From Dehalococcoidia bacterium (GTDB lineage Bacteria > Chloroflexota > Dehalococcoidia > GIF9 > UBA5629): a stretch of DNA of 36,257 nucleotides. The stretch covers positions 1 through 36,257 of the forward strand of contig JADHXB010000005.1 of NCBI GenBank assembly GCA_016783155.1, given 5' to 3'. Both the position numbers and the translations under genes were made by a program. The notes under the pieces were generated by a model, which saw only the letters and a program-made list of their open reading frames with translations, ran no database searches and was not told the DNA's origin. Within the stretch, counting starts at the first letter, position 1, and every line of letters starts with the position of its first letter. Positions 1 through 36,257 of this stretch are shown in pieces.

Positions 1-25
1 ATCAGCCACGGAACCTGATGCGGCA

Positions 26-223
26 TTAGAGTTTCCTCAAGGCCTCCTCGACAACATGTACCTTCTCCTGAGACACAAGGATACGGTAGCCAGCCAATCC
101 ACTGACGCCTGGCTCTTTCTTTTGGTCAGGCAGAATCCGCGTCGGTATTCCCTCACCCTCAAAGAATTCCTTCCACATCTCAGCTATTATCAAATTAGGT
201 GCGCTCTTAACCTGAACCCACAT
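26..223 (-). CDS. DUF2007-like small protein (putative signal-transducing)
   Basis: 65 aa ORF; WVQVKSAPNLIIAEMWKEFFEGEGIPTRI...YRILVSQEKVHVVEEAL resembles the DUF2007 fold; no search run. Confidence 0.55.
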   Translation of the reverse strand: MWVQVKSAPNLIIAEMWKEFFEGEGIPTRILPDQKKEPGVSGLAGYRILVSQEKVHVVEEALRKL

Positions 224-253
224 ATCCTAGTTCACTACCTAAGGCTGTTTATT

Positions 254-317
254 GTCATTGCGAGGAGCACAGCGACGTGGCAATCCCCAGAGATTGCTTC
301 GCTCCGCTCGCAATGAC
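254..317. repeat. Imperfect palindromic intergenic repeat GTCATTGCGAG...CTCGCAATGAC
   Basis: Left arm GTCATTGCGAGgagcacagcgacgtggCAATC pairs with GATTGcttcgctccgCTCGCAATGAC; lies between the DUF2007-like gene and nuoK; resembles a dispersed repeat type seen in many bacterial genomes. Confidence 0.75.
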
Positions 318-338
318 GGGCAGGAATTACTAAACGCT

Positions 339-650
339 CTACCATTTCATCAAGTCGAATTTGTCAACATCAACAGATTCGCGACTGCGATAAATAGCGA
401 TTATTATAGCTATACCAACGGCAGTCTCAGCCGCAGCCACCACGATGACAAATATGGCAAATATCTGCCCGGTAAGAAACATTGGCACAACATAACGGGA
501 AAAAGCAACCAGAGCGATATTCACTGCATTGAGCATAATTTCAATGCACATCAAAATGACTACAGCATTACGCTTAGCCAGAACTCCGTACAACCCGATG
601 GAGAAAAGAACCGCTGATAAGACAAGGTAATGTTCTAATCCAACCGACAT
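339..650 (-). CDS. nuoK: NADH-quinone oxidoreductase subunit K
   Basis: 103 aa; [32 protein letters not shown] is typical NuoK; operon context. Confidence 0.95.
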
Positions 651-652
651 TT

Positions 653-1141
653 CTATTTCTCCCTTATCAACACGATGGCACCCAGCACCGCTGCCAGGAG
701 CAACACTGCGGTAATTTCCACAGGCAATATAAAACCGCCCTCGCCAAACAGGCTTAAACCTATAGCCGCTGTTGTCGGTTGCTGAGGTGGCTCACTGCTC
801 GTTTCCCACTTGGTACTCATCACAGTGAAAACCAGTGTCCCTAAAAGCAGCAAGCTCACTACCAAGGCAGGAATGCGCAGCTTCCCTGATGGACTACCGT
901 GCCAGACTTCGCGTGTAAGCATGATGGCGACGATAATCAATATTGAGATAGCTCCCACATAAATAAGAATCTGCACAACCGCCAGGAAGTCTGCATAAAG
1001 AGTTATATAAATCACAGCTATAGTTAAGAAAAGCAGGACTAGTGAAAGAGCCGCCCGAAAGACATCACGCAAGATAACTACAGCCAATGCTGCGCCGACA
1101 GTCACGGCTGCCAATATCCAGAAGACGATATCAAACACCAC
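653..1141 (-). CDS. nuoJ: NADH-quinone oxidoreductase subunit J
   Basis: 162 aa multi-[50 protein letters not shown]. Confidence 0.95.
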
Positions 1142-1676
1142 GGCCTCTCTTCTTGCTCAGTCCCAGCCAGCTCAATTTCTGCCCACCTTCCTCCTTATCC
1201 CAGTAGATGAGCAGGCTCTGCTTAGGCAGACTTGCCTCAATTCTTGGTCGAGCATAACCACTGGGCTGCCTGACATCAGATAACTGAAGCTCTTCTTTGC
1301 TCAAAACAAGTTGTTTACGTCTATGCTGCGCCCGCTCGTAGCTAATACCCATAGCCAACGCGTCAAAGGGGCAAGCCTCGACACATAAGCCACAGAACAT
1401 GCAACGTCCCGTATCTACCTCAAACTTATCAACCACGTAATTATTCTTGTCACCTACATGAGTAGCAATCTCAATATTTCCCTGAGGGCAACTCTTGGCA
1501 CAGGTAGCACAGCCAGTACATTTGTCTGGATACCACACTAGCTCGTTGCCTCTTATGCGCCTTGAGACAATCAGCTTCTCCTCAGGATATTGCACAGTTA
1601 TAGGGGCGCGAAACAGGTGCTTGAAGGTTACCGCCATCCCCTTAGCTATGCCGATTCCATATCTCTCAAACTTCAA
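1131..1676 (-). CDS. nuoI: NADH-quinone oxidoreductase subunit I (2x[4Fe-4S])
   Basis: 181 aa; CTGCATCAKSCPQGNIEI and CMFCGLCVEACPFDALAM ferredoxin motifs. Confidence 0.95.
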   Translation of the reverse strand: MKFERYGIGIAKGMAVTFKHLFRAPITVQYPEEKLIVSRRIRGNELVWYPDKCTGCATCAKSCPQGNIEIATHVGDKNNYVVDKFEVDTGRCMFCGLCVEACPFDALAMGISYERAQHRRKQLVLSKEELQLSDVRQPSGYARPRIEASLPKQSLLIYWDKEEGGQKLSWLGLSKKRGRGV

Positions 1677-2775
1677 CTCGGCCGCCTCCTAAAGTAAACA
1701 GCTTCGACCACAACAGGACTAGCACACCAGCAAAAACGAAGTTCACTGCCACCATTAACCATGGCGTAATTTCTGACAGCCATAGTACCTCGGCAGCAAC
1801 GATAAACAGGTTGATTATCGCCATAGGCAGTAGGCCCTTCCAGGCAAAAGCCATTAACTGGTCCACACGCAATCTGGGAAGTGTACTGCGCATCCACACG
1901 ATAACGAAAAACACCGCCATGACCTTAATTACGAGCCATATAATCGGCGGCAACAACGGCCCTTGCCAGCCGCTCAGGAACAGGGTAGCAATAATACACG
2001 AATAAGCTAGAGCATGGCCATATTCACCGAGATAAAACATGGCAAACTTCATTCCGGAATACTCAATGTGGTAGCCAGCGACGATTTCAGAATCAGCTTC
2101 GAGAAGGTCAAACGGGCTGCGGTTCATCTCAGCAACCGTCCCCAGGAAAAAGATAACAAAGCCCAGAGGCTGCAGTAAAAGGAAGGGGATTTTCTGTGAG
2201 GCTACAATCTGTGTCATCGACAGCGACCCGGCCATCAACACCACACCCAGAATCGCTAGAACCACTGGCAACTCATAGCTCACCATCTGGGCTACTGCCC
2301 TCAGAGCTGATATCAAGCCATACTTATTATTTGATGCCCAACCCGCCATGTATATGCCAACTGCAGATATAGAACTGATTGCCACTACATAAACCACGCC
2401 TACATTCAGATCAGTTAGGATGGCACGTTCACCGAATGGCACTACAGCGAAAATCATCAACACCGGCACAAAGACAATAACCGGCGCCAGCCAGTGAATC
2501 ACTTTATCACTCTTGGTCGGCACAATATCCTCCTTCAACAATATCTTCACAGCGGTAGCAATCGGCTGGAAAATCCCCTCCGGCCCAAGCCGGTTGGGGC
2601 CCAGACGAACTTGAAACCGGCCCAGCAACCGCCGCTCATACCAGATAAAGACTATAACCATGGTCAAGACGAAACCGAGAACAACCACTATGCCGACTAT
2701 GGCTGGCACGATGTAAGCTGCCCAACCCGGCCAGATACTACCTAGCCATAACTGAAATTGTTCCAGTAGCGTCAT
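1666..2775 (-). CDS. nuoH: NADH-quinone oxidoreductase subunit H
   Basis: Track ORF runs to 2844; MTLLEQF start at 2775 abuts nuoD end. ERRLLGRFQVRLGPNRLGPEGIFQPIATAVKILLKEDIVPT and LLEADSEIVAGYHIEYSGMKFA are NuoH signatures. Confidence 0.93.
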   Translation of the reverse strand: MTLLEQFQLWLGSIWPGWAAYIVPAIVGIVVVLGFVLTMVIVFIWYERRLLGRFQVRLGPNRLGPEGIFQPIATAVKILLKEDIVPTKSDKVIHWLAPVIVFVPVLMIFAVVPFGERAILTDLNVGVVYVVAISSISAVGIYMAGWASNNKYGLISALRAVAQMVSYELPVVLAILGVVLMAGSLSMTQIVASQKIPFLLLQPLGFVIFFLGTVAEMNRSPFDLLEADSEIVAGYHIEYSGMKFAMFYLGEYGHALAYSCIIATLFLSGWQGPLLPPIIWLVIKVMAVFFVIVWMRSTLPRLRVDQLMAFAWKGLLPMAIINLFIVAAEVLWLSEITPWLMVAVNFVFAGVLVLLWSKLFTLGGGRVEV

Positions 2776-3878
2776 TACCTGTCTATCTCCCCCAGGCAGA
2801 CATCTATGCTGCCCAATATAATTATCAAGTCGGCCACTTTCCAACCTATAGCCATGTCCTTTAGAGCAGTCATGTTAATCAGCGTTGGAGCACGAATATG
2901 GAATCTGTAAGGGGCAATAGAATTATCGCTGACCAAATGGAAGCCAAGCTCGCCTTTGGGTGCCTCTATATGCCCGTATACTTCACCGACTGGTGGCCGC
3001 AACAACTGAGGTACTTTGGCACAAGCCTCACCTTCCGGCAACTGGGCTATCGCCTGTTCCAAAATGCGTACGCTCTGCCTCATCTCCTGCATCCTTACCC
3101 AGTATCGGTCGTAGCAATCGCCAACGGTGCCAACCGGTATTTCAAAGTCAAAGCGGTCATAAATTGAATACGGATCAGCTCGACGAATATCCCACTTCAC
3201 ATCGCTAGCACGAAGCACCGGACCGCTGGCCGCAGTATTTATCGCCGTATCTTTAGGTAATATTCCAACGCCTTTAGTCCTTGCCAGCAAAACCTCATTC
3301 TGAGACAGAAGCCGGTCATATTCATCAATAAATCCTGGCATCTCAGCCACAAACCTCTTCAAAGCTGGCAAGAATTCTTCAGGGATGTCATGGCTGACGC
3401 CACCAATACGCATATAGTTATAGGTAAGTCGCTGACCGCAAACCATCTCAAATAGGTCTAATAGCTTTTCTCTCTCCCGCCACATATACAATACCGGAGT
3501 CATCATAGCTCCAAGATCGTTAAGGAAGAAGCCGACTGCCATAAGATGGTTGGCAATACGCATCATCTCAGCCATGATTATCCTCAGATATTCAGCCCGC
3601 TCCGGAACCTCTATGCCGGCCAGCTTCTCCACTGCTAGCACATAGGCAAAATTGTTCGTCATGGAAGCCACATAGTCGAGCCTGTCGGTCAACGGGATTA
3701 TTTGAGCATAGGTCCTATTTTCTCCTAACTTCTCGATCCCCCGATGGAGATAACCCATAACAAGTTCCACATCAGTGACGACTTCTCCGTCAAGGGTAAC
3801 TCGTAGGCGTAGGACACCGTGAGTTGATGGGTGCTGCGGACCCATATTAAGAATAAAAGGCTCAGTCCTTATCGCCAT
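2775..3878 (-). CDS. nuoD: NADH-quinone oxidoreductase subunit D
   Basis: Track ORF to 3914; likely start MAIRTEPFILNMGPQHPSTHGVLRL at 3878; ends DVCLGEIDR. Confidence 0.95.
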   Translation of the reverse strand: MAIRTEPFILNMGPQHPSTHGVLRLRVTLDGEVVTDVELVMGYLHRGIEKLGENRTYAQIIPLTDRLDYVASMTNNFAYVLAVEKLAGIEVPERAEYLRIIMAEMMRIANHLMAVGFFLNDLGAMMTPVLYMWREREKLLDLFEMVCGQRLTYNYMRIGGVSHDIPEEFLPALKRFVAEMPGFIDEYDRLLSQNEVLLARTKGVGILPKDTAINTAASGPVLRASDVKWDIRRADPYSIYDRFDFEIPVGTVGDCYDRYWVRMQEMRQSVRILEQAIAQLPEGEACAKVPQLLRPPVGEVYGHIEAPKGELGFHLVSDNSIAPYRFHIRAPTLINMTALKDMAIGWKVADLIIILGSIDVCLGEIDR

Positions 3879-3879
3879 C

Positions 3880-4320
3880 TCAGAGATAATCCCTCCGCAA
3901 CGGATGTCCAACAAAACCTTCCCAGAGCAACAAACGTTTCAAATTAGGATGCCCTTCAAAGATTATACCCATGAGGTCATAAGCTTCTCGCTCCTGAAAA
4001 TCAGCCGCCCGCCACAAGCTGACCACTGAAGGTACTGCTGGCTTGTCGCGGTCATAGCATCTGGCCTTCAAAACCACACTGTGGTTATGCCTCAACGAAA
4101 TCAGATGGTAGACAACTTCAAAATAATCCGTATAGTCGACGGCAGTGAGATTAGTCAGATAGTCGAAATCAAGCGTCCGCGTATTCTTTAGAAATTCCGC
4201 TACCTGATAAAGAGATTTGCTCGTGACAACGACAGCTGCCTTATCAGCAGCGGCAATAGAGCCAGGAAACTTCTTAGCTATCTTCTTGGCTACTTCCTCA
4301 CCATTTAAGGCTTTGGTCAC
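3880..4320 (-). CDS. nuoC: NADH-quinone oxidoreductase subunit C
   Basis: 146 aa; [39 protein letters not shown] is typical NuoC. Confidence 0.94.
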
Positions 4321-4907
4321 GCTTTCTTTATGCTCTCCCTGATGATTTTCTCGTGTATCTTCCTTATGCCATGAAGCAACCCCTCAGGCCGAGGCGGACA
4401 ACCGGGCACATAGACGTCAACTGGGATTATGCGATTAATCCCAGGGACAACGCTGTAGGATTCTCTGAACGGCCCACCACTAATCGCGCACTGCCCCATA
4501 GCTATGACCCATTTGGGCTCCGGCATCTGCTCATAGACTAATTTCACTGCCGGCGCCATCTTCCAAGTAAGCGTTCCGGCAACAATCATCAAGTCAGCCT
4601 GGCGCGGTGACCAGCGAAATATGTCCATGCCGAAGCGAGCAATATCAAAACGCGAAGCTGCCGCACCGATCATCTCAAAAGCACAGCAGGCCAACCCAAA
4701 CATGAGCGGAAATAGTGACCGCGACCGTGCCCAATCAAGCACATAGTCCACCGTAGTAATAAGCACGTTCCGCCTTATCTCCTCATCAAGCCACTTGTCA
4801 GGGTCAGGTATCGGCTGCTGGGAAGCTTCCATCAGCGAGTTGATCTTCAAGCCCTCAGCTATATCAATCTCTTTCAAGGGCATGACTCCGTATCCTTCTA
4901 TTTCCAC
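4317..4907 (-). CDS. nuoB: NADH-quinone oxidoreductase subunit B
   Basis: 196 aa; [67 protein letters not shown]; start may be internal (MPLKEID, 4883). Confidence 0.96.
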
Positions 4908-5299
4908 TCTAGAGCCCCTTTAAGCCAGGCATAGATATATCCCACCATAAGGATGACGAAGAAAACAGCTACCGCAATCAGCCCAAACAAGCCCAGCCCT
5001 TTAAGATTAACCGCCCAGGGATACAGAAAAACAGTTAACACGTCGAGCGCAACGAAAAGAACAGCAAAGAAATAATAGCGGAAGTTATATTGAACCCAGG
5101 TCTTGCCGATAGTTTCCATGCCACACTCATAGGTGGAAGTCTTGGCTGGATTGCTTTTCCTGGGTACGATCTTGAAAAAGCTAAGTGTCAGAGGCAGAAG
5201 CAGAGTAGTAACCGTGAACAGAATACCTACGATAAGGAGTATCCCGATGTAACCGAAATCTGCTAACAAGTAGTCAGGCCTCACTATCTCGTTACCCAT
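4898..5299 (-). CDS. nuoA: NADH-quinone oxidoreductase subunit A
   Basis: 133 aa; [48 protein letters not shown]. Confidence 0.93.
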
Positions 5300-5323
5300 G
5301 AAAAACCTCGTTTTTCATGGGTA
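5293..5323 (-). promoter_or_regulatory. Perfect 14-bp inverted repeat over the nuoA start codon, with an embedded mini-ORF
   Basis: TACCCATGAAAAAC-CTC-GTTTTTCATGGGTA on + strand; on the mRNA the second arm contains the nuoA AUG and the GAGG lies at the loop; first AUG encodes MKNEVFHG*. Confidence 0.7.
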
Positions 5324-5397
5324 CTAAAATGCCGTCTGAAAGTATAGCACACACACAAAAGAAAGGGCAAAGCTTGACTTGAGGTACTCTCAGTATA

Positions 5398-5643
5398 GGC
5401 CTTCAAAGCATGGGGGACTGAGCCTACACTGAAGTGACACAAGGACAGTCATGGGTAAACCTGTGCTACCATCACCAAGGAGTGCTCTCACTTTCGCCAC
5501 TCGGTCTATCCACCTGCTCAAACTAGCGGAGTCGGTAGCAACTCATGTTCTTGACACCACCATCTGCAATGTGCGATAATAATTATGGGCATATGCTAAT
5601 AAGTGCAAGTGGCAGTGAAGCAATCAAAAATCCTGTGGGCAGG
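5398..5643 (+). repeat. Copy 1 of a duplicated promoter/5'UTR block (near-identical core 5524-5643)
   Basis: Collinear with 19837-20081; core 119/120 identical by eye (single difference at 5620 vs 20058), upstream part visibly diverged. Confidence 0.92.
5551..5580 (+). promoter_or_regulatory. Sigma70-like promoter in duplicated block, copy 1
   Basis: TTGACA, 18 nt, TGC-GATAAT (extended -10); directed toward csoR antisense strand and mvhD/fdhA. Confidence 0.6.
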
Positions 5644-5650
5644 AGTACTC

Positions 5651-5938
5651 TTATTTACTGTCGCCAACTCGCACTCGACCCCAGATAGCTATAGCCCTCG
5701 CCAGGGAGTCGACATTTCCTGACTCAGCTTTACTATCTTGGCGAAAGCAAAGCTTCATGTAGTTGTTTAGCACCAGGGCACCAACACTCTCAATGGCAGA
5801 ACGTAAAGCCGCTAGTTGGGTCACCAGACTTTCGCAATCACGGCCATCAATGACCATTTTTTCGATGCCGCGAACCTGCCCTTCGATCCTTTTGAGCCGT
5901 TTTAGCAGCATTTGCTGTGATACTTCTTGTTTAGCCAT
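5651..5938 (-). CDS. CsoR/CstR/RcnR (DUF156) family metal- or persulfide-sensing repressor
   Basis: KRLKRIEGQVRGIEKMVIDGRDCESLVTQLAALRSAIESVGALVLNNYMKLCF; track ORF to 5983, but GGAGGAGG SD precedes MAKQEVSQQ at 5938. Confidence 0.88.
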   Translation of the reverse strand: MAKQEVSQQMLLKRLKRIEGQVRGIEKMVIDGRDCESLVTQLAALRSAIESVGALVLNNYMKLCFRQDSKAESGNVDSLARAIAIWGRVRVGDSK

Positions 5939-5981
5939 TGCCTCCTCCGATATTCGAGATGTTACTGCGTGTTGCTTTACC

Positions 5982-5998
5982 ATACCCCTGTAGGGTAT
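5982..5998. promoter_or_regulatory. Putative CsoR/CstR operator
   Basis: ATACCC-CTGTA-GGGTAT perfect 6-bp arms upstream of csoR; overlaps a + strand TATAAT at 5996-6001. Confidence 0.6.
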
Positions 5999-6113
5999 AA
6001 TTTTTACGGTCTGAAAAATCTAACCTTAGTATTAATATATTCTAGCATTTAATTGGTCAACCTGTCAGGTCGATTCTAGTCTGAATGAGTCACTGAAATC
6101 ATCGGAGGTATAT

Positions 6114-6539
6114 ATGGACTCGTTTAAGCCAAAGATTGTGGGGCTGTTTTGTAACTGGTGCTCATATAGGGGCGCTGATTTAGCTGGTACTTCGAGACTG
6201 AAGTACGCACCTAATGTAAAGATAATAAGAGTAATGTGTTCCGGGCGCGTAGACGAGAGATTGGTACTCAAAGCATTCGCTCTGGGTGCTGACGGTGTTT
6301 TAGTTTGTGGCTGTCATCCAGGCGAGTGTCATTACCACAAGGGTAACCTGAATGCCAGAAGGAGGATTACTGGACTGAAACCTTTCGTTGAGGCCATAGG
6401 TATTGGCAAAGAAAGGCTCAGGCTGGAATGGATCTCAGCATCCGAAGGCCCGAAGGTAGCCGAGACAGTCAATAGCTTTACTCAAACCATAAAGCAGCTT
6501 GGCCCAAGTGCATTCAATAGGAGGCGAAATGAGCATTGA
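6114..6539 (+). CDS. mvhD: MvhD-like iron-sulfur subunit (methyl-viologen-reducing hydrogenase delta)
   Basis: LFCNWCSYRGADLAGTSRLKYAPNVKIIRVMCSGRVD...ALGADGVLVCGCHPGECHYHKGNLNARRRI. Confidence 0.92.
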   Translation: MDSFKPKIVGLFCNWCSYRGADLAGTSRLKYAPNVKIIRVMCSGRVDERLVLKAFALGADGVLVCGCHPGECHYHKGNLNARRRITGLKPFVEAIGIGKERLRLEWISASEGPKVAETVNSFTQTIKQLGPSAFNRRRNEH

Positions 6540-8559
6540 ATATGCACCTACCATTTGCCCATATTGTAGTTGTGGCTGCGGCATTTACCTGGTCGTCGAG
6601 GATGGAAAGATAATCGGACAGGAGCCGTGGAAAGAACATCCCATAAACGAAGGGGCAAACTGTCCTAAGGGAAAGAACGCCTATGCTTTTCTGTACAGCA
6701 AAGACAGGCTGAAAAATCCTCTTATAAAAAAGAATGGCACCTTTAGGAAGGCTTCATGGGATGAAGCCCTAGGGCTTATTGTTTCTAAGCTCAAAGAGGC
6801 GACCCCTGAGACTTTTGGGACTCTAGGCTCAGGGAAGACATCGAACGAAGAAAGCTATCTATTGCAGAAGTTCGTAAGGGTGGTTATGGGTACGAATACT
6901 ATAGAGTACGTTGGTCGATTATGTCACTCTTCGGCAGTGGCGGCGTTACTTCCAGCGGTGGGGTCAGGAGTGATGCAGACATCTCAGCCTGAAATTGAGC
7001 TTGCTGATTGCATCTTTCTTGCTGGGGTCAATATTATGGAGACTTTCCCTATGATCGCCAGAAGAATTTTCAGAGCAAAAGCCAAGGGGGCCAAAGTCAT
7101 TTATAGTGACCCGAGAAAAACTGCTACTGCCAGATACCTAGCCGACATCCACCTGCCACTGAAGGCTGGCACAGACGTCGCCTTGGTAAATGCCATGATG
7201 AGCATCATTTTGGCCGAGGGCTTGGAGGATAAGGAGTTTATCACATCAAGGACTGCAGACTTTGAGCAAGTACGCGATTTCCTTTGTCAGGTTGACTTGA
7301 AGCAAGCAGAGGCAATCACTGGTGTGTCGTTGGAAAAGATTAGAGAGGCAGCGATTACATTTGCAAAGGCAGAGAGGTCATGCATCCTCTATGACCAAGG
7401 CATATGTCAGCACACCGTTGGTGCTGACAATGTCAAAGTTCACGCTGACTTGGCGCTTCTCACCGGTAACATTGGTAAGCCGGGGACTGGGGTGAATTCA
7501 ATGAGAGGACAGATAAGTGGCGAAGGCACAGGCGATATGGGTTGCCTTGCCGTTTTCTATCCCGGGTTCAAGCGTGTAGGTGAGGAGGCGGCAAAGTTCT
7601 TCGAAGACGCATGGGGCGTGAGTAACCTGCCGACCAAGCCTGGTCTTACCTACATAGACATGTTGTACAAATGTTCTCACCTATACATCGTGGGAACAGA
7701 CCCCATGATGGCGGTACCTGATGTTAATAACTTGAGGAAAGCTTTGAAGAAAGCTAATTTCATCGTAGTACAGGACATATTCCTCACCGAGATAGGCAAG
7801 CTTGCCCATGTGGTGTTGCCGGCAGCAACCTGGGTAGAAAGAGAAGGCACCCATACCTATGTAGATAGGAGGGTGCAAAAGATAGAAAAGGTTATCGAGC
7901 CGCCGGGTGAAGCCAAGCCTGACTGGTGGATTGTGTGTCAGTTGGCCGAAAGGATGGGATACAAGGATAAGTTTAATTTCTCCTCAGCAGGGGAAATATT
8001 TGAGGAGATAAGAAGGTGTGTTCCCCAATATAAGGGGATAACCTATGAGCGCCTTAAGAGGACGCCAGGCGGAATTCACTGGCCCTGCCCGTCTGAGAAT
8101 CATCCGGGGACACCGACTATGTTTTTGGAGAAATTCAACACCGCCGATGGTCTGGGGCATTTCCAGGTGGTGGGGTTTAAGCCCCCAGATGAAATACCCG
8201 AAGACGAGTATCCTTACGTTCTGACCACAGGCAGAAGCATATTCCACTACCATACCGGAACAATGACACTAAGGACACCAAAGTTAGTAGACGAGGTTAG
8301 CCATGGTTTTGTTGAGGTCAACCCAGAGGATGCCACTAAGGTCGGGGTGAAGAACAAGGATATGGTTACTTTGGAAACAAGACGAGGCAGCATTGAGGCT
8401 GAAGTTAAGGTGACAGACCAAGTACCACCCGGGCTACTTTTTATTCCCTTCCATTTCCCTGATTCTTGCGCCAATGTGCTTACCAACCCCGCATTAGACC
8501 CGAGCTGCAAGTGCGCTGAAACCAAAGTATGCGCTGTCAAGATGGAGGTGAAGAAATGA
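6529..8559 (+). CDS. fdhA: Formate dehydrogenase alpha subunit (molybdopterin oxidoreductase, Cys-type)
   Basis: CPYCSCGCGIYLVVEDGKI Fe-S motif; VGRLCHSSAVAAL catalytic region with Cys (TGT); C-terminal molydop-binding domain; ATG at 6529 after AGGAGG. Confidence 0.92.
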   Translation: MSIEYAPTICPYCSCGCGIYLVVEDGKIIGQEPWKEHPINEGANCPKGKNAYAFLYSKDRLKNPLIKKNGTFRKASWDEALGLIVSKLKEATPETFGTLGSGKTSNEESYLLQKFVRVVMGTNTIEYVGRLCHSSAVAALLPAVGSGVMQTSQPEIELADCIFLAGVNIMETFPMIARRIFRAKAKGAKVIYSDPRKTATARYLADIHLPLKAGTDVALVNAMMSIILAEGLEDKEFITSRTADFEQVRDFLCQVDLKQAEAITGVSLEKIREAAITFAKAERSCILYDQGICQHTVGADNVKVHADLALLTGNIGKPGTGVNSMRGQISGEGTGDMGCLAVFYPGFKRVGEEAAKFFEDAWGVSNLPTKPGLTYIDMLYKCSHLYIVGTDPMMAVPDVNNLRKALKKANFIVVQDIFLTEIGKLAHVVLPAATWVEREGTHTYVDRRVQKIEKVIEPPGEAKPDWWIVCQLAERMGYKDKFNFSSAGEIFEEIRRCVPQYKGITYERLKRTPGGIHWPCPSENHPGTPTMFLEKFNTADGLGHFQVVGFKPPDEIPEDEYPYVLTTGRSIFHYHTGTMTLRTPKLVDEVSHGFVEVNPEDATKVGVKNKDMVTLETRRGSIEAEVKVTDQVPPGLLFIPFHFPDSCANVLTNPALDPSCKCAETKVCAVKMEVKK

Positions 8560-9770
8560 AAGGCGATGTGTATATCGCTAGCTCCACAGATAAGGAGGTG
8601 CTGGAAAAAGCTGAGTGTGGTGGTGTGGTTACCTCACTCCTTAAATTTGCTCTTGAGAGTAAAAGGGCTGACGCTGTTCTAGCTGTAAAAGCAAGAGATG
8701 GCAATAGGTATGACGGTACTCCTGTTTTAATCTCTCAGCCGGACAAGGTTATAGAGACTGCCGGAACCCTACATTGTACCTCGCCTAACATAGCGCGTTA
8801 TGTTAAGGAATATACTGATGGTGCCTCTGACCTGAAGATAGCGGTTGTTGTCAAACCATGTGATGCTAAGGCAATCATTGAGCTAGCCAAGAGAACTCAG
8901 GTCAAAATGGATAACTTGATCCTTATCGGTCTCAACTGCACTGGTACCCTGCCATCGGTCAAAGCCAAGAAGATGATGAAGGAGGTGTTTGGGATAGACC
9001 CGACAGACGTTGTCGCTGAAGATATTGACGATGACAGGTTGGTAATCACGCTAGCAGATGGAACACAAAAGGAGAAGACATTGATGGAGCTAGAGGAGCA
9101 AGAGTACGGAAGGAGAGAAAATTGCCGTAGGTGCGAGACGAACATCCCGACAATGGCAGACATCGCTTGTGGCAAATGGGGGACCTCTGATAAGGGCACA
9201 ACTTTTGTTGAGGCCTGTACAGAAAAGGGTGCCAACTTTATTGACGCTGCAATCTCAGCGGGCTGTATCAGTATAAGACAGCCCAACCCTGAGGCCGTAC
9301 AACTTAGAAGAAAGAAGGATGATGCCGCAATACAGTCTGCTAAGCAGTGGCAGGAGAGGGACTTCTCCAGCTTGAAACAGATGAGCAGTGACGAAAGGTT
9401 CGAATATTGGTTCGGGCAATTCGAACGTTGTATCAAATGCTATGGCTGCCGGGATGCCTGCCCGATATGCTACTGCAAGGACTGCAATTTAGAAGCAGAT
9501 AGAGGATTGGTTCCTCCAGGCGAAGTTCCGCCTGATATTATGTTCCCGATGGTACGGATTACCCATGTTATGGACTCCTGCGTTAACTGCGGGCAGTGCC
9601 AGGATGTCTGCGCCATGGAGCTCCCGCTGTCCCGCCTGATATTCATGTTGAATAGGGACCTGTATGACATCTTTAAATATGAGCCAGGAGTGGATATAGG
9701 TCAACTTCCTCCGCTAAGGACGGTCACGGAACAGGAGCTAAGTCTTAGTGGAGTCGACGTCGCTTTTTAA
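8556..9770 (+). CDS. FrhB/FdhB-like iron-sulfur flavoprotein (coenzyme F420 hydrogenase/dehydrogenase beta family)
   Basis: AECGGVVTSLLKFALES, VVKPCDAKAIIEL, ENCRRCETNIPTMADIACGKWG, CIKCYGCRDACPICYC, CVNCGQCQDVCAMELPL; ATGA overlap with fdhA. Confidence 0.88.
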   Translation: MKGDVYIASSTDKEVLEKAECGGVVTSLLKFALESKRADAVLAVKARDGNRYDGTPVLISQPDKVIETAGTLHCTSPNIARYVKEYTDGASDLKIAVVVKPCDAKAIIELAKRTQVKMDNLILIGLNCTGTLPSVKAKKMMKEVFGIDPTDVVAEDIDDDRLVITLADGTQKEKTLMELEEQEYGRRENCRRCETNIPTMADIACGKWGTSDKGTTFVEACTEKGANFIDAAISAGCISIRQPNPEAVQLRRKKDDAAIQSAKQWQERDFSSLKQMSSDERFEYWFGQFERCIKCYGCRDACPICYCKDCNLEADRGLVPPGEVPPDIMFPMVRITHVMDSCVNCGQCQDVCAMELPLSRLIFMLNRDLYDIFKYEPGVDIGQLPPLRTVTEQELSLSGVDVAF

Positions 9771-9806
9771 TTTCAGTTTCATGAGAACACATAAGGAGGT
9801 TTTTCT

Positions 9807-10523
9807 GTGCACGCTACAATTCAAAAGCCGATCGATGAGATTTCGGAGTATCTCAAGCCCGGAGAGCGAGTGTTTGTCGTTGGCTGCGGCAACTGTGCTG
9901 CAAAGTGTCACTCGGGAGGCGAAGTGGAGACTAAGGAAATGGCAGAGCGACTCAAGCAAAAGGGAGTACAGGTTGCGGGATGGGCCTGCACTGGTAGCGG
10001 AGTGAGCCTGTGCAAGCTCTCAGTAACGCAAAAGATGCTGAATGAAGACTATAAACGCGAGATCGAGCATACAGACTCTTTCCTCATTCTTGCCTGCGGT
10101 CAGGGAATTCATACTGTGATGGATGCCACTGACGGGGGAATGGTCCACCCCGGATGCGATACCATCTTCGGCGGTGAGACGGTGTCCGACGATTTTATCA
10201 CCGAGTACTGTTCCCTGTGCGGCGAGTGCATCGTGGAATACACCGGCGGACTGTGTCCGGTCACGCTCTGTGCTAAAAGCCTGCTCAATGGCCCTTGTGG
10301 AGGGGCCAAAAATGGAAAATGCGAGGTGGACAGAAACCGGGATTGCGGCTGGCAGCTAATTTATGAGCGGCTCAGGGCGCTAGGTCGCCTGGATGAGATG
10401 GACAAATACGTGATGCCTAAGAACAACTCCAGATGGGGCCGGCCGCGTTCGCTAACCATCGGTGAAGGAGAAGCAACCTTCAGGTCTCTCGCCGGCGACC
10501 GTAAGGTCGCCAGCCACGCCTAG
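9807..10523 (+). CDS. metV: MetV-like zinc/iron-sulfur protein (methylene-THF reductase-associated, C-terminal domain family)
   Basis: VGCGNCAAKCHSGGEVETKEMAERLKQKG...YCSLCGECIVEYTGGLCPVTLCAKSLLNGPCGGAKNGKCEV; adjacent to metF. Confidence 0.87.
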   Translation: MHATIQKPIDEISEYLKPGERVFVVGCGNCAAKCHSGGEVETKEMAERLKQKGVQVAGWACTGSGVSLCKLSVTQKMLNEDYKREIEHTDSFLILACGQGIHTVMDATDGGMVHPGCDTIFGGETVSDDFITEYCSLCGECIVEYTGGLCPVTLCAKSLLNGPCGGAKNGKCEVDRNRDCGWQLIYERLRALGRLDEMDKYVMPKNNSRWGRPRSLTIGEGEATFRSLAGDRKVASHA

Positions 10524-10548
10524 ATTACTGTCAATTTTTGAATAAGGA

Positions 10549-11469
10549 GTGAAAAAAGAGGTGAGCAAACTAAGACAGGCACTGGAAAGCGGAAAATTTG
10601 TGGTCACCGGAGAAATCGGGCCGCCCAAGGGTGTTGATTTGGGGAAATGCCTCCAGGACGCGGAGGTGTTGCGGAATCAGGTGACTGCCATCAACGTTAC
10701 CGACCTGCAAAGTGCGGTAATGCGGATTGGTTCACTGGCTGTTTCTGCCCGATTGGTTGAGCGAGGCCTGGAGCCAGTTTACCAGCTCACCTGCCGTGAC
10801 CGAAACCGGCTGGCGCTTCAGTCGGACCTGCTGAGTGCATGGGCATTAGGCATAGAGAATGTATTGTGTCTTACCGGCGATCACCCGGCATTAGGTGACC
10901 ATACTGAGGCGAAGCCGGTTTATGACCTCGATTCAGTGCAATTGCTCAAGGCAGCCAGCAGTCTGAACCAGGGGTATGATATGGCAGGTCACGAACTGGA
11001 AAGCGTACCCAGCTTCTTCCTGGGCGCAGTGGTGACGCCGGGCGCTGAGCCCCTGGAGCCACAGGTCATCAAGATGAAAAAGAAGCTCGAGGCTGGAGCC
11101 AGATTCTTCCAGACCCAGGCCGTTTACGAGCCGGAGAAATTTGAGCACTTTATGAATCAGGTACAGGGATTCAAGGTGCCCATTATAGCTGGAATCGTGG
11201 TACTCAAGAGCGCTGGCATGGCCAAGTTTATGAATTCAAATGTGGCCGGGATTAGTGTTCCAGAGAGCATAATCCGGGAGATGGAAGAGACGGAAAAGGA
11301 GAACCGCAAGAAGAAGGCAGTGGAAATTGCCTCGCGTATCATTCGGCAGGTGAAGCCATTCTGCCAGGGAGTCCACGTCATGCCGCTGGGATGGGATGAG
11401 CTTGTGCCGGAGATTATCAACGAAGCAGAGCTCGGTTTGAGGGTAAGAATACTGGGTGAGGAGGTGTAA
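10549..11469 (+). CDS. metF: Methylenetetrahydrofolate reductase
   Basis: FVVTGEIGPPKGVDLGKCL, LTCRDRNRLALQSDLLSAWALGIENVLCLTGDHP, GARFFQTQAVYEPEKFEHF; non-ATG start (10549 or GTG 10561). Confidence 0.92.
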   Translation: MKKEVSKLRQALESGKFVVTGEIGPPKGVDLGKCLQDAEVLRNQVTAINVTDLQSAVMRIGSLAVSARLVERGLEPVYQLTCRDRNRLALQSDLLSAWALGIENVLCLTGDHPALGDHTEAKPVYDLDSVQLLKAASSLNQGYDMAGHELESVPSFFLGAVVTPGAEPLEPQVIKMKKKLEAGARFFQTQAVYEPEKFEHFMNQVQGFKVPIIAGIVVLKSAGMAKFMNSNVAGISVPESIIREMEETEKENRKKKAVEIASRIIRQVKPFCQGVHVMPLGWDELVPEIINEAELGLRVRILGEEV

Positions 11470-11486
11470 CGCAAACGCACAAGGAT

Positions 11487-11876
11487 ATGTATAAGATTCT
11501 TCTCGTCGATGACGACCCGGACTTTGTTGCAGCAACGAAGACAGTTCTCGAGTCGAGGTCTGGCTATAAGGTTCTGACAGCCAGCGATGGCGTTTTTGGC
11601 CTGCTGATTGCCAAGGCTGAGAAACCTGACCTGATCATCTTGGATGTGATCATGCCCTTTGAGGATGGTTTCACAGCGGCGAGGCAACTGAAGGTTAATC
11701 CCGAGCTGAGCAAAATTCCGGTAATCATACTCACCAGTTTTTCACAGAGGATGGGTGAGACTGATGTCTCTGTGGCCCAGGGCATGGAGCTGGAGGCTGA
11801 AGATTACGTTGAAAAACCGGTCAGCCCCCAAGAACTGCTGCGAAGGGTAGACAAGCTGTTGAAAACAGAAAATTGA
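11487..11876 (+). CDS. Stand-alone response regulator receiver protein
   Basis: KILLVDDDPDFVAATKTVLE...PDLIILDVIMPFEDGF...VIILTSF...DYVEKPVSPQELL. Confidence 0.93.
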   Translation: MYKILLVDDDPDFVAATKTVLESRSGYKVLTASDGVFGLLIAKAEKPDLIILDVIMPFEDGFTAARQLKVNPELSKIPVIILTSFSQRMGETDVSVAQGMELEAEDYVEKPVSPQELLRRVDKLLKTEN

Positions 11877-11981
11877 CCGCTCTAATGGTCTAAAAGTGTA
11901 TCAGGATGCAGCCTAAGTGGCTCATAAAAACAGGTCGGACATCTGTTTTCGATAAAATAATCTAAGGAAAGTATATCACAA

Positions 11982-13325
11982 ATGAAAAAGCATGAGCTAC
12001 TAATTGTTGGTGGCAGCGCTGGAGGTATTCAGGCTGCTATTTGTGCCCAGAAGCATCACGGTCTGAAGGATATTGTTGTTATCCGCCCAGAGGTAAAGGC
12101 CATGGTTCCATGCGGTATCCCGTACATCTACGGTACACTAGGTGGGGTGGAAAAAAACATACTGCCCGACAAACTTTTAGGTGAAGCCAAACTCAAAGTC
12201 GGTGAGGTAATCTCCATCGACCGCAAGGGTAAGACAGTTACTCTTAAGAACGGCGAAGTCTTGGGCTATAACAAGTTGATACTTGCCACAGGTTCAAACC
12301 CTTTACAGCCCCCCATACCGGGCACAGACAAGAAGAATGTCTGGTTTGTGAAGAAGTACCCTGACTATCTCCAAGAGTTAGCGTTAGCCATGGACCAGGC
12401 TCGCCATATAGTTGTTATCGGTGGCGGCTTCATCGGGGTCGAATTTGCTGATGAGTGCCGCAAACGCGGTCATGAGGTCACTATAGTAGAACTACTGGAG
12501 CATTGTTTGCAGCTAGTTTGCACTGAAGAGCTGTGCATTCGAGCTGAGGAAGCCCTGAGGGAGAGGGGGGTGAAAGTCATAACCAGCAATGCTGTCAAGT
12601 CTATTGGTGGTAGTGACAAGGTGGAGTTTGTGAAGTTAGAAAGTGGCGAAGATATCAAATGCGATATGGTGATTATAGGTATCGGTGTGTTGCCTAACAC
12701 CAAGCTGGCTGAGGAGGCTGGCCTAAAGGTCGGTCCCACCCGCGGCATCGAGGTTGATGAATTCCAGAGGACTACCGATGGCAACATTTTTGCCGTCGGT
12801 GATTGCGCAGAAAAGTATTCATTCTTCAATGGTCAGCCGGTTCCTGTGCGGCTTGCCTCAGTGGCGACGCGCGAGGGGAAGATTGCTGCGGCTAACCTTT
12901 ACCTACCCCAGTGGCGAAACATCGGTACCGTGGGTATTTTCTCAACAGTCATCGGACAAACAGCCATCGCTATGGCTGGCCTCACCGATGCTCAAGCACA
13001 TAAGCTAGGTCATGACGTCGTGATAGGAGAGGCCGAAGCAGCGTCTAAGCATCCTGGAACCATGCCGGGTGCAGAGCCCATGAGGGTGAGGCTCATCTTC
13101 GACCGCAGGTCAGGAAAGATGCTGGGAGGGTGTGCTTGCTGCGCTATGACAGCTGGTGAAGTTGGCAATGTGATGGCAGTTGCTATAGTCAATGGGATGA
13201 CCATGGAGCAGGTAGCTATGTTCCCTATGGGGACTCATCCATGGCTTACCGCGTCCCCATTGAGTTATCAAATAACCGATGCAGCCAGCGATGCCTTGCA
13301 CAAGACTAAGAAAGTGGCAGTATAA
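11982..13325 (+). CDS. FAD-dependent pyridine nucleotide-disulfide oxidoreductase (NADH oxidase/CoA-disulfide reductase-like)
   Basis: LIVGGSAGGIQAA, AMVPCGIPYIYGTLG active-Cys region, VVIGGGFIGVEFADECRKRGHEVTIVE, TTDGNIFAVGDCAE. Confidence 0.9.
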   Translation: MKKHELLIVGGSAGGIQAAICAQKHHGLKDIVVIRPEVKAMVPCGIPYIYGTLGGVEKNILPDKLLGEAKLKVGEVISIDRKGKTVTLKNGEVLGYNKLILATGSNPLQPPIPGTDKKNVWFVKKYPDYLQELALAMDQARHIVVIGGGFIGVEFADECRKRGHEVTIVELLEHCLQLVCTEELCIRAEEALRERGVKVITSNAVKSIGGSDKVEFVKLESGEDIKCDMVIIGIGVLPNTKLAEEAGLKVGPTRGIEVDEFQRTTDGNIFAVGDCAEKYSFFNGQPVPVRLASVATREGKIAAANLYLPQWRNIGTVGIFSTVIGQTAIAMAGLTDAQAHKLGHDVVIGEAEAASKHPGTMPGAEPMRVRLIFDRRSGKMLGGCACCAMTAGEVGNVMAVAIVNGMTMEQVAMFPMGTHPWLTASPLSYQITDAASDALHKTKKVAV

Positions 13326-13662
13326 TGTTAAAAGATAGCGAGTCCTCGCTTCAGGCGACTCAGTTTGGAGCAGACCCGAAGAAGCTATCAATCTCGACTG
13401 CAATACTGTGCCAAAGCCTCGGAAGAAAGTAACTGTGGTTTCTGTTCGCTCACCTGCGAATGTTAAAACGCAAGGCCTGATGAAGGCGCTCACTTGCTGG
13501 TCTGGGGCACCATTGAGTAGAAGCGTGTCTTACCGTTTGTGTGAGGTTTTTGACAACGTGGTTAATCTCCGTAAAACACGAAGACTTGATTTGCTACCTT
13601 GAAATCAAACCTTTTGCGGACTGTCCAGAGGACTAAACGCAAGTTGAAACTGCCGGGAAGAG

Positions 13663-13682
13663 CCAGCAACTGACGTTGCTGG
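13663..13682 (+). other. Intergenic stem-loop CCAGCAAC-TGAC-GTTGCTGG
   Basis: Perfect 8-bp stem with 4-nt loop between 13325 and 13729; no clear T-run. Confidence 0.45.
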
Positions 13683-13728
13683 TTATTATCGAACAATAAA
13701 CTAATAGCGAACAGGAAACAGTCGCTTT

Positions 13729-14217
13729 ATGGTTGACAGAAAAGGGGGGAATAAGGTAGAATGGAAATTGAGAATGAGACGCAATCTCAAAGACAATCCG
13801 ATTCATGGTCATACACTAACAGCTCAACGACGTTTGCTCCTGGAATTGCTACGCGATGCTGATGGGCATATAGACGCTAAGGAGCTATATGGTCGCGCCA
13901 GTATGAGAGACGAGTCTATCAGTCTGGCGACGATATACCGTAGCCTTAATCTCTTCAAGCAGCTGGGGCTGGTTGCTGAGAGAAGGCTAGGCAAGGTTCG
14001 TTGCTGCTATGAGATGAAGCATTCGCCGGAGCACCAGCACCTGGTTTGCTACGGGTGTGGCAGAGTCATTGAATTTGAAAATCATCTCGTTGGGAAGTTG
14101 ATTGAGGCGGTGCGGCGTGAACACGGCTTTTATGTGACCAAAGCCGAGTTATACCTTGAGGGTTACTGTCCCGAGTGTGAGGAGAAAGAGGAAACAGGGC
14201 ACCATGATGATTGCTGA
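13729..14217 (+). CDS. Fur-family transcriptional regulator
   Basis: LTAQRRLLLELLRDADGHIDAKELYGRA...SLATIYRSLNLFKQLGLV...HLVCYGCGRVIEFEN...GYCPECE. Confidence 0.92.
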   Translation: MVDRKGGNKVEWKLRMRRNLKDNPIHGHTLTAQRRLLLELLRDADGHIDAKELYGRASMRDESISLATIYRSLNLFKQLGLVAERRLGKVRCCYEMKHSPEHQHLVCYGCGRVIEFENHLVGKLIEAVRREHGFYVTKAELYLEGYCPECEEKEETGHHDDC

Positions 14218-14226
14218 GGGGGTGCT

Positions 14227-14523
14227 ATGACAGATGGTCAGATTGATCGGCTATGTCGGGACTGGCTGCGCCAGAATTATGGTGAGAAGATTGCCTCGGA
14301 ATATGCACCACATTCGCTGTTGGTCTCTGACTTTAATTCTGCTGACTTAAATAACGCGTTGGAAGAATTGAGACAGGCTTTGTGTCTCGCTTTTTGTCCT
14401 GAGCAATCGTTCGGAAGCACAGGCTACTATGAGGTAAGGGAGAGGTTAGGATTGCCCGACGACAGGGTTCCTGTGCCAGATGTTTTCGTTAGGGCTTATG
14501 GCATTGACCGGTATGCAGAGTGA
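14227..14523 (+). CDS. Hypothetical protein (98 aa)
   Basis: Full ORF with GAGGGGG upstream, overlapping next CDS by 4 nt; no family recognised. Confidence 0.65.
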   Translation: MTDGQIDRLCRDWLRQNYGEKIASEYAPHSLLVSDFNSADLNNALEELRQALCLAFCPEQSFGSTGYYEVRERLGLPDDRVPVPDVFVRAYGIDRYAE

Positions 14524-14921
14524 AGAAGAACAATAGCCAAGTTGGTAGCGCCATGAAGGAGATTACAGACAAGGACTTTGAGAGGGAAGTGCTGAAATGT
14601 AAACTGCCTGTGTTCACCTGCTTTACTGCGGAGTGGTGCCGCTCTTGCTATCCAACATGTCTTCTGGCTGATGAACTAGTTAAGAGATATGGTGGCAGCG
14701 CGAAGTTCGTCAGGATGGACGTAGACAAAAGCCCCGAGGTGTCAGCTAGGTATCGTGTCATCGCCTTGCCCACGATACTCATATTTCGTGATTCTCAACC
14801 GGTGAAGAAACGCATTGGTTTTCAGGACCGAAAGTCATTAAAGCGCTTGTTGGACAGTGTGATTTCAGAAGAGAAGCCGCCGAGAAGTGGAGAGATATCT
14901 CAAACTGGACAAACCTCCTAG
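14520..14921 (+). CDS. Thioredoxin-fold protein (WCRSC)
   Basis: ITDKDFEREVLKCKLPVFTCFTAEWCRSCYPTCLLADELVKRY...KFVRMDVDKSPEVSARYRVIALPTILIF; likely start 14553. Confidence 0.85.
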   Translation: MKKNNSQVGSAMKEITDKDFEREVLKCKLPVFTCFTAEWCRSCYPTCLLADELVKRYGGSAKFVRMDVDKSPEVSARYRVIALPTILIFRDSQPVKKRIGFQDRKSLKRLLDSVISEEKPPRSGEISQTGQTS

Positions 14922-14939
14922 AGCTGAGACGAGGTATGC

Positions 14940-15233
14940 ATGATGGTCATAGAGCATCTAGACCAGGAAAATCTGGTTCGTCAAAGGATGGCTGAAGAGG
15001 AAAAGAGTCGACAGAGAGCGGACAAGGAGGGCAACAAGTGGACGAAGGTCTATTTTGGTAGCGGGGCACATTTCAGAAACTGGTTGAGCCAGGTTATTGA
15101 ACTAAAGGGAAAACAACATGTAATGGTAGAGGAAGCGGACCCCAGAGGATTTCGATGCTACGAAGAGAGTGGTGAAAAGATGTACCGAATTTGGGTAAGA
15201 GAAAATGCGGTACATCGAGGCGAATCGGGATGA
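14940..15233 (+). CDS. Hypothetical protein (97 aa)
   Basis: ORF between two thioredoxin genes; no family recognised. Confidence 0.55.
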   Translation: MMVIEHLDQENLVRQRMAEEEKSRQRADKEGNKWTKVYFGSGAHFRNWLSQVIELKGKQHVMVEEADPRGFRCYEESGEKMYRIWVRENAVHRGESG

Positions 15234-15311
15234 TGCAGCCCTGGCAGGCCGGTTGTATTCCCAAGTGCATCTTCGCAGTTGGCATGCTACATAAGTTAAG
15301 GAGGAAGAGAT

Positions 15312-15629
15312 ATGGTGATAGAAATCACAGACGAGAACTTTGAAGACGAGGTACTAAAGTCTAAGGTGCTTGTAGTGGTGGACTTCTGGGCGCCGTGGTG
15401 TGGCCCCTGCCTGATGATTGCCCCAATAACTGAGAAGTTGTCAAAGGAATATAAGGGCAAGGTCAAGTTCTGCAAGCTTAATGTGGATGAAAATCCACAA
15501 GCAGCTGGAAAATATCAGGTTATGAGTATACCGCTACTGTTATTTTTCGACAGCGGTCAGATAGTGGATGAGAGCCTTGGTGCTGTTCCCGAGAGCATGA
15601 TTCGACCGAAGGTTGAGGCGCTACTGTAG
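15312..15629 (+). CDS. trxA: Thioredoxin (WCGPC)
   Basis: VVDFWAPWCGPCLMIAPITEKLSKEYKGKVKFCKLNVDENPQAAGKYQVMSIPLLLFF; SD AGGAGGAAG. Confidence 0.95.
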   Translation: MVIEITDENFEDEVLKSKVLVVVDFWAPWCGPCLMIAPITEKLSKEYKGKVKFCKLNVDENPQAAGKYQVMSIPLLLFFDSGQIVDESLGAVPESMIRPKVEALL

Positions 15630-15670
15630 TCATATTTATTAAAGCAAAGGCATAGTTGATATGAAATGCG

Positions 15671-15991
15671 ATGGATGGGGATGTATCAGACATGGCCAGT
15701 TTTGAGGAGATAGACAAAGCGAGGAGATTATTGGGCCTAGAGGAATTCGCCAGCCTTAAGGAAATAAAACAGGCTTACAGAAAGAAGGCTTTTCTGTACC
15801 ATCCTGATAAGAGCGGCAGTGAAAATGCCCAGGGTGAAGAAATGATGAAGAGCCTAAATCAGTCATATAAGCTGCTAATGGAGTATTGTTATCGGTATAA
15901 GTATTCATTCAAGGAGGAGGACGTAGATAGAGCTTATCCGGATGATGCCTACGTGAGAAGATATGTGTATGGCTGGTTTGAAGGTATGTGA
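15671..15991 (+). CDS. J-domain protein
   Basis: ARRLLGLEEFASLKEIKQAYRKKAFLYHPDKSG with HPD; start may be downstream of 15671. Confidence 0.85.
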   Translation: MDGDVSDMASFEEIDKARRLLGLEEFASLKEIKQAYRKKAFLYHPDKSGSENAQGEEMMKSLNQSYKLLMEYCYRYKYSFKEEDVDRAYPDDAYVRRYVYGWFEGM

Positions 15992-16010
15992 GAACAAGGT
16001 GGGTAGAGCG

Positions 16011-16220
16011 ATGCCAAATCCGATAGCTATGATTGATTACCAAAGGTGCAACCCTGAAAAATGTGATAGCGGGGTATGTGCTGCCATGCTTGAGTGTCCG
16101 AACAAAGTGTTGAGACAAGAAGCTCCCTACGAGTTTCCTTTTTCGCGCCCGTCACGCTTCTGCCGAGGTTGTGCCAAATGTGTTCAAGTATGCCCACTTG
16201 AGGCGATCCGCATAGTATGA
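16011..16220 (+). CDS. Ferredoxin-like 4Fe-4S protein with divergent first cluster
   Basis: YQRCNPEKCDSGVCAAMLECPNKVL...FCRGCAKCVQVCPLEAIRIV; ATG 16011. Confidence 0.8.
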   Translation: MPNPIAMIDYQRCNPEKCDSGVCAAMLECPNKVLRQEAPYEFPFSRPSRFCRGCAKCVQVCPLEAIRIV

Positions 16221-16942
16221 ACCAGAATATAGAGGATATGAAGCAATACAGGAGCGCAATAATGGCAGACTGGAAAGAAGAGCTTTCGCCGATAGTAAGG
16301 GAAAAGCTGGCTAGAATCGGTGAGCTAACCCCGGAAGAAAAAGGAAGAACGAAGGAGCTAGAGAGATTGAATTCTCTGCTCACACACTTCTATAAAGGTT
16401 TTCTTAATGCCGGAGATTTATACCAGAGACTGAAAGAATTCCAAGAGCAAGGCAAACAATTCCTGTTGAAAGAAGCGCAAGCAAGATTAGAGAGTTCATT
16501 TAAGAGAAAAAAGGTCCCATTAAGGTTTGAGCAGGGAAGCGATGGCACATTAACTGTTAAATTCCTCGAGGAGAAGGAAATTGAAGAAAAGGCGGAAGAC
16601 TTAGTACTTGAATTGAGTTCCGATAACTTTGATGAAGCAATTAACAAGCATCCATTGTTAGTCATCGACTGCTGGGCGCCATGGTGCGCTCCGTGCCGGA
16701 TGGTAGCTCCTGTAATTGAGGAATTGGCTAGAGATTATCAGGGGAAAATTACCTTTGGTAAGCTAAATATTGATGAAAACCCAACCATAGCGATGAGATA
16801 TCAGATTATGTCCATCCCTACGCTTTTGATATTCAAAAACGGTCAGCTTGTTGAGCAGAAAATAGGAGCCATGCCAAGGACAGTGCTAGAACCTGAGTTA
16901 GCAAGGTATACCGAGTCGGAGGATGAAAAGGAGACGTCATGA
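16217..16942 (+). CDS. Thioredoxin (WCAPC) with about 130-aa charged N-terminal extension
   Basis: N-term KEELSPIVREKLARIGELTPEEKGRTKELERLNSLLTHFYKG; C-term VIDCWAPWCAPCRMVAPVIEEL...IMSIPTLLIF; 4-nt overlaps on both sides. Confidence 0.9.
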   Translation: MNQNIEDMKQYRSAIMADWKEELSPIVREKLARIGELTPEEKGRTKELERLNSLLTHFYKGFLNAGDLYQRLKEFQEQGKQFLLKEAQARLESSFKRKKVPLRFEQGSDGTLTVKFLEEKEIEEKAEDLVLELSSDNFDEAINKHPLLVIDCWAPWCAPCRMVAPVIEELARDYQGKITFGKLNIDENPTIAMRYQIMSIPTLLIFKNGQLVEQKIGAMPRTVLEPELARYTESEDEKETS

Positions 16943-17251
16943 AAGTTTGTATCGTAGGTGTTGGAGATGGTGGCGCCGTAGCGTCACTCCAGAACCGCCG
17001 CGTGGATAGCAATGCACAGATTGATGTCTTTGGCAAAAGAGCCGACCTTGGATGTCCACCGCGTGAGATGCCCTTAGTGTTGAGCGGGACTGTTGCCCGC
17101 TGGGATGAATTAATTCGCGGCTTATGCGCTACATCATTCTATGAAAAGCGAAACATAAATATCAACTTAAGTACTGAAGTTAGTGATATTCTAAGGTGGT
17201 AAAAGCGCATTATAGCTGGAGGTGAAAGGCGTGGTAGCGTAGAGAGTAAAA
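16939..17251 (+). pseudogene. Truncated N-terminal remnant of FAD/NAD(P) oxidoreductase (87-aa ORF then in-frame TAA)
   Basis: MKVCIVGVGDGGAVASLQNRRVDSNAQIDVFGKRADLG...FYEKRNININLSTEVSDILRW* aligns with N-term of 26695-28023; homology resumes in-frame after the stop (KRIIAGG vs KRLMAGG). Confidence 0.75.
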
Positions 17252-17399
17252 AGGTGTCCTCGGTGCGGTGGTGACATGTTTATCGATAGAGACCTGGATA
17301 GCTGGTGCATTTGTAGGCTTCCCTTGAGAAGCTGATGATTGGCTAACTGATGCCAAGGGAGTGGGGATTACCAACACTGCGAGAAAAGGAGCGGATGAT

Positions 17400-18470
17400 A
17401 TGTCGGAAATAAGACAAGACCCTACAACCAAGGAATGGGTAATAATTGCTCCAGAGAGGGCTAAACGCCCACAGCATATGCCCAAGAGAATGCTTGCCCA
17501 CGAGCTACCAAGCTGGGAGGAATCATGTCCCTTTTGCCCGGGTAACGAAAGCCAAACACCGGATGAAGTCTTGAGATTCCCCCCATCAGCTCAAGGCTCA
17601 GCCTGGGAAGTAAGAGTCGTACCTAATCGGTTCGCTGCGCTGAGTCTGTCTGGTAATCTTACCCGGAGGGAAGAGGGGCACCTTTTCCGCAAGATGGATG
17701 GCGTTGGGGTAAATGAGGTAATCATAGAGACCCCTTCTCATAACACCCCCATAGCTTTGATGACACGCGAGCAAGTAGAAAAGGTGCTAGTAGCCTATCA
17801 GCAAAGGTACAATACTTTAAAAGAGAATCGGCAACTGAAGTTCATTACCATTTTCAAGAACCATGGTTGGGCATCGGGGACATCGTTGATACATCCTCAC
17901 TCGCAATTAGTTGCCACGCCTCTCGCCACTACGTACTATCGCCGAAAATTTGACGTTGCCGTTGATTACTATGACAATGTCGGCAGGTGCCTCTACTGTG
18001 ATTTAATCGCTGAGGAATTAAGGAGGGGTGAGCGGATTATTGCTGAGACCAAAGAGTTCATTGTTCTCCATCCTTTCGCCTCGCGTGTACCTTATGAAAC
18101 ATGGATTATTCCTAAGAGGCATTGTGCCTCCTTTGGTCTGTGCCCAGCAACGGGCCTTACCGAACTATCTACGGTGTTAAGGGATACTCTTCTCTGCCTA
18201 CATCGGGGACTTGACAATCCAGCTTTCAACTATATGTTTGATACGAGCACTACTGAGGACGAAGAGGATCCGTACTACCACTGGCATATAAGGATAGTGC
18301 CGAGGCTGACCACCATTGCTGGCTTTGAAATGGGCTCAGGCATCTATATAAACACAGCATTGCCTGAAGATACAGCAAAGGTCATTAAAAAAATGCTTAA
18401 CTCCCTTAAAAAGGGAGCTCCGTACCCAGATCAACATGCTTTAAGCGACACAATGGCTACCGGAGCCTAA
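17400..18470 (+). CDS. galT: Galactose-1-phosphate uridylyltransferase family (HIT superfamily)
   Basis: MSEIRQDPTTKEWVIIAPERAKRP, CPFCPGNESQTP, FKNHGWASGTSLIHPHSQLVATP, YYHWHIRIVPRL. Confidence 0.93.
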   Translation: MSEIRQDPTTKEWVIIAPERAKRPQHMPKRMLAHELPSWEESCPFCPGNESQTPDEVLRFPPSAQGSAWEVRVVPNRFAALSLSGNLTRREEGHLFRKMDGVGVNEVIIETPSHNTPIALMTREQVEKVLVAYQQRYNTLKENRQLKFITIFKNHGWASGTSLIHPHSQLVATPLATTYYRRKFDVAVDYYDNVGRCLYCDLIAEELRRGERIIAETKEFIVLHPFASRVPYETWIIPKRHCASFGLCPATGLTELSTVLRDTLLCLHRGLDNPAFNYMFDTSTTEDEEDPYYHWHIRIVPRLTTIAGFEMGSGIYINTALPEDTAKVIKKMLNSLKKGAPYPDQHALSDTMATGA

Positions 18471-18514
18471 TCAGATACGTGGGACTAAACAAAGTAGATG
18501 AAAGGAGGGGGCAA

Positions 18515-18715
18515 ATGGCAGAGATAGAGATCACTTGTCAAGTATCCTGCCAGAAATGCGGCTGGAATACAGGGGCAACGATATTTGCCGATGAGGCAAA
18601 CGTGTTGGAGGGAGTTCTCCAGTTTATCAAAGAATGCTCGCCTCAGCATTCAAGCTCAGAGCTTGCTGGCGAACTGCTAGTTGTATGGGGGCCCTTGGAA
18701 TTAGAAAGACCCTAA
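18515..18715 (+). CDS. Small hypothetical protein
   Basis: MAEIEITCQVSCQKCGWNTGATIFADEANVLEG; AAAGGAGGGGG SD. Confidence 0.6.
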   Translation: MAEIEITCQVSCQKCGWNTGATIFADEANVLEGVLQFIKECSPQHSSSELAGELLVVWGPLELERP

Positions 18716-18775
18716 AAGAGAGCTTGTGCAAATTGGCAGGCTGGAAAAAGCGTAATTTTGGATAAGGAGGCTGAT

Positions 18776-19768
18776 ATGGAAGAAAGAGATGTAGTCATAA
18801 TTGGCGCGGGCCCCGCCGGATTGTCGGCATCGGTCTTCACCCAGCTCGACGGCTGGAGCACGCTGGTCATCGAAGGCAACTGGGTCGGTGGGCAAGGTGC
18901 CATCGCCTATACAGTAAGCAACTACCCCGGTTTCCTACCCGGAGACGGCAGTATATTGATGGACAACATGGAGAAACAGGTTACTTCGACCCCTCCGTCA
19001 GGAGTCGGCGCAGAACTACGGAGGGAAAGGGTTATTAGCCTTAAGGCTGAGGATAAGGTTGTGACTACAGAGGAGAACGAATATAGGGCGCAGACTATCA
19101 TCCTTGCCACTGGTAGCACTATGCAAAAGCTCGGGGTACTGGGTGAGGAGAGGTTTGCCGGTAAAGGTGTCTCCTATTACGCCAGGCGCGATGTGGATCA
19201 GTTCAGCGGAAAGAGGGTACTGGTTGTTGGTGGCGGAAATACCACAGCCAAGAGTGCGCTGTTAGCCAAAACTGTTACCAGTCAGGTTACCCTGATACAC
19301 CGGAGGGAATCGCTACGGGCGTATTCCATCATGACCAAGAGCCTACAAAAAGAAGGGATCGAGATTTGGTATAACACCGAGCTGAAGGAGATAAGGGGTG
19401 GCGATTGGGTACAGACAGCAGTTGTGGTAAACAATAAGACCGGTGCGGAGAAGGAGATAGGAGTCGACTGGATAGTCATCTGCGTAGGAACCGAACCTGA
19501 TACCAGGCTAGCACGGGAAGCAGGGCTGGAGATGAAAGGCACTGTTGTAAAAATCAACAGCCAGATGATGACCTCCAAGCCAGGAATCTTTGCCTGCGGG
19601 GAGATTACGGGTTGTGATCGGCACCTCATCTCTTCAGCTAGCCAAGGTGCCTGTGCTGGCATGTACGCCAGCGAGTACTTGGCCCTAGAGAAGGTTAAGA
19701 GGGGAGAGATGTTCGAGGGTGCCAAGAATGGTAAGTATGCTGACGAGTATATGGCTATGCTTCGCTAG
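18776..19768 (+). CDS. Thioredoxin reductase-like flavoprotein lacking the CxxC
   Basis: VVIIGAGPAGLSASVFTQLDG, VLVVGGGNTTAKSALLA, HRRESLRA, KPGIFACGEITGC; TrxR CxxC position reads GVSYYARRDVDQF; SD AAGGAGG. Confidence 0.88.
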   Translation: MEERDVVIIGAGPAGLSASVFTQLDGWSTLVIEGNWVGGQGAIAYTVSNYPGFLPGDGSILMDNMEKQVTSTPPSGVGAELRRERVISLKAEDKVVTTEENEYRAQTIILATGSTMQKLGVLGEERFAGKGVSYYARRDVDQFSGKRVLVVGGGNTTAKSALLAKTVTSQVTLIHRRESLRAYSIMTKSLQKEGIEIWYNTELKEIRGGDWVQTAVVVNNKTGAEKEIGVDWIVICVGTEPDTRLAREAGLEMKGTVVKINSQMMTSKPGIFACGEITGCDRHLISSASQGACAGMYASEYLALEKVKRGEMFEGAKNGKYADEYMAMLR

Positions 19769-19836
19769 CCGCCGAATCTGAAACAGCATGGTATGGGCAT
19801 TAGAGAGTCAAACCGGTGATTCATACTGGTAGCATC

Positions 19837-20081
19837 GGCCTTCGAGCGGTTCGGGCATGGTCTATACTAAAGCGGCATAAGGACGGCCACAGGTAAAACA
19901 GTAATACCATCAGCAAAGAGCGTCCTCCCTTTCGCCGAGTAGTCCATCCATCTACTCAAAATAGCGGAGTCGGTAGCAACTCATGTTCTTGACACCACCA
20001 TCTGCAATGTGCGATAATAATTATGGGCATATGCTAATAAGTGCAAGTGGCAGTGAAACAATCAAAAATCCTGTGGGCAGG
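19837..20081 (+). repeat. Copy 2 of the duplicated promoter/5'UTR block (core 19962-20081)
   Basis: Core 119/120 identical to 5524-5643; upstream part diverged. Confidence 0.92.
19989..20018 (+). promoter_or_regulatory. Sigma70-like promoter for DUF134 gene
   Basis: TTGACA-18 nt-TGC-GATAAT, extended -10. Confidence 0.65.
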
Positions 20082-20546
20082 CCAATCAAATGGCGGCGCG
20101 TGGCTTCACTACCTCAAGTGTTCCATTTCAAGCCAGCAGCAGTGCCATTGCATATGCTTGAAGAGGTATGTCTATCCGTTGAAGAAATTGAAGCACTACG
20201 GCTTAAAGACCTGGAGGGGTTAGAACAAGAGGCGTGTGCTAAAGAGATGAACGTTTCTCGTCCAACTTTCCAGCGTATACTGGGTTCAGGAAGACAGAAG
20301 GTAGCTGACGCCCTAGTTAACGGTAAGGCCATCAAGGTTGAGGGGGGTAACTTCGAGATGGCTCTTCGTCGCTTCAGATGCAATGATGGACATGAGTGGG
20401 ACGTTCCATTTGAAATTATGGTGGAGACTCCTCCACAACTATGTCCTACTTGTAGCACACCAGGTATTATGCCCCTCTGGCCACCAGGGTTGGTCAAGGC
20501 AAAGGGTGGATGGGGAAGGTGCCGCAGAGGAAGGAGAGGGTGGTAA
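20031..20546 (+). CDS. DUF134 helix-turn-helix protein
   Basis: VGRPIKWRRVASLPQVFHFKPAAVPLHMLEEVCLSVEEIEALRLKDLEGLEQEACAKEMNVSRPTFQRIL; C-terminal Cys-containing extension. GTG 20073 is an attractive alternative start. Confidence 0.88.
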   Translation: MLISASGSETIKNPVGRPIKWRRVASLPQVFHFKPAAVPLHMLEEVCLSVEEIEALRLKDLEGLEQEACAKEMNVSRPTFQRILGSGRQKVADALVNGKAIKVEGGNFEMALRRFRCNDGHEWDVPFEIMVETPPQLCPTCSTPGIMPLWPPGLVKAKGGWGRCRRGRRGW

Positions 20547-20549
20547 TAA

Positions 20550-21272
20550 ATGAAGGTTCTTGATGATTTACTCTCAACGCTGAATTTCGATGTTGGTGTG
20601 AGAGATGTGCGCCAGGGTCTATTTCATACGGGGGTGCTGACTCGCAATTGCGGGTTGGCAGCAACACTTCCCCGCGATGCTCTTCAGCAGGAGCAACCTT
20701 CGGTGCGAGAGCCAGGCTTCCTGTTAAGGAAAAGCGCTCTGGAGCTCGCCAGGATGGCTTATTCAGAGAGCATACTTGAGGCGGCTATCGGTATGGCGAC
20801 CATCAATTCGCTACTCCAAATCGATGAGGAGTGCTGTATGAATCTTAATGCTGGTGACCTGATCGCCCAAAAAGGAAGAGGCAAAAAAGTGGCTATTGTG
20901 GGGCACTTTCCCTTTACATCCAGACTTCGAGGGATAGTAAAGGAGCTATGGGTAATTGAGAAGAATCCGCGAGAAGGTGATTACACTGAAGCTGAAGCGG
21001 AGAACCTTATTCCAAAAGCTGACGTTGTTGGCATCACTGGAACTGCCTTCACTAACCATACCATTGAGCACCTGCTCAAGCTATGTGAGCCTAAAGCTTA
21101 TGTGGTCATATTGGGAGACACCACTCCCTTATCACCAGTACTTTTTGATTATGGCATCGATGCTGTGTCAGGAACAAAAGTAATAGACTATGAATTGGCA
21201 TTGCAATGTGTTAGCCAGGGGGCCACTTATCAACAGATAGGAGGAATCCGCAAGCTCACCATGACAAGATGA
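20550..21272 (+). CDS. DUF364 family protein (putative metal chelatase-like)
   Basis: GKKVAIVGHFPFTSRLRGIVKELWVIEKNPREGDYTEAEAENLIPKADVVGITGTAFTNHTIEHLLKL...ILGDTTPLSPVLFDYGIDAVSGT. Confidence 0.85.
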   Translation: MKVLDDLLSTLNFDVGVRDVRQGLFHTGVLTRNCGLAATLPRDALQQEQPSVREPGFLLRKSALELARMAYSESILEAAIGMATINSLLQIDEECCMNLNAGDLIAQKGRGKKVAIVGHFPFTSRLRGIVKELWVIEKNPREGDYTEAEAENLIPKADVVGITGTAFTNHTIEHLLKLCEPKAYVVILGDTTPLSPVLFDYGIDAVSGTKVIDYELALQCVSQGATYQQIGGIRKLTMTR

Positions 21273-21351
21273 GTACAGAGAGTCGAAGGATGACGTCTTG
21301 GAAAGCAGTAGTGAGCATTATTGGAGAAAGTAATTGTGGGGCAAGTTAACA

Positions 21352-21807
21352 ATGATGGTACAAGGTGTTATAGACAGCAAGTTGAACCGGCGTAACACAA
21401 AGCAGCGCCAGTTGATCCTGGAAATCATGGAGCAGGCTGACGAACATTTTGATGCCGAACAGATCTACGAGCGAGTTCGGCAAATGTCACCAAGCATTAG
21501 CCTGTCCACAGTGTACCGCAATTTGCAGTTGTTCACAAAGGTGGGACTGTTAAGAGAGCATCAATTCAATAGTATGCGTCGCCGCTACGAAATCGCTACT
21601 CGATCCGGACACCATCATTTGATGTGCATAGGCTGCGGCCGGATATTTGAGTTTAGATGCCCATCTTCAGAGGGGCTTAAGACCAGAATCACCAGGGAGG
21701 AGGGATTTAGGGTTACTGATGCTGAAGTCCGTCTTGTGGGCTATTGCCCCGAATGCCAGCGACGGCTATCAGACAAAAACGCCAATGCTGAATTGGAAAG
21801 GAGGTGA
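21352..21807 (+). CDS. Fur-family transcriptional regulator
   Basis: NTKQRQLILEIMEQADEHFDAEQIYERVRQ...ISLSTVYRNLQLFTKVGLLREH...HLMCIGCGRIFEFRC...YCPECQ. Confidence 0.92.
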   Translation: MMVQGVIDSKLNRRNTKQRQLILEIMEQADEHFDAEQIYERVRQMSPSISLSTVYRNLQLFTKVGLLREHQFNSMRRRYEIATRSGHHHLMCIGCGRIFEFRCPSSEGLKTRITREEGFRVTDAEVRLVGYCPECQRRLSDKNANAELERR

Positions 21808-21812
21808 CTGAG

Positions 21813-22010
21813 ATGCCATTCGGAATGGGACCTGCTGGTTGGGCCTATATGTCTCCATATACCTACCCGTATGCCTCTTCCTATCCCTATTCATATTCCT
21901 ACACCGGCGTCTCCTACCCAGTGTGGCCGTGGTGGGGTGGCTGGGGACGAGGTAGAGGTCGTGGATTCTGCCGGCGCTGGTTTGCACCCTACTGGTATAC
22001 CTGGTGGTAG
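21813..22010 (+). CDS. W/Y/G-rich small protein, DUF5320-like
   Basis: MPFGMGPAGWAYMSPYTYPYASSYPYSYSYTGVSYPVWPWWGGWGRGRGRGFCRRWFAPYWYTWW; AAGGAGGTGA SD. Confidence 0.65.
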   Translation: MPFGMGPAGWAYMSPYTYPYASSYPYSYSYTGVSYPVWPWWGGWGRGRGRGFCRRWFAPYWYTWW

Positions 22011-22047
22011 AACCGGGAACAAAATCTGCGTAAGGAGGTGATATGAC

Positions 22048-22239
22048 ATGTAGCCTTGGCACGGATACTGGCATGCCTGGAGATGTGGATGGCTAGGATA
22101 TTGGTGGAGACCGCCTTTTGGTTGGCCATGGGCACCCATATCCAAAGAGCAACAAATAGCGATTCTGGAGGAACAGGCCAAGATACTGGAAGGCGAACTG
22201 GACAGTATCAAAAAGAGATTAGAGAAAATCAAAACGTAA
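22048..22239 (+). pseudogene. DUF5320-like ORF with TAG as second codon (not in ORF track)
   Basis: AAGGAGGTGATATGAC-ATG-TAG-CCTTGG...: M*PWHGYWHAWRCGWLGYWWRPPFGWPWAPISKEQQIAILEEQAKILEGELDSIKKRLEKIKT*. Confidence 0.7.
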
Positions 22240-22251
22240 GGAGGTGAGAAA

Positions 22252-22587
22252 ATGCCAAACGGATTCGGTAGAGGATTTGGCTCCAGGAGAGGCATGGGCT
22301 TCGGCTTTCGAGGAAGCTCTCCTCCCTGGCCCTACATAGGACGGGGTAGAGGTGGTTTGCCCAGGTGCGGCTATTTCTTTGGCCAGGCCGGTATGCCGCC
22401 AGCTTGGTCATATCCCCCAAGCCCATTTCCCTACTACGGACAGCAATCTACCCCCGCTTACACGCCCTTTGCCCCACCAATGAGCAAGGAAGAGGAGACC
22501 AGTTATCTGAAAGGTGAGGCGGAAGCGATAAAGGACGAGCTGGAGCAGATTGAGGCCAGGGTACGTGAGCTAGAGAGCGAAGAGTGA
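22252..22587 (+). CDS. DUF5320-like G/F/P-rich protein with C-terminal coiled coil
   Basis: MPNGFGRGFGSRRGMGFGFRG...MSKEEETSYLKGEAEAIKDELEQIEARVRELESEE; AAGGAGGTGA SD. Confidence 0.8.
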   Translation: MPNGFGRGFGSRRGMGFGFRGSSPPWPYIGRGRGGLPRCGYFFGQAGMPPAWSYPPSPFPYYGQQSTPAYTPFAPPMSKEEETSYLKGEAEAIKDELEQIEARVRELESEE

Positions 22588-22636
22588 GCCAGACTTATTT
22601 AGTGAAAGAACATGAATAAATTTAAGGAGGTGAATC

Positions 22637-22936
22637 ATGCCAGGATTTGATGGTACTGGCCCTATGGGAATGGGCCCAATGACGGGTGGCGGTAGAGGCT
22701 TTTGCAGCCCCTGGGGAATAAGAGCCGGTGCGCAGGCGTACGGTATTCCACGCCGGAGGGGTTATGGTTATCCCTACCATGCAGCCGGGCCGTTCGCTCC
22801 AGGTGTTACGCCCTACGCTCCTCAGATGAGCCGTGAGCAGGAGCTTGGTTTTCTGAAGCAACAGGCTGAAGCCATGAGGGTTGAACTTAAGGAGATCGAA
22901 GCCAGGATAAAGGAACTGGCAAAAGAAACAAAATAA
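22637..22936 (+). CDS. DUF5320 family protein
   Basis: MPGFDGTGPMGMGPMTGGGRGFCSPWG...MSREQELGFLKQQAEAMRVELKEIEARIKELAKE; AAGGAGGTGA SD. Confidence 0.88.
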   Translation: MPGFDGTGPMGMGPMTGGGRGFCSPWGIRAGAQAYGIPRRRGYGYPYHAAGPFAPGVTPYAPQMSREQELGFLKQQAEAMRVELKEIEARIKELAKETK

Positions 22937-22945
22937 GGAGGAGCT

Positions 22946-23569
22946 ATGAAGATTGCCATTTCGGCTACAGGCTCCACCATTGATGCTGAGGTGGATTCCC
23001 GCTTCGGGCGTTGTCAGCATTTTATCATCGCTGATACGGAAACACTGCAGTTCGAGGTTGTGGAGAATTCTAGTGCTGCCGCTTCTGGCGGAGCGGGGAT
23101 CTCGGCTGCCCAGATGATTGTCGGCAAGGGGGTAAAGGCAGTGCTCACCGGCAACTGTGGTCCGAATGCCTACGAGGTGCTATCCTCTGCTGGTATTCAA
23201 GTCGTGACCGGGGTTTCTGGAAAGGTCAAGGATGCCATCGAGAGCTACAAGTCTGGCAAGTTTCAGGCCAGTTCCCAGCCGAATGTCCCGGGACATTTCG
23301 GCACAGGTGGCACGCCTGGGACAGGAGTTGGCCCAGGCTTTGGCATGGGGCGTGGCATGGGCAGGGGAATGGGGATGGGACGAGGCATGGGAATGGGTGG
23401 AGGGATGGCGGCATGGGGTATGCCCGCAGTAAGTCCGGTGTCACAACCCCAAAACCTGGAGCAGGAACTTGAGGCTCTGAAGGCACAATCGCAAATGCTG
23501 GCAAAGCAACTGGAGGAAATCCAGGGCCGAATCAAGGAGCTCGAAAAGGGAGCAAAACATAAAGACTGA
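22946..23569 (+). CDS. Dinitrogenase iron-molybdenum cofactor (NifX/NafY/ORP-like) domain fused to GMGRGM repeat and coiled coil
   Basis: MKIAISATGSTIDAEVDSRFGRCQHFIIADTET...VLTGNCGPNAYEVLSSAGIQVV; then GMGRGMGRGMGMGRGMGMGGGM and LEQELEALKAQSQMLAKQLEEIQGRIKELEKG. Confidence 0.9.
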   Translation: MKIAISATGSTIDAEVDSRFGRCQHFIIADTETLQFEVVENSSAAASGGAGISAAQMIVGKGVKAVLTGNCGPNAYEVLSSAGIQVVTGVSGKVKDAIESYKSGKFQASSQPNVPGHFGTGGTPGTGVGPGFGMGRGMGRGMGMGRGMGMGGGMAAWGMPAVSPVSQPQNLEQELEALKAQSQMLAKQLEEIQGRIKELEKGAKHKD

Positions 23570-23592
23570 AATTATTTATAGGAGGTGCAAAT

Positions 23593-23823
23593 ATGCCTAG
23601 AGGAGATGGAATGGGACCTCCTTGGGGGAGCGGCCCGGGTACAGGTAGAGGTTCAGGCAGAAGAACCGGAGGCGCCGGCAGGATGGGTGGTAACCGACCC
23701 GGGGCTGGTCCCAGTGGAGAGTGTGTCTGCCCAAATTGTGGGGAGAGACTAGCGCATCAGGCAGGTATCCCTTGCTACAACGTGAGCTGTCCCAAGTGCG
23801 GGGCTAAGATGGCGAGGGCATGA
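23593..23823 (+). CDS. Glycine-rich zinc-ribbon protein
   Basis: MPRGDGMGPPWGSGPGTGRGSG...CVCPNCGERLAHQAGIPCYNVSCPKCGAKMARA. Confidence 0.8.
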   Translation: MPRGDGMGPPWGSGPGTGRGSGRRTGGAGRMGGNRPGAGPSGECVCPNCGERLAHQAGIPCYNVSCPKCGAKMARA

Positions 23824-24686
23824 TTATTTCCGTGGCCAGTGGCAAAGGTGGAACAGGCAAGACCTTGGTAGCTACCAGCCTTGCTCTTTCCCTGAAGGAT
23901 ACGGAAAGAGTACAGCTGATTGACTGTGATGTGGAGGAGCCTAATGCACATCTGTTCTTGAAGCCGGTAATCACTCATAGCGAGGCTGTGTGCATCCCTG
24001 TTCCCAAGGTGGATGACGAAAAGTGCACTTATTGCGGTAGATGTGCCGATGTTTGCGTCTATCATGCTATCGCCGTCGTCCCAAAGCATGTAATGACATT
24101 CTTGGAGCTATGCCACGGCTGCGGCGCTTGTAGCTATCTCTGTCCCGAGAAGGCTATCGCTGAGGAGGGTAGGGAAATTGGTATTGTGGAATCGGGGTAC
24201 TCAGATGGGGTGGACTTTGCTCAAGGCAAACTAAATGTCGGTGAGGCTTTGGCTCCGCCGATAATCAGGAAGGTGAAAGAGTTCGCCAATCATGATGGTG
24301 TGGTTATTATCGATGTTCCGCCGGGGACGTCCTGCCCGGTGGTAGAAGCAGTTAAAGACAGCGACTTCTGTTTGCTGGTAACTGAGCCAACTCCATTCGG
24401 GCTGAACGACTTGGTTTTAGCTGTGGAAACGGTGAAGGAGCTTAAGATACCCTGCGGCGTGGTCATTAATCGCGCCGGGGTTGGTGACGGTAAGGTAGAA
24501 GAATATTGCCGGAGGGAAAGCATACCGATTCTACTTACAATTCCCCTGGATACCGAGATCGCCCGTCTCTATTCGAACGGAATTACACTGGTCGCTGGTA
24601 TGCCCATGTGGAAGAGTGATTTTGTCAGATTGTTCGAGAAGATTGGAGATATAGTACATGAAAGAACTGGTCGTCTTGAGCGGTAA
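23820..24686 (+). CDS. MinD/Mrp-family P-loop ATPase with inserted 2x[4Fe-4S] ferredoxin domain
   Basis: SGKGGTGKTLVATSLAL; CTYCGRCADVCVYHAI...CHGCGACSYLCPEKAI; IDVPPGTSCPVVEAV. Confidence 0.93.
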   Translation: MIISVASGKGGTGKTLVATSLALSLKDTERVQLIDCDVEEPNAHLFLKPVITHSEAVCIPVPKVDDEKCTYCGRCADVCVYHAIAVVPKHVMTFLELCHGCGACSYLCPEKAIAEEGREIGIVESGYSDGVDFAQGKLNVGEALAPPIIRKVKEFANHDGVVIIDVPPGTSCPVVEAVKDSDFCLLVTEPTPFGLNDLVLAVETVKELKIPCGVVINRAGVGDGKVEEYCRRESIPILLTIPLDTEIARLYSNGITLVAGMPMWKSDFVRLFEKIGDIVHERTGRLER

Positions 24687-25518
24687 AGGGGGAACGGGAA
24701 AGACCAGTATAGTTGCCTCATTTGCCGCTCTGGCTCGAAGCAAAGTGCTCTGCGACTGTGATGTAGACGCAGCTGACCTGCATCTCGTCCTGCAGCCGAT
24801 TATACGTGAGAATCATGAGTTCTGGAGCGGGCAGGTTGCCGTTATCGACGAGGACAAGTGCACGCAGTGTAACTTGTGCCAGGAGCTATGCCGGTTCGAC
24901 GCTATCCATGATTTCAAGGTCGATCCCATTTCCTGTGAAGGCTGTGGCTTTTGCTCTCAAATATGCCCTCCTGAAGCTATAACCATGAAGGAAAACATGT
25001 CAGGGCGTTGGTTTATCGCGGATACGCGATACGGTCCTCTAATACATGCCAGGCTGGGAATCGCGCAGGAGAACTCAGGTAAGCTCGTGGCTCTGGTTAG
25101 GCAAAAGGCCAGGCAGATTGCTGAAAGTGATGACCTTGATTATGTCATCAGTGATGGGCCGCCCGGTATCGGCTGTCCGGTCATTTCATCTTTGTCTGGG
25201 GTTAGCCTGGCCCTTTTGGTTACCGAGCCAACACAATCAGGCATACATGACCTGGAGAGGGTGCTCGACCTATGTCGTCACTTTGGCGTTCCTGCACTAG
25301 TTTGTATCAACAAGTACGACATCAATGAAGATAACACACGCAAGATTGAAGACTATTGCCTGAGCCAGGGGCTAATGGCTGCTGCCAAGATCCCGTTCGA
25401 TAATGTGTTTACCGAGTCAATCGTAAAGGGAATACCAGTAGTGGAGAATTCCCGAGATGGTATTGCTAAGAGCATAGAATCACTCTGGCAGAGCATTTCT
25501 CGGTTACTGGCAGGATAA
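24658..25518 (+). CDS. MinD/Mrp-family P-loop ATPase with inserted ferredoxin domain (tandem paralogue)
   Basis: LSGKGGTGKTSIVASFAAL; CTQCNLCQELCRFDAI...CEGCGFCSQICPPEAI; SDGPPGIGCPVISSL. Confidence 0.93.
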   Translation: MKELVVLSGKGGTGKTSIVASFAALARSKVLCDCDVDAADLHLVLQPIIRENHEFWSGQVAVIDEDKCTQCNLCQELCRFDAIHDFKVDPISCEGCGFCSQICPPEAITMKENMSGRWFIADTRYGPLIHARLGIAQENSGKLVALVRQKARQIAESDDLDYVISDGPPGIGCPVISSLSGVSLALLVTEPTQSGIHDLERVLDLCRHFGVPALVCINKYDINEDNTRKIEDYCLSQGLMAAAKIPFDNVFTESIVKGIPVVENSRDGIAKSIESLWQSISRLLAG

Positions 25519-25532
25519 AGGAGCTACTTTAC

Positions 25533-25715
25533 ATGCCAATCTACGAATATGAATGCCTGAAGTGTGGGCAGAGATTTGAGCTGCTCCGGCACATAGCCGA
25601 CAGTGACAGCAACATAAGGTGTCCCAAGTGTGGTGCCGAAAAGCCGCAGAGGGTTATCTCTGCTTTCATGATGGGACCTAGCAAAGGGGGCTGTGCCCCT
25701 AGCAGCCCCACCTGA
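25533..25715 (+). CDS. FmdB-type zinc ribbon protein
   Basis: MPIYEYECLKCGQRFELLRHIADSDSNIRCPKCGAEKPQRVIS. Confidence 0.88.
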   Translation: MPIYEYECLKCGQRFELLRHIADSDSNIRCPKCGAEKPQRVISAFMMGPSKGGCAPSSPT

Positions 25716-25771
25716 AGTGTGAGCCGGTGAGGCAGGTTGTCTCATTTGAGTAAGAAAGGAGAATTGGAGGT

Positions 25772-26017
25772 ATGCCAATCTATGACTTTAAGTGCCGAGA
25801 GTGCGGTAGGGTGTCAGAGGTCTTGCTCCGCGATGTTGGCAAGGCGGTCTGCTGTCCCAGCTGCGGCAGTGAGAATATGGAAAGGCTCATTTCGGCATCT
25901 TACATGGTGAAGACGGATGCGCCGGCACCAGGTACTACTTGCTGCGGCAGAACCGAGCGCTGTGACACGCCTCCGTGTTCCACAGGAGATGTGTGTAACA
26001 GAGACCGAAGGAGGTAA
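25772..26017 (+). CDS. FmdB-type zinc ribbon protein with Cys-rich tail
   Basis: MPIYDFKCRECGRVSEVLLRDVGKAVCCPSCGSENMERLISASYMV...TTCCGRTERCDTPPCSTGDVC. Confidence 0.87.
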   Translation: MPIYDFKCRECGRVSEVLLRDVGKAVCCPSCGSENMERLISASYMVKTDAPAPGTTCCGRTERCDTPPCSTGDVCNRDRRR

Positions 26018-26026
26018 AGTCAGGCA

Positions 26027-26320
26027 ATGGAACCTATCAAGCTTGGCCCCAGGTATTCCACGAAGGAAATCCCAGGCAAGTGTATTAAATGCCTGGCTGA
26101 GCAGGAGTTGAATAACTGCCTTCTCGAACTCTTAAAGCAGGGCGAAGTAGGGAATCAGGAGCTGGAATACAAATTTGAAGCACTCGTGTCCTTCTTGAAA
26201 TCCCCTGAATCAAAAAGGCTGCGCGATGAGTCCGAGAAGTATCTTGCAGAAGGAAAACAGGTGACGGTCGATATCCATTTTGAGGCGGGGAAACCCGTAT
26301 ACGAGCTTAAGATAAAGTAG
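26027..26320 (+). CDS. Hypothetical protein (97 aa)
   Basis: MEPIKLGPRYSTKEIPGKCIKCLAEQELNNCLLELLKQGEV...; in operon. Confidence 0.7.
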   Translation: MEPIKLGPRYSTKEIPGKCIKCLAEQELNNCLLELLKQGEVGNQELEYKFEALVSFLKSPESKRLRDESEKYLAEGKQVTVDIHFEAGKPVYELKIK

Positions 26321-26340
26321 ATAAGTATGGAGGTGTCTTA

Positions 26341-26679
26341 ATGAGGTTTGCCATACCAGTAAGCGGCGGTGTGATATCGCCGCATTTCGGACATTGTGAA
26401 CAATTTGCTTTGATTGATGTCGATGAGGCGACAAAGACCGTTGTTCGGAAACAGCTTGTGGCTTCACCGGAACACCAGCCGGGGCTGCTGCCAGTGTGGC
26501 TAGCGGAGCAGGGGGTATCAGCAGTCGTAGCCGGTGGCATGGGATCCAGAGCCCAGGCGCTGTTCCGGGAGAACCGTATCGACGTCATCATCGGCGTTAT
26601 GGAAAGCGACCCAGAGAAAGCCGTTCTGAATTACTTAAGCGGCAGCCTTGCTACGGGTGACAACATATGTGACCACTAG
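26341..26679 (+). CDS. NifX/NafY-like dinitrogenase iron-molybdenum cofactor family protein
   Basis: MRFAIPVSGGVISPHFGHCEQFALIDVDEATKTV...LAEQGVSAVVAGGMGSRAQALFRENRIDVIIGV. Confidence 0.88.
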   Translation: MRFAIPVSGGVISPHFGHCEQFALIDVDEATKTVVRKQLVASPEHQPGLLPVWLAEQGVSAVVAGGMGSRAQALFRENRIDVIIGVMESDPEKAVLNYLSGSLATGDNICDH

Positions 26680-26694
26680 TAAGGAGGTGGCGAA

Positions 26695-28023
26695 TTGAAA
26701 GTTTGTATTGTCGGTGGTGGTGGCGGAGCTAGCAATGCCGCCAATGTTATTCGCAGCCTGGATAAGCAGGCACAGATCGACATATTCACCAACCGGGGCG
26801 AGATGGGAAATCTGCCCTGTGAAATACCGTTTGTACTTAAGGGTGTACTCTCTTCCTGGGAAAGCAGCTTCGCGTTCAGGGATAAATTTTACGAGGAAAG
26901 GAACATCGAAGTTCATCTCAATACAGAGGTGACTGAAATAATCAGAGAGCATAAACGTTTGATGGCAGGAGGGATAAGCTACAGCTATGACAAAGCGATT
27001 CTAGACCTGGGGGCTAGCCCAATTATTCCTCCCATTCTGGGGCTGGATGGGTGTAATGAGTTTGTCCTGACCTCAGGCCTAAACCAGGCCAGAATCTTCG
27101 AGAATGCAATTCCAAAGTATTCGAGGGCAGCCATAATAGGTGTTGGGCAAATTGCGCTCGAAGTAGCTTCAATTCTCAAGGAAAAGTCCTACCGCGAGAT
27201 ATATCTAATAGGCAGGTCCGACCGCGTTCTTCGTGCCTATCTGGACAAGGACATGGCTGCTGTGGTGGAGGATAAAGTAAGGGAAAAGGGCATGGAGCTA
27301 ATCCTATCAGCAGAAATCGTCAAGATAGCGACATGTGAAAATGGTAAGGTACTCTCGTTGGCGGACAGGGATCTCGAGATAGACTTCGTGTTTTTCGCCA
27401 CCAGTACCGAACCAAATACGAAATCGGCGCAGAAGGCAGATATCAGAATAGGAGAAACCGGTGCCATCGCCGTCAACGAGTATCTCCAGACAAGCGACCC
27501 TGATATCTATGCCATTGGGGACTGTATGGAGAATTGGGAGAGAATCACAGGCACCAAGACTTGCTACCAAACAGCGACCAACGCTGCCCGAACTGGAAGA
27601 ATAGCGGGTAAAAATTTAGCTTTAGGCAACGTAGTTCGCTATCCCGGCACGGTGATGCCTTTTGTTACAGAAATTTTCGGATATCAGGTGGGCATGGTCG
27701 GCTTCACCGAGACACAGGCTCGAGAGCGGGGACTCGATGTTGTCTCCAGCATAACGACCACTTCTACACGGCGCCGGCTGTTTGGAGGCAAGCCAATCCA
27801 CATTAAGCTCATCGCTGACCGCAGAACCCGGAGCTTAGTCGGAGCACAACTTATCGGTGAAGAACTGGTGGCAGGAAAAATCGACAGGCTTGCAGTTGCT
27901 ATCGCAGAAAAGATTCCAGTTGACCGGTTGTCCCTGCTCGATACCTGCTACTCACCGACCACAGGTGCGGGATACGAAGCCGTGACCATGGCGCTGGATG
28001 AACTTGAGGGAAAGCTCGCTTAG
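26695..28023 (+). CDS. FAD-dependent pyridine nucleotide-disulfide oxidoreductase
   Basis: TTG start with AAGGAGGTGG; MKVCIVGGGGGASNAANVIRSLD, MGNLPCEIPFVLKG, IIGVGQIALEVASILKEKSYREIYLIGR, TSDPDIYAIGDCME. Confidence 0.9.
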   Translation: MKVCIVGGGGGASNAANVIRSLDKQAQIDIFTNRGEMGNLPCEIPFVLKGVLSSWESSFAFRDKFYEERNIEVHLNTEVTEIIREHKRLMAGGISYSYDKAILDLGASPIIPPILGLDGCNEFVLTSGLNQARIFENAIPKYSRAAIIGVGQIALEVASILKEKSYREIYLIGRSDRVLRAYLDKDMAAVVEDKVREKGMELILSAEIVKIATCENGKVLSLADRDLEIDFVFFATSTEPNTKSAQKADIRIGETGAIAVNEYLQTSDPDIYAIGDCMENWERITGTKTCYQTATNAARTGRIAGKNLALGNVVRYPGTVMPFVTEIFGYQVGMVGFTETQARERGLDVVSSITTTSTRRRLFGGKPIHIKLIADRRTRSLVGAQLIGEELVAGKIDRLAVAIAEKIPVDRLSLLDTCYSPTTGAGYEAVTMALDELEGKLA

Positions 28024-28063
28024 TCAGCGGCGCAAAGAAGAATGAAAACGTAAGGAGGAATTC

Positions 28064-29071
28064 ATGCCGACTAAAGAGCAAGTGACGGAGAGTCTCGATG
28101 AGGTTCTTGTTCCCGGGGTAATGCGCAGCCTGACAAAGCTAAACCTGGTCAGGCAGGTGGCTATATCTGATGAAAAGATTGATATTAACCTTGCCTCAGC
28201 GGCGTTGAGCCAGGAGACTCAGGAGTGGCTCAAAAGCAAGGTGCAGGATACCATCAGGAGGTTGCCTGGTGTAAAGGACGTGAATATCGACTTTGCCGAG
28301 ATGAAACCCAAAGATGTCAATGAAATCAAGAGCGTGATTGCTGTTATGAGTGGTAAGGGTGGGGTAGGAAAATCGCTGGTAGCTGGCCTTGCAGCTATTT
28401 CTCTTGCCCGTCGTGGCTTCGAAGTTGGCATACTCGATGCTGACATCACCGGCCCCAGCATCCCCAAGATGTTCGGCATTACTGCCCGTCCTACGGGTAG
28501 TGAAACCGGGTTTCTGCCAGTGCTTTCTCGATTAGGAATCGAGATCATGTCTATCAATCTTCTCTTACCCCATGAGGACGATGCCGTTATCTGGAGGGGC
28601 CCTTTAATCGGCAAAGCCATAACGCAGTTCTGGGAAGAGGTTCTCTGGGGCCAGCTTGATTATCTCATTGTAGATCTGCCACCGGGCACGGCCGATGCAC
28701 CACTCACCGTGATGCAGTCGTTACCTCTATCAGGCATAATCGTAGTTTTCAGTCCTCAGGAATTGGCGGCAATGGTGGTGCGTAAGGCAGTCAAAATGGC
28801 TCAAGAGGCTATGCATATTCCCATCCTGGGAGTGGTAGAGAATATGAGTTACCTTGTTCTGCCCGATACAGGAAAGAGGCTGGAAATCTTCGGCAAGAGC
28901 AGGGCCGAAGAGATGGCAAAAGCAGCGGGAGCACCTCTACTGGCACAGATACCCATTGACCCACAGCTAGCCCATCTCTGCGACGAGGGTGATATAGAGC
29001 GCTATTATTCTGGGTCGCTGGATGCTTTTGCTGACGCTCTTGTTAAAGTTGTGGCAGCGAATGTAATGTAA
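28064..29071 (+). CDS. Mrp/NBP35 (ApbC) family Fe-S carrier ATPase with N-terminal DUF59-like domain
   Basis: VMSGKGGVGKSLVAGLAAISLARRGFEVGILDADITGPSIPKMFG; IVDLPPGTADAPLTVMQSLPLSGIIVVFSPQELAAMVVRKAVKMA. Confidence 0.93.
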   Translation: MPTKEQVTESLDEVLVPGVMRSLTKLNLVRQVAISDEKIDINLASAALSQETQEWLKSKVQDTIRRLPGVKDVNIDFAEMKPKDVNEIKSVIAVMSGKGGVGKSLVAGLAAISLARRGFEVGILDADITGPSIPKMFGITARPTGSETGFLPVLSRLGIEIMSINLLLPHEDDAVIWRGPLIGKAITQFWEEVLWGQLDYLIVDLPPGTADAPLTVMQSLPLSGIIVVFSPQELAAMVVRKAVKMAQEAMHIPILGVVENMSYLVLPDTGKRLEIFGKSRAEEMAKAAGAPLLAQIPIDPQLAHLCDEGDIERYYSGSLDAFADALVKVVAANVM

Positions 29072-29097
29072 GGTAATAAGGAAAGGAAAAGGGAGCG

Positions 29098-29889
29098 TTG
29101 AAAATATCGATTTGCGGTAAAGGTGGCAGCGGGAAAAGCACTATCGTCACCCTGCTGGCAAATGAATTCAAAGCTAGAGGCTATCGCGTTGTCGTAGTGG
29201 ATTCAGATGAGTCAAACTCCGGGCTTTACCGGATGCTTGGCTTTGACCATCCGCCGATTCCCCTCATGGAGCTGGTGGGCAGTAAAAAAGGTCTTAAAGA
29301 AAGAATGGCGGTTAAGTTCTCGTCAGGCGAATCAGAGCCCAAGATGGAAAAACTGACCCTGAACAAAATTCTAGTCAAGGACATCCCACCCCAGCATATC
29401 AAAGAGAGCGACGGCCTCAGGCTGGTAAATATCGGGAAAATCCTTCATTCACTGGAAGGGTGCGCCTGCCCTATGGGAGTTTTGAGTCGGGAGTTTCTGG
29501 CAAAACTTTATCTCGATGAAGGTGAGATTGCAATTGTCGATATGGAGGCTGGAGTGGAGCACTTTGGCAGGGGCATAGAGACAAGCATAGATGAAGTGTT
29601 GGCAGTAGTTGAACCGTCCTTTGAATCTTTGGAGCTGGCCCTTAAAGTAAAGCAACTAGCTGCTGGTGCCGGGGTAAAAAACACCTGGGCTATCCTTAAT
29701 AAGATTACCTCGGATGAGATAGCAATGAGATTGAAAGATGAGCTAGCGAGAAGAGGCCTGGAGGTCATTGGTATCGTCCACCATGATCCAAAAATCTTCG
29801 AGGCCTGCTTGGAGGGGCATAGGCTGGAAGAAGGAGTAGCATCAAAGGACATCAGGGGGGTGGTGGATGCCGTGCTCTCGAAAACTTGA
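29098..29889 (+). CDS. cooC: CooC-like nickel-insertion ATPase
   Basis: TTG start; MKISICGKGGSGKSTIVTLLANEFKARGYRVVVVDSDESN; GCACPMGVLSREFL CxC motif; IAIVDMEAGVEHFGRG. Confidence 0.88.
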   Translation: MKISICGKGGSGKSTIVTLLANEFKARGYRVVVVDSDESNSGLYRMLGFDHPPIPLMELVGSKKGLKERMAVKFSSGESEPKMEKLTLNKILVKDIPPQHIKESDGLRLVNIGKILHSLEGCACPMGVLSREFLAKLYLDEGEIAIVDMEAGVEHFGRGIETSIDEVLAVVEPSFESLELALKVKQLAAGAGVKNTWAILNKITSDEIAMRLKDELARRGLEVIGIVHHDPKIFEACLEGHRLEEGVASKDIRGVVDAVLSKT

Positions 29890-29910
29890 AATAGAACTCT
29901 GGAGGAGGAA

Positions 29911-30117
29911 ATGTGCATAGCTACCGTTTACGTTGATACTAATGGTGAACTAAAAGAAGCCATGCGTGACGTAATCCACATTGAAGCGGAAAACAGCCGA
30001 TTTCAGCTTGTTAACCTGCTCGGTGAGGAGAAATACCTGGAAGGTAAACTGAAGCGCATCGATTTCTGGGAAGAGCACTCTGTGGTCATCGAACAAGACC
30101 AGCAAGGCTTTGTTTGA
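29911..30117 (+). CDS. cooT: CooT-like small protein
   Basis: 68 aa; MCIATVYVDTNGELKEAMRDVIHIEAENSRFQLVNLLGEEKYLEGKLKRIDFWEEHSVVIE. Confidence 0.78.
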   Translation: MCIATVYVDTNGELKEAMRDVIHIEAENSRFQLVNLLGEEKYLEGKLKRIDFWEEHSVVIEQDQQGFV

Positions 30118-30155
30118 CAACTAGTTGTTCAAGGAAAGTAATAGGAGGGTCTAGA

Positions 30156-30614
30156 ATGGCTTCAGAGTTGGACAAAATAGCGGAAGAACTCCAGAAAGAA
30201 ATGTGGGCAGGCTATAGTGAGGTAGTTATCGACCATGCTCAGAATCCCAGGAACCTGGGTAGCATTCGTAATGCCGATGGCTTCGCCAGCGTCACCGGCC
30301 CCTGCGGCGACACCATGGAGATATGGCTGAAAGTTCGAAATGGCGCCATCAAACAGGCTACTTTCTGGACCGATGGCTGCGGTACCACGATTGCAGCAGG
30401 GAGTATGGTCACCGAGCTGGCGAAAGGGAAAACTATCGCCAATGCTTTAAGAATAACTCAGCAAGATGTGCTGGACGCCTTGGGAGGGCTTCCGGAGGAA
30501 AGCGTCCACTGCGCCCTTCTGGCGGCTAACACAGTGAAGGAGGCTGCTAAGGATTATCTGACTATTAGGAACGAGCCGTGGAAAAGGGCTTACAGAAAGA
30601 CATCCCAGTTATGA
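30156..30614 (+). CDS. NifU/IscU-like iron-sulfur scaffold
   Basis: VVIDHAQNPRNLGSIRNADGFASVTGPCGDTMEIWLKV...FWTDGCGTTIAAGSMVTELAKGKTI...VHCALLAANTVKEA; ATG 30156. Confidence 0.9.
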   Translation: MASELDKIAEELQKEMWAGYSEVVIDHAQNPRNLGSIRNADGFASVTGPCGDTMEIWLKVRNGAIKQATFWTDGCGTTIAAGSMVTELAKGKTIANALRITQQDVLDALGGLPEESVHCALLAANTVKEAAKDYLTIRNEPWKRAYRKTSQL

Positions 30615-31372
30615 ACAGGGAAGCGCTGGTGACCATGAAAGAAGACTCATTTCCACGACAGCAGCTGGGAACCGAGTTTGCCAGGCCTGAAGAGTCACCT
30701 TTTGATGCCCTGGCTTCGACCTATGATGCCTGGTTTGAAGACGAAGGAAAGCTTATCTTTGCTATAGAGGTCAAAGCCTTTCAGAAGGTATTGCTTTTGC
30801 TCCCTAAACCCTGGCTCGAAGTAGGAGTGGGTAGCGGACGCTTTGCCCAGGCCCTGGGCATAAAAATGGGAATTGACCCATCGGCCAAGCTGCTGGCAAT
30901 GGCCAGGAGACGGGGGATAACTGGATTTCTAGCCAAGGGGGAAGAGCGATTTTTCGACGAAGAAACCTTTGGCACCATCTTTCTGATTGTGACACTCTGC
31001 TTTGTCGATTCACCCATTGCTGTCCTTAAGGAGGCTCACCGCATATTAAAAACAGGAGGCAAAATAGTGCTTGGCCTGGTATTGCGGGATAGCCCCTGGG
31101 GCCGATTCTATTCAGCGAAGAAAGAGGAAAGGCATCGTTTCTACAAACACGCCACTTTCTACAGCTATCAGGAGGTGACAGAGCTTCTAGAGCACACGGG
31201 CTTCGCCGTTGAGAAGGTTATTTCAACGCTCTTTCAGAAGCCCAACGAAGTAGAAGTAATGGAACCGCCGCGGGGAGGGTTCTTCTCCGATGCTGGATTT
31301 ACAATTGTCGTTGCCAGAAAAGTCCCTGAAGGGGATCCTAAAGCAAACAGAGAGAGGCCTATGCGAATATGA
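30611..31372 (+). CDS. SAM-dependent class I methyltransferase
   Basis: [27 protein letters not shown]...[35 protein letters not shown]; 4-nt ATGA overlap. Confidence 0.88.
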
Positions 31373-31779
31373 AAGACTATTATCAAGTGCTTGGTGTCAG
31401 TAAAGATATGAGTCATGAGGAGATCAAGAAAGCATTTCGCGGGCTGGCCTTGCGCTATCACCCCGACCGCAATCCCCAAAGCCAGAAGCAAGCCGAGGAG
31501 AAGTTCAAGGAGATAAACGAGGCTTACCAGGTGCTCGGGGATGAACATAAACGGCGGCAATATGATTACCTGATTGCTTTAACCCAAAACAGGCAGAAGT
31601 TCGTGACAGAAGACGCCTTTGGCGTTTCCGTTGGTCAGAGTGTGGATAAGGAAGCTCTCCAGCAATTACTGCGTCGGTTAGCTGCCCTCGGTCTTGGCTC
31701 CAGCTCTGTGGGCTGGGTTATATGCGAGGATGTCAGCGTGGATACGGTCGGCGCTGTCGCCGGTGGTAATCAGCCATGA
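31369..31779 (+). CDS. J-domain protein
   Basis: [39 protein letters not shown] overlap. Confidence 0.93.
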
Positions 31780-32543
31780 GGTCAGTTATCTATGGTCCGG
31801 TATCGTCCTGGCGGCTAGGGAGGTCGCTGGGTATAGACTTACTGTCCACCAGAGGGAAGACCTGTTCCTTCGATTGTGTTTACTGCCAGCTGGGAAGAAC
31901 AACGAACCAACTGGCTGAGCGGAGGGAATTTATATCCATCGAGGAACTGGAGAAGGCTCTAGACAGCATAAGAGGTATAGGTGCTGATTATGCCACCTTC
32001 TCCGGTGTGGGTGAGCCCACGCTGGCCAGCAATTTAGGACAGGCAATCGAGTTAACGAGAGCTACACTCCACCTGCCGATTGCCGTCCTGACAAATTCCT
32101 CGCTCATGCCCAGAGACGATGTGCGCCAGGCGCTTGCCCAGGCCGACTTGGTGGTGGCCAAAGTTGATGCCCCAACAGAAAAGCTGTTCCATAAAATCAA
32201 CAGGCCTTACGTTGAGTGTGCTTTTGACGACATCCTACAGGCCATCCAGGTTTTCAGGAAGAACTACTCTGGAAAGCTGGCTCTCCAGATGATGTTCATC
32301 GAGGCGAATATGGACTACGCAGCAGAAATGGCAAAGCTGGCCAAAGAGCTTTCGCCGGATGAAATACAGATAAACACCCCCCTGCGTCCTTGCTCAGTAC
32401 AGCCCCTATCACCGGAAGAAATAGCTATTATACGCCGCCAGTTTACTGGGCTGAGTGGCGTGGTGACAGTATATGAGGCAAAGAGGCCTGATGTGGCCCC
32501 ACTGGATTTGGAGGCGACTTTGCGGCGAAGGCCCAGGTTATGA
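31776..32543 (+). CDS. Radical SAM protein
   Basis: [14 protein letters not shown] (CxxxCxxC), [22 protein letters not shown]. Confidence 0.92.
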
Positions 32544-32570
32544 ATACATATAGCTCTTTGGGAGGCGGTA

Positions 32571-33401
32571 TTGTTTGGGTTAAGACTTATTTGGTTAGGT
32601 ATGGCAGCTATGTTTCTCCTCTCAGCCTGTGCAGGTAAGCAAACAGAAGTCGAGTTGGCCCCGGCAGAGCAAAAAGAGCGGCCAGTGGCTAGGATGACTA
32701 TCACCATCGTCTATGACAATAATTACTATGACAGCAGGTTCAGTCTAGCCCGGGGCTTCTGTTGCCTAGTGAAGCTTCCACAAAAGACCATCTTGTTTGA
32801 TACCGGAGGCGACGGCACAATCCTGCTACACAATATGGTAAAACTTGGAATCGACCCCAAGGAAATTGATACTGTGGTGCTGTCACACGTACATGGCGAC
32901 CATGTGGGCGGCCTCACTAGCTTTCTCAAATGTAACAGTAATGTGACGGTTTACATGCCCGTTTCCTTCCCACAAGGCCTGAAAGACGAGGTGACAAATA
33001 CCGGAGTAAAGCTCGAAGAGGTAGATAAGGCCAGGGAGCTTTTCGACGGCGCATTCACCACTGGTGAACTCGACGGTGGCATAAAGGAGCAATCGCTTGT
33101 ATTGATGACTCCAAAGGGCTTGGTAGTGATAACGGGCTGCGCTCACCCAGGCATAGTGAATATCGCCAAAAAGGCCAAGGAACTTACCGGAGAGAAAATC
33201 TATTTGATGGTTGGTGGTTTTCATCTTGGCGGCGCATTTTCATCGCAGATCAGTTACGTAGCGGAAAGCTTGCTTCAGCTTGGGGTGGGAAAGGTGGCGC
33301 CATGCCACTGCAGCGGCGAGAGGGCAAGGAGATTGTTTAGTGATTACTTCGGCGATGACTATGTTGACTGCGGAGTAGGCAAAGAGATAGTGATTGAGTA
33401 A
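32571..33401 (+). CDS. MBL-fold hydrolase with lipoprotein-like signal
   Basis: LLSACAGKQ lipobox; ILFDTGGDGTILLHNMVKLGIDPKEIDTVVLSHVHGDHVGGL; GCAHPGIVNI. Confidence 0.9.
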   Translation: MFGLRLIWLGMAAMFLLSACAGKQTEVELAPAEQKERPVARMTITIVYDNNYYDSRFSLARGFCCLVKLPQKTILFDTGGDGTILLHNMVKLGIDPKEIDTVVLSHVHGDHVGGLTSFLKCNSNVTVYMPVSFPQGLKDEVTNTGVKLEEVDKARELFDGAFTTGELDGGIKEQSLVLMTPKGLVVITGCAHPGIVNIAKKAKELTGEKIYLMVGGFHLGGAFSSQISYVAESLLQLGVGKVAPCHCSGERARRLFSDYFGDDYVDCGVGKEIVIE

Positions 33402-33483
33402 AAGAAGTGTGAATGACCTTTTTATCCGGACAGGTGGAGTGGTGTATTGAGCTGGCAGCGACCTGCATGGGAAAACGGAACAG

Positions 33484-34185
33484 ATGGCATTGGTTACTTT
33501 GGTTATCGATGGGGTAGAGGTGAGAGCGCGGGAAGGAGAGAAGCTGCTCTGGACAGCTTTGGACAATGGCTTTTATATCCCTAATTTATGTGCTCTTAGA
33601 CAAGCCGACCCGCCACTAGCCTCGTGTCGTCTTTGCTTTGTTGAAATCGAGGGTAGGAGTGCTCCCTTAACGGCTTGCACCGAGCCAGTCAATGATGGCA
33701 TGGTGGTGCATCTCAATACGCCCAAGGTTCAGAGGCTGAGAAACACTGCCTTTGAGCTTCTTCTCTCCCATCACAAGCTTGATTGTCGCCATTGCGCCAA
33801 GAATAGAAGTTGTGAACTGCAGAGCATTGCCTCACGCCTCGGTTTGAAACTGAAGCTCAAAAGGTTGGGACAGATTCCGTGTGACTTACCCGTAGATTCA
33901 AGCCATCTCCTGTTTACCTATGATCCCAATAAGTGTGTTTTATGTGGCAAGTGTATCTGGGTATGTCATGAGCAGGGCACTGGCATTCTTGATTTTGCCT
34001 TCAAGGGCATCGAGACCAGGGTCAGTACCATAGGGGGTATCCCTCTGGCTGAGGCCGGGTGCAATTCCTGCCTCGCCTGTGTTGCTGTTTGCCCGGTAGG
34101 TGCCCTGGTTGCGAAACCAGGCGTCTCTGTGGAAGAAGCTAAAGCTCTGGTAGCTCAAGTAACAGGAGTCAATCCTGTGAGTTGA
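33484..34185 (+). CDS. HoxU/NuoG N-terminal-like iron-sulfur protein
   Basis: CALRQADPPLASCRLCFVEIEG 2Fe-2S; HHKLDCRHCAKNRSCELQ; CVLCGKCIWVCHE and CNSCLACVAVCPVGAL 4Fe-4S. Confidence 0.9.
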   Translation: MALVTLVIDGVEVRAREGEKLLWTALDNGFYIPNLCALRQADPPLASCRLCFVEIEGRSAPLTACTEPVNDGMVVHLNTPKVQRLRNTAFELLLSHHKLDCRHCAKNRSCELQSIASRLGLKLKLKRLGQIPCDLPVDSSHLLFTYDPNKCVLCGKCIWVCHEQGTGILDFAFKGIETRVSTIGGIPLAEAGCNSCLACVAVCPVGALVAKPGVSVEEAKALVAQVTGVNPVS

Positions 34186-34253
34186 TGAGAGGAGACGAGA
34201 ATATAATCAAATTCAAAAATATGCCTGCGAAAGCTGGCAGATGAGGTTGTAAC

Positions 34254-34754
34254 ATGGCAATATTACGCATCTGTCATTTCCCTGACGACCCCGTGCTGAG
34301 GCAGAATGCCAAAAGAGTGTCCGCTATCGATAGCTCCATACAGCGGCTCATCGATGACATGATAAAGACAATGCAGGAGGCAAACGGTGTAGGCTTAGCA
34401 GCTCCGCAAGTCGGGGTACCACTCCGGGTTATCGTCATACAGATGCCGGGTGGACAGCCTATGGCTATTATTAACCCGGAGATTGTTGAACGCACTGGTG
34501 AGCAAGAGGTGACTGAAGGCTGTCTGAGTGTTCCCGGCTATATTGGTGAGATAAAAAGGTCAGCTCAAGTCATTGTTAAGGGTAGGGACCGTCAAGGTAA
34601 AAGAATTAAGATCAAAGCTGACGGTCTAATGGCTGAAGCTTTGGAACACGAGACCGATCACCTTAATGGGGTATTATATATTGATCATGTCGAAAGTCGG
34701 GATAAGCTACATCAGGTTGAGCGCCCGATAGTGCCAGAATGCGAACATCGCTAA
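34254..34754 (+). CDS. def: Peptide deformylase
   Basis: GVGLAAPQVGVPLRVIVI, EGCLSVPGYIGEI, EALEHETDHLNGVLYIDHV. Confidence 0.96.
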   Translation: MAILRICHFPDDPVLRQNAKRVSAIDSSIQRLIDDMIKTMQEANGVGLAAPQVGVPLRVIVIQMPGGQPMAIINPEIVERTGEQEVTEGCLSVPGYIGEIKRSAQVIVKGRDRQGKRIKIKADGLMAEALEHETDHLNGVLYIDHVESRDKLHQVERPIVPECEHR

Positions 34755-34785
34755 GGCCGAATGCCAGGTCAGGAGGCTCAAGGGA

Positions 34786-35157
34786 ATGAAGTGCAAACGC
34801 TGCAATCGTCAGCTATTGGACAATGAAAGCTATGAATATCTGGGCGAAATACTGTGCGAGGATTGCTATATCGATAAATATCAGGCATCCATAACAGCCT
34901 GTGACCCCTTGGCAGTTCACGCAGCCACTCGCTCCAGAAAGAAGTTGGGACTGGAGGGTGCCCAAGGGCTAACTGACCAGCAGCGAGCAATATACGAGTT
35001 CGTCAAGAACCGAAAGAGAGCCACGAGAGCAGAAATCATGCAGACGTTCAATCTAAGTGAGCCACAGATGCAAGCACAGCTGGCCATATTAAGGCACTGC
35101 CAGCTTGTTAAAGGTCAAAAGGAGGGCAATCAGATCTACCTGGTTCCTTTTAGCTGA
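34786..35157 (+). CDS. Treble-clef zinc protein with winged-helix-like C-terminus
   Basis: MKCKRCNRQLLDNESYEYLGEILCEDCYIDKYQ; C-term RATRAEIMQTFNLSEPQMQAQLAILRHCQLVKG. Confidence 0.75.
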   Translation: MKCKRCNRQLLDNESYEYLGEILCEDCYIDKYQASITACDPLAVHAATRSRKKLGLEGAQGLTDQQRAIYEFVKNRKRATRAEIMQTFNLSEPQMQAQLAILRHCQLVKGQKEGNQIYLVPFS

Positions 35158-35206
35158 CCAAGCCCTATGCTGGCTATTTGTGGGTCAAGATAGGTATAGG
35201 AGTAAG

Positions 35207-35482
35207 ATGATGCTTAAAGTAAGGAGAGACCTGTGTCTTGGGTGTGGGCTGTGTGCTCAGACCTGCCCAACGGGAGCCATTTACCTTAGCTGGGACCATG
35301 CTGAAATAGACCAGAGCCGGTGTAATCAGTGCCGCCTTTGTCTTGACTTCTGCCCTCAAGGGGCAATTATGGAGTTGATTCCAGCGTCAAGAGATGAGCT
35401 GCAAGCTACTGTTAGTTCACTGAAGGAAAAGACGAGCGACCTTATTGAAAGAATTGAAAGCCTGAAAAAGCGCTCTCAGTGA
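35207..35482 (+). CDS. 2x[4Fe-4S] ferredoxin with C-terminal coiled coil
   Basis: CLGCGLCAQTCPTGAI...CNQCRLCLDFCPQGAI; start MMLKV. Confidence 0.88.
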   Translation: MMLKVRRDLCLGCGLCAQTCPTGAIYLSWDHAEIDQSRCNQCRLCLDFCPQGAIMELIPASRDELQATVSSLKEKTSDLIERIESLKKRSQ

Positions 35483-35500
35483 AGCTAAACAGGAACAAAT

Positions 35501-35848
35501 ATGACAACTTATCTTGATTGCTTTTTCTGCGTGCTAAGCCTGCGTGTACCTGTGCGAGTGGTCTTTTCGTGGACCCAATTCAATGATGCTACAGAATACC
35601 ATTTCCAATTAGCCTTGGATCCGGCGATGCTTCCTTGCCCTTTTGAGGAAAGGATTATGACAACCACTTACGATGGTACTCTATTGGAACATTCGCAAAA
35701 CTATTTCTGGCGAGTTAGGGCAACCAAACCAGCACCTAGTGATTGGGGCCCCGTCCGGTCGTTCACAACCGAGTCACCACCACCTCCACCTGCACCGACG
35801 TCTCTGAGCAAGCTTGACTATAGAATAAGTCAATGTATAATATGCTGA
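35501..35848 (+). pseudogene. Orphan fibronectin type III-like fragment
   Basis: VVFSWTQFNDATEYHFQLALDPAML...TTYDGTLLEHSQNYFWRVRATKPAPSDWGPVRSFTTESPPPPPAP; no signal peptide, short unrelated tail. Confidence 0.5.
35814..35841 (+). promoter_or_regulatory. Sigma70-like promoter upstream of rsmD
   Basis: TTGACT-16 nt-TATAAT, 22 nt before the ATG. Confidence 0.6.
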
Positions 35849-35863
35849 CAAAGGTTCTGGACA

Positions 35864-36257
35864 ATGCGAATTACCGGTGGTATTGCTAAGGGGCAACAAT
35901 TGAAGGTGCCCAAGAACGATTTAGTTCGCCCAACAACAGACAGGGTGAGAGAAGCCATCTTTTCCATTCTTGCATCACTCACTAGTCACTGGTCTCGAGG
36001 GCTAGACTTGTTTGCTGGTACCGGCGCCCTGGGTATCGAAGCCTTAAGCCGCGACGCGGAGTGGGTCGACTTCGTTGACCAACAACCCAAAAGTTGTGCT
36101 ATCATTAAGCAGAATTTACACAAGGTCGGATTTTCACAAAAAGCTCATGTCTACTGCTGCAGTGTCGCTAAAGCCCTTACCTTTCTTGACAGCAAATATG
36201 ATATTGTATTTATGGACCCACCTTATTCAGACCCGTCAACAAATAATATTATAATGC
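35864..36257 (+). CDS. rsmD: 16S rRNA (guanine966-N2)-methyltransferase, partial at window edge
   Basis: MRITGGIAKGQQLKVPKNDLVRPTTDRVREAIFSIL...GLDLFAGTGALGIEALSR...IVFMDPPYSDPS; ORF open at 36257. Confidence 0.92.
   Translation, partial: MRITGGIAKGQQLKVPKNDLVRPTTDRVREAIFSILASLTSHWSRGLDLFAGTGALGIEALSRDAEWVDFVDQQPKSCAIIKQNLHKVGFSQKAHVYCCSVAKALTFLDSKYDIVFMDPPYSDPSTNNIIM

Follow-up and report, generated by a model that had tools for sequence, protein, structure and literature searches.

A block of about 120 bp that carries the promoter of a DUF134 gene occurs twice on a contig of a Dehalococcoidia bacterium (JADHXB010000005.1), once before the gene itself and once beside csoR. This raises the question of whether the second copy is a working switch that places the csoR-mvhD-fdh locus under the same control as the DUF134 gene, or a trace of past recombination. 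To answer it we analysed the window, that is, the whole stretch of 36,257 nucleotides, together with genomes of other members of the class.

Structure of the Repeat

Alignment of the two cores, 5524–5643 (copy 1) and 19962–20081 (copy 2), revealed 119 identical positions out of 120 and no indel; the single difference is G/A at 5620/20058, and the longest exact run common to both is 96 bp. The core is the right-hand part of a 252-bp homologous block, and the two blocks (about 5392–5643 and 19831–20081) are direct repeats 14.4 kb apart. The left ~130 bp of the block are only about 72% alike between the copies. Ungapped comparison of the 100 bp collinear upstream of the core gave 28 mismatches, 20 of them transitions, and gapped homology of the left parts extends back to about 5392/19831. 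Since the local alignment score of these left parts (67) is far above the maximum obtained in 2000 shuffles (30), they are diverged yet clearly homologous. The mismatch frequencies of the core (1/120) and of the upstream part (28/100) differ strongly (Fisher p = 4e-10), and identity switches abruptly from 72% to 99% inside the homologous repeat, as it does in a gene-conversion tract. At the other end, homology breaks off sharply past GTGGGCAGG, at 5643/20081. The near-perfect match without indels next to diverged collinear sequence, described by eye in an earlier note on this DNA, was thus borne out by alignment. The features of the repeat and its surroundings are as follows.

5392–5523, + strand: diverged upstream part of block 1, ~72% identical to 19831–19961 and found nowhere else
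5524–5643, + strand: core copy 1, with promoter, predicted operator, leader and first three DUF134 codons but no gene; 119/120 match to 19962–20081
5551–5580, + strand: sigma70-like promoter of copy 1, TTGACA-18-GATAAT
5583–5602, + strand: palindrome TTATGGGCATATGCTAATAA, predicted DUF134 operator of copy 1, perfect match to TTATNRRCATATGYYNATAA
5631–5644, − strand: terminator-like hairpin followed by a T-run, made by the DUF134 start of copy 1 when read on the csoR strand (−5.7 kcal/mol)
5651–5983, − strand: csoR, convergent with copy 1 (PF02583)
19831–19961, + strand: diverged upstream part of block 2, ~72% identical to 5392–5523
19962–20081, + strand: core copy 2, before the intact DUF134 gene; 119/120 match to copy 1
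19989–20018, + strand: sigma70-like promoter of copy 2 (DUF134), TTGACA-18-GATAAT
20021–20040, + strand: palindrome, predicted DUF134 operator of copy 2, perfect match to TTATNRRCATATGYYNATAA
20073–20546, + strand: DUF134 gene, helix-turn-helix (HTH) protein (PF02001, E = 3.6e-24)

The earlier note had named a search for the core in the genome as a check that might overturn its reading; the block is present in two copies and no more in the 1.45-Mb draft (~77% complete), and is not a many-copy dispersed repeat. For the upstream part of the block, no homologue beyond matches of 20–25 bp was found in 395 other genomes of the class.

The earlier note had placed the DUF134 gene beside 5524–5643 and csoR beside 19962, but the arrangement is the reverse: DUF134, with its GTG start at 20073, lies downstream of copy 2, while copy 1 adjoins csoR. 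It is therefore copy 1 that matches the note's description of a duplicate with promoter, 5'UTR and about three codons without the gene. The TTGACA-18 promoter that the note had recognised is present in both copies, in each of which the −10 box, GATAAT, is preceded by TG. The palindrome TTATNRRCATATGYYNATAA sits just past the −10 box, over the predicted start site. No Rfam family matched the window at the gathering threshold, and none matched the region 19700–20150 even at E ≤ 1. A structured RNA was rejected on this basis, so that of the shared operator or RNA element suggested in the earlier note, only the operator, in the form of the conserved palindrome, was retained.

A Conserved Palindrome Upstream of DUF134 Genes

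The gene that follows copy 2 clearly belongs to the DUF134/UPF0251 family (PF02001): its product scores 85.6 bits in Pfam over residues 2–96, where the cut-off is 27. A search for relatives of the protein in the PDB gave weak matches only (E > 0.01). The gene keeps company with DUF5320, NifX-like and Mrp/NBP35 genes. The same genome contains another DUF134-DUF5320-NifX-Mrp locus (G000:C50), which also has a palindrome, and the proteins of the two DUF134 genes are about 57% identical.

In about 20 relatives, the sequence preceding the DUF134 gene contains a sigma70-like promoter immediately followed by the palindrome, which stands before DUF134 genes across much of Dehalococcoidia. A genome-wide search of 61 relatives usually revealed one palindrome site per genome, and a reversed control pattern gave almost none. 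Among the 30 genomes tested for both the gene and the site, with one mismatch allowed, the palindrome was found in 18 of the 20 that carry DUF134 and in none of the 10 that lack it (hypergeometric p = 2e-6). Nearly all sites for which the locus was fetched lie directly upstream of DUF134, and some DUF134-bearing members of the class have no palindrome. A one-mismatch palindrome flanked by unrelated genes (G051:C37) was taken as a chance occurrence.

In several genomes the palindrome precedes other genes: DUF5320-NifX operons in G032 and G027 (the latter site with one mismatch), NifX in G441, and a Mrp/NBP35 gene in G067 (L139, 1501–1520). The G067 genome, a one-contig genome of the class, has a DUF134 gene of its own without the palindrome. 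At four further loci (L146, L147, L148 and L151), and in G298 (L145), the palindrome lies in the promoter of a family of membrane proteins of about 200–220 aa; the G298 protein had no Pfam match, and DUF134 directly follows its gene. Altogether, the genes behind perfect-match sites at other loci belong to DUF134, DUF5320-NifX, NifX, Mrp or a single family of membrane proteins. Copy 2 is likewise followed by DUF134, whereas copy 1, which faces only the 3' end of csoR, is the sole perfect-match site examined with no such co-oriented gene after it.

Because in other genomes it precedes NifX, Mrp or DUF5320-NifX genes in place of DUF134, the palindrome is probably the operator of DUF134. Since it overlies the start site, we infer that DUF134 would bind it and act as a repressor rather than an activator; in the simplest reading, DUF134 would repress its own promoter and the Fe-S/NifX-Mrp gene set. 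A search of the literature outside most subscription journals found no published description of an operator, regulon or palindrome for the DUF134/UPF0251 family, nor any report of DNA binding by one of its proteins. The duplicate has thereby led to a sharply defined and testable predicted operator for a widespread family of unknown function, and the tracking of DUF134 by the palindrome in Dehalococcoidia, together with its position before NifX/Mrp where these are separate from DUF134, suggests a protein that regulates an anaerobic Fe-S carrier system.

NifX-type and Mrp-type genes occur in anaerobe-specific operons. The functionally nearest described system is that of the orange protein (orp) operons of Desulfovibrio vulgaris, which share genes of these two types with the loci described here; however, the orp operons are dependent on sigma54 and IHF (PMC3897727), while here a sigma70-like promoter carries a palindrome over its start site.

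In 6 of 34 draft genomes, where 1.5 would be expected, no more than 550 bp separate the DUF134 promoter from the end of the contig on its upstream side (post hoc p ~0.003), and in G006 two contigs (C120 and C92) meet at the DUF134 promoter with an overlap of exactly 141 bp. The upstream edge of DUF134 loci may be a strain-variable boundary.

A 30.4-kb Insertion between nuoA and Its Neighbour

A point absent from the earlier note is that the whole segment carrying both copies is an insertion, with copy 1 placed at its left edge. In three genomes of the same genus (G001, G002 and G003) and in G012, window positions 1–5379 join 35806–36257, short spacers aside, and the flanks are 95.5% and 96.9% identical to G001 on the two sides. 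Since the flanks are contiguous in relatives, 5380–35805 has been inserted between nuoA and a divergently transcribed neighbour. The comparison thus also documents a 30-kb redox island at this position, delimited as follows.

5370–5379, + strand: AAGCTTGACT, left flank of the insertion
5380–35805: 30.4-kb insertion relative to G001, G002, G003 and G012, in which the flanks are contiguous
35810–35819, + strand: AAGCTTGACT, right flank of the insertion

The 10-bp sequence AAGCTTGACT is single in G003 and G012. The insertion combines an empty site in close relatives (G001–G003 and G012) with a flanking direct repeat, as expected of a mobile element. This direct repeat may predate the island, because in G001 a small REP/MITE-like element of about 87 bp, located at the island site (L062, 6602–6689), is flanked by the same 10 bp.

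Neither csoR nor the DUF134 gene of the window was found in the same-genus genomes G001–G003. In G012, csoR...trxB is joined straight to hydfd-def-fd, this cluster contains neither copy 1 nor the DUF134 segment, and DUF134 is on another contig. Judging by this arrangement, the DUF134 segment (~19770–33480) seems to form a second module of the island. The G012 contig in question (C266; L064, 9581 bp), with the order csoR-mvhD-fdhA...trxB-hydfd-def-fd, is 9.48 kb of either circular or tandemly arrayed DNA; the public records that match it bear the name k99, and no replication gene was noticed on it.

Surroundings of Copy 1

Copy 1 has the nuo operon on one side (nuoA, minus strand, start at 5299) and the 3' end of csoR on the other. 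It reads towards csoR and ends 7 bp short of the csoR stop codon. The weak hairpin and T-run formed by its DUF134 start are located 6–7 bp past that stop and could serve as a terminator for csoR. As at other loci of CsoR-family repressors, csoR here has upstream of it (5982–5998) a sequence, ATACCCCTGTAGGGTAT, which we take to be CsoR-box-like; the repeat, in contrast, is at the csoR 3' end, outside the csoR operator. The same positions, 5982–5998, form a terminator-like inverted repeat between copy 1 and mvhD. The mvhD gene begins about 470 bp downstream of copy 1 on the same strand, and the first 340 bp of this interval are csoR antisense. Since copy 1 has an intact promoter and an intact operator, a short csoR-antisense transcript from it is possible. 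In the related csoR-fdh clusters of G012 and G039 no palindrome was found beside csoR; the sites of these genomes are upstream of DUF134, on other contigs.

Origin of Copy 1

In the explanation that we consider likely, the core is an autoregulated DUF134 promoter-operator, and copy 1 is its stranded 5' relic, recently homogenised with copy 2. The core would consist of a sigma70-like promoter, a palindromic DUF134 operator over the start site, a short leader and the first three codons, with copy 2 as the working copy. Copy 1, located where the redox/Fe-S island begins on the left, would be a duplicate of the 5' part, truncated to 252 bp and fused to the 3' flank of csoR; either a DUF134 paralogue was deleted there or the 5' piece alone was duplicated. 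The two blocks would be old homologues, as suggested by the ~28% difference of their left parts, while homologous recombination between the direct repeats, by gene conversion or crossover, would have homogenised the 120-bp core recently. Stranded copy 1 is thus probably a recombination scar that controls no gene of its own and gives at most the short csoR-antisense transcript and a weak csoR terminator. An intact promoter and operator are unneeded in a relic and so speak against this explanation, but recent homogenisation would account for their intactness. The nuoA-copy 1-csoR arrangement is known from one genome only.

The earlier note had offered gene conversion or strong constraint as causes of the sharp change in divergence. 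Recent gene conversion or another form of recombination is indeed likely, whereas constraint fails as the cause. DUF134 promoter regions of related genera are only about 70–79% alike over the aligned part (a difference of 20–30%), so that selection alone cannot give 99%. It is true that promoter and palindrome are conserved between genera, but the spacer and leader vary freely there and are nevertheless identical here; pure constraint was rejected for this divergence, and it is very improbable that purifying selection alone has kept an old duplicate identical over 120 bp. Still less credible is a generic dispersed repeat unrelated to the adjoining genes, which the location of the block at an insertion edge might suggest; it was rejected by the copy number of two, and the core is DUF134-specific in relatives.

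The earlier note's main proposal, that the csoR-mvhD-fdh locus and the DUF134 island are under one control, is possible but unlikely. According to it, DUF134 would repress its own gene through a palindromic operator of wide occurrence, and copy 1 would be a working DUF134-regulated promoter, whose antisense RNA would run through csoR and feed the mvhD-fdh operon, so that csoR-fdh would be linked with the DUF134 regulon. If true, a duplicated switch would wire a metal repressor and formate metabolism into the Fe-S/NifX-Mrp regulon. Copy 1 has an intact promoter and an intact palindrome, both identical to their counterparts in copy 2, DUF134-type palindromes adjoin promoters of other genes in other genomes, and mvhD-fdh lies downstream on the same strand. 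However, such a transcript would have to cross the 340 bp of csoR antisense and the terminator-like repeat before mvhD, palindromes elsewhere have a co-oriented gene starting close by, the csoR-fdh cluster of G012 has no palindrome adjacent to it, and recency rather than selection accounts for the identity of the copies. A partner swap during assembly seems slightly less plausible still. In that case the true arrangement would be nuoA-block-DUF134... on one molecule and, apart from it, a 14.4-kb unit of csoR...trxB-block, either circular or in tandem. The 96-bp exact run is long enough to mislead a de Bruijn assembler that uses a smaller k, and the related G012 csoR-fdh contig has 98-bp overlapping ends, indicative of a circle or tandem array. 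On the other hand, paired reads could phase the core, because it contains the 5620/20058 difference close to its right end and adjoins left parts with 28% divergence, and the insertion at the nuoA site, where there are only the 10-bp flanking repeats, cannot arise in this way.

The recombination scar that we favour resembles the truncated duplicates and gene-conversion tracts found at island junctions in its 99%/72% mosaic, its abrupt right end and its position at an insertion edge. It differs from them in that the homogenised piece is a complete promoter-operator and in that no integrase, transposase or relaxase was recognised, either by eye in the ORF list of 5380–35805 or among the Pfam-scanned ORFs, which are part of those of the island. 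At the right end of the island (window 35501–35848), an ORF without a Pfam match resembles a fragment of a surface/fibronectin-like protein and is possibly another junction scar.
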